Origin: Planctomycetota bacterium
GTDB taxonomy: Bacteria; Planctomycetota; Phycisphaerae; WQYP01
Length of the DNA: 38,188 bases
Assembly (NCBI GenBank): GCA_021785435.1
Contig: JAJYFE010000024.1
Location: 1 to 38,188, forward strand
Direction: 5' to 3'
Positions 1 through 38,188 of this stretch are shown here, in pieces. How positions within the stretch are numbered: the first letter of the stretch is position 1; every line of letters starts with the position of its first letter. Made by a program: the position numbers and the translations under genes. The notes below the pieces were generated by a model, which was not told where the DNA came from, ran no database searches, and saw nothing but the letters and a program-made list of their open reading frames with translations.

Positions 1-232
1 GGCAGGAGTTTCGCGCCGCGTGGGGTACGCCGTTGAACCGGCCATTGCTCCTAGCCCGGAGGTCGCCTGCGGCGACCTCCGGGCTAGGATAATCACTTGC
101 CGTCCTTATCCCGTGGCGCGAAGCTGGCGCACTGGAAATGACACTGGCCTGCCAGATCTGTCATGCACCTCATTAAAAGGGGTAAATGTAGCAAACACAT
201 GCACATACATATATTTGTGTTAAAATACGTGT
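1..232. other. Intergenic stretch with a strong hairpin, no gene seen
   Basis: No convincing ORF is present; the 67-aa plus-strand ORF here has no ribosome site and reads through the palindrome at 49-89. After the hairpin the DNA becomes AT-rich around 180-240, just beyond the stop codon of the GH95-like gene. That AT-rich patch contains aacaca and tgtgtt arms that could form a weak hairpin, but there is no clean terminator. Confidence 0.5.
49..89. repeat. Perfect 19-bp inverted repeat with 3-nt loop
   Basis: The left arm tcctagcccggaggtcgcc pairs perfectly with its reverse complement after the loop tgc. No T-tract follows on either strand, so it does not look like a factor-independent terminator. 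The inner part GTCGCC-TGC-GGCGAC is the palindromic core that recurs at about 2685, 12094, 22331 and 22488, so this is best read as a REP-like repetitive element. Confidence 0.8.
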
Positions 233-2488
233 TCATAATAAGGTATACCGGACGCCGGCGCGCGTCGAAAACCGGATGTCCCGACCGGGTGCGAACGTCT
301 GGCGCAGCGGCCGTACTGTAAGCGGCCGCCCGGGGTGGGGATGTTCCAAGCGCACGGGTTGGCCCTGCTCACTGACGATTTCGGCCCAGATAAACTGTCC
401 CTTGCACCGGCGGGCGGAAACAACGAAGGCCCCTTCCGCCCGCAGATCGGTGAACGCCACATCGCACCACTCTTCCGGGACGGCCGGAAACAGGCGAAGA
501 CGGCCACCCCAACTTTGCAGCAGCATCTCGTTAACCGCGTGGGCGGCGCCGAAGTTCCCCTCCAGCGTAAAGGGCCGGTAATGAAATCGGGAGACGCCGG
601 TTTCGCGGAAATCGCCATTGAGATGGAAGGTATTGGGCGAGGTGAAATGGTCGAGATACTGGCGGAGATTCCAGAGCATGCGCCGGGGTTCGCGGATGCG
701 CGCGGCTAAACAGGCCAGCCAGGCGAATGAATAGCCGCACCAAAATCCGGTGCCCATGGACTCAATTTCGGAAAGAGTATCGCGGATGATCCGCCGGTCG
801 CGTTCGTTTCCTTCAATATTGATGTCACCCAGCGGGAAAATGGGCATGCACTGGGCCGGATGGCGGTGGGATTCACTGAGCCGTTGGCCCTTCCAGATAG
901 CCAGGCCACCTTCCGGAGAGGGTGATTTCCGGTTTTCCGGCGCCAGATGGTAGGGCTGCAGATGCGCCCGCACGCGATCCCATTGGGCCGCTTCCACATG
1001 GTCGGTGCGGAGGATGCGCGCCGCGGCCGCGGTGACTTCCAACGCATAGCGCACAAGCGACAGATCATAGGTGCTGTCGGTGGCGAAGGATTCCCGCCAG
1101 TTGTGGTAGAACTCCGGAGAACTGCTGTAGCGGACATGGTAAAGGCCCTGATCGTCCGGGGTCAGTTGGGTGACGATGAAGCGCGCCGCTTCACGCATGA
1201 AGGGATAGGCGATGGCGCGCAAATAGTCCCGGTCCAACGTGTAGCGCCAGTGCCACCAGAGGTGCTGCAGCAGCCAGCCGATATTGGTGCGACTGTACAT
1301 GTAAGCGGCCCAGCCGGGCACAATTTCACCCGTCAAGCTATGCGAGCCTGGTACGTTGGCGCCGGGGGCGCCGTAAAAATCGCGGGCAAACGCCTGATAT
1401 TTCGGCAGCAACCCGTGCAGCCATTTCGCGAAGCCCAGGCTGGCTGCGACGCGGCCGGAGGTGTGGACGGGCCAGTAGGTCATCTGGGTGTTCAGGTCGT
1501 GATGATAATCGCCGCGCCACGGCGGGATATTTTGTTCGTCGGCCGTCCAAACCCCCTGCAGGGCGATCGGCGGCGTATCGGCGCGCGCCGCCGCGCCGAG
1601 CTTGTACATCCCGGCATACCATACATGCTCCATACGCGCCTCCGGCAGGCGGATGTGGCCGCGCCGCCAATAGTTTCGCCACCAGGCCCGGTGCGACTTA
1701 AGCAGGCTGGCGGCGCCGGCCGCCTTGGCAGCGGCCAGAATCTCCAAAGCCTGCGCCAAGGGATCGCCGCCGCTGGTGGCGCGTTGGATGGTCAGGTAAA
1801 GCAACCATTCCCGTCCACACCGCACGCTCATCCAGGCCACGGCGAAAGAAGACTCCCCAGCGCCCGGTTGGAGAATATACTCGGCGCCGTCGCACTGGCC
1901 CTTGCGCAGCGGCGGATAGCCGAGTTTAAGGATGTTGGCGCCCGCCTGATCCCTGGCGAGGCCGGCGGGGTTCCGGCGCGCGGTATCGAAAGCACAAAAA
2001 AAAGTCACCCGGGGCCGGCCGCCGCGCCCGCCAAGGACGATCAACGGTTGCACGGCGTGAACGTAAGCCGTGACGGTGGCCGCACCGAGCCGCGTCGTGG
2101 AAATGGCGGTGGCGAAATCGAGGTGACTCTCGAACGGAGCGGTTTTCCCTGCGCCGAAATCAAGTTGCAACCGGCCGCACGGCAGCTTGGTGGGATAGAG
2201 GTAGCCTGTCTGCTCAAAGATGCTGGCGATGCGCTTCATATCGCCGCGGTCAACGAGTGCGCGGAGTTGGCGCCAGTTGTATTCCGGCTGCCGGGTCTTC
2301 GGGTCGGGCCGATTGTCCCAGAGATCGCTGCGGTCCACCGATAAATTTAAAGGATGCCCATCGCCCCAGACAAGCAGACCCAGAAGGCCGTTACCCAGGG
2401 GCAGGCCTTCATCCCAGCGGGCGACGGGGTTGCGGTAATGCAGGTGATGGCGTGACGGATCAATTCCCAATCTGGTGGATCGCTTCAT
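233..2488 (-). CDS. GH95-like (alpha-L-fucosidase-related) glycoside hydrolase
   Basis: The protein (about 751 aa) has the GH95/GH-L clan layout: an N-terminal beta-sandwich domain starting RWDEGLPLGNGLLG, an (alpha/alpha)6 barrel with LQGVW...GDYHHDLNTQMTYWP, an SPE motif near residue 459, and a C-terminal GNFGAAHAVNEMLLQS block. GH95 enzymes remove alpha-1,2-linked L-fucose or L-galactose. The usual NxNxxMNYW motif reads DLNTQMTYW here, and the family DGNFG reads EGNFG, so the water-activating residues known from AfcA may be altered and the true substrate may differ. No signal peptide is obvious. I chose ATG 2488 over the ORF-track start because GGAG lies about 9 nt upstream; the 37 extra codons of the long ORF are encoded by an interspersed repeat. 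It is the last gene of cassette A. Confidence 0.85.
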   Translation of the reverse strand: MKRSTRLGIDPSRHHLHYRNPVARWDEGLPLGNGLLGLLVWGDGHPLNLSVDRSDLWDNRPDPKTRQPEYNWRQLRALVDRGDMKRIASIFEQTGYLYPTKLPCGRLQLDFGAGKTAPFESHLDFATAISTTRLGAATVTAYVHAVQPLIVLGGRGGRPRVTFFCAFDTARRNPAGLARDQAGANILKLGYPPLRKGQCDGAEYILQPGAGESSFAVAWMSVRCGREWLLYLTIQRATSGGDPLAQALEILAAAKAAGAASLLKSHRAWWRNYWRRGHIRLPEARMEHVWYAGMYKLGAAARADTPPIALQGVWTADEQNIPPWRGDYHHDLNTQMTYWPVHTSGRVAASLGFAKWLHGLLPKYQAFARDFYGAPGANVPGSHSLTGEIVPGWAAYMYSRTNIGWLLQHLWWHWRYTLDRDYLRAIAYPFMREAARFIVTQLTPDDQGLYHVRYSSSPEFYHNWRESFATDSTYDLSLVRYALEVTAAAARILRTDHVEAAQWDRVRAHLQPYHLAPENRKSPSPEGGLAIWKGQRLSESHRHPAQCMPIFPLGDINIEGNERDRRIIRDTLSEIESMGTGFWCGYSFAWLACLAARIREPRRMLWNLRQYLDHFTSPNTFHLNGDFRETGVSRFHYRPFTLEGNFGAAHAVNEMLLQSWGGRLRLFPAVPEEWCDVAFTDLRAEGAFVVSARRCKGQFIWAEIVSEQGQPVRLEHPHPGRPLTVRPLRQTFAPGRDIRFSTRAGVRYTLL

Positions 2489-2554
2489 GTCACAATCTCC
2501 GTGTTTCTTCATGCCGTGCGAAGATTTTGGCCCGCGGGGACTCCCCGGTTTCCG

Positions 2555-2708
2555 GCGTAGATTCCACCCCTGGCAAGGTCTCCAAAGGCGACTCCTCAAT
2601 CCGCCGAAGGTCGCCGTGGGCGGCTAAACTATTCCGCCTCCGTGCGGACCGGGGGCTGTATATTTTGGTTGTCGGCGTAGTTTAGTCGCCCCGGCGACCC
2701 GCGCTGGG
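2555..2708. repeat. Interspersed repeat, copy 1 (longest copy)
   Basis: This segment shares about 60 nt, essentially identical, with 12039-12098 (gattccacccctggcaaggt and following) and then continues with a part shared with copy 3 at about 35846-35942 (ggcggctaaactattccgcc and following). Copy 2 can be derived from this one by a 75-bp deletion between two GTCGCC repeats at 2610 and 2685. A partial inverted copy lies near 26020. It separates two genes and supplies the 3' end of the upstream coding sequence. Confidence 0.8.
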
Positions 2709-5038
2709 CCATCTGTGGATTGTTGGGCTACGCGGTTTGGCCCTCCCATGCGGATCACCAACAACGATACGCTCCAGGCGGCAGCCGGCCGCGCAAAACG
2801 CAAATGTCCACCGTCCCAGGCGAATGGCGCCGGCTCCGCCAAGAGACCGCGCGCCCGATCATAGGTTTCCATCGCTGCGTGGCGCGGACACGGGAGGTTG
2901 CGCCACAGAATATTCAGTGGCATGGGATCGAGCGACAGGTTCGCCACCCCGAGCAGCACCGCGCCTCCTGTTTGCTTCCAAAATGGCGCCAGGTTGGCGG
3001 CGCCGACCAATCCAAGGAAGGGCGCCGCCGGAGCGAGCCAGGCCAGGATCGCATGCATCTGGCGCTGGCGGTGATAATTGCGGAATTGAACCGCCCGGAG
3101 GGTTTCGGTTTGACCATCGTACGGCAGCACCGCCACACGACCGCCCCACTCATTTTCAAACAGCACGATGCCGGGACCGAATTCCGCCGGTTGGCCAATC
3201 TCGTCCCCCCAAAGCAGACGCGAAATCGTGCAGGCGGCAGGATCAACCGTGAGATGATGGATGTTGCCGCCCATATGACGCAGGGGCATCCGCACGCCGC
3301 ACTGCCCACCGAACGCCGGGTCCAGGATTTCTTCCGCGCCCACGGCGCACCGGCCCGCGGCCTGGCCAACCGCCACGCCGACCAATCGCCCCAACCCGCG
3401 CAAGGCAAAGCATTCCGCAGCCGTGGCGTCGAGCAACAATGGCCCCCGTAACCACTGGCGCAGCGTCTCTTCGTCGACCGCCAGCGGCAGGTCGCCGCTG
3501 ATGGCCATCGGCAGCGCGTTTTCCCGGCGCGTGACTGTCCCATCGCCATGACGCACCGTCGTATGGGCGATGGGAATTCCCAACTGGGGCAGGCACGTCT
3601 CCCACGCCCGCTGGACAACGCATCCCTCAGGCGACAAACCTTGACTGCGGCTGAAATCGGAGACGCGTTCGACGAGGGGCACATTCACGCCGCGCAAGGG
3701 GCCTGCGGCCAGACCCGCCTCGGCAAGTCGATCGAAATACCTCCGCGCGTGCTGGAGCAGCGCCGTGTTCGCCGGTTCTTCCTCCAGCTCCGGTGAGGAA
3801 AAGCTGTGCAGATCCAAGGTTAATTCAGGACTTACGCAAAAGTATGACAACGCCATTTGCAACCGCAGATGCGCCGCCGATTTATTGAACCGGGTGAAAG
3901 GCGAACTCTCCAGTTCCGGCGCGATGCGCGTTTCAGGAGGCAGCAGGGCGCATGTCGTCAGCGCCAAGGCCAGTCCCTCCATGGCTTCGCCGGCGGAAAA
4001 CTCCCGGTAGCATCCGAGGCACGGGCGGGACATTGGCGTGCGTCCCGCCCCCGCCAATTTCCGCAATAGCGGATGCCACAATCGTCCCTCCGCCGAATGC
4101 ACGGCTGGCGCGGAAGACATTAATCCGACGGTCGTAGCCGGCGAGGTGGCGTGAATCGCCTGCTCAAATCTTGTCGCGATGGCCTCGAAGGTCTCGCGCA
4201 GCAACTCGTGCCAGACCACGCGCTCCGGCGGCGCACGATCCCCTGAACCTTCCGCCATAGAGGACACAGAGCTCGCAGAGGGTGCGGAGCCGGGCTTTGG
4301 CGGCGCGCCCGCCGGTGATTTCGCGCGGACACAATCAAGATCGGGACAACACTCTACGCCGCCCTTATTGCTCTGCGGCTTCTGTGTGCTCTGTGGCTCG
4401 GCGTTGAGAAACGCAGGATCAGCCGGGGCATAGACCAGCCTGAGCAGTTCCTCCCGAGAGACGGTCCGGCCGATTTTCCGCCCGAAAAGCTCCAGGTGGT
4501 CCGGACAGTAACAGCCCCAGGCGACCGGATAATGGTTGTGCCAACGAAAATCGTCATCGAGCAGGATGTAATCCGGCTGACAACGCGCATAGATAGACAG
4601 GACTTGGGCCATATGTTCCTGCCACCGCGTATCGAGAGGGCAGGGCGAACGCGCAGACATCGCGCCGTCGTGGCCGACCATGGGTTGCCAGCGGAATTCG
4701 GCGACGGAGGAAAACGCCGCGTCATGGTGGCCCAGCGTTTGCCAGATATTCAGGCCGAATTCAATCCCCGCCGCCCGCAGCGCCTCGCCGCAGCGTATCA
4801 CCATCGCCGCATATGCCTCGGCTTCCGGCAGCGTGCGATGCCGCAGGTGCAGATCGTGCGACTCCGTGTGAATCATCACGGATTCAATGCCGCAGCGGCG
4901 GCAGTATTCCACCAGTTCGGGAATCCGCTGCGCGGCGTTGTACGCCATCAGACAATAGCGCAGCAGGTAGCGGCGGGCGGGTGGAGCAGCAGCTGGGAGT
5001 ACCGAGGGTGTGGCAGGAGCTGCCGAGGTGTCCTTCAT
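2624..5038 (-). CDS. Unassigned TIM-barrel-like (glycosidase-like) protein
   Basis: I do not recognise a named family. The 804-aa protein begins, after a Pro/Ala-rich stretch, with a region that looks like the first strands of a TIM barrel (LVEYCRRCGIESVMIH, GIEFGLNIWQTLGHHD, PDYILLDDDFRWHNH). An acidic LLDDDFR motif and a GCYCPDH motif are plausible active-site or metal-binding elements. The C-terminal third looks like beta-sandwich sequence. ATG 5038 overlaps the sulfatase stop as ATGA, so the two are probably translationally coupled. Two oddities are visible. Residues about 214-262 are encoded by a 144-bp inverted-repeat element, and the last 28 or so residues are encoded by interspersed repeat copy 1. 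Context suggests a polysaccharide-degrading role; this is inference. Confidence 0.7.
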   Translation of the reverse strand: MKDTSAAPATPSVLPAAAPPARRYLLRYCLMAYNAAQRIPELVEYCRRCGIESVMIHTESHDLHLRHRTLPEAEAYAAMVIRCGEALRAAGIEFGLNIWQTLGHHDAAFSSVAEFRWQPMVGHDGAMSARSPCPLDTRWQEHMAQVLSIYARCQPDYILLDDDFRWHNHYPVAWGCYCPDHLELFGRKIGRTVSREELLRLVYAPADPAFLNAEPQSTQKPQSNKGGVECCPDLDCVRAKSPAGAPPKPGSAPSASSVSSMAEGSGDRAPPERVVWHELLRETFEAIATRFEQAIHATSPATTVGLMSSAPAVHSAEGRLWHPLLRKLAGAGRTPMSRPCLGCYREFSAGEAMEGLALALTTCALLPPETRIAPELESSPFTRFNKSAAHLRLQMALSYFCVSPELTLDLHSFSSPELEEEPANTALLQHARRYFDRLAEAGLAAGPLRGVNVPLVERVSDFSRSQGLSPEGCVVQRAWETCLPQLGIPIAHTTVRHGDGTVTRRENALPMAISGDLPLAVDEETLRQWLRGPLLLDATAAECFALRGLGRLVGVAVGQAAGRCAVGAEEILDPAFGGQCGVRMPLRHMGGNIHHLTVDPAACTISRLLWGDEIGQPAEFGPGIVLFENEWGGRVAVLPYDGQTETLRAVQFRNYHRQRQMHAILAWLAPAAPFLGLVGAANLAPFWKQTGGAVLLGVANLSLDPMPLNILWRNLPCPRHAAMETYDRARGLLAEPAPFAWDGGHLRFARPAAAWSVSLLVIRMGGPNRVAQQSTDGPARVAGATKLRRQPKYTAPGPHGGGIV
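4254..4397. repeat. 144-bp MITE-like element inserted in frame in a CDS
   Basis: The ends are imperfect inverted repeats of 28 nt (left gccatagaggacacagagct..., right gctctgcggcttctgtgtgc...; 22 of 28 positions pair). The CTCTGTG-type arms resemble a repeat seen in many bacterial genomes and also at 29442-29483 here. The length of 144 nt is exactly 48 codons, so the host reading frame stays open, and it encodes a low-complexity Ser/Pro/Ala-rich insert with three cysteines. Confidence 0.7.
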
Positions 5039-6603
5039 TTCGCCGGCGCTCCTATGTTTCCTGACCCAACCAATTCACTATTGCCAACCTGGCGGTTGAC
5101 CCCCGATCGCGCGGCTAGGCTTTGGTGGGTTTCCGGTTCCAAGCTTCTTATCCGATCACGGTTTGGCTCGGGGAACTCGCCGGCATGCGGGTGTTCCCGG
5201 TACCAACGCGTGGGAGGGTGAAGCTTCCGCTCCAGTTCCCACCCCAGCGGTTGCTCGGTGCGGATCGTCCAATCCAGCAGTTCGCCCAGCAAACGTCCCT
5301 GCACGCCGGCGTAGCCGGCCTCGCCAAAACGATTGATCCGTTCTTGCGGATCGTTCTGGTGGTCAAACAGCTCACAGTAATTTTCGCCCGCAGTACAGTA
5401 GGTCAGCCGATACCGCCGAGTGCGAATGCTCTTGGTGAAGCAGGTGTCAAAGAATACCGCTTCTTTCGTGACCGGAATTGGACCCGGGCCGGAGGCGCTG
5501 TACCGCAGCGCCTCGGCATAGCTGGCTCCCTGGACCGAGCAAGGAACCGCCGCGCCGACCAGTTCGCAAAGCGTGGGAAAGATGTCGATATTTTCCACGA
5601 AGGAATCGATGCGCTCGGGACCGAAGCGCCCTTTCCAGTACCAGACGGTGGGAATCCGGTGCAGGCACTCAAAATGGCCCAACGTGTTTTTACCAAGCAT
5701 ACCGTACTCACCGGCGAAATCACCGTGGTCGGAGTTGAATAGAATGATCGTATTTTCAAGGATGCCGCGTTTCTCGAGGTGCTGGAGAATTCGTCCAACC
5801 CCATCATCGACAGCTGTACACATTCCGTAATAATGGGCCAGCGCTTCGCGGTATTTCGCCTCGCCCACCACGCCGACGCGCCAGGCATTCTCGACTCCCA
5901 TTCGAACCGCCCCCGGGCGCAAGCTCAAGGCATGAAGATCGGCCCCCTCGCAATGCCGAATGGCGGACAGGTCAAGCGCCTCGGGGGCATAGAGAAACGG
6001 GCTGTCGAACGAGTTGCAGTAGGGTGGATGCGGAGCGCTGAAGTTGCACCATATCAGGAATGGCTTGGCGCCGAGATCATCGATTTTGCGAATCGTGGTG
6101 TCGGCCACCCAGACCGGCTCGCTGTGTTCGTGGGGCACCTGGCTGGTATAAGCCATAAGGTCGGCAACCTGGGCGTGGTACTCCCGGGTGAAGGTCTTAC
6201 GCCAGCCGACCTTCTCCAGGTAAGTGCGGCTGTAACCGCTCCACACTTCGCCGGTGTCGCTCTGGAACGGTTCCCGCGTCCACTTGGCATAATGCTTCTT
6301 TCCCACGAGCGCGGTCGAGTAACCCAGCTGATCGTGCAGCACCTGGGGAAAAGACAGATAGTTTGCGGGCAATGGAATCATCCCGGCGTACACACCGTGG
6401 GTGTGCACGTACCGGCCGGTCAGCATGGATATCCGCGAGGGAATACACTCCGGCGCGCACGAATAACTCCGCTGGAACGAGACTCCCTCCCGCACCAGGA
6501 CGTCGATGTTGGGCGTGCGAACCTGGGGCCGCTGGGCGCCGCTAAAGCAACCCGCGTGATGTTGGTCGTCCGTGATGAACAAAATGTTGGGGCAGGACGC
6601 CAT
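5035..6603 (-). CDS. Sulfatase (arylsulfatase A-like, formylglycine type)
   Basis: The protein is a type I sulfatase that would hydrolyse sulfate esters, here most likely on a carbohydrate. It shows the N-terminal metal site PNILFITDDQHH, the maturation signature CIPSRISMLTGRY with Cys about 53 as the residue converted to formylglycine, GKKHYAKW, and the second metal site NSDHGDFAGEYGMLGK. Length (522 aa) is normal for the family. No clear signal peptide is seen, so it may act in the cytoplasm or leave by another route. Two ATG codons lie in tandem; I prefer 6603 because AAGGAG is 5 nt upstream of it but only 2 nt upstream of 6606. The stop overlaps the next gene by ATGA. A sulfatase beside fucosidases points to sulfated fucans or a similar glycan. 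Confidence 0.95.
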   Translation of the reverse strand: MASCPNILFITDDQHHAGCFSGAQRPQVRTPNIDVLVREGVSFQRSYSCAPECIPSRISMLTGRYVHTHGVYAGMIPLPANYLSFPQVLHDQLGYSTALVGKKHYAKWTREPFQSDTGEVWSGYSRTYLEKVGWRKTFTREYHAQVADLMAYTSQVPHEHSEPVWVADTTIRKIDDLGAKPFLIWCNFSAPHPPYCNSFDSPFLYAPEALDLSAIRHCEGADLHALSLRPGAVRMGVENAWRVGVVGEAKYREALAHYYGMCTAVDDGVGRILQHLEKRGILENTIILFNSDHGDFAGEYGMLGKNTLGHFECLHRIPTVWYWKGRFGPERIDSFVENIDIFPTLCELVGAAVPCSVQGASYAEALRYSASGPGPIPVTKEAVFFDTCFTKSIRTRRYRLTYCTAGENYCELFDHQNDPQERINRFGEAGYAGVQGRLLGELLDWTIRTEQPLGWELERKLHPPTRWYREHPHAGEFPEPNRDRIRSLEPETHQSLAARSGVNRQVGNSELVGSGNIGAPAK

Positions 6604-6767
6604 CATTTCTCCTTAATCGACGACGAGGTCGGCGTAGTCTTTCCCAAGAGAGCCGGCACCCAGTCGGTATGCCGCGACCCTCCTGGCCCGCCCGTGGTCG
6701 CGGCGAGGATACCCCGCGTCGCCCGGGACATTGTCGGGCGGACCATAACCGAGGTGGTATTGTGGCA

Positions 6768-8426
6768 TTACTTTGTTTCCTGTACCAGCTTCACACCGCC
6801 GGTTTTTTCGGAAAGTTGATAAAACGCTCCTCCCTCTGGAACATTCACGCTTATCGCCCGGTAGCTTGGAATGCTGATGCGCACGCTGTTGCGCTGACCC
6901 ATAGGGGCTTCGGCGTAGACCAGCCATTGGCGGTTGGGCGCCGGGCCGCGGGTCAAGGCCAGGGACATCACCGGGATGGTGGTGGACAGGGTCCATGGTT
7001 GCTTCGGATTGCAGGTGGCCTGAAGCAGGAACCAGTGCTTGTTGCCGCGAATTTCCCGGGATGCTCCGCTTTCAGCGGTGCGTCGGTGCACGACCAGCAG
7101 TTTTCCGTGGCGCCACCATTGACGCAGAATCCTATTGTGGTATATGCGATCCACCGCCGCGACCAATGCCCTAAAGTACGGCGATTTTTCCATGGCCCGA
7201 GAGGGGGGAATCGCGAAATAACGCACCGCCCGCGGGCGCAGCAGCCACATTCCAAATTGCACGAAACCTTCGTACCGCACGGGGGTGAACGGTTCACCCA
7301 TGCGGGCAAAATATTTGAGTTTATCCGTCGCCGCCGTGGCTTGTGGCGCCGGATTGTGTCCATCCCAGGGGGATATTTCGTACCAGAAAGATGGATTCAG
7401 GCGGTACATGGCTGGCAGTTGCAAGGCCAGGTTCATAAAATCAATTTGCGGACTTAAATCGGTGTAATAAGTAATGGGATTGGAAGCGTCCAGGTAATAG
7501 GGAACGTCCCCTCCATCCCACATCAAGGGAGCGATATCGACTCGTCCCGGAATATACATGGAAAACTTCAGCCAATACGGCCAGTAGGCGGTATTGCCAG
7601 CATTATAACCGATAATGACCAAGTGTTTTTTCCAAGCTGGTGCGACCAGGCTGTTCCGCATGGTCTTATGCAACATACGGTAGCGTGTGATCCAGCCGTC
7701 GCCCGCCACTTGTTTCTTGAAGTAATCGTCGCGCCCCCGGCCATACCGGGTGAGATACCGCCGGTCCTCCGGCGCCTGGGACCAGACCAACCGGGGCGCC
7801 TCGTTGTCAAAAAGGAAGATCACCCGGGGCGGATTGGGGTACCATTGCTGAAGTTTCTCCATGGCCGCATTGCGTATCCACAGGCGTCCCACGTTGCGCC
7901 AGGGTTGGATCGCACCGAAAGGTGAAACCTGATGGAGCACTTCCCCCTTGGCGGTGACCACATCGGGATTTTGTCGCGGCGGCAGGCGCCAATAGGCTGG
8001 TGACGTCGCTAACTCGCCCACCGGCCCCCAGGAACCGATGTTGAGCAGACAAATCGGAAGCTTTAATTGCCGCGCCTGTTCGAGCGGCCTCTTGTAGTAG
8101 TTAATAAACGCCTGGCTGTAATAACTCCGGGGGTTGGGATGCCCGGGAAACGCGAAGCTGGGCAGTAGAAAATGGCCTTGCTGGATCAGCCGCAACTGAG
8201 CCCCGGGACCCCAACCCTCGCGTGTGATCCAGCTGCAGGCCAGCGGCAGGGGACGGCCCCGCTTGCTGAAATTGGGACGCGTGGCTTCGGCGCGAATTTC
8301 ATTAGCCACAGCGCGGATGGCCGCAGCCGGTAATTTATTGTTCGCGGCCGTAGCACGGATCGGCCATGTGAGGATGCCACCAACAAATAGAATGCCAGCG
8401 GAGAATAACGAGATTGGTTTTGGCAT
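6768..8426 (-). CDS. Secreted protein of unknown family (possible glycosidase)
   Basis: A 552-aa protein with an N-terminal Sec signal (MPKPISLFSAGILFVGGILT, cleavage probably near ATAA). The body is rich in aromatic residues and contains strand-like motifs VIFLFDNEAPRLVW and DIAPLMWDGGDVPYYLD and a basic patch YLTRYGRGRDDYF, which would fit a TIM-barrel carbohydrate enzyme, but I cannot assign a family. The start is supported by GAGGAG 6 nt upstream. It sits between the pseudopilin and the sulfatase, in the same relative position as the large secreted glycosidase of the sister cassette at 17087-20749. The 164 nt to the sulfatase start contain no gene. Confidence 0.8.
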   Translation of the reverse strand: MPKPISLFSAGILFVGGILTWPIRATAANNKLPAAAIRAVANEIRAEATRPNFSKRGRPLPLACSWITREGWGPGAQLRLIQQGHFLLPSFAFPGHPNPRSYYSQAFINYYKRPLEQARQLKLPICLLNIGSWGPVGELATSPAYWRLPPRQNPDVVTAKGEVLHQVSPFGAIQPWRNVGRLWIRNAAMEKLQQWYPNPPRVIFLFDNEAPRLVWSQAPEDRRYLTRYGRGRDDYFKKQVAGDGWITRYRMLHKTMRNSLVAPAWKKHLVIIGYNAGNTAYWPYWLKFSMYIPGRVDIAPLMWDGGDVPYYLDASNPITYYTDLSPQIDFMNLALQLPAMYRLNPSFWYEISPWDGHNPAPQATAATDKLKYFARMGEPFTPVRYEGFVQFGMWLLRPRAVRYFAIPPSRAMEKSPYFRALVAAVDRIYHNRILRQWWRHGKLLVVHRRTAESGASREIRGNKHWFLLQATCNPKQPWTLSTTIPVMSLALTRGPAPNRQWLVYAEAPMGQRNSVRISIPSYRAISVNVPEGGAFYQLSEKTGGVKLVQETK

Positions 8427-8478
8427 GATGGGCTCCTCATAAAATAGCGTCCAGTTTCCAGCAATCGGCCATCAACAA

Positions 8479-8700
8479 TCAGATTTCGATAATCCCAACA
8501 TTGGGTTTCGCCGGCGTTATCGGCGGTCGCGTCACGGGGGCGCCGCGGGTAACGCCATGGCCTTTTGCTGTCAGCGCACCAATCACCGGACCGGTTCTGA
8601 TATCCAGCAGATGCAACCTGATTCCGGAATTAATGATCCACTGCCTCGCCGTAGCCCGTCTCCCGTTTTTCACTTTCGCGGCGCGGCGGCGCCTCACCAC
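8479..8700 (-). CDS. Possible small basic protein coupled to the pseudopilin gene
   Basis: A 73-codon ORF begins with tandem GTG codons; the second forms a GTGA overlap with the stop codon of the pseudopilin gene. The product starts with a very basic segment ([15 protein letters not shown]) and continues without low complexity ([20 protein letters not shown]). No Shine-Dalgarno site beyond coupling and no homologue recognised. It may be a chance ORF; no counterpart of similar sequence was found after the second pseudopilin. Confidence 0.28.
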
Positions 8701-10160
8701 GCTTTGCCGCTGGCCGCGGTGGTGGGATTTACCGTGCGCACTGGAACCATGCAGGTATCAAACGGCGTCGCCAGCGTTTTAATTTGGGGAAACGCCGCCG
8801 TCGTGCCGGTTCCCGTAAGGCCCATCTGGTGAGTATCGGTGGTACCGTTGACCGGTGTAACCGTGTTGCCGCTGTACAAATGCCAAGTGTAAATGTTATC
8901 CCCATTCTGGCCCGCATAGGGTGAGATTTCCCATGTCACGTGATCGTCGCCGAAGCCTACGTTTTGGCCGTCACCGGCATGGTTGCCGGAGTTATAGATA
9001 TACGGTCCAAAGGTGTTGGTTGTCGGCAAGGTGGTGGTGATTCGCTGGTAGATACCCGTGATATCGCCGCCGGCGGGGGAATCTATCGGCGCCATATCGC
9101 TGACCAAGGGGACCTGGCTGTTCGCCCCGGTGGTAGTCCACCACTGACCGAACCCCTGCAGCGTCCCCGGGGGGACGTACTTGGTCCAATTTGGAAACGC
9201 GATGGAATAGCTTAACCCCTGGCCGTAGGGATTGCTGTTGCCGCTCCCGACCATCTCGCCATTTTTATAGCCTGCCACGCCACCCCAAAGGTTGTTGTAC
9301 TGGAGGCCCTGGTATACGGAAAAGGCCTGCGATGGACCGGCCCCGAGGGGATCGGAGGGGCAAATGAAGCTGCCCGGCGTGGTATAGCCCTGGAGCACTA
9401 GAAACCACAGCCCCGCGGTGGGAACGTTATACAAATAGCTCACTGCGCCACCGGTATACCACGCCTGCACGACCTCCTGGGGCGTCCTGGCCTGGTAACC
9501 TTGCAGGACGACATTGGCACCGCCGATCAGGGAAATCTCCTGGCCGTTGTCGTAACTGTCTGTACGCTGGCCGGTGCGGTACAGATAGGGAAACACACCT
9601 TGGTTGCTCTGCCCGTATGTGAGCATCGCCTGGATGATCCCGCGGATATTGGCCATGCACACGGCCCGGTTGGCCAATTCCCGGGCCTTGGCCAAGGCTG
9701 GAAGTAATATAGATATCAATATAGCTATTATTGATATCACCACCAGCAGCTCGATCAGCGTGAACGCCAACGCCGCCTTGAAGCGGGCTTTCCGCGACCG
9801 GAAAACACACGGGTCCAACGCCATCTGGAAGCCCGCCAGCACCCCCAGCGCTTCGCCGATGGACAGGACCCCGATGGCGAACGCCATAAGCCCCGCGTTC
9901 AACACGGCGCCCATCCTTGAAATCACTTTCTCCGTGGCCAGCCCCACACTCTCGACCCACACGCTTACCACAGCAACTAGGGAAGACCCTAACGATCGAA
10001 GACCCGCCACGGCGAACTTGATACCTTGTCGCACTTTCATGGGAAACTCCTGTAAAAAGTGGTCCAGAATCTTTACGCCAGCCGTCGAGGGCGACGGCGC
10101 CGCAGAGCGCGACGGCTCCACAGGGGAACCGAAGAGAGATCTTGAACTATTGTGTGCCAT
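8694..10160 (-). CDS. Pseudopilin-like protein with H...DG motif, long N-terminal extension
   Basis: The core has the type IV pilin/pseudopilin signature [21 protein letters not shown] followed by [21 protein letters not shown], and a C-terminal [19 protein letters not shown] motif typical of the planctomycete/lentisphaeral DUF1559-like pseudopilins. It is paralogous to 20859-22031, including the end [15 protein letters not shown]. Function in this family is not established; surface display near carbohydrate enzymes is a reasonable guess. Three starts compete: ATG 10160 with AGGAGG 6 nt upstream, ATG 10040 with AGGAG 6 nt upstream, and ATG 9824 with no good site but giving a normal 20-residue leader. 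The upper starts add a hydrophobic region ([20 protein letters not shown]) in front of the pilin leader. The segment between 10160 and 10040 overlaps a GGCGACGGC repeat. Confidence 0.85.
10080..10126. repeat. CGTCGAGGGCGACGGC-type short repeat, copy 1
   Basis: The sequence gccgtcgagggcgacggc followed by gcgacggctccaca is shared with 14761-14802, where it is intergenic (ccgtcgagggcgacggctct). Here it lies between the two best start codons of the pseudopilin gene and is translated if the upstream start is used. Confidence 0.6.
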
Positions 10161-10324
10161 AAAGCACCTCCTTATTATGCGCCCCGCGAAAGCCTGGCCC
10201 CGAATCACATGACCCGGTATAAGCCGGCATCCATTGGGGCGAAACAAATACCGTTTCCTCACGCGAAGCCGCGAAGCCCGCGAAAATACCTTTTTTTAAT
10301 GCTCCCTTGACATCCTTGCCGAGT

Positions 10325-11470
10325 TCACTCCGCTGCAACCATTGCCCCCGGGTTCTCTAATTCATCCTTCACGCTCTTCGCGACTTCGCGCAGGCTGTTC
10401 TCCGGTTGCAGCAACTCGCACAGGATCGCCACGTGGGGGTTCGCCACCGGCTCGCGACGCATTAACTTGATGAGCATTTCCCCCAGCACGCGGACGTAGT
10501 GATCGGGATCGAACCGCAGCCTCGCCACGGGAAATGGAACCGCCATAGGCGAGCCTTTGTTCCAATGTGTGACCACCGACAGGTCTTCCGGTACGCGAAT
10601 GCCAAGCTGACAGATGGCCATCGCGGCGCCGGGAAACAGGTTGTCGTCGCCGATGAACAGGCCGTCGGGTTTCTCGCGGCTGCTGACCCATATCGCCCGC
10701 AGTTCTTCCCACCCCGCGCCCGGAGCGCAGGGAGTCAGGCTGTGGCGGATCCACTGCGGGTTGGCCTGCACCCCGGCGGCCGAAAGCGCCGAGTAAAAGC
10801 TTTCCAGGAATATGGCCGCTTCTTTTTCCCTCAGCTGGGCATACCTCATCAGGGCGATGCGCCGCCGACCCTGGCGTAGCAGATACTCGCCGCCCATGCG
10901 GCCTAGCGCTCCGCTGTCCGGTTCAACCCGGTAGGCGCACTTATCACTTGGGCCGATCACCGGGATATGCTGTTCGCGCCACGCCTCACACCATTGGGAG
11001 AAAGTGTGGCCGGGTGCGAAGGCCGCGACTCCGTTGAGCTGATGACGTCCGAGGGCTTCCAGGAATTCGACGCAGGTCAGCGGACGGGGGGAATCTTCAC
11101 CGGCCGGCAGATGGCCGGCGTATAGCCGCGCGGGGACTCCATGGGCAAGCAGAAAACGCACCACCTGCTGTGGGGTGCGGCGATAGAAATACGACGTCCG
11201 CGGATCAGAAATGTCCACTTCGGCTAAGACGCCGACATGCTGCCTCTTGCTCCGATCGCGGACGTACGTTCCGCTGCCGTGGCGCTGTTCGATGAGACCC
11301 TCCTGAACCAGCATGGCCATGGATTGGGCCACGGTCAGGGAACTGACCGAAAAACGTTCCGCCAACTCGCGGATGGAGGCGAGGCGCTCGCCAGCGCTGC
11401 GCTTCAATATTTCGCCGCGAAGAATGGCGGCGATCTGGTCTCGGACGTTTTTTCTGATTACTTGTGCCAT
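10325..11470 (-). CDS. GntR-type regulator with LacI/periplasmic-binding-like effector domain (A)
   Basis: The first 75 or so residues form a GntR winged helix (ASIRELAERFSVSSLTVAQS, then EGLIEQRHGSGTYV). The rest resembles the sugar-binding-protein fold of LacI-family effectors (ARLYAGHLPAG..., GLFIGDDNLFPGAAMAICQL, GIRVPEDLSVVTHWN). Such proteins usually bind a sugar or sugar acid and repress or activate nearby catabolic genes. It is clearly paralogous to 22423-23589; both share HVGVL.E.DISDP.TSYFYRR. ATG 11470 is chosen; the ORF track uses GTG 11476, which is also possible, and the ribosome site is weak for both. A consensus promoter lies upstream, followed further out by a degenerate second copy of the promoter and gene 5' end. 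It is the first gene of cassette A. Confidence 0.9.
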   Translation of the reverse strand: MAQVIRKNVRDQIAAILRGEILKRSAGERLASIRELAERFSVSSLTVAQSMAMLVQEGLIEQRHGSGTYVRDRSKRQHVGVLAEVDISDPRTSYFYRRTPQQVVRFLLAHGVPARLYAGHLPAGEDSPRPLTCVEFLEALGRHQLNGVAAFAPGHTFSQWCEAWREQHIPVIGPSDKCAYRVEPDSGALGRMGGEYLLRQGRRRIALMRYAQLREKEAAIFLESFYSALSAAGVQANPQWIRHSLTPCAPGAGWEELRAIWVSSREKPDGLFIGDDNLFPGAAMAICQLGIRVPEDLSVVTHWNKGSPMAVPFPVARLRFDPDHYVRVLGEMLIKLMRREPVANPHVAILCELLQPENSLREVAKSVKDELENPGAMVAAE

Positions 11471-11522
11471 TTCCACTCGCTTAGTCGGCCTTCGGCCCTT
11501 TTGAGCTCAACCTTAAACCCAT

Positions 11523-11651
11523 TTAGTGAATTATACACTTTGTGCACACGTCTGTCAAGTGTCGTCTCACCTGTTTCTTCGCCCATCGCCGCACCGAGCG
11601 AAGGATGGCGGCGATCTGCTCTCCAACGGTTTGCCTGATTACCTGTGCCAC
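11523..11651 (-). pseudogene. Truncated duplicate of the regulator 5' end
   Basis: Reading from GTG 11651 gives VAQVIRQTVGEQIAAILR, which matches the regulator N-terminus MAQVIRKNVRDQIAAILR, and then diverges to reach a TAA at 11523. The equivalent of the regulator ATG is GTG here. The ORF (42 aa) runs through the proximal promoter. It is most simply a remnant of a tandem duplication, though it could be translated as a leader peptide from the distal promoter. Confidence 0.7.
11530..11558 (-). promoter_or_regulatory. Consensus sigma70 promoter of regulator A (proximal)
   Basis: On the minus strand TTGACA (11558-11553) is followed by a 17-nt spacer and TATAAT (11535-11530), matching both consensus hexamers exactly. 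The -10 region sits inside AGTG-tataatt-CACT, an imperfect inverted repeat that is conserved in the distal copy, so it is a candidate autoregulatory operator. The spacer contains tgtgcaca, an 8-bp palindrome that is not conserved in the distal copy. Confidence 0.85.
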
Positions 11652-11700
11652 TTCCACTCGCTTCGCCTGTACTGGGCGCAACATTGAACTACATTAGTGA

Positions 11701-11729
11701 CTTATACACTATCTGGCTGCCGCTGTCAA
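11701..11729 (-). promoter_or_regulatory. Second sigma70 promoter of regulator A (distal duplicate)
   Basis: TTGACA (11729-11724), a 17-nt spacer and TATAAG (11706-11701) on the minus strand mirror the proximal promoter 171 nt away. The TAGTG-tataagt-CACTA inverted repeat over the -10 box is preserved, while most of the spacer has diverged. Survival of the promoter elements despite spacer divergence suggests selection. Confidence 0.7.
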
Positions 11730-11774
11730 GTATCGTATCATCTATGGTGTGGCCGGATTTTTTTTGGGGGGGGC

Positions 11775-11838
11775 ATACCCACGGGCGGCATCAATGCCGC
11801 CGCCAAGGCGTTCGGAGCTTGGCGCTATCGCCGCTGGA
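11775..11838. repeat. Second interspersed repeat family, copy 1
   Basis: The stretch around ggcggcatcaatgccgccgc and the following ttggcgctatcgc aligns with 32412-32480 (gacggcataaaagccgccgc, then ttggccctatcgc) with scattered substitutions. The first part can fold as cggcat-caa-tgccg style hairpin. Both copies are intergenic. Confidence 0.5.
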
Positions 11839-12038
11839 GTTGGGTACTCACACCGCAGACCAGAAAATCGCCGAAGGGAGGCAGTCGCCGAAGCAAAACA
11901 ATGGGACGGTTTTTGATCTGGCCGTCGGCTTGGGGCAGCGGGGCCAGGGGGTGCGGACACATTTCTTGGCAAACGGGGTTCTGGTTCCCCCGGCGAGACA
12001 CCGATACCGGGAACGGCGTGGGCGGATGAGGTGCTACC

Positions 12039-12117
12039 GCGTAGATTCCACCCCTGGCAAGGTCTCCAAAGGCGACTCCTCAATCCGCCGAAGGTCGCCC
12101 CGGCGACCCGCGCTGGG
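12039..12117. repeat. Interspersed repeat, copy 2 (internally deleted)
   Basis: It matches copy 1 from gcgtagattccacccc through aaggtcgcc, then jumps directly to ccggcgacccgcgctggg. In copy 1 these parts are separated by 75 bp lying between two GTCGCC hexamers, so this copy looks like the product of a deletion between short direct repeats. Confidence 0.8.
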
Positions 12118-12150
12118 ATGTACTCACTGCTTTTTACTTCGGTACCGGCC

Positions 12151-13455
12151 CTAACTCGAACCAAATCTTTCCGCCTCTTCCATGGCGATCCGCGCCCATT
12201 CCCAGAGGCGTTGCGGCTGGCGGCGAACGGTGGAAATGTCTTTCATGATCAATTCCACGTGGCAGCCGCGGGCGGCCCCAAGGAAATCCCGCAGGTCCTG
12301 ACGGGCGCGTTCGGGATGCCAATCGTCTCCGGCAAGAATGGCGGGGTTGGGTTTGCGGCTCAGGACCCAATGGGGGCCGAGAGCCTCGACGGCGCGCTGG
12401 GTTTTGCACCAGGGCGTGACCGAAACTTTGCGCAGGTTGGGCACGCGTTTTAAGATCTCCGCCTTGCCGTCGAGCGGCTCGCAGCAACCGTAATAATTCA
12501 AGCCCCACCGCCGCAACCAGCGGAGGTCGTGCTGGAGAGCGAACTGCCAGTGCATGTCGGGCGAAACTTCGGAAAAGATTTGGGCATTGGAACAGCCCCA
12601 CATATTGTGCGGCTGGACATGGGCCGGGTCGTACTCACCACCGGGCAGGTGGGAGACGTAACCGTAACCACCGGACCCGATGCGCGTGTTGGCGCAGTCC
12701 AGCGCAAGAGCGTTAAGCGCCACGAACTGGTCCAGCTCAGCCATCCACGCGTCCACCATCCGTTCGACGGCGGCATGCACGAGGTCGGGGCGTTCCACCA
12801 TGTCCAGCATCGCGTCTTCAATGCCCCACCAGCGAATCAGATAATCCCACGGCGTAAACCAGATGTGGGTCTGTCCGATTTTCCGGACCGGCAGGATCCC
12901 CGCATAAAGGTCCCGCATAGCCTGATAACGGTATTCCGTGGCCAGCGGATCATAGGTGAGCACTGGCATCTTGATTTTTTCCAGATCGGCAAAATCGTAA
13001 ATTTGCTTGTGAAAATGCCGCGACACGATGTCGCTGGCGGCATCGGTGCGCACAATGTCGACGTCTTCCTGAATGCCGAAATCGGTGCTGTGAATGGCCA
13101 GCGGACAGGCGATGAAATCACTGACGATCATGTCGGCCGGCAGGTGGCGCCACTGGTAAAGCGTGCGGCGCAGGTGGCGCTCCTGGTCCTGGGCGAAAGC
13201 ATGCCGCGTGCGGAGCGTCAATTCGCCGTCCACCTCCATCTCATGCCAGGGAATCTCATTGATCCAAACCATCGGGCGCACCGATTGGCGGTCATTCAGG
13301 CAGCGCCACAGAGCCGCTTTTTCCCGGTGTACCGGCAAGGCCGCGATCCCGGCCAATTCTTCGGCGAGTTGCCGCAAAATGGTCTTATCCGGGTCGGGCA
13401 GGACGATAGGCTGCGCCCTGGCGGGCGATTCATAATGACTGGGGTCATGGAGCAT
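12151..13455 (-). CDS. Uroporphyrinogen decarboxylase (COG0407) family protein, second of pair
   Basis: A 434-aa member of the UroD/methylcobamide:CoM methyltransferase-like superfamily. Visible family features include the YGCCEPLDGKAEIL segment in the region where related methyltransferases carry metal-binding His/Cys, and the following NLRKVSVTPWCKTQRAVE and WVLSRKPNPAIL segments. True HemE is ruled out by length and sequence. Related proteins in Planctomycetes and Lentisphaerae are often beside sugar genes and may be corrinoid-linked methyltransferases, but the substrate is unknown. ATG 13455 has GGAG 7 nt upstream and overlaps the upstream UroD-family gene by 11 nt; the track start at 13497 lacks a site. 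It is the last gene of cassette B. Confidence 0.85.
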   Translation of the reverse strand: MLHDPSHYESPARAQPIVLPDPDKTILRQLAEELAGIAALPVHREKAALWRCLNDRQSVRPMVWINEIPWHEMEVDGELTLRTRHAFAQDQERHLRRTLYQWRHLPADMIVSDFIACPLAIHSTDFGIQEDVDIVRTDAASDIVSRHFHKQIYDFADLEKIKMPVLTYDPLATEYRYQAMRDLYAGILPVRKIGQTHIWFTPWDYLIRWWGIEDAMLDMVERPDLVHAAVERMVDAWMAELDQFVALNALALDCANTRIGSGGYGYVSHLPGGEYDPAHVQPHNMWGCSNAQIFSEVSPDMHWQFALQHDLRWLRRWGLNYYGCCEPLDGKAEILKRVPNLRKVSVTPWCKTQRAVEALGPHWVLSRKPNPAILAGDDWHPERARQDLRDFLGAARGCHVELIMKDISTVRRQPQRLWEWARIAMEEAERFGSS

Positions 13456-14653
13456 GGTGGTTCTCCGCGTTATCCAGCGCCAGCGGATAACGCCCATGTT
13501 CCCGTACGAAGTTCACAATGTAGTCGTAGGTCGTCCCGGAAACCGCGCTGGAAACGGAATGATCGGACTGGAAAATCAAGCCGCCGCCGCGCGCCGCGCT
13601 CAGTTTGCGCACAATCTCGCGCCGGATTTTAACACGGTCGCCCGTTTCCCAGACTTGGATATCGCTGTTGCCGCAGAAGCCGATGCGGTGGCCATACTGC
13701 CGGCGCAATTCCACCACGTCCATACCGGCCTTGACCTCCAAAGGGTTGTAGGCGTCGACGCCGATTTGGATAAAATCAGGAAAAATGGCGTGCACGTTGC
13801 CGCAACCGTGGTAGATCACCGGCAGACCGCGGGCATGGGCGTATTCGACCATCCGGGCGACCGTGGGCTTGAAATATGTGCGCCAATAATCAGGGGAGAA
13901 GAACAGGCCTTGCTTGTACGCCACGTCGCCCCAGATCACGAAACCATCCAACAGACCGTTGGCCGCGTCGATTTCCGCCTGGGCGCATTGGAGGTAGAAC
14001 CCGCCCAGGCGCTGGATAACCGCGCCCATTTCATCCGGATACATTCCCATCCAGAGCAACGCATTGGCCTGGCCGACCAGCCGCGTTAAGCATTCCGAAA
14101 CCTCGATCATGCTGCCGTAGACGGGAAAGTCAGCATGCAGGGATTTAACCGTGTCGAGCCAGGGCGGGGTATTGCGCTGGAATCCGTCGCCCACCCCGGC
14201 GATCTGGTTGTCGCCGCCCTGGAAAAAACGCCTCCGATCCCGTGGGTCGTCGAATTCCACGTGCTGGAGTTTCTCAAATTCATCGATCTCCCATGCCCGC
14301 ATTTCGGGCATGGGGTACGCGAAATGTTTGTGCATGATGGCGCCGAAGCCGGTTTTCACCACGACTTCTTCGGCCGTTTCCTGGAGCGTTTCAAAGGGGC
14401 GTATCCAGGGGTCCATGTTGGGAACCGTCACGATCCAGTCGAGATCGTAGTAATAGTACGGATTCGCATCCGGCGGCAGCTTGAGTTCCCGCCGCCAGCG
14501 TTCGATGAAACCGCCCCAGAAGAAATCGCTCACGGGCACGCGATCAGGCTCCTCATGCCGCAAGGCCGCGTTAAGCCTCTCCAGTTTGCGCCGGGTGTTG
14601 TCCTTGCGCTGCACAGTTGCCGCGGCCGGCCCGATCGTATCAAACATGCCCAC
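13445..14653 (-). CDS. Uroporphyrinogen decarboxylase (COG0407) family protein, first of pair
   Basis: A 402-aa UroD-superfamily protein with the conserved C-terminal block YHGCGNVHAIFPDFIQIGVD, where H-x-C corresponds to the zinc-binding motif of MtaA/MtbA-type methyltransferases. It is followed by AYNPLEVKAGMDV and GFCGNSDIQVWETGD. The N-terminus LNAALRHEEPDRVPVSDFFWGG is typical of the family. It is not HemE. GTG 14653 is chosen with GGAG 9 nt upstream; ATG 14647 is an alternative. It overlaps the next UroD-like gene, so the two products are probably made together and may form a heteromer, perhaps acting on a methylated substrate. That role is inference. Confidence 0.88.
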   Translation of the reverse strand: MGMFDTIGPAAATVQRKDNTRRKLERLNAALRHEEPDRVPVSDFFWGGFIERWRRELKLPPDANPYYYYDLDWIVTVPNMDPWIRPFETLQETAEEVVVKTGFGAIMHKHFAYPMPEMRAWEIDEFEKLQHVEFDDPRDRRRFFQGGDNQIAGVGDGFQRNTPPWLDTVKSLHADFPVYGSMIEVSECLTRLVGQANALLWMGMYPDEMGAVIQRLGGFYLQCAQAEIDAANGLLDGFVIWGDVAYKQGLFFSPDYWRTYFKPTVARMVEYAHARGLPVIYHGCGNVHAIFPDFIQIGVDAYNPLEVKAGMDVVELRRQYGHRIGFCGNSDIQVWETGDRVKIRREIVRKLSAARGGGLIFQSDHSVSSAVSGTTYDYIVNFVREHGRYPLALDNAENHHAP

Positions 14654-14760
14654 GTCAGCAGTCTCCGTGCCAGAAGGATGATATTCCGCGCCTTGGGTAG
14701 GTATAGCCTGGTTCTGAATACGTCTGCCAGGACCTCCCGTTGGTTTTGTCAGTACGCCCG

Positions 14761-14802
14761 CCGTCGAGGGCGACGGCTCTACACAGGGCGACGGCTCTAC
14801 GT
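14761..14802. repeat. CGTCGAGGGCGACGGC-type short repeat, copy 2
   Basis: The sequence ccgtcgagggcgacggct with a following gggcgacggctctacg matches 10080-10126. It lies between the GH29 stop and the start of the first UroD-like gene. The cgacggctctaca unit occurs twice within this copy. The 3' edge runs into the last codons of GH29. Confidence 0.6.
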
Positions 14803-15807
14803 TGGTCTTGCCAGCCGCTCGTAATGCTGGCGCAGGGTTTGCAGCGCCTCGACGTAAGGTTGGGCGATGCGCCCGCAGCGGTCGGGCGGGACGTTCAACA
14901 GCAGGTTGACGCCGCGCTCAGCGCAGATCAGACGCATCCCCAGCAGTTCCAGCACGCCGCGCGGGCGGTCATCGTTGATAGCAAACCATTCCCCGCCGAT
15001 GGTATCGCATACTTCGCCGGGGATATAGTATGGCTTCTCCTGGCCCTTCCGTTCGGCGATCGTACGCCACGGCGTGCAGGCGCCGTGCTTGCCCATTCGC
15101 GCGGGCAGGTTTCGCTCGATCGCCAGCAGGTCGGTCGGCCAGCTGTGGTCATAGTTCAGACGGGCGCCATCGCCGATGCCGTTGTTCATCATGATCACGG
15201 CCTCGGGCTGCAGCGCGGCGATCTGCTGGTATTGCCTGCGCCGCCCCTCATGGCCGAGCACGGTGGGGATATCGATCCAGACTTCGGCGATCGGGCCGTA
15301 CCGCGTGAGCAGTTCCTCGATCTGGGCCGCCTGAAAATCCCGGTAGGCGGCGGTGGTGAACGGTTGCGTGCCCGGCGGAACATCGGGGCCGACGACCGAG
15401 CCAAAGCGGTGGTGATTATCCCAGGAGCAGTAATACAGGCCCGGTCGCACCTGGTGTTTCGCGCACGCTTTCACGAAAGCCTCGACCACGTCGGTCCGGT
15501 TGCCGCTGTTACCAACATGATAGTCGGTATGCCCGCTGGGCCAAAGGCAGTAACCGGCGGCATGCTTGGCGGTCAGCACGGCATACTTCATGCCGGCGTC
15601 ACGCGCCACGGCAATCCACTGGTCCACCTCCAGCCGATCCGGCGCGTATAGCGCGGCAGGTTTATCGCCCTGCGACAATTCGTCTCCGTCAAACGTGCTC
15701 ATGCCGAAATGAATGAACATGCCGAATTGGAGCGATTCCCACGCCTCAAGGGCCATGAGGCTTAGCCGTTGCTCACCGCGTTGCCGACTATCGGGGGTAG
15801 ACCCCAT
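14797..15807 (-). CDS. Alpha-L-fucosidase, GH29 family
   Basis: The 336-aa protein is a catalytic-domain-only GH29 enzyme that would release alpha-linked L-fucose. Family motifs are WESLQFGMFIHFGMSTF (residues 23-39), KYAVLTAKHAAGYCLWPS with the substrate-binding HH-like region, LYYCSWD, and GPIAEVWIDIP, where Asp about 179 fits the catalytic nucleophile. ERGVNLLLNVPPDRCGRI near the end is the usual C-terminal motif of the barrel. No signal peptide is seen, so it likely acts on imported oligosaccharides. ATG 15807 has GGAG 6 nt upstream. The C-terminal beta-sandwich found in many GH29 enzymes is absent. It lies 99 nt downstream of the GHL6-like gene. Confidence 0.95.
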   Translation of the reverse strand: MGSTPDSRQRGEQRLSLMALEAWESLQFGMFIHFGMSTFDGDELSQGDKPAALYAPDRLEVDQWIAVARDAGMKYAVLTAKHAAGYCLWPSGHTDYHVGNSGNRTDVVEAFVKACAKHQVRPGLYYCSWDNHHRFGSVVGPDVPPGTQPFTTAAYRDFQAAQIEELLTRYGPIAEVWIDIPTVLGHEGRRRQYQQIAALQPEAVIMMNNGIGDGARLNYDHSWPTDLLAIERNLPARMGKHGACTPWRTIAERKGQEKPYYIPGEVCDTIGGEWFAINDDRPRGVLELLGMRLICAERGVNLLLNVPPDRCGRIAQPYVEALQTLRQHYERLARPT

Positions 15808-15906
15808 ATTTTTCTCCCGAGATCGTCAGGCGCCAGCGGAGGCATTTTCCCCCTTTGCCGCCACAAACACAAGAAGGGCTCGCCAGCGCCCCGGCCAAAA
15901 GGAAAA

Positions 15907-16959
15907 TCAGGCAAGGCGACGGTAGGCCTCCCGGATAATGCCGATGTTCCTCTCGTTGGCGGCGCAGGCCGGTGTGTAATCCATACTTGGCAGCGTGGTA
16001 TGGGGATCGGCTTGGGCGAAACCGTAGAGACCAACAGTGGGAAAATCGATCTTTTTCCACAGCGACGCGTCGTGGTCTTTCCAGCCGCAGAGGTTCTGGA
16101 TGAGGCGCGTGCGCGGGCCTGCCTGCCGGTGCAGCCAGCCGAGCAACTCCGCGTCGGGCGACTCATTGAGAATCCAATCCGCCTCCCGCAGCACACGGTG
16201 GCCGTCCCAGAGCGGGTCGTTGGCGCAACGAAACGGATGGTTCGTCCATACGATCGCGGGCCGCACCGCGGCGACGACCTGCCGTATCCGCGCCCAGGCA
16301 CGCTCCAAACAGCACCGTTCATATTCCAGAATTTCAGAGGAATCCATCTTAACTTGCGCCGGCAGCGGCCGGTGCATCAAGTCCCGGTACAACTGCCGTT
16401 CGCAGGGCAACCAAGGTTGACCGAAGCGCTCGGGGGGCTTGAGCCAATCCACCATAAATCCGTCGATATCCGTCTGGCGCAGCGCATCTTCAATCAGCCG
16501 CCCAAAGTAGTCGAGGTACGCGTCGGTATACACCAGCGAATGGGCGACGTTGTGCCCCACCTTGGTGCTGGTACTCCCCTCCGGGGGCCTGCGGGCATAA
16601 GCGGCCTCGGGATGCTGAGCCTTCCAGACCGGATTGGAACTCAGATTGAAATATCCCAGAGACAGCATTCCTGCGCGGTGGGCCAACTCGGTAATTTCCG
16701 GCAGAAAATCATGGGTCATGGCCGGTAGGACCGGCGCCACCGTGCTGGCCTTGTACCAGGCGTAGCCGTTGTATGAGACACAAAACGTCTGGATCACATT
16801 GGCGCCCAACGCGCGGTACCATTCCACGTGGGCGACGGGATCGGCTTGACCAAACAGTCCCGGATCCGCCGGGCCGACTTTGTCCCAGTTGAAATCGATG
16901 CAGAAGGCCCTGATGGAGGGTATTTCCTCCACCGTTGCCATCGTCTTCTCTAGTCCCAT
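15907..16959 (-). CDS. GHL6-like TIM-barrel putative glycoside hydrolase
   Basis: The 350-aa protein has a TIM-barrel look: IRAFCIDFNWD, ALGANVIQTFCVSYNGYAWY, HRAGMLSLGYFNLSSNP, DIDGFMVDWLKPP and ADWILNESPDAELLGW. The arrangement resembles hypothetical glycosyl hydrolase 6 (GHL6), a family found next to fucosidase-type enzymes; MVDWLKP and NESP supply candidate acidic catalytic residues. No signal peptide. ATG 16959 has only a loose AGGG upstream; ATG 16941 is an alternative. The position directly before GH29 suggests they work on the same oligosaccharide. Family assignment is from memory of motifs and is moderate. Confidence 0.7.
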   Translation of the reverse strand: MGLEKTMATVEEIPSIRAFCIDFNWDKVGPADPGLFGQADPVAHVEWYRALGANVIQTFCVSYNGYAWYKASTVAPVLPAMTHDFLPEITELAHRAGMLSLGYFNLSSNPVWKAQHPEAAYARRPPEGSTSTKVGHNVAHSLVYTDAYLDYFGRLIEDALRQTDIDGFMVDWLKPPERFGQPWLPCERQLYRDLMHRPLPAQVKMDSSEILEYERCCLERAWARIRQVVAAVRPAIVWTNHPFRCANDPLWDGHRVLREADWILNESPDAELLGWLHRQAGPRTRLIQNLCGWKDHDASLWKKIDFPTVGLYGFAQADPHTTLPSMDYTPACAANERNIGIIREAYRRLA

Positions 16960-17090
16960 GGAACCCTATCCCCCTTGGCCCGGTAAAGCCAGTGTTCGAT
17001 ATCGGCTTTGATTTCCAGCCCCGGCGAAACGGTCCAAAGCGAATGGATGAAGCCTATGTCGGAGAAACCCCACCGGGGTAACTTCGTCAA
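16950..17090 (-). CDS. Possible 46-aa ORF between secreted glycosidase and GHL6 gene
   Basis: Too short for the ORF track. TTG 17090 overlaps the TGA of the large secreted glycosidase, with GGGAG about 9 nt upstream, and the frame ends at TAG 16950 inside the start of the GHL6-like gene. The product is protein-like and Trp-rich (WGFSDIGFIHSLWTVSPG, then EIKADIEHWLYRAKGD), with codon third positions about 70% GC by eye. It may be a small coupled protein, a remnant of a longer gene, or chance. Confidence 0.25.
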   Translation of the reverse strand: MTKLPRWGFSDIGFIHSLWTVSPGLEIKADIEHWLYRAKGDRVPWD

Positions 17091-20000
17091 CCGCCCCTGC
17101 TCCCGAGTACTAAGATGCCGAACTTTCCAGGATTTTTGCTGGGATAGATACCGCCGAAAATTCCGAGCGCCAACGGATCTGGCTGTCTGGGGTTGTTAAT
17201 GTGGTTGATAGTTGCTGCGATTCCAATGCAATCGCCGGACCGCGGTGGGCGTCGCGCCCCTAAGGTCGTCCAGGGAACCGCGGCTTCGTAAACCAAGCTT
17301 CGTCCGCGGTGGATCACGGCGAGCGGCAAGGCGCCGGCTGGAATCGGACCAATCGGAAATCTCATCCTATCGAAGGTGATCGTGCGATACGCCTGGGGAC
17401 CATCTTTCGTCAGCGCCAACGTGAGCTCACTGTAGCGTCGCCGCGAACCCCTGTCGGCCACTAAATTGCCGGTTTTCACAACTGTTTTGTACGGATCCAG
17501 GTCGAACCCCAATTGAAGGCAATCCCCTCTCCACGTATCGTATCCAGTGTACGGTTGACAGTATGTGCTTTCATGAACTTTATAGGCCAGATACAGCGCG
17601 GCGGCGTTCCAAGCATAGCGCGCCGTCGCTGAAAGGTCTGCCGTACCGGTATAGAATTGCGGCGAGCGCACCACCCATTTTCGCCCGCGAAGTTTCACCG
17701 GTGGAACTCTCCGCCATGGCGCCAGGTCACCGTCAATCCGGAGCGCCGTGTGGAGGTACGGAGCCTGCCAGAAATTGACCGGGAAGCTATGTGTAAACCG
17801 ATATCCATCCACACCCGCCAACACCAAGGCCGCGTGGTACATCCTGGCGCGGCGCAGTTTCCTTCCCTTAAGCGCGGCGATGAACGACCACGATTTATCT
17901 GCCTCTACGTGAAACGGAGCTTCAACCGAACTGCCGGCGACGCCGCGTAACGCCAAGTCCAGTGTCCCCGCGCATTTGCCGCCGACGACGTCGGCCAACG
18001 TGATATCCAGAGCTGGGGTACCCTTGATAAATCCCGGGCGCACACAGAGATGGAGAGGACGTTTGATACACAACAGCACGCCGTCAACGCCAATCACGGC
18101 AGTTCGAGTTTGGAGTGTCGCTACAAGGCCGTAGCTCCCCGGCACCGCGTGGGCGGGAATGGACAGTCTGTAGCGAAAGGTTTGACGGCCGCCGGCCGGC
18201 AATGAAACGGGGTATTCCATCGGCTTAGCGCCCAACGGTGTGTCGGGTGCTAACGTAATCACGCCCCGCACCGGCCGGCCCCGGTGCGAGCTTAGCTCGC
18301 CGATGATTGTCACTCTGCCGCCGGGATATCCAGTCACGTGGTGATGCTGAAAGCGGATAGTCGGCCCGGCCGCGTTTCCCCACATCGCGAGGGATACCCC
18401 TTTCACATAGGTCGGTTCGCCAGTCAAATGCAGTTTTAACGTTCCACCGACAGATCGAACCGTATGCCCATTGCCCATCCAGTCGTAGACCGTAACCCGC
18501 CTGGTTCCCACAGGCAACGATACGGAATGCCGCTGCGCACCATACTTCCACAAAGCGAGGATAACCTCCTTACCGCGCCGATAGGCATAGCCGAGCGTAT
18601 CACCGCCGAGCCACTGAATCGCCCTAACCGGCCGGTACCCCGTCAGCAAGAACGTCATGGCGGCGTAAGCCGGAGCGGCAGGCTTCGGGCCAACTTTATC
18701 CGGATACCAGGCCACATGCGGCGTGAGATTGTAGTAGAGGCCATAGTCGCCGCCAGGCCCTCCGGGGAAATCGACGAGGTAAAACGCGTAATTGCACTGG
18801 AAACCTTCCCCCAACATAATAAGATTCTCTCTCACCAACCCCTGCGCCAGATCCAGCTCTCGACTCTCGTGCCCATCGGTAGAAAACCCCTGTTCGGTTC
18901 CAATCATGGGAAGGTGCTTGCCCGTGTACTTGTAAATAGCACGCCGGATGGTCCTGACGGCCTGCACCAGACCGCTCTTCTCCGGGGGAAAACTCGCGTA
19001 GGGGTGAACCGAAAAACCATCCAGATATTTGCCCAACCCTTCCTTCAGCAGCCGAATAGTGGCGCCCACGTCGGGAACGGCTCCGCCGAACGTCGGCCCG
19101 AATACCACGGCTTTTGGATCGGTGGCATGGAGTGCCTGGTAGGCAATTTTATAGATGCGTATCAGTTGCGCATCGGTTCCCTTAAATCCCCAGGGATAAT
19201 CCGGCTCCCAAGTGACCTGGTAAATGTGCCAGCCCCCCCGCCGGTTCGCGAAAATCCTCCCCACCTGCCGACAGTAGGCAGCCCAAGCCGCCTGCCCCTC
19301 CGGCGTCAATGCTGCGGTGCCACTGCCACGTGTCTGTGCAATCGTGGCCCAACGCGGCGGACTCGCGTAAAGGCTTAATATTGGCGCGTACACTTTCCAT
19401 TGCTTGGAACCGCCGACATTTTGGCTCCCAGCCCACCGCAGCTGGCTCCGGAGGAAAGCCAACCGGGCAGGCAGCCCTCCCGCCTTCTTCGCTGCCGCCA
19501 GGCTCGCCGCGAATTGACCGGCCCGGTGTGGCTCCATCTGGCCCCAGTCGCATCCCCCCCCTACCAGCCGATCCCCCAAATATGGCAGAACATCCGCATC
19601 AGCCGTGCCAGAAATGCCAAAAAAGCTGTCTCTGAAGGGTAAAAATGGTCGCTTCGCGGGGTCCGGTACAATGCAATACGTCAGATAGCCCGCCGGGCGG
19701 GATCCCACGCGCGGCAGTGTCACACCATCGGACAACCGGACATACACGCGATAAAAACCAAGCCGCTGGCTCGGGGCGGCGATCCCGGCCGTCCAATTGC
19801 CGTGCGCGTCCGCCGCCACGCTCATACTTTCTCGGCGTACCAAATGGCCGTTGGCTCCGACAATCTTGATAAGCACGCGCAGATTTTTCTTTAGCGGCTT
19901 ATCCCCGCGCACGTGCAGGACCAAGCGGACCGGCTCGCCGAAACTAAAAGTCCCCGTCGCAGGATGCGTGGTATCGGCTTGCAAGCTAACGCCTTGAGCG

Positions 20001-20749
20001 TCCAAAAGCTGGGCGGGCAAAAACGCCGTGTCTGAAATGCGAACCTCATCGATAATTCCAGGAAAGCAAGCACTATCTGAGGCGATGGGGTACCCGCGCC
20101 CGATCGTCGCGGCACCGTCGCTTTTCCCGACAAAGTGGGGAAATGCGCCCGTCGCGACCGGTAATCCGTTTACGTAAAGCTTGGCGGTGGCACCGTCGTA
20201 GGTAGCCGCCACGTCATAATTGACGCCCGTTTTAAACTTCACGGGCGCCTTGGCGACACAGACCCCATGGAGGTAAAGCGCTAGACCATTGGAAATCCCC
20301 CGCCCCGTGTCGTACAGAGCGAAAACGACGCGGCTGCCCTGAAAGATCACTTTGGCGCCCGCCACCGGCGTTGAAGTTAACCGAATGGACGCCTCAATGG
20401 TAAATTTTCCACCGATCAAGCCCTTGGCGGCGGGTCCAGCGAAGAGTATTCCCCCCTGTGCACCGATCCGGACAGCAAAGTGGTTCGCCGCACCAGTTCG
20501 CGGAACCACCTTGTTAAATGGCGTATTCACGTAAATCGGCGAACCAATGGGCACTCCGATGCGATTGTGACCCGAGGAATCGTCCACGAATCTAAGCGGT
20601 TGTCCGTTCACCACCGCTCTTCCGCCATCGCTCTCAAAACGCCAATACCCGACTGAGGCGCCTTGTAAGCGGGCCGAGAGGATCAACATCGCAGCTGTCG
20701 CCAAGAAGGTCAGGTTGTTCCGTAGCCGGCCCGGACCACGTGAAGACAT
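17087..20749 (-). CDS. Large secreted multidomain glycoside hydrolase (GH-A clan-like)
   Basis: About 1220 aa. A Sec signal (LTFLATAAMLILSARLQGAS) leads into a LamG/concanavalin-like sandwich of about 230 residues (VGYWRFESDGG ... FPGIIDEVRISD). A clan-A TIM barrel of about residues 380-740 follows, with acid/base candidate Glu near 515 in VTWEPDYPWGF and nucleophile candidate Glu near 619 in MIGTEQGFS, reminiscent of GH39 or GH5. Beta-rich domains come next, then a C-terminal CBM9-like domain (LRIDGDLAPWRRVPP, WRGDCLQLGFDLDPY, ending GKFGILVLGSRGG). It is probably the extracellular depolymerase of cassette B. ATG 20749 has AGGAG 7 nt upstream; the track start at 20812 has no support. The exact family and substrate cannot be fixed by eye. 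Confidence 0.85.
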   Translation of the reverse strand: MSSRGPGRLRNNLTFLATAAMLILSARLQGASVGYWRFESDGGRAVVNGQPLRFVDDSSGHNRIGVPIGSPIYVNTPFNKVVPRTGAANHFAVRIGAQGGILFAGPAAKGLIGGKFTIEASIRLTSTPVAGAKVIFQGSRVVFALYDTGRGISNGLALYLHGVCVAKAPVKFKTGVNYDVAATYDGATAKLYVNGLPVATGAFPHFVGKSDGAATIGRGYPIASDSACFPGIIDEVRISDTAFLPAQLLDAQGVSLQADTTHPATGTFSFGEPVRLVLHVRGDKPLKKNLRVLIKIVGANGHLVRRESMSVAADAHGNWTAGIAAPSQRLGFYRVYVRLSDGVTLPRVGSRPAGYLTYCIVPDPAKRPFLPFRDSFFGISGTADADVLPYLGDRLVGGGCDWGQMEPHRAGQFAASLAAAKKAGGLPARLAFLRSQLRWAGSQNVGGSKQWKVYAPILSLYASPPRWATIAQTRGSGTAALTPEGQAAWAAYCRQVGRIFANRRGGWHIYQVTWEPDYPWGFKGTDAQLIRIYKIAYQALHATDPKAVVFGPTFGGAVPDVGATIRLLKEGLGKYLDGFSVHPYASFPPEKSGLVQAVRTIRRAIYKYTGKHLPMIGTEQGFSTDGHESRELDLAQGLVRENLIMLGEGFQCNYAFYLVDFPGGPGGDYGLYYNLTPHVAWYPDKVGPKPAAPAYAAMTFLLTGYRPVRAIQWLGGDTLGYAYRRGKEVILALWKYGAQRHSVSLPVGTRRVTVYDWMGNGHTVRSVGGTLKLHLTGEPTYVKGVSLAMWGNAAGPTIRFQHHHVTGYPGGRVTIIGELSSHRGRPVRGVITLAPDTPLGAKPMEYPVSLPAGGRQTFRYRLSIPAHAVPGSYGLVATLQTRTAVIGVDGVLLCIKRPLHLCVRPGFIKGTPALDITLADVVGGKCAGTLDLALRGVAGSSVEAPFHVEADKSWSFIAALKGRKLRRARMYHAALVLAGVDGYRFTHSFPVNFWQAPYLHTALRIDGDLAPWRRVPPVKLRGRKWVVRSPQFYTGTADLSATARYAWNAAALYLAYKVHESTYCQPYTGYDTWRGDCLQLGFDLDPYKTVVKTGNLVADRGSRRRYSELTLALTKDGPQAYRTITFDRMRFPIGPIPAGALPLAVIHRGRSLVYEAAVPWTTLGARRPPRSGDCIGIAATINHINNPRQPDPLALGIFGGIYPSKNPGKFGILVLGSRGG

Positions 20750-20858
20750 TGGGGTTCTCCTTGCTGGTCTCCCTTTTTCGCCCGAACCGACCACCGTGCC
20801 GATGGCGATCACTGGCTACCGGTATGCCAAGTTGGCTATTGTTGTCGGCCACGCGAGA

Positions 20859-22031
20859 TCACCACGCACCACCCGTGCCAAGAAGCGCCTTGGCAGCGGT
20901 GGCGGGGTTCACCGTGCGCACCGGCGTCATGCAGGTGTCAAACGGCGGAGCCAGCGTACGAATCTGTGGCGAGTAGGCGTCGTAGTAAGCACCCCCAAGC
21001 CCCACTTGGCTGGTGTCCGTGGTTCCGTTGACCACACCTGTAGCGGTGGTGTAGGTGAAAATGTTGTCGCCGTTCTGGCCCACGTAGGGCGAAGTTTCCC
21101 ACGTCACGTGATCATCGCCGAAGCCGACGTTCTGGCCATTCCCGGCGTGATTACCGGAGTTGTAGATATACGGACCATACGTGTTGGCGGTGGGTAGAGT
21201 GGTGGTGATGCGCTGGTAAATGCCCTCCCCCGGCCCATCACCTCCAATTAGAAACGGTCCTCCGGTGGCGTCCGCCGGCGCCATGTCGCTGACCAGCGGA
21301 ACCTCGCTGGTGGCGCCATTGGTAGTCCAGTACAGGCCAGGCAGCGAGGACATGCCCCCTTCCCATGGCCATGGGAAAGCAAAGGAATAACTCAGCCCCT
21401 CACCACTCTGGTTGTAGACGCCGGTCCCCGATAGCAATTTCGGAGGTATGCCGCCGAAGTTGGCATTGTAGTATCGCGGCGCCCCCGCCCAAGGTATTTC
21501 GTACTCCGCCGAAGCACCTGCCCCACCACCGATGGCATCCGACGGGCAGATAAAGCTGGCCGGGCTCGTATAGCCCTGCAGCACCATGCACCATATCCCG
21601 CCCGTCGGAACCACGTTGTCCGCTTTGATGTACCACCCCTGCACGATCGACATCGCCGTGGGCGGAGTATGGTACTCGTAGCCGGGATAACCGCTCATCG
21701 GTGGGTTGGAGTATACACTCCAGCCGGGCGTGGTCATCACCCCCACCGGCAGCACGCCGTTGTTGCTCTGGCCGTACGTGATCATCGACTGGATGATCCC
21801 GCGGATGTTGGCCATGCAGACGGCCCGGTTGGCCAGCTCGCGGGCTTTGGCCAAGGCTGGCAGCAGGATTGAAACGAGAATCGCGATGATCGAGATGACC
21901 ACCAGCAGCTCAATCAGCGTAAAACCGCGGTTTCTGGTTTCCGGTTTCCGGTTCCTGGTCAGCAACGTGGCGCACATGGACAAAACCACTCCCAAAATTC
22001 CGCCTTGGTTCTTTGTTTTTCCGCCTTTCAT
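20859..22031 (-). CDS. Pseudopilin-like protein with H...DG motif (B)
   Basis: A 390-aa paralogue of the cassette A pseudopilin. The leader ends RNRG and is followed by [20 protein letters not shown], the prepilin peptidase site and membrane helix, then [21 protein letters not shown]. The globular part carries [11 protein letters not shown] and the C-terminal [22 protein letters not shown] 22031 has AAGGAG 6 nt upstream, an ideal site. The end of the leader (NRKPETRNR) is encoded by a GGAAACC-type simple repeat. It is 109 nt upstream of the secreted glycosidase, so cotranscription is likely. Function of these pseudopilins is unknown; cell-surface assembly or substrate capture is a guess. Confidence 0.9.
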
Positions 22032-22422
22032 GTGGATCTCCTTAAAAAAGGGCCTTTAAACATCACAACTACGCTGATTTCACGGATCGACGGAGAAACC
22101 CAACCTTGTCCGTGCCATCCGTGTGATCCCCGCCGCGGCGGGTAAACGGTGGTTCTGGTTTTTCGTGTCCCCCGCGGCTCATCATTCCTCTTCCGCATGC
22201 GCCTTCGGGTGATCCAGTGTTGTTCGGTTCACCGCGTTGAAACGCGGTGCTTGCTATTTCGCTCTTTCTGCACCACAAAAACCAAGCCCCTATAAACTAA
22301 AACCCGTCCATATCGGTTCACCGCGCTAAAGGTCGCCGCAGCGACTCTACGACACGGTGCTCACAATTCCGTATCTCACGGTCAGCCCTGGCGACTAAAC
22401 TGCGCCGCGAAGGCCGCGAAAA
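22032..22422. other. Repeat-rich gap between regulator B and pseudopilin B
   Basis: No credible gene (the 69-aa ORF lacks a ribosome site). It holds the hairpin caccgcg-ttgaaa-cgcggtg at 22230-22249, a related ggttcaccgcg unit near 22315, the core ggtcgccgcagcgact at about 22330-22345, and ggcgactaaact near 22390, which is also in interspersed repeat copies 1 and 3. No clear promoter for the pseudopilin was seen. Confidence 0.55.
22230..22249. repeat. Hairpin caccgcg-ttgaaa-cgcggtg
   Basis: Seven paired bases around a six-base loop, in the long leader upstream of pseudopilin B. No T-tract follows. It could be a REP-like repeat or a leader hairpin. Confidence 0.5.
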
Positions 22423-23589
22423 TCACACTTCAACCATCTCCCTGTCCGCCATCCGGGTTTCCTTCGCGCTCTCCGCGGCGCGGTTTAGTCGCCGCGGCGA
22501 CCGTGAGCTATCCTCCGGTTCCACCAACTCATGCGGGAGCAGCACCGGCGCTTCCGGCACCGGCTCGTGCCGCATCAGTTTCAACAGCGCCGCCCCGGCC
22601 GTCCGGGCGTAGCCATCGGGATCAAACTCCAGTTTCACCACCGGAAACGGGCAGACCATGCCCGAACCATGGTTAAAGTGCGTCACCACCAGCAGATCCT
22701 CCGGCACGCGGATACCCAGCTGCAAAATGGCCATCGTTGCGCCGGGAAAAAGATTGTCGTTGCAAATCAGCAGCGCGTCCGGTTTCTCCCGCCCTTCCGC
22801 CCAGATCGCCCGGAATTCCTCCCAACCCGCCTCCGGGGCGCAGGGAATGCGGCTGCGGCGAATCCAACGCTCGTTAACCGCCACCCCGGCGGCCCCCAGC
22901 GTCGCCCGAAAATTCTCCACAAATCCCGCCTGCCGATCCGCTGGCCAGCGGTATTCCATCAGGGCGATGCGCCGCCGGCCATGGCCAAGCAAATAATCAA
23001 CCCCCGTCCGCACCAGCGCGGTGGAGTCCCAAATCACGCGGCGCGTGCACTTTTCGCTTGGTCCCACCACGGGAACCCGCTGCTTTTCCAACGCCCCGTA
23101 CCATTGGGGAAAAGTCTGGTCGGGCGCGAACGCCACCACGCCGCTAAGCCGGCGGCTCTCGATGGCCTCCAGAAACTCCGTGCAGGTAAGCCGGCGGCGA
23201 ACCGCATCGCGCGGGCGCAGATGGCCGGCGTACAAACGGGCGGCGGTCTGGTTTTCACGCAGAAACCGCACTACCTGCTGCGGGGCCCGGCGGTAGAAAT
23301 ACGAAGTCTGTGGATCCGAAATATCTTCTTCCACCAGCACGCCGACGTGTTGGACTTTCGTCAGGTCGCGGACATACGTGCCGCTGCCGGTACGGCGTTC
23401 AATCAGGCCTTCCGCCTCCAGCACGCTTAAGGATTCACGCACGCTGGGCGAGCTGACACCGAAACGTTTGGCGATGGCCGCGATGGAGGGCAATTGTTGG
23501 CCCGGCTGGTACTGGGCGAATATTTCATCGCGCAAACGCTGGCTGATTTGCTGCGAGACACTCGGCCTCTGTAACGTGTCATTCGTCAT
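22423..23589 (-). CDS. GntR-type regulator with LacI/periplasmic-binding-like effector domain (B)
   Basis: A 388-aa paralogue of regulator A. The GntR winged helix covers residues 1-75 or so (LPSIAAIAKRFGVSSPSVRES, EGLIERRTGSGTYV). The effector domain includes ARLYAGHLRPRD, ALLICNDNLFPGATMAILQL and GIRVPEDLLVVTHFN. It should control cassette B and probably itself in response to a sugar. ATG 23589 has AAGG 8 nt upstream. Two promoter-operator units lie upstream. The last 25 or so residues (after EPEDSS) are Arg/Glu-rich and are encoded by DNA carrying the GTCGCCGCGGCGAC palindrome at 22488, so the C-terminal tail seems to come from a repeat insertion. Confidence 0.92.
   Translation of the reverse strand: MTNDTLQRPSVSQQISQRLRDEIFAQYQPGQQLPSIAAIAKRFGVSSPSVRESLSVLEAEGLIERRTGSGTYVRDLTKVQHVGVLVEEDISDPQTSYFYRRAPQQVVRFLRENQTAARLYAGHLRPRDAVRRRLTCTEFLEAIESRRLSGVVAFAPDQTFPQWYGALEKQRVPVVGPSEKCTRRVIWDSTALVRTGVDYLLGHGRRRIALMEYRWPADRQAGFVENFRATLGAAGVAVNERWIRRSRIPCAPEAGWEEFRAIWAEGREKPDALLICNDNLFPGATMAILQLGIRVPEDLLVVTHFNHGSGMVCPFPVVKLEFDPDGYARTAGAALLKLMRHEPVPEAPVLLPHELVEPEDSSRSPRRLNRAAESAKETRMADREMVEV
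22488..22501. repeat. GTCGCCGCGGCGAC palindrome within the 3' end of regulator B
   Basis: A perfect 14-bp palindrome with the same GTCGCC/GGCGAC core as at 62-75, 2685-2698 and 12094-12107. It is located within the C-terminal codons of the regulator gene. Confidence 0.6.
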
Positions 23590-23635
23590 AGCGAGGGCCT
23601 TACAGCTCCATTATAATTACTGCCACCAAGTTTAC

Positions 23636-23686
23636 AAGTTGCTTGGCAACTTATCACATCCTACCCACATACAAAAAGAAAGTCAA
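23636..23686 (-). promoter_or_regulatory. Proximal promoter-operator unit of regulator B
   Basis: On the minus strand TTGACT (23686-23681), a 17-nt spacer and TAGGAT (23663-23658) are followed immediately by the perfect inverted repeat AAGTTGC-caa-GCAACTT (23652-23636). The operator would cover the start site, as expected for repression. A further TATAAT (minus strand, near 23612) with TTGTAA 16 nt before it may form another promoter closer to the gene. Confidence 0.7.
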
Positions 23687-23715
23687 GGCCACATAATCAC
23701 CGCCATCGTATTAAC

Positions 23716-23766
23716 AAGTTGCTTGGCAGCTTGGGTTATGGTAACCCCGCACGAAAATAAAGTCAA
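23716..23766 (-). promoter_or_regulatory. Distal promoter-operator unit of regulator B
   Basis: The same layout repeats exactly 80 nt upstream: TTGACT (23766-23761), a 17-nt spacer, TACCAT (23743-23738), then AAGCTGC-caa-GCAACTT (23732-23716), with one mismatch in the operator. Flanking bases such as ttgacttt and the stretch after the operator are also similar, showing that the unit was tandemly duplicated. Confidence 0.65.
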
Positions 23767-23923
23767 GCCAATTCCATAGGACTTTTTAACCAATTTATTC
23801 TACTTTCAGGCGCATCGCACGTCACGCCGCAGCCGCCTGCCATGGCGAATGATGGACAAGAATATCTTAAATGTGCCATCACCGTGCCGAACAGGATGGT
23901 GGATGTCACCCTTGCGCGGTCCG

Positions 23924-25699
23924 TCATACCCTGGGTGTAACCGGCTTGGCGGGAACCTCGCTGAATATGTCCGGCAAAATCTTGCGCGTTTCTTCGCGCA
24001 AAAAGCCTATAACCTGCTGGGTATGTTCAAAGCCCAGCGTGCGTTGCGCCACCTGACGTGCGTGCCGGGCATTCATGCTGCGGATGACCTTTTTAATTTC
24101 GGGGATATGCTGCGGCGCCACGGAAAACTGGCGCAACCCCAGACCGACCAGCAGCAAGGTGAAATCGGGGTCTCCGCCCATTTCTCCGCACAGCGAGATG
24201 GCTCGGCGCCGGCTGCGGGCGGACCAGATCACATTCTTAATCAGCCGCAGGACGGCGGGATTGGCGGCGCTGTAAAGCGAGGCCACGCGCTGATTGCCGC
24301 GATCCACCGCCAACGTATATTGAATCAGGTCGTTGGTGCCGATGGACAGAAAATCACAGTCCCGGACATACGGCTTGGGCAGCAGAGCGGTGGACGGCAC
24401 TTCCACCATCATTCCGACCCGCAGATGCGGATTGTAGGGGATATTTTGCTCGTCCAACTCCTCCATCGTGTCCTTGAGGACCATTTTCGCCTGGCGCAAC
24501 TCCAGGGGTGTGGAAATCAGGGGAAACATCAGCCGCAGATCCCCCCGCGTGCTGGCCCGCAGGATCGCCCGCAATTGCGTCTTGAAGATACGCAGATTAC
24601 CCAGACACAAGCGAATCGAACGGAAGCCCAGAAAGGGATTGGCTTCCGGAACCTGGTCCTGAAACGGCGAGTATTTATCCGCGCCCAGATCCAGGGTGCG
24701 GATGACCACCGGGCGCTGGCCCATGCACTGCAACACGCGGCAGTAGGCCGCATAATGATCTTCCTCCGTTGGTTCATGCCCTCCGGCCAGGTAGAGAAAT
24801 TCCGTGCGATACAGACCGATACCCATAGCCCCCTTGGCCAGCGCGGTATCGACTTCATGCGGGAACTCAATGTTGCCAAACAATTTGATGTCCACGCCGT
24901 CCTTGGTGCGGGCGGGCAGATGACGCATGGAATCCAACTGGGTGCGGTACTGCACCTGCCGCTGTTCGTATTTCTGATGCTCCTCGATGGTGGCGGCATC
25001 CGGATCGATGATCACCACACCGCTGTAACCATTGACCACCAGCACATCGCCAGTGGTTACTTCACGCGTGAGGCTCTCGAGTCCCACCACCGCGGGAATG
25101 CCCAAGGAATTGGCCAGAATGGCGGTATGGCTGGTGCGGCCACCGGCTTCGATAGCGATGCCCCGCACCTTGCTTTTATCCAGCGAAGCGGTTTGGGATG
25201 GGGTTAAATCATGGGCGACGATGATGACGGGTTGATCCGTCGGCTCCAAACGGATTTTTTCCGCCCCCATGAGGTGTTGCAGCAGGCGGCGCTCCAGGTC
25301 GTATATGTCCTTAACCCGCTCGCGGAAATAGGCGTCCGGGTGCTCGGTAAAATGCTTGCCGTACTCGCGTAACGCCCGGCGCACGGCGAATTCGGCGGAG
25401 TGGCCATCCCGTTCAATCCCCTGGCTAAAGGCAGTCTGCAGTTGCGGATCGTTCAGCAAGGCCAGATGAAAATCGAAGATGGCGGCCATCTCCTTGCCCA
25501 GGTTGCGGCGGGTGCGCTCGCGCAGATCTCGCAAATCGTCGCTGGCGGCGGTCAAGGCGGTCCTAAGCCGCTGTTGCTCGGCGGCGACTTCGGCCAACGT
25601 GATGGCCCGCCGCCCAATGCGAATTTCATCATTGTCCAATAACAGGGCTGGACCGATGACGACACCCGTCGAAACGCCAATCCCTTTTTTCAATTCCAT
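23924..25699 (-). CDS. ptsI: Phosphoenolpyruvate-protein phosphotransferase (PTS enzyme I)
   Basis: A 591-aa enzyme I that transfers phosphate from PEP to HPr. The N-terminal HPr-binding/phosphohistidine domain contains GGRTSHTAILANSLGIPAVVG with His about 191 as the phosphorylated residue. The C-terminal PEP-binding barrel has GIGLYRTEFLYL, MMVEVPSTALL, DFLSIGTNDLIQYTLAVDR and ISLCGEMGGDP with the catalytic Cys. Length is normal. The ribosome site before ATG 25699 is weak. No ptsH or enzyme II gene is in the window, so here it may serve a regulatory PTS or partners elsewhere. About 330 nt with regulatory sites separate it from regulator B downstream. Confidence 0.96.
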   Translation of the reverse strand: MELKKGIGVSTGVVIGPALLLDNDEIRIGRRAITLAEVAAEQQRLRTALTAASDDLRDLRERTRRNLGKEMAAIFDFHLALLNDPQLQTAFSQGIERDGHSAEFAVRRALREYGKHFTEHPDAYFRERVKDIYDLERRLLQHLMGAEKIRLEPTDQPVIIVAHDLTPSQTASLDKSKVRGIAIEAGGRTSHTAILANSLGIPAVVGLESLTREVTTGDVLVVNGYSGVVIIDPDAATIEEHQKYEQRQVQYRTQLDSMRHLPARTKDGVDIKLFGNIEFPHEVDTALAKGAMGIGLYRTEFLYLAGGHEPTEEDHYAAYCRVLQCMGQRPVVIRTLDLGADKYSPFQDQVPEANPFLGFRSIRLCLGNLRIFKTQLRAILRASTRGDLRLMFPLISTPLELRQAKMVLKDTMEELDEQNIPYNPHLRVGMMVEVPSTALLPKPYVRDCDFLSIGTNDLIQYTLAVDRGNQRVASLYSAANPAVLRLIKNVIWSARSRRRAISLCGEMGGDPDFTLLLVGLGLRQFSVAPQHIPEIKKVIRSMNARHARQVAQRTLGFEHTQQVIGFLREETRKILPDIFSEVPAKPVTPRV

Positions 25700-26217
25700 A
25701 ACGCATTACCGATGAGCCGGCCGGGCCGGGCGGCCGGCGAAAGGATAGCCGCGTTCGCCAGGCCCTGCGAACTTTGGGCTGCGCCGGCGGCCCCCGCAAT
25801 TCTGGCCGACAGGCGTTACGAAATAATAAATTATCCTAATTGGCGCTGATTATCCAGCGGCGCGGCTTCCGCGCGGATTTTCGGGTGCACGAAAGATTTT
25901 GTGGGGCACGTCGGGGGGGCGGGCGCGGTTTACGCCGGCAGACCAGGTACGGTCAGAGCTGGTACGGTCGGAGCACGGCCGGATCGCCGTGGGCGAATAA
26001 ACCAAGCCGCAACCGAAATATATAGTCCCCGGTCCGCACGGAGGCGGATCCGCCTCGGCGGACTTGCCGGGGGTGGCGGGGCCGCTGCCGAACAGGCTGC
26101 CCTGATAACGAATAAAATCTTCGCACGGCGCGAAGAAACACGGAGATGGTGATACAGATTTTAGTGGCGAAGCGGACCGGCCCGCCTGCACCAAGCTAAG
26201 TGGAAACGCGGAGTGAA
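25700..26217. other. Intergenic 518 nt between ptsI and the secretin-like gene
   Basis: No supported gene. An AT-rich patch near 25818-25850 (minus-strand attaggataatttattatt) is the likely promoter area for ptsI but gives no clear -35/-10 pair. The middle contains a twofold ggtacggtc(a/g)gagc direct repeat near 25945-25976 and a partial inverted copy of the interspersed repeat at about 26020-26050. Confidence 0.5.
26020..26050 (-). repeat. Interspersed repeat, partial inverted copy
   Basis: The minus strand reads ccgcctccgtgcggaccggg then gactatatattt, matching the gtgcggaccgggggct part of copy 1 (near 2635-2666) in opposite orientation with about four differences. Only this part of the repeat is recognisable. 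Confidence 0.6.
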
Positions 26218-27042
26218 TCAGTAGTGGGTCGAGGATCCGCCGATTTCGTGCTGCACATAAACCGGGGCGGTCACGATCAGTCGCTGCTGGAAATAGACGA
26301 TACTGGCCGGCCCGCCGTTGGTGGACCAGATGTTCGGCTCCACGATGGCTTCGATCAACTTAACCAACTTCTTGCCACGGGCGCTGGCGCTATTTTTTTT
26401 CCCGCCGAACAGGTTCTGGCCACCGCCGTAACCACCCCCTCCGCCGCCCCCGCCGCCAAAGAGGTTGTTGTTGCTATTGTTATTGGTGTTCACATTGCTG
26501 GTCTGACCGGCGGTGATGGACACGCCACTATTGTTCTGGGTGGATTGACCGAGATTGAACGTCGGAATGTTGGTATAGGTGATGACGGGCACGAGCAGAT
26601 CCGCCACGTCGTAGACTTTGGTCACCAATTGCCGGTTGGCGTCGGCACGAGTGGTGATGGTCAGCACGTTGTGATACGTGTAGCTGATCAGCGGAACCTG
26701 GGGCGAGGCAATCTGCAGGATCAGGCCCACGACGGTGCGCACGCTGACATTCCTAACGTTCAAGGTGATAGGCGTCATGCGGGTCACGCCCGCGGACTGG
26801 AGCGCATTCCAGTTCACGAACACGTTGGCGCCCGTAACGCTGCGCAGATAGGCGATAGCGTCGCGCAGCGGCACCCCGTTCATCCGGGTGGCAGGCATCA
26901 TCATGTGATTCATGATGCGCTGCGTATCCACCGGACCAGCCGGCGCCGCGGCGCAAGGGAGCGCCGGCGCCACCAGGGCTAAGCCGGCTAGAACCAGGCC
27001 GGCCCCCGCGAGAACACGTGGCAGACGATGTAGGATAGACAT
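26218..27042 (-). CDS. Secreted secretin/STN-like protein with Gly/Asn-rich linker
   Basis: A 274-aa protein with a Sec signal (VLAGAGLVLAGLALVAPALP, cleavage near CAAA). Residues about 50-130 resemble the STN/secretin N-terminal fold (PLRDAIAYLRSVTGANVFVNW, ITLNVRNVSVRTVVGLIL, YTYHNVLTITT), then VTKVYDVADLLVP as in GspD-like proteins. An Asn-rich and poly-Gly linker follows (about nine Gly in a row), then a short domain LVKLIEAIVEPNIWSTNGG and ending GSSTHY. Similar small proteins occur singly in Phycisphaerae; the membrane secretin domain itself is missing. ATG 27042 has GGAGG 8 nt upstream. A possible promoter lies at 27091-27120. Confidence 0.8.
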   Translation of the reverse strand: MSILHRLPRVLAGAGLVLAGLALVAPALPCAAAPAGPVDTQRIMNHMMMPATRMNGVPLRDAIAYLRSVTGANVFVNWNALQSAGVTRMTPITLNVRNVSVRTVVGLILQIASPQVPLISYTYHNVLTITTRADANRQLVTKVYDVADLLVPVITYTNIPTFNLGQSTQNNSGVSITAGQTSNVNTNNNSNNNLFGGGGGGGGGYGGGQNLFGGKKNSASARGKKLVKLIEAIVEPNIWSTNGGPASIVYFQQRLIVTAPVYVQHEIGGSSTHY

Positions 27043-27580
27043 GTTCGGCCCTCCGAAAAGGCGATGGTCAATTGCAACTCTTCTTCCATTAGTATAGACA
27101 TCGCGCCGGGCCTAAAGCAAGCGCCGCCTGAAAGGTGACCAGGATGAAGCGTGGCGATGAATTATGACGGCAGCAGGCACGATCCTGCGTGCCGTAGGTT
27201 CCGGTACGGCCCGCGTCGTCGCAGGGGCGAGCGGACGGCATCCCGATATGTATCGAGCGAGTGTGTCCAGTGGGGCGGATCTTCGACCTGTACTCCGTTT
27301 GGCCTGGAGTCGGACATTTACTCCATACGGCTGTTACGGGGATATCGGATTCGGTATTCCGGCTGGAAAACCAGCATTTTTCCGCAGCTTTCGCTCCCCA
27401 TAATGTACCATCAGAGGCGGCGTTGAGTATCAATGAAAAACGGCAGGTCGGGAGACCTGCACCACAAGAACGTATCGTCAGAGGCCACGTTGAGTATAGC
27501 ATGATGAAACACAATTTATAGCTATACCCGGGATGGGGAGGTGGATGGTTGCTGCTCCCGGCGGTTTGTCTCCCAACGGG
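27043..27580. other. Intergenic 538 nt upstream of the secretin-like gene
   Basis: No gene supported; the 141-aa minus-strand ORF crosses repeats and has no ribosome site. Contents include a possible promoter (minus-strand TTGCTT at 27120-27115, 18 nt, TATACT at 27096-27091), a pair of direct repeats (tcagaggcggcgttgagtat near 27411 and tcagaggccacgttgagtat near 27478) and the hairpin gcaggtc-ggga-gacctgc at 27443-27460 between them. Confidence 0.45.
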
Positions 27581-29368
27581 TTATTCCCCGGATTCGAGCA
27601 CGGCCATGAAGGCCTCCTGTGGAATTTCCACCCGGCCGACCTGCTTCATCCGCTTTTTTCCCGCCTTTTGCTTTTCCAGCAGCTTGCGTTTGCGGCTCAC
27701 GTCGCCACCGTAACATTTCGCCGTCACATTCTTGCGCATAGCGCTGATGGTCTCCCGGGCGATGACCCGCGACCCGATCGCCGCCTGCAACGGAACCTCG
27801 AAGAGATGCCGGCCGATTTCCGCCTTGAGTTTCTTGATAATGGCCCGACCGCGCAAGGCCGCCTTGTCCCGATGCACAATCAGGCTTAACGCATCCACCG
27901 GCTCGCCGTTAACCAGAATGTCCATGCGCACCAGGTCATCAGCGTGAAACCCCAGTAAATTGTAATCCAGCGTGCCGTAGCCGCGGGTAATGGTTTTAAG
28001 CTTGTCGAAAAAATCGAAAATGACCTCGGCCAGGGGCAGATCGTATTCGAGAATGACCCGCTGCAGCCCGAGGTACTCGGTTTTGCGATACTGGCCCCGC
28101 CGATCCTGGCACAGTTTCGATATATCGCCAATGTGTTCGGCGGGAAGAATAATGCTGGCCCGGATCATCGGTTCGCGGATTTCCCGCACCTTGCTGGCGT
28201 CCGGCAGGGCCGCGGCGCTGTCGATGGTCTTGACGGCGCCATCCTGCATCAGGATTTCATACGGCACAGTGGGCGCTGTTTGCACCACCTGCACGTGCTG
28301 TTCGCGTTCCAGTCGCTCCTGGACGATTTCCATATGCAGCAGACCGAGGAAGCCACAGCGGAAACCGAATCCGAGGGCGTCCGATGATTCCGGCTCAAAG
28401 CTAAACGATGAATCGTTGAGGCGCAATTTTTCCAACGCTTCGCGCAGATGGGTGTATTCCGTATCCGGGCCGGGATAGAAATCACAATAAACCATCGGTT
28501 TGGCGGGGCGATAGCCGGGCAAGGCGCTAGCGGCGGGGGTGGCGGCATCGGTGACCGTATCACCGATGGTGACATCGGCGAGCATCTTGATGTTGGCCAC
28601 GAGAAAGCCCACTTCACCGGCGGCCAGGGTGTCCACGTGGGTTGGCTTGGGCATGAATTTACCCAAGTCGGTGATCTGATAGACGCGCTGACGGCCCATC
28701 ATCCGGATTTTCTGCCCAATGGCCAGCCGCCCATTCACCATGCGCACGTACACAATCACGCCGCGGTAGTCGTCGTATTTGCTGTCGAAGATAAGCGCCT
28801 GCAGGGGACGGGCGGCGTCGCCCTTGGGCCCCGGCAGTTGCCGGCAAATCGCCTGGAACAACTCCACCAAGCCCAGGCCGCTTTTGGCCGATATTCGCAG
28901 GCAGCTTAACGCATCAATGCCCAGAACCTGTTCCATCTCCTCAGCCGTTTCATCGGGCCGGGCACTGGGCAGATCAATTTTGTTGATAACGGGAATAATT
29001 TCCAGGCCCGCCTCAATGGCGGCGTAGGCGTTGGCCACGGTTTGGGCCTGCACCCCCTGGGTCGCATCGACCACCAGCAGCGCTCCTTCGCACGCCTGCA
29101 ACGCCTTGGCCACCTCATAATGGAAATCGACGTGGCCGGGCGTATCGATCAGATTCAGCATGTAACGCTGGCCGGCCAGTTCATAAGTCACGGTGACCGC
29201 GCTGGCTTTGATGGTGATGCCGCGTTCCCGCTCCAGCTCCAGATCATCGAGGACCTGGGCCTGCATCTGGCGCTCACTGATGGCGCCGGTGCGTTCTAAG
29301 ATCCGATCGGCCAGCGTGGATTTGCCGTGATCGATATGGGCAATAATGCAGAAGTTACGGATTTCCAT
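27581..29368 (-). CDS. lepA: Elongation factor 4 (LepA), translational GTPase
   Basis: A 595-aa EF4, close to the usual 600. The G domain shows [13 protein letters not shown] (G1), RGITIKA (G2), DTPGHVDF (G3), NKIDLPSA (G4) and SAKSGLG (G5). Then come EF-G-like domains II, III and V, and the LepA-specific C-terminal domain with [21 protein letters not shown] and the ending [26 protein letters not shown]. It acts on ribosomes during elongation or biogenesis. The start is fixed by [17 protein letters not shown]; the ribosome site is weak. It is downstream of recR on the same strand, separated by 146 nt that contain hairpins. Confidence 0.98.
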
Positions 29369-29441
29369 AAGCGCTCATTTCGCCAGGTCGGGCTGGCCGG
29401 ACGTATCCGGGTGGTGATCCGCCCGGGTTTTTCACCACCGC

Positions 29442-29483
29442 ACCACAGAAAGCGCGGCGAAGCCGCGCTGGGTCCTCTGTGGT
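29442..29483. repeat. CTCTGTG-type hairpin between recR and lepA
   Basis: Outer arms accacaga and tctgtggt enclose a perfect inner hairpin agcgcggc-gaa-gccgcgct. The arms resemble those of the element at 4254-4397. An additional ggtggtga/tcaccacc pair lies just before it at about 29411-29439. No U-tract follows, so a terminator role for recR is uncertain. Confidence 0.55.
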
Positions 29484-29514
29484 TTCTGCGGCGAAACGTT
29501 CGAGTCGGGCGGCC

Positions 29515-30144
29515 TCAGAGGCGCGTCCGTCCGGCCAGGGCGTCGGAAAGAATGGTTTTGTTGGCGTGCTCAATCTGCGCTCCGCTCGGCAGGCCGCGCG
29601 CCAGACGGGTAATCGTGATGCCGGCGCCCTGCAGTTGGCTCTGCAGATATAACGCGGTGCCATCGCCTTCCATGGTCGGATTCGTCGCTAAAATAATTTC
29701 CCGCACCACCGGCCGGCCGTCTGCGTCGCGCTGCCTGGCCCGCTCCAGCAGCGCTGGCACGGTAAGCTTTTCCGGCCCGAGTCCCTCCAGCGGCGCCAGC
29801 CGTCCGAGCAGCACATGATAGACTCCGTCATACGCTCCGGTTGCCTCCAGCTGAAATAAATCTTTCGGCTGCTCGACCACGCAGATCACGCTGTGGTCCC
29901 GGCCGGGATCCGCACAGATCGCGCAGGGATCCGCTTCGGTCAGCTGATGGCAAATATGGCAGTGCCGAACCTGCTCTTTCACGGCGCGAATCGCCTCCGC
30001 CAAGGCCAAGGCCTCCTCCGGCTGGCTTTTCAGAATATGGAACACCATCCGTTCCGCGGAGCGTGCGCCGACGCCCGGCAGCCGACCGAACAATTCAATC
30101 AGCCGCTGCACGCTGGCGCTATAACCGGCCTTGGACCGGGCCAT
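29515..30144 (-). CDS. recR: Recombination protein RecR
   Basis: A 209-aa RecR, which with RecFO loads RecA at gaps. It has the N-terminal HhH-like region LIELFGRLPGVGARSAERMVFHIL, the C4 zinc finger CHIC...CAIC (Cys 62, 65, 74, 77), and the Toprim domain with VICVVEQPKDLFQLE and REIILATNPTMEGDGTALYL, ending with the conserved ITRLARGLPSGAQIEHANKT. ATG 30144 has GGAG 8 nt upstream. The gene order dnaX-ybaB-recR is the classical cluster, although a 230-nt gap separates it from ybaB. Confidence 0.97.
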   Translation of the reverse strand: MARSKAGYSASVQRLIELFGRLPGVGARSAERMVFHILKSQPEEALALAEAIRAVKEQVRHCHICHQLTEADPCAICADPGRDHSVICVVEQPKDLFQLEATGAYDGVYHVLLGRLAPLEGLGPEKLTVPALLERARQRDADGRPVVREIILATNPTMEGDGTALYLQSQLQGAGITITRLARGLPSGAQIEHANKTILSDALAGRTRL

Positions 30145-30374
30145 TGCTTCAGCTCCGATAGCGCGTCTCCACCGCCGGGCGGGGCAGTGGATTTTAGGTT
30201 TTTGGTTACGGGCAGCCCACCTGAAACCTGAAACCTAACCCCTACTGCTCTGTCACCACTTATCTTTACTGGTACCCCGGCCGCCGCCATTCGCCGAGCT
30301 GAAGCCCGGTGCTTCGGGTTCGGTGGCGGTCTGGGCCTCTTTCTCCCGCCAGAAATTTAGCGCTGGATAGAGTA
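30145..30374. other. Gap between ybaB and recR with a GAAACCT-type repeat
   Basis: The stretch contains cctgaaacctgaaacctaa near 30220, the same kind of simple repeat that encodes the end of the pseudopilin B leader, plus an inverted-like partner ttttaggtttttgg near 30190. No gene seen. Confidence 0.4.
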
Positions 30375-30725
30375 CTACGGCCCCGCCCCCAGCAGATGCT
30401 GGAATGCCGACAGATCCAGGTTTCCGGTGATTTCCCGCACCTGTTTTTGAATCTCCGCCCGCACGTTCGTGAGCGCCTGGTTGACCGCCGCCCGTGTCAA
30501 ATCGGCGAGCAATTCGCCATCCTGTCGCGGGGCGTCGGGCGAAAATTGCAACTCCACGATTTCCATGATCCCGTTGGCCGTGGCGGTCACCATCCCGCCG
30601 CCGGCGGCGCCCGTCGCGCGAAGATTCACGAGGCGTTGCTGAAACTCGCCCATTTTACCCTGGATTTCCTTGGCCCGGGCCAGCAGTGGTGCCAATTGCC
30701 CCAGGCTCTTCAACGAATCAAACAT
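30375..30725 (-). CDS. ybaB: YbaB/EbfC family nucleoid-associated protein
   Basis: A 116-aa protein of the YbaB/EbfC DNA-binding family, a small dimeric nucleoid protein. The helical N-terminus (ARAKEIQGKMGEFQQRLVNLRATG) is followed by the strand-rich core GGGMVTATANGIMEIVELQFSPDA and a C-terminal helix. It starts 42 nt after dnaX, in the standard order, so cotranscription with dnaX is likely. AAGG lies about 9 nt before ATG 30725. Confidence 0.92.
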   Translation of the reverse strand: MFDSLKSLGQLAPLLARAKEIQGKMGEFQQRLVNLRATGAAGGGMVTATANGIMEIVELQFSPDAPRQDGELLADLTRAAVNQALTNVRAEIQKQVREITGNLDLSAFQHLLGAGP

Positions 30726-30767
30726 ATGGCCAAGCCTTTCGTTCGTCTTAATCTCGCTGTCGGCCGG

Positions 30768-32315
30768 TTACTCGCGCGGCGCCGGCTCTTCAAGTATTTC
30801 CACGGCCACCACCTGGGCGGATAATTTTTCCGCCAGCTGGCGCACCACGGGCAGCTCCTGGGCCCGCCGCGTCAGCTCGGGCGTCAGGCGCGGCCCCCCG
30901 GCGACGGCCGCACCGGCCTGAACCGGGGCCTTATTCCCGCCGGGTTGCGGGCGCCAGGGGGACGGCGCCGCCGGCCGGACCGGGGGCGGAGGATCGGGTG
31001 GCGGCGCCGCCAATTCCGGCGCCAGGCCAGCGGGTCTAGAACCGTCGCCGTCGGCGGCTAATCGCCCCTGGAGTCCCCGCGTGGCGGGCGTCGCGGAGCC
31101 TGGCGCCTCTGCCCCGGACACCGTTGAGATGGCGCTTAAACGCTTCGGTGCTGTGGCGGGTTCCGGCGCGCCGGGTTCGGAATCCGGGAGTTTTTCGAGC
31201 CATTCGCCCAGGGCGCTGAAGCACGGCGCCAGGGCCAAGCGCACCAGCAGGGCGTCGAGCAGCGGGCGCTGCATGGTGCTGCCGCGGATCGAGCGCTGCG
31301 TCTGGTCGCACAGGGCAATGTGGTGCGACAGCGTGGGCGCATCGAAGCGCCGCGCCAGCGCCGCCAGCGTGCAGCGCCATTCGCCTGGCACGTCCAGCAG
31401 AGGCGTGTCTTCCCCGCAGACCACCAGGATCATCAGGTTCCGAAAAAAATCCGCCAGTTCCGTTAACAGCCATTCCGGCGCCATGCCGTCCGCCAGTAGT
31501 TGTTGGGCCTGGCTTAGCACGGCCGCCGCCTGGCCGTCCGCCATGGCCCCGGCCAAAGCCGCCAGCGCCGCCACCGGCGGAGATCCCAGCAAACTTTCCA
31601 GAAGCGCCTCAGTAATCCGCCCGGCCCCCAGGGACAGCACCCGGTCCAGCAGCGACAAGGCGTCGCGCATGGAGCCGGCCGCCAGGATGGCGATGCGATG
31701 CAGGGCCGCCTCATCCGCCGTCGCCTTCTCCTGCTGGCAGATATTCTTCAGATGCTCCGTGATGCGCCCCACCGGTATATTCTTAAAATCATAACGCTGG
31801 CAGCGGCTTAAAATCGTCGGCGGCACGCGATGCACGTCCGTGGTGGCGAAAATGAATTTCACGTGCGGCGGCGGCTCCTCCAGCGTTTTGAGCAGGGCGT
31901 TGAACGCCGCCATGGACAGCATGTGCACTTCGTCGATGATGTAAATCTTATACGGCGAGCGGCTCGGAGCGATGCCCGCGCTCTGCCGCAGGTCGCGGAT
32001 CTGGTCCACCCCATTGTTGGAAGCGCCGTCAATTTCGATCACATCGATGTCGTCCCCGCGGCCGATCGCCAGGCAGGCCGGACATACGCCGCAGGGCTGG
32101 CCCTGCTTGACCTCTGGACAGTTGATGGCTTTCGCCAGAATGCGCGCCGCCGACGTTTTGCCCACCCCGCGCGTGCCGGTAAATATGAACGCATGGGCCA
32201 CCCGGCCGGTGGTCACCGCATTCCGCAGGGTTTGGGCGATGGCCTCCTGCCCGATCAGCTCGCCAAAGTTCCGCGAGCGGTAGCGCCGCGCCAGCACTGT
32301 GTATCCGTCAGCCAT
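30768..32315 (-). CDS. dnaX: DNA polymerase III subunit gamma/tau
   Basis: A 515-aa clamp-loader ATPase. It carries Walker A GTRGVGKTSAAR (residues 47-58), the zinc module Cys 66, 75, 78, 81, Walker B IYIIDEVHML, the DnaX sensor-1 region FIFATTDVHRVPPTILSRCQRYDF and sensor 2 GSMRDALSLLDR. After the clamp-loader domains comes a Pro/Ala-rich linker (PPPDPPPPVRPAAP) and a short C-terminal segment, shorter than E. coli tau. I saw no obvious A-rich slippery site for programmed frameshifting. The ribosome site before ATG 32315 is weak. It is the first gene of the dnaX-ybaB-recR cluster. Confidence 0.97.
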   Translation of the reverse strand: MADGYTVLARRYRSRNFGELIGQEAIAQTLRNAVTTGRVAHAFIFTGTRGVGKTSAARILAKAINCPEVKQGQPCGVCPACLAIGRGDDIDVIEIDGASNNGVDQIRDLRQSAGIAPSRSPYKIYIIDEVHMLSMAAFNALLKTLEEPPPHVKFIFATTDVHRVPPTILSRCQRYDFKNIPVGRITEHLKNICQQEKATADEAALHRIAILAAGSMRDALSLLDRVLSLGAGRITEALLESLLGSPPVAALAALAGAMADGQAAAVLSQAQQLLADGMAPEWLLTELADFFRNLMILVVCGEDTPLLDVPGEWRCTLAALARRFDAPTLSHHIALCDQTQRSIRGSTMQRPLLDALLVRLALAPCFSALGEWLEKLPDSEPGAPEPATAPKRLSAISTVSGAEAPGSATPATRGLQGRLAADGDGSRPAGLAPELAAPPPDPPPPVRPAAPSPWRPQPGGNKAPVQAGAAVAGGPRLTPELTRRAQELPVVRQLAEKLSAQVVAVEILEEPAPRE

Positions 32316-32411
32316 GTCTTCACTATAACCTAAACGTTTTTGCTTTTCAGTTTCACCTTACGCCGCAGGCGACTCATTCTCCAGGGTGTGGCCAGGTTCT
32401 GTGGCCAGGAC

Positions 32412-32480
32412 GTGCCGACGGACGGCATAAAAGCCGCCGCTAAGATGGTTGGGGATTTGGCCCTATCGCTGATGACCGGC
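32412..32480. repeat. Second interspersed repeat family, copy 2
   Basis: It aligns with 11775-11838 through gacggcataaaagccgccgc, a variable part, and ttggccctatcgctg. Both copies sit in gaps beside regulatory regions. Confidence 0.45.
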
Positions 32481-32781
32481 CTTGAACAAGAAATCCGGGC
32501 ATACCCATTCCCCATTCATGCTCAGGGCCGTTTGTGCTTTGCCGGGCGCGGAATTAATATAAACCACCCGCGGGGGGTATAGGCTGGATGACGTTGGCGC
32601 CAGCCGTGGGTCCGGCGCTCGCAGCGGCGTTTCGGGGGCCGGCCGGTATACCGGGCGCCCGCGTTAACGCTGCCGCTACCAAAATAGCGGCCCACCCCGG
32701 CATTTTCAGGGCAGTAGTGTGTTGTCAAACGATAAATTTGGGGTTGGAGAAAGAGCCCCGGACCCGCCACCAAACCCCAAG

Positions 32782-32801
32782 CACCGGCCTTCAGGCCGGT
32801 G
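32782..32801. repeat. Hairpin caccggcc-ttca-ggccggtg
   Basis: An 8-bp perfect stem with a four-base loop, 59 nt before the ThuA-Gfo start codon. It could be a REP-like repeat; it lacks a T-tract. Confidence 0.6.
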
Positions 32802-32859
32802 AACGGCGGCGGCCGCGATACCCGAAGGCTAAGTGGTGACAAAGCAGTGGAGGCAACTG

Positions 32860-34491
32860 ATGGAACCGCGGAATATGTTGTTGGTTACCGGTGGGGAGCA
32901 GCACGATTTCACCGCCTTGGCGGACCGGCTGAAGCACTTGGCTAACGGGCAGGGCTGGAACGTCACCGCTACGCAGGATCGTGCGGCGCTGGCGCAACTG
33001 TCGGCGGGAGCCTTTGCCACGGTGGTGCTCTGCGCGCAGGGTGGCGAACTGACCGCCTCCCAGGAACGCGGCTTGGTCGACTTCGTCCAGGGTGGCGGCG
33101 GCTTCGTGGGAATCCACGGCGCGGCGACCATCGGCCCCAGCCATACCGGCTATCAAGCCTTGCTGGGATGCCGGTTCGTTGGCCACGGCCCGCCGGTGGA
33201 ACTCGACATCGAGCCGGCGGACCCGGATCACTTTATCACCCGCCACGTGCGCCGCTTCCGGGCGCCGACCGAACTGTACCAACTGGAAATGACGGTACAC
33301 GACGAGCACCTGCTGCTCCAATCCGTCTGGCAGGGAAAAATCCAGCCGGTGGCTTATGTGCGCCACCAGGGGCGGGGGCGCGTGGTCTATCTGTCCCTGG
33401 GGCATACGGTCGAAGATTTCCAGGACGGCCCATGGTTGACGGTTTTGCTGCGGGCTTGGCGCTGGGCCGCCGGCGCGACGGAGAAGCCGCCGTTGAAAGC
33501 CGGGGTCATCGGTTACGGCGGCGCGTTCAACATGGGCAAACACCACCTGACCGAAATGAAAAACGCCGGTCTTATTCCGGTGGCGGCCTGTGACATTGAT
33601 CCGGTCCGCATGAAGGCGGCGGCGGCGGATTTTCCCGCGCTGCAAACCTACACCGACGTCGGCGCCCTGCTGGCAAAATCCGAAGCCGAACTGTTAACCG
33701 TTATTTTACCGCACAACGTCCACGCGTCGGTGGCCACGCAGGTATTAGCCAGCGGCCGGCACTGCGTGGTGGAGAAACCGATGGCCATTACGTCGGCCGA
33801 AGTGCAGACCATGATCGCAGCGGCGGAAAAACACCAGCGGCTGCTCAGCGCCTACCACAATCGCCGCTGGGATGGTGACTTTCTGGCCATTGAGCATGTG
33901 GTGCGACGGCGCCAGCTTCTCGGCGATCTGTTCCAGGTGGAAATGGGGATGAGCCATTACGGCGCGCCGGGCAATTGGTGGCGTTCACACAAGGATATTT
34001 CCGGGGGCATCCAATACGACTGGGGCGCCCATCTTATATATTGGGCGCTGGAATTGATTGACGGCCCGATAGACTGGGTGGTGGCCACGGCCCAAAAACG
34101 GGTTTGGCGCCAGGCCAGCAATGAAGACCATCTCTCCGCCTATGTGCGTTTTCGCAGCGGCTGCATCCTGCAGTTTGAAACGTCCAGCATCGCCCGCGCC
34201 CCCAAGCCGCGGTGGCGCATTTTGGGCACCCGCGGGGCGATCGTGGATACCTGGAACGGCGCCTTTGATCTGGCGATCTATGAACCCGGGGTCCATCACG
34301 AAACGCCCGCCCGGGTGAAATACTATGAAACCCAGTGGGGACGATATTACGAAAACATCGCGGATCATCTGGGCTTGGGCGATCCCCTGGAAATCACCGC
34401 GCGCAAAGCCGGCCGGGTGATTCATCTGCTATACGCCATGGATCAGGCCGCCGCCAGCGGCCGCCAGGAGCGCGTCAGCGGCGAAGGTTGA
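32860..34491 (+). CDS. ThuA domain fused to Gfo/Idh/MocA oxidoreductase
   Basis: A 543-aa fusion. Residues about 1-205 match ThuA (glutamine amidotransferase-like fold): MLLVTGGEQHDFTALADRLK, GGGGFVGIHGAAT, QPVAYVRHQGRGRVVYLSLGH. From about 213 a Gfo/Idh/MocA NAD(P)-dependent sugar dehydrogenase follows, with Rossmann GVIGYGGAFNMGKHHL, VVEKPMAITSAE where EKP holds the catalytic Lys, AYHNRRWDGDF, and GGIQYDWGAHLIYW. In other genomes ThuA and Gfo/Idh/MocA genes are neighbours in sugar operons. Here they are one chain, implying a shared sugar substrate. ATG 32860 has GGAGG 6 nt upstream; the track start at GTG 32833 lacks one. Confidence 0.92.
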   Translation: MEPRNMLLVTGGEQHDFTALADRLKHLANGQGWNVTATQDRAALAQLSAGAFATVVLCAQGGELTASQERGLVDFVQGGGGFVGIHGAATIGPSHTGYQALLGCRFVGHGPPVELDIEPADPDHFITRHVRRFRAPTELYQLEMTVHDEHLLLQSVWQGKIQPVAYVRHQGRGRVVYLSLGHTVEDFQDGPWLTVLLRAWRWAAGATEKPPLKAGVIGYGGAFNMGKHHLTEMKNAGLIPVAACDIDPVRMKAAAADFPALQTYTDVGALLAKSEAELLTVILPHNVHASVATQVLASGRHCVVEKPMAITSAEVQTMIAAAEKHQRLLSAYHNRRWDGDFLAIEHVVRRRQLLGDLFQVEMGMSHYGAPGNWWRSHKDISGGIQYDWGAHLIYWALELIDGPIDWVVATAQKRVWRQASNEDHLSAYVRFRSGCILQFETSSIARAPKPRWRILGTRGAIVDTWNGAFDLAIYEPGVHHETPARVKYYETQWGRYYENIADHLGLGDPLEITARKAGRVIHLLYAMDQAAASGRQERVSGEG

Positions 34492-34516
34492 CATTTGTCG
34501 ATCATAGTCGAATAAT
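34488..34516 (+). promoter_or_regulatory. Promoter giving a probably leaderless ATPase mRNA
   Basis: TTGACA (34488-34493, overlapping the stop of the upstream gene), a 17-nt spacer and AATAAT (34511-34516) predict transcription from about 34523, within about 3 nt of the ATG at 34526. No Shine-Dalgarno site precedes this ATG, which agrees with leaderless translation. The -10 box lies inside the 30-bp palindrome. Confidence 0.65.
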
Positions 34517-34530
34517 TATTCGACTATGAT
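34501..34530. promoter_or_regulatory. Perfect 30-bp palindrome covering -10 box and start codon
   Basis: The half-site atcatagtcgaataa is followed directly by its exact reverse complement, with no loop. It is AT-rich in a GC-rich region and contains the ATG of the AAA+ gene. As DNA it is a good dimer-binding operator; as RNA it could only form if transcription began further upstream. Confidence 0.85.
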
Positions 34531-35779
34531 TGAACTTCCAGGCGACTATGTTTATTGTCGGCGGACGCTCTTGCAGCGGCTCCAAGAGGCGGCGCCGGGC
34601 CGCATCCAATTGCTGACCGGGCCACGGCAGGTCGGTAAAACCACGCTGTTGCTGGAGATCGCCGAACGGCTCGGTGCGCAAGCCGTTTATGCAGCCGGTG
34701 ACGAGCCGGAGGCCTCGCTTCCGGGCTTCTGGGAGCGCCGCTGGGCGGACGTGGAAGCACGGGCGCGGCGTGGTAGCGCCGTCCTGCTGCTGGACGAAGT
34801 GCATCAGTTGGGCGACTGGGCAGGGCGGCTTAAGGGGTATTGGGACCGGGCGCACCGCGACCACGTTCCCGTTCATGTGGTGGCTACCGGGTCGTCGGCG
34901 TTGCGCGTCGCTACGGGATCACGGGAAAGCCTGGCCGGACGGTTCGAGCGCCTGACCTTGAGCCACTGGCCCGCCGCGTCGCTGGCCGCTGTTTTCCAGT
35001 TAGCGCCGCATCACGCCGCGTCGGACGTTGTCCAATTCGGCTCCTATCCCGGCGCTGCGGGATTGACGAAAGATCCCGTGCGCTGGCGTGCCTATGTACG
35101 CGAGGCCATTATCGAGCCGGCGATCGGCCGCGATATCCTGGCGCTGGGCGCGGTACGGCGCCCCGCACTGCTGCGGCAGGTGTTAACGATTGCGGTGGAC
35201 CTGCCGGCGAAGATTGTCTCGCTGCAAAAATTGCAGGGCCAGTTGGGGGGCCGCGGCGCTTTGGAAACGGTGGCGCAGTACTTGGCGCTGCTGCAGGACG
35301 CCTACCTGATCGCGCCTCTGGAACGTTTCTCGGCGCGGGTCCATCGGCGCCGGGCGGCGCCCCCAAAGCTGATCACCCTCAATAATGCTCTGCTTTCGGC
35401 CATGCACGCCGCTGGGGCTCCCGATCCCTTGGGCGAGCCTGGGCGATTCGGGGTGTGGGTTGAAAACGCCTGCCTGGCCTTCGGCATCAATCAGGGGCAA
35501 AAAGTGACCTACTGGCGCGAGGAACCGTTGGAGATCGACGCCGTATTTGAAGGAACCTGGGGCCAATGGGCGGTTGAAGTAAAAACCGGCGAGTTCGACG
35601 CGCCGGCGCTCAAGGGGCTGTTCGAGTTCTGTCGGCGTAACCCCGTGTTCAGCCCGCTGGTAATCACGGCGCCGGGGCGCGAGCCGCTGGCGCGCCGCCA
35701 CGGTGTAGCGGCGGTCAGTTGGCAGGATTTTCTTCTCTCCGGCCCGCCGGAGGGGGATAGCGCAAGGCGGCAACTCTAA
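34526..35779 (+). CDS. AAA+ ATPase with DUF4143 domain (AAA_14 type)
   Basis: A 417-aa ATPase with Walker A TGPRQVGKTT (residues 31-40), Walker B AVLLLDEVHQL (Asp 90, Glu 91), the sensor-like VHVVATGSSALR, and the C-terminal DUF4143 region with YLALLQDAYLIAPLERF and the nuclease-like fold segment WGQWAVEVKTGEFDAPALKGL. Such proteins are widespread, often solitary and accessory; their role is not established, though toxin/defence links have been suggested. The E...EVKTG pattern resembles PD-(D/E)xK nucleases. The start codon is inside a perfect palindrome, with a promoter just upstream. It is likely horizontally mobile, which is inference from family habit. Confidence 0.93.
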   Translation: MIELPGDYVYCRRTLLQRLQEAAPGRIQLLTGPRQVGKTTLLLEIAERLGAQAVYAAGDEPEASLPGFWERRWADVEARARRGSAVLLLDEVHQLGDWAGRLKGYWDRAHRDHVPVHVVATGSSALRVATGSRESLAGRFERLTLSHWPAASLAAVFQLAPHHAASDVVQFGSYPGAAGLTKDPVRWRAYVREAIIEPAIGRDILALGAVRRPALLRQVLTIAVDLPAKIVSLQKLQGQLGGRGALETVAQYLALLQDAYLIAPLERFSARVHRRRAAPPKLITLNNALLSAMHAAGAPDPLGEPGRFGVWVENACLAFGINQGQKVTYWREEPLEIDAVFEGTWGQWAVEVKTGEFDAPALKGLFEFCRRNPVFSPLVITAPGREPLARRHGVAAVSWQDFLLSGPPEGDSARRQL

Positions 35780-35845
35780 TCCCTTGTTAAAATGGCTACA
35801 AGTGCGCTGTTTTGAAAATGACGGATTGAGGCGCCGACCGGGATA

Positions 35846-35942
35846 CCACCCCCGGCAAAGTCTCCAAAGGCGACGCCTCAATCCACGGAGGGCCGCCGTG
35901 GGCGACTAAACTATTCCGCGTCCGTGCGGACCGGGGGCTAGA
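35846..35942. repeat. Interspersed repeat, copy 3 (divergent)
   Basis: It matches copy 1 from ccacccccggcaaagtctcc through ggcgactaaactattccgc to gtgcggaccgggggctagat with scattered substitutions. It retains the middle part that copy 2 has lost, so full-length copies seem to include that part. It lies between the AAA+ ATPase gene and the solute-binding protein gene. Confidence 0.75.
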
Positions 35943-36055
35943 TACGTGATGCCGGGGCCATTTTCATTGTCCGCGGGTCGAAGACTCGCCTTGGCGAGTG
36001 CCCGCACGGGGCATGAGCAACTGTTCGTGGCACCCCGACGGTCTGGAATGATCCT

Positions 36056-37483
36056 ATGCTCCCAATTCGGCGCACGATAAAAGCGACGGTTCTGACGGCC
36101 CTGCTAGGCCTGGGGCTGACGGTGTTGCTGTTCGGGCCGCGCGGGACGAAAATTCCCCCGCACCGGGTGGTGGTGGAATACTGGGAAAAGTGGCGGGGCC
36201 ATGAAGCGGAGCAGATGCGGCAGATCGTGGATTCGTTCAATCGGACCGTGGGGCGCCGTAAAGGCATTTACGTGCGGTATCTGCCCACCAGCAACATTGA
36301 TCAGAAAACCCTGATCGCTACAGCCGCGGGTGTTCCGCCGGACATCGCCGGTTTGTGGGATATGACCTTGCCCGAGTACGCCGCGATGGGCGCCTTAACC
36401 CGGCTGGGGCGCTATGCCCGGGCCTATGGCATTACAGCCAAAACCTATGTGCCGGTATACTGGCGCGGCTGCCACTACCACGGTCATTTGTATGCCCTGG
36501 TCAGTACGCCCATGGCGGTGGCACTGCTGTATAATAAACAGATCTTTCAACGGCACTCGGCCCAACTTCGGGCGGCGGGATTGAACCCCAGTCAGCCGCC
36601 GCGTACGCTCGCCCAACTGGATCAGTATGCCCGTGTCCTGACCAAATTCGGACCGCGGGGGCGGTTGGTCCGGGCGGGATTTTTACCGATCACCAGTTGG
36701 TACATGAACGAAACCTATCTGTGGTTTGGTGGGCGCATCTGGAACCCCCGGACCCGCCGCTTTACACTGACCAGCCCCGCCGTGATCAGCGCTTACCGCT
36801 GGATCCAAAGCTATTCGAAATGGTTAGGCCCCAGGACGATGCTGGCTTTTTATTCCGGTTTGAGCAATTTCGATTCGCCCCAGAATCCTTTCCTGACCGG
36901 GCAGTTGGTCATGGAGCCGCAAGGCCCCTGGATGGCCAACTATATTTATCACCTTAAGCCAAGCCTCTCGACCTTGCGTTGGAAGAACAAGAAAGCGGAG
37001 TTGAAAATGCCGCTGGCGAAGCGGTTGAAAAATTATGCCTGGGCCTTTGCGCCATTTCCCTCCGCGGTGCCGGGGCTTACGGACGTTACCTACGCCGGAT
37101 TTGATTGTTTCGTAATTCCGCGCGGGGCGCCACATCCGCGGGCGGCCTTCGCATTTATCGCGTACGTCAATCGGCGGAAAGTCATGGAGCGGCTCTGCAT
37201 GATGCAGGGCAAGAATTCACCGCTGGCGAAGGTGAGCCGGAACTTTCTGGAGCACAGCAAGAATCCTTACATCGGCGTGTTCGAGAAACTGGCCGCCAGC
37301 CCCAATGCCCACGGTCTGCCGCGGCTTCCCATCTTGATGCAGGTGGTCGATGAATTAAATATCGTCGCACAGCGCGTGGCGCTATTGCAGGCCTCACCCC
37401 GCCAGGCGCTGGCGCGGGCGCAAACGCGGCTGCAGGCGGCGTACAATGAATATGAAGCGATCCAGCGGCTCCGCCGAGAATAG
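36056..37483 (+). CDS. Extracellular solute-binding protein, family 1 (sugar ABC type)
   Basis: A 475-aa substrate-binding protein of the sugar ABC transporter type. A membrane anchor or signal lies at residues 10-27 (TVLTALLGLGLTVLLFG). The binding-protein fold begins VVVEYWEKWRGHEAEQMRQI and continues with GVPPDIAGLWDMTLPEYAAMG, AVALLYNKQIFQ and TLAQLDQYARVLT. Further conserved pieces are MNETYLWFGGRIWNP, GPWMANYI and YAGFDCFVIPRGAPHPRAAFAFIAYV. The N-terminus lacks an obvious lipobox Cys. No good ribosome site precedes ATG 36056. No permease gene follows in the window, so the transporter partners are elsewhere or lost. Context suggests uptake of sugars. Confidence 0.9.
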   Translation: MLPIRRTIKATVLTALLGLGLTVLLFGPRGTKIPPHRVVVEYWEKWRGHEAEQMRQIVDSFNRTVGRRKGIYVRYLPTSNIDQKTLIATAAGVPPDIAGLWDMTLPEYAAMGALTRLGRYARAYGITAKTYVPVYWRGCHYHGHLYALVSTPMAVALLYNKQIFQRHSAQLRAAGLNPSQPPRTLAQLDQYARVLTKFGPRGRLVRAGFLPITSWYMNETYLWFGGRIWNPRTRRFTLTSPAVISAYRWIQSYSKWLGPRTMLAFYSGLSNFDSPQNPFLTGQLVMEPQGPWMANYIYHLKPSLSTLRWKNKKAELKMPLAKRLKNYAWAFAPFPSAVPGLTDVTYAGFDCFVIPRGAPHPRAAFAFIAYVNRRKVMERLCMMQGKNSPLAKVSRNFLEHSKNPYIGVFEKLAASPNAHGLPRLPILMQVVDELNIVAQRVALLQASPRQALARAQTRLQAAYNEYEAIQRLRRE

Positions 37484-37878
37484 CCGCCGGCGTGGTATGG
37501 AACTGCCGACTGCCCGAACCGGGGTGGAACCAGCTGCGGACTACGCGACAGGCAACCAATTTTCAAAACACCCGCGGTAAAATCGGCAGCAGGTGACCTG
37601 GATGCCGATCTGGCGCTGGTCGCGGATACGCTGGCCGTCGCTGCCGGAATATATCCGGCTGGCAGTCGTCGCTCTGGTCAAGACCGGCGGGTAGTGCATA
37701 GAGCGGTTGCTAAAAATAAACTGCACATTGGGAGTCGGGCTTCCAGCCCGACAGTCGGCCAAGATGGCCGACCCCCAAAATAATGTGTGGTTTATTTTTG
37801 GCAATCGCTATAATCGTGCACGGCCGTACACTTGCAGCACCCGACCCGTGTTTGCAGGGGCACGGCAGGTTGCTTGAG
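37484..37878. other. Convergent intergenic region with a structured repeat
   Basis: No supported gene. A short plus-strand ORF from GTG 37594 (VTWMPIWRWSRIRWPSLPEY...) ends at 37695 and is not convincing. The region then holds the nested inverted-repeat element at 37703-37810. It separates the solute-binding protein gene and the phosphatase gene, which converge. Confidence 0.5.
37703..37810. repeat. 108-bp nested inverted-repeat element
   Basis: Terminal arms of 20 nt (agcggttgctaaaaataaac and gtttatttttggcaatcgct) pair at 18 positions; the two exceptions are G-T/T-G wobble pairs. Inside are two perfect small hairpins in tandem: gtcgggct-tcc-agcccgac (37734-37752) and gtcggcca-aga-tggccgac (37755-37773). 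In RNA this would form a three-way-junction-like structure. It is MITE- or REP/BIME-like and could act as a bidirectional terminator. Confidence 0.8.
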
Positions 37879-38187
37879 CTATTGGCTGCCGGTCTTCCGT
37901 CCGGCCGCGCCACGTTCAAAGGCGTCGGCTACCGTGTGGTAGACGTGCGGGTTGGGCGTGTAGAGCTGCCAGAACCGGCGCCCGTCCAGTCCCAGTGCGT
38001 CGCTGATCGCCGCGGCCACCGCCGGGCTGCGCGACATGCCCTGCTCGCAATGCACCACGATCGCGCCAACAGCGGCCTCGTACTTTCGGACAAACGCACA
38101 GATTTCATCCGCTTGAGTGGGTGTGATCGGCCTAACCTCTGGCGGTAGCTCAAAATTGGCCGACGGCTCGGCATCGTGAAACGCCAA
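37879..38187 (-). CDS. Protein-tyrosine/dual-specificity phosphatase, 5' end cut by window edge
   Basis: The visible 102 residues contain the Cys-based phosphatase signature VVHCEQGMSRSPAVAAAI (HCx5R, with the nucleophile Cys and phosphate-binding Arg), preceded by PTQADEICAFVRKYEAAVGA as in small dual-specificity phosphatases. The apparent TTG start at 38187 is almost certainly internal, because the frame is open to the window edge. The upstream part would carry the general-acid loop. The target is unknown. Confidence 0.8.
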   Translation of the reverse strand: MAFHDAEPSANFELPPEVRPITPTQADEICAFVRKYEAAVGAIVVHCEQGMSRSPAVAAAISDALGLDGRRFWQLYTPNPHVYHTVADAFERGAAGRKTGSQ

Positions 38188-38188
38188 G

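Follow-up and report, generated by a model that had tools for sequence, protein, structure and literature searches.

The window, by which we mean the whole stretch of 38,188 nucleotides that was analysed, is contig 47 of the draft genome, 4.4 Mb in 234 contigs, of an uncultured Planctomycetota bacterium. Near its left end is a leftwards transcribed open reading frame (ORF; 2624–5038, − strand) coding for a protein of 804 amino acids that belongs to an uncharacterised Planctomycetota family; profile and structure-database searches with this protein gave no Pfam match and no PDB relative, and an AlphaFold model built from two sequences has a mean pLDDT of 29. A match to the protein is present in 20 of the 198 genomes searched, counting that of the window itself. 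The closest comparison is with a congener (G001, locus L127), whose protein shares 91% and 94% identity on the two sides of the insert described below, and the gene is under purifying selection on either side, with dN/dS values of 0.21 and 0.19 that span both lineages and are not datable to the period after the insertion. We note that a second dispersed repeat, at 2488–2718 and with 31 matches in the fetched loci of the genus, covers the final ∼31 codons of the ORF (2624–2718), so that the C-terminal tail of the protein also appears to be repeat-derived.

Within this ORF lies a repeat element in frame with the coding sequence, as the preliminary description had claimed, and the host frame is open across the whole insert. 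The element accounts for a clean insertion: all 16 aligned homologues lack the corresponding residues and align with the flanks of the insert at residues ∼204 and ∼269, and the orthologous site in the congener is empty. In the coding orientation, the occupied site has the form GCCCCGGCT-GATC-CTGCG...GGTTCAGGG-GATC-GTGCGCCGCCGGAG, and the two GATC copies (4417–4420 at the 5′ side and 4237–4240 at the 3′ side, both − strand) are spaced by exactly 180 nt and may represent a target-site duplication. Each can be extended to a longer form, GATCCTGCG (4412–4420) and GATCGTGCG (4232–4240), and these are near-repeats matching at 8 of 9 positions. Taking out one 180-nt period yields YAPAD(P/R)APPERVVW, equal in length to the YAKVCPAPPERVVW of the congener, and this sets the net insertion at 180 nt or 60 codons (4241–4420, − strand; residues 207–266), counting one copy of the putative duplication; these limits were assigned by reading the sequence, the automatic alignment having set the gap slightly elsewhere. 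The limits originally proposed, 4254–4397, are thus too narrow, and the length of exactly 48 codons (144 bp) given with them followed from the wrong boundaries, since both the family termini and the empty site point to 4241–4420. That the insert is an assembly artefact, or that the gene is a pseudogene, might be supposed from a single sequence in a draft genome of 234 contigs, but the exact 180-nt period, the intact 804-residue frame, and a host dN/dS of about 0.2 make this highly improbable.

The structure of the window copy is that of a short element with inverted arms set inside its ends. The arms, at 4254–4280 and 4371–4397, are imperfect, 27 nt long, and complementary at 22 of 27 positions; when the window was scanned for such arms three places were identified, and four Markov sequences of equal length gave none. 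They are built from the heptamer CACAGAG recurring every nine bases, in units of CACAGAGNN. The CACAGAGNNCNCAGA motif occurs at nine sites in the window where 1.5 are expected, a number reached in none of 100 shuffles, and the CACAGAG arm motif, when one mismatch is allowed, is found genome-wide at 39 sites, compared to six for a reversed control. The 5′ end of the element on the coding strand (4371–4417, − strand) consists of the family terminus CCTGCGTTTCTCAACGCC (compare CCCGGATTTTTCACCACC) followed by CACAGAGNN units, and the 3′ end (4241–4280, − strand) of CTCTGTG units followed by the terminus GGCGGAAGGTTCAGGG (compare GGTGAAACGTTCGGG). The arms first reported as 28-nt imperfect terminal inverted repeats are real inverted repeats, and their position is subterminal. 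The 5′ end is identical at 31 of 37 positions (aligned, and counted by eye) to an intact copy in the congener over CCTGCG...CACACAGA, the corresponding window stretch being CCTGCGTTTCTCAACGCCGAGCCACAGAGCACACAGA. Overall, the window copy has degenerate ends, with 12 of 18 matches at one terminus, and they are more degenerate than the termini of other copies. Between the arms is a copy-specific interior (4281–4370, − strand) that is not common to the other copies found, and its matches in its own genome are weak and at chance level; a BLASTN search of the same genome with the region recovers two other arms, in contigs C115 and C61, at 87–88% identity (E 0.004).

Arms of this length can pair, with a folding energy of −73 kcal/mol for the region, and one could imagine a hairpin removed from the RNA, in the manner of the intervening sequences (IVS) of 23S rRNA, to leave a protein without the 60 residues. 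However, the folding is only slightly better than that of shuffled sequences (z −1.7, with 11 of 200 equally good), the element has no Rfam match, and an open frame would be unneeded. Nor do the arms flank the best-scoring genes for the four-helix TIGR02436 protein associated with IVS, considered as a possible carrier and rejected: two of the 30 best-scoring loci have an arm within ∼3 kb, neither flanked on both sides. We consider RNA removal extremely improbable.

Other inverted repeats are present in the window. That at 22385–22498 (23/27 complementary) belongs to another family, of the GGCGACTAAACTGCGCCGCG type, and lies at the 3′ end of a leftwards transcribed ORF (22423–23589, − strand); the same module is also found within the C61 and C56 elements. 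A 27-nt inverted repeat at 37702–37809 (also 23/27) lies past the last long ORF found and is apparently unrelated to the CACAGAG family.

Comparison across copies defines the CACAGAG family by its outer ends, CCCGGATTTTTCACCAC(CGAG) and CCCGAACGTTTCACC, with the arms subterminal; the same pair can be given as CCCGGATTTTTCACCAC(C) and GGTGAAACGTTCGGG, or as CCCGGATTTTTCACC and GGTGAAACGTTCGGG. The search of the genome for other copies, proposed in the preliminary description, was productive with respect to ends: when one mismatch is allowed, the end pattern occurs at 46 sites, some of which are isolated chance motifs within genes, and the reversed pattern at one. The density of the pattern is similar in the congener, and other families of the class have it at lower density, together with similar arms; related arms arranged as inverted pairs are present in 16 of 198 relatives and absent from the control. 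Copies range from 79 to 476 bp with related ends at both termini, in a census that is partial and covers the fetched loci. The intact 222-bp copy in the congener (G001 C158) has an interior common to that of G000 C61, by alignment, and of C48, by the printed sequence. The window itself contains a second and shorter copy (29421–29504, + strand) between ORFs that we take from reading the sequence to be lepA-like (27581–29368, − strand) and recR-like (29515–30144, − strand). A copy with the same ends occupies the same place in the congener (G001 C497, L251 1304–1543), its interior being longer by about 155 bp, and it seems that the interior of this element has been gained or lost while its ends persist.

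Several observations bear on mobility. First, the C61 copy also has an empty orthologous site in the congener, with flanks of TTAGCC and TTAGCC at the filled site and a single TAGCC at the empty one; for the C81 copy the flanks are too diverged for an occupied/empty comparison. Secondly, other end pairs are flanked by TTAG/TTAG (G001 C500) and TTAG/TCAG (G001 C497), with further pairs imperfect or less clear. From these flanks we tentatively assign the family a target duplication of ∼4–5 bp, a length that is short and of which the TTAG(CC) at C61 could in part be a preferred target. Thirdly, no inward-facing pair of ends at transposon distance, as an autonomous partner would have, occurs among the listed end sites of the genome, and no transposase with family ends was found, Y1 being the one transposase family searched; the Y1 (RAYT) genes were rejected as partners, two of the 30 best-scoring loci having a nearby arm and neither having flanking pairs. 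Because the elements are short and multi-copy, have terminal inverted repeats, and have empty orthologous sites, we read the family as MITE-like and non-autonomous.

The segment in the window is thus very probably a MITE-like inverted-repeat copy that inserted in frame and is tolerated, and that is itself non-coding. The element would have inserted into the gene for the uncharacterised protein, leaving the sister species without it, and the cut at a short target was probably made by a trans-acting transposase, giving a duplication of ∼4 bp (GATC here, TTAG at the second site). Since the net gain is 180 bp and the insert is free of stops in the host frame, we predict that ribosomes read through it to give a protein with 60 extra residues between two conserved segments. 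The copy would then have survived selection, presumably as a neutral change, through tolerance in both frame and fold and with no coding function of its own.

The timing is less simple, because nucleotide identity between the window and the congener falls to 72–78% near the insertion site (window 4290–4480 against L127 2550–2680) from ∼95% elsewhere in the gene, so that a recombination tract is possible, which counts against a simple insertion within the lineage. It is conceivable, although we think it somewhat unlikely, that the insert predates the split of the two species or arrived with a recombined allele, and that the congener lacks it through allele replacement. Such a history would account for the sharp drop in identity on either side of the site, and an older insert fits element ends that are more degenerate than the ∼5% divergence of the host gene; but the 15 of 15 more distant homologues also lack the insert, so the insertion happened somewhere, and the identity of the element is the same under either history, with a change in timing and route.

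A different matter is whether the family as a whole behaves as protein-coding inserts, as first supposed. A strict protein-coding palindrome family would be selected for an open frame and for spread through genes, as are the Rickettsia palindromic elements, and it has in its favour that the window copy is in frame and open, that the nine-base period of the arms keeps the frame when the number of units changes, and that several frames are open in a few short copies. However, each of the 11 other copies checked in the genus is intergenic and most copies in the family have stops in most of their frames, from which we conclude that the family is not specialised for coding. The insert has a codon score of −0.09, compared to 0.16 and 0.11 for the host gene before and after it and 0.10 to 0.31 for neighbouring genes, and its codon usage resembles that of non-coding sequence, the pattern to be expected if ribosomes simply pass through repeat DNA; moreover, its interior is absent from all other copies found. 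A selected coding family is accordingly a very unlikely reading, and the supposition is not supported for these elements. Nor does the MITE-like reading call for any special property of the window copy: a stretch of 60 codons with the composition of the insert is open in one frame with a probability of ∼0.23, and, as one length in three preserves the frame, roughly one in 13 insertions would survive as an open frame.

Candidates for further in-frame copies in the relatives were rejected: at the five loci inspected, the long ORF that spans the copy looks like a frame on the antisense strand, read-through from upstream, or a C-terminal end. Of ten such ORFs in the relatives none has a Pfam domain, and we accepted no internal insertion among them. 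One broader proposal is that the CACAGAGNN arms, with their nine-nucleotide units, let Planctomycetota elements sit in genes and so form a recurrent and undescribed source of protein loops across the phylum. Were this so the host gene would be one example of many such repeat-derived loops, but we regard the proposal as unlikely.

The rarity ascribed to coding inserts in the preliminary description stands insofar as in-frame insertion is uncommon, although it has been described before. Rickettsia palindromic elements (RPE; Ogata et al. 2000, 2002) are 105–146 bp long and specific to Rickettsia (PMC2229807, PMC10969869), and one study found them as in-frame fusions to 19 protein genes, at least one of which was read as neutral (PMC2229807). 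In-frame insertions are also described for ERIC/RU-1, RU-2 and RU-3 (PMC2759123) and for QMITE1/2 of Coxiella (PMC5896051; PMC10969869). Like RPE, the element reported here is a small inverted-repeat element lying in frame in an open protein gene and absent from its homologues; unlike RPE, and in a comparison drawn by description, the family is seen almost entirely as non-coding copies between genes, with one intragenic case, and neither a family-wide conserved open frame or peptide nor repeated intragenic insertion was seen. The ERIC/RU and QMITE repeats are similarly short and non-autonomous with inverted ends, mostly intergenic and sometimes fused in frame with ORFs, and target duplications are reported for several such repeats. 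They differ in host, and the CACAGAG family differs from them, again by description, in its variable interior, its subterminal arms of nine-nucleotide period, and its G+C-richness, and in that a terminal TA and a partner transposon were not seen. The REP/BIME sequences mobilised by Y1 (RAYT) transposases (PMC2817692) are likewise dispersed, palindromic and intergenic bacterial repeats, whereas the present family has two distinct termini and longer arms, and the best-scoring Y1 genes are not flanked by the arms.

The open-licence literature, to which the search was confined, yielded no description of the CACAGAG repeat, and it is apparently undescribed as a repeat family; in the same literature we found no prior report of a mobile repeat becoming protein sequence in this phylum. 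The phenomenon has precedents in Rickettsia, to which the present case adds an independent example and no new principle, and its interest is modest. What the locus offers is a clean before-and-after pair, an empty congener site and a filled site of exactly 60 codons, together with family termini by which copies can now be counted.

Elements of this type also occur in other arrangements among the fetched loci. At L171 (G021 C127 3000–17000), five CACAGAG elements with similar interiors are found in ∼10 kb (2796–11909), mostly between ORFs, forming a local cluster. At L186 (G044 C422), the interior of a CACAGAG element at 1217–1324 contains a repeat of nine-nucleotide period, CGCAGATGCACGCGGATGAACGCGGAT, which suggests that related heptamer-plus-two repeat types exist.

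Follow-up and report, generated by a model that had tools for sequence, protein, structure and literature searches.

Predicted autoregulation through tandem promoter-operator units at a GntR/LacI-type regulator gene of a planctomycete

Why would a bacterial regulator gene be preceded by two copies of the same promoter, each joined to a copy of the same palindrome? The question arose at regulator B, which lies in a stretch of 38,188 nucleotides from a Planctomycetota bacterium (contig JAJYFE010000024.1; here, the window). Its upstream region, read on the minus strand, is flanked by a ptsI-like gene (positions 23924 to 25699) and the gene of B itself (22423 to 23589). Inspection of the sequence and a promoter scan placed the distal promoter, TTGACT-17-TACCAT, at 23738 to 23766 on the minus strand (−35 at 23766-23761, −10 at 23743-23738), with the operator copy AAGCTGCCAAGCAACTT at 23716 to 23732. 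The proximal promoter, TTGACT-17-TAGGAT, occupies 23658 to 23686 of the same strand (−35 at 23686-23681, −10 at 23663-23658), with the operator copy AAGTTGCCAAGCAACTT at 23636 to 23652. The original prediction of two TTGACT-17-TA(GG/CC)AT units exactly 80 nt apart was borne out in all elements, on the minus strand and with an offset of 80 bp, and so was the expected quality of the 7-3-7 dyads, the proximal one being perfect and the distal one carrying one arm mismatch. The dyad had been described as following the promoter at once; it does follow, with a gap of 5 bp past the −10. At both units it takes the common form AAG(C/T)TGCCAAGCAACTT, starting about 5 bp past the −10.

The −10 hexamers of these two promoters (TACCAT and TAGGAT) are mediocre, which we counted against the mechanism proposed below. 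The top promoter match of the region in the scan (10/12) was an additional candidate, TTGTAA-16-TATAAT, at 23610 to 23637 on the minus strand, whose −35 overlaps the end of the proximal operator. A decayed counterpart, TTGTTA-16-TATGTG (23690 to 23717, minus strand), was recognized in the distal unit from the sequence and the alignment of the units. Each unit may comprise a pair of promoters flanking the operator, which would cover the transcription start of the leading promoter and the −35 of the following one. A second dyad, GGGTTA-CCA-TAACCC, covers the distal −10 (23731-23747 of the window) and is absent from the ortholog in the related genome G001. Randomization confirmed that the two tandem promoter-operator units are real and nonrandom: in none of 3,000 dinucleotide shuffles of the 400-bp region did a pair of 7-3-7 dyads agree at ≥14 of 17 positions (16 in the actual sequence), and by an independent score the direct repeat upstream of B exceeded 200 of 200 shuffles. 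The dyad couple is the sole repeated 7-3-7 pair of such similarity in the window.

Regulator B (388 amino acids) combines, according to Pfam, an N-terminal GntR winged helix-turn-helix (HTH) domain (residues 12 to 73; PF00392, 8.3e-19) with a C-terminal sensor of the LacI/periplasmic-binding type (Peripla_BP_3; residues 197 to 357; PF13377, 1.1e-20). Its AlphaFold model (mean pLDDT of 80) matches the structures of CcpA, RbsR, and PurR. B has both domains that characterize the GntR/LacI chimeric regulators of AraR-like architecture. It is followed on the minus strand by a gene for an N-methylated pilin-like protein (20859 to 22031; PF07963, 2.6e-8) and a gene for a 1,241-aa LamG-domain protein (17087 to 20812; PF13385, 1.7e-15), which is glycosidase-like by reading and has a CBM9 match below the cutoff (PF06452, 1.7e-4). 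The minus strand showed no strict promoter between B and these two genes, and the pilin-like gene is probably read from the B promoters. The pilin-like neighbor is also present in G001, and similar neighbors occur at several paralogs.

We consider it probable that a regulator-first operon begins here with a self-regulating control region, in which B would repress each promoter of the tandemly duplicated promoter-operator units until released by a ligand. As a dimer, B would bind its own operator immediately past each −10, where it would sit on the transcription start. The operator would also cover the −35 of the further promoter, and bound B would stop initiation at all promoters. In addition, the proximal copy would stop polymerase arriving from the distal promoter. 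A small ligand, probably a sugar, would release B, after which several strong sigma-70-type promoters would transcribe B together with the pilin-like gene and the polysaccharide-active genes. The two units would have originated by tandem duplication of the promoter together with its operator.

Pattern searches and family searches were run on the 4.4-Mb genome of the window (G000). The claim that the window holds no other operator copy proved true up to 2 mismatches, and throughout the 4.4 Mb no further site was found at ≤1 mismatch. Genome-wide sites with 2 mismatches were rarer than in the reversed-pattern control. A degenerate search with 3 mismatches gave counts not above that control, and thus no additional targets of the operator can be claimed. 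From its position, uniqueness, and conservation, we infer that B binds its own operator. At the sequence level, B resembles the autoregulated local repressors in that its operator lies at its own promoter and further targets are few or absent. The proposal of a private operator holds with respect to genome-wide uniqueness and conservation in the ortholog, while the exact 17-bp site is uncertain.

The source of that uncertainty became apparent from G001, a Planctomycetota metagenome bin and the only same-genus comparison (the genus sample consists of two genomes, one of them 69% complete). The G001 ortholog of B shares 90% protein identity and an identical recognition helix. Both units are kept there, spaced by 81 bp instead of 80 bp, and the core AAGYTGCCAAGYARCTTG and the −35 element CTTGACTTT are invariant across the four units (two species with two copies each). 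The −10 is CAAAAT in the distal and TATATT in the proximal G001 unit, and the place of the additional promoter is taken by TTGGCA-16-TATAAT (distal) and TTGGCA-16-TACCAT (proximal). The G001 distal unit contains a perfect dyad, TTGCCAAG-n3-CTTGGCAA, centered 4 bp downstream of AAGTTGC-n3-GCAACTT; the G001 proximal unit has TGCCAAG-n3-CTTGGCA on the same downstream axis. The constant core fits either axis. Since the axis of the perfect dyad differs by 4 bp between the orthologs, the exact operator and its center are ambiguous. Three operator positions tend to match within a species and to differ between the species (four sequences), which is only a hint of a concerted change of the operator copies.

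In the unit alignment, whole units were 68 to 74% identical between the orthologs, and the flank upstream of the units was about 89% identical, as counted on the alignment. Across positions 23589 to 23930 of the window, the units diverge faster than the seemingly idle upstream flank. The possibility that this conserved flank encodes a peptide was considered and rejected: a short frame is open in both species, but most changes would replace amino acids (judged by eye).

The original prediction also supposed a mechanism shared with regulator A, a paralog about 58% identical to B (10325 to 11476, minus strand), and this was supported. A has its own repeated dyad over two −10 elements: the proximal promoter TTGACA-17-TATAAT (11530 to 11558, minus strand) is overlapped at its −10 by AAGTGTATAATTCACTA (11524-11540), and the distal promoter TTGACA-17-TATAAG (11701 to 11729, minus strand) by TAGTGTATAAGTCACTA (11695-11711). 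The repeat AGTGTATAAKTCACTAA is present twice. A partial tandem duplication extends over 11476-11730 of the minus strand, with a copy of the promoter, the dyad, and the gene start (GTGGAAGTGGCACAGGTAATC...) upstream of A. A leads a co-directional run on the minus strand (233-11476) with a pilin-like gene, a sulfatase gene, and a gene for a GH95 enzyme, and this run resembles an operon devoted to a sulfated polysaccharide that contains fucose.

The same design is found at many other GntR/LacI regulators. The B paralogs of G000 are about 48 to 78% identical to B, and most have upstream TTGAC-type promoters, often two or three. Twenty of the 47 genome sites with ≤1 mismatch to TTGACA-17-TATAAT precede, within 400 bp upstream, GntR/LacI-type or LacI genes (16 genes; the 20 include C109, a weak 101-aa match). 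Promoter pairs 53 to 83 bp apart gave 10 matches in G000, 4 in G001, and 0 in the reversed-pattern control, and only control-level counts were obtained for 99 further genomes from the family and class. Every G000 pair precedes a GntR/LacI-type or LacI regulator; the four G001 matches represent three loci, which match C110, C213, and C61 of G000 in sequence. Regulators with an N-terminal HTH were compared with those that join the same sensor to an AraC HTH at the C terminus. The promoter was present at 20 of 25 versus 1 of 9 (Fisher P = 0.0005) and doubled at 10 of 25 versus 0 of 9 (Fisher P = 0.03); in these counts, C213, whose start is misassigned, was included manually, and C202 was excluded because its contig ends. 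None of 60 other genes had a promoter pair, with some of these loci chosen for having a promoter, a bias against our conclusion. About half of the B-type paralogs have just one strict promoter, and some paralogs (C104, C223) have no clear dyad.

Recognition helices vary among the paralogs, and so do the repeats beside them. At C144, a LacI gene, TTCAANCGNTTGRA occurs three times, once after each promoter; GCAAGCGCTGGC occurs three times around two promoters at C168; and two copies each were found of TGTTTGATACATACTTGACAACAT at C190 and of TGACTRGTCAACTTGACA at C246 of G001. LacI-family operators usually have a CG-centered form. The C144 repeat is CG-centered, which we take to be this typical form, and this supports regarding the locus repeats as operators of the adjoining gene. 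At C110 (minus strand), four tandem promoters precede a GntR/LacI regulator, the promoter pair being duplicated as a 181-bp block that includes approximately the first nine codons and leaves a short truncated upstream reading frame. The duplications at C110 and A make tandem duplication the likely source of the units. They are unequal in extent between the A family and C110, and a "common design" may for this reason conceal separate histories.

Related arrangements were seen elsewhere. Two pilin-like (N-methylated) genes are preceded by repeated promoters, one (C11) with a 163-bp duplication containing TTGACAAAGCA..GGCTTGACTGT.TAAT and the other (C50) with three promoters, each followed by GAATGTCA. 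Dyads accompanied by a third half-site, 8 bp farther along, were found at C141 (TTGAGC-TGCTCAA-CAGCTCAA) and C229 (TTGATC-TAATCAA-TGGATCAA); the proximal B operator of G001 has a third half-site too, on the opposite strand.

Doubling might serve DNA looping and not promoter number. AraR of Bacillus subtilis, the same kind of GntR and LacI-type chimera, represses its two-box promoters cooperatively with a small DNA loop (PMC4218819), and B likewise has two palindromic operators in one promoter region, on which dimers could join and loop out the 80 bp. AraR, however, needs its operator boxes in helical phase (PMC4218819), and the 80 and 81 bp of the B orthologs correspond to 7.6 to 7.7 turns (assuming 10.5 bp per turn). 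Most of the spacings observed (80/81, 88, 90, 67/69, 57-59, 74, 148, and 171 bp) are far from whole turns. Together with the 1-bp shift between the orthologs, this makes looping less likely; moreover, looping does not need a duplicated promoter, yet the promoter is duplicated too. We regard cooperative looping as rather unlikely and favor independent steric repression at each promoter. An accident of duplication that left a functionless second copy appears improbable. Tandem duplications do recur in G000, carrying even the gene start along at C110 and A, but two species keep both copies of the B unit, with the −35 and the operator core retained while the units differ by about 30% overall, and doubling is concentrated at repressors and absent from the 99 relatives and from AraC-type regulators.

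Position by itself cannot name the binder, and the sites could belong to another, global regulator that has the B gene merely as one target. Such a factor would be expected to have sites elsewhere, yet the genome holds none at ≤1 mismatch, and paralogous regulators carry different repeats, as self-recognition predicts; this leaves very little probability for a global regulator. Slighter still is the probability that the dyad works in RNA, as a 5′-terminal leader hairpin that stabilizes or attenuates the mRNA. Transcripts would indeed start near the dyad, and both G001 copies form a stem of about 9 bp, but the folding energies are not beyond those of shuffles (z of 0.04, 0.40, −0.77, and −1.44), the G000 copies fold differently, and no Rfam family matched. 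The repeats of several paralogs, furthermore, cover the −35 or −10 and lie outside the transcript.

The doubled or tripled promoters before many repressors of the genus suggest a standard switch for self-control. We see an even chance that this amounts to a rule of the genus: regulator-first operons would be built by tandem duplication of promoter and operator, sometimes with the first codons, giving every paralogous repressor an operator of its own across two to four promoter copies, which would stay alike within a genome and diverge between species as a natural series of operator-repressor coevolution. One genome offers roughly two dozen candidate pairs of repressor and operator, in which paralogs with similar sensors have different recognition helices and private operators. 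These candidates are well suited to studies of the specificity code of GntR-type HTHs, and orthogonal inducible switches for planctomycetes might be drawn from them; common inducible systems failed in P. limnophila (PMC11958385). They also raise the question of why one genus, unlike its relatives, multiplies whole promoter-operator units before its repressors.

In the open-access literature, we found no description of whole promoter-operator units in tandem as a genus rule, no paper on GntR/LacI regulons in planctomycetes, and none on multiple-operator tandem promoters of such regulators. Several serial promoters with repeated operators under one repressor are usually a feature of a single locus, whereas here the arrangement recurs at many unrelated operators of one genome, a different operator each time. 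In a comparative study of LacI-family regulators, over three quarters of those acting locally were autoregulated (PMC4052901). B would likewise be a self-controlled repressor of a sugar operon; those repressors have a LacI HTH, whereas that of B is of the GntR type. With AraR of B. subtilis, B shares the chimera of a GntR HTH and a GalR/LacI-type sensor, palindromic operators at promoters, the presence of two boxes as at some AraR promoters, and a link to polysaccharide use (PMC4218819). The B operator, with the core AAGYTGCCAAGYARCTTG, does not conform to the operator of AraR orthologs, At(T/A)tGTaCGTAcaa(A/T)T. AraR boxes are 16 bp long and common to five promoters, with araR itself having one box, whereas the B operator is private to its own operon, and, unlike in AraR, promoter and operator are both duplicated at B, out of helical phase.
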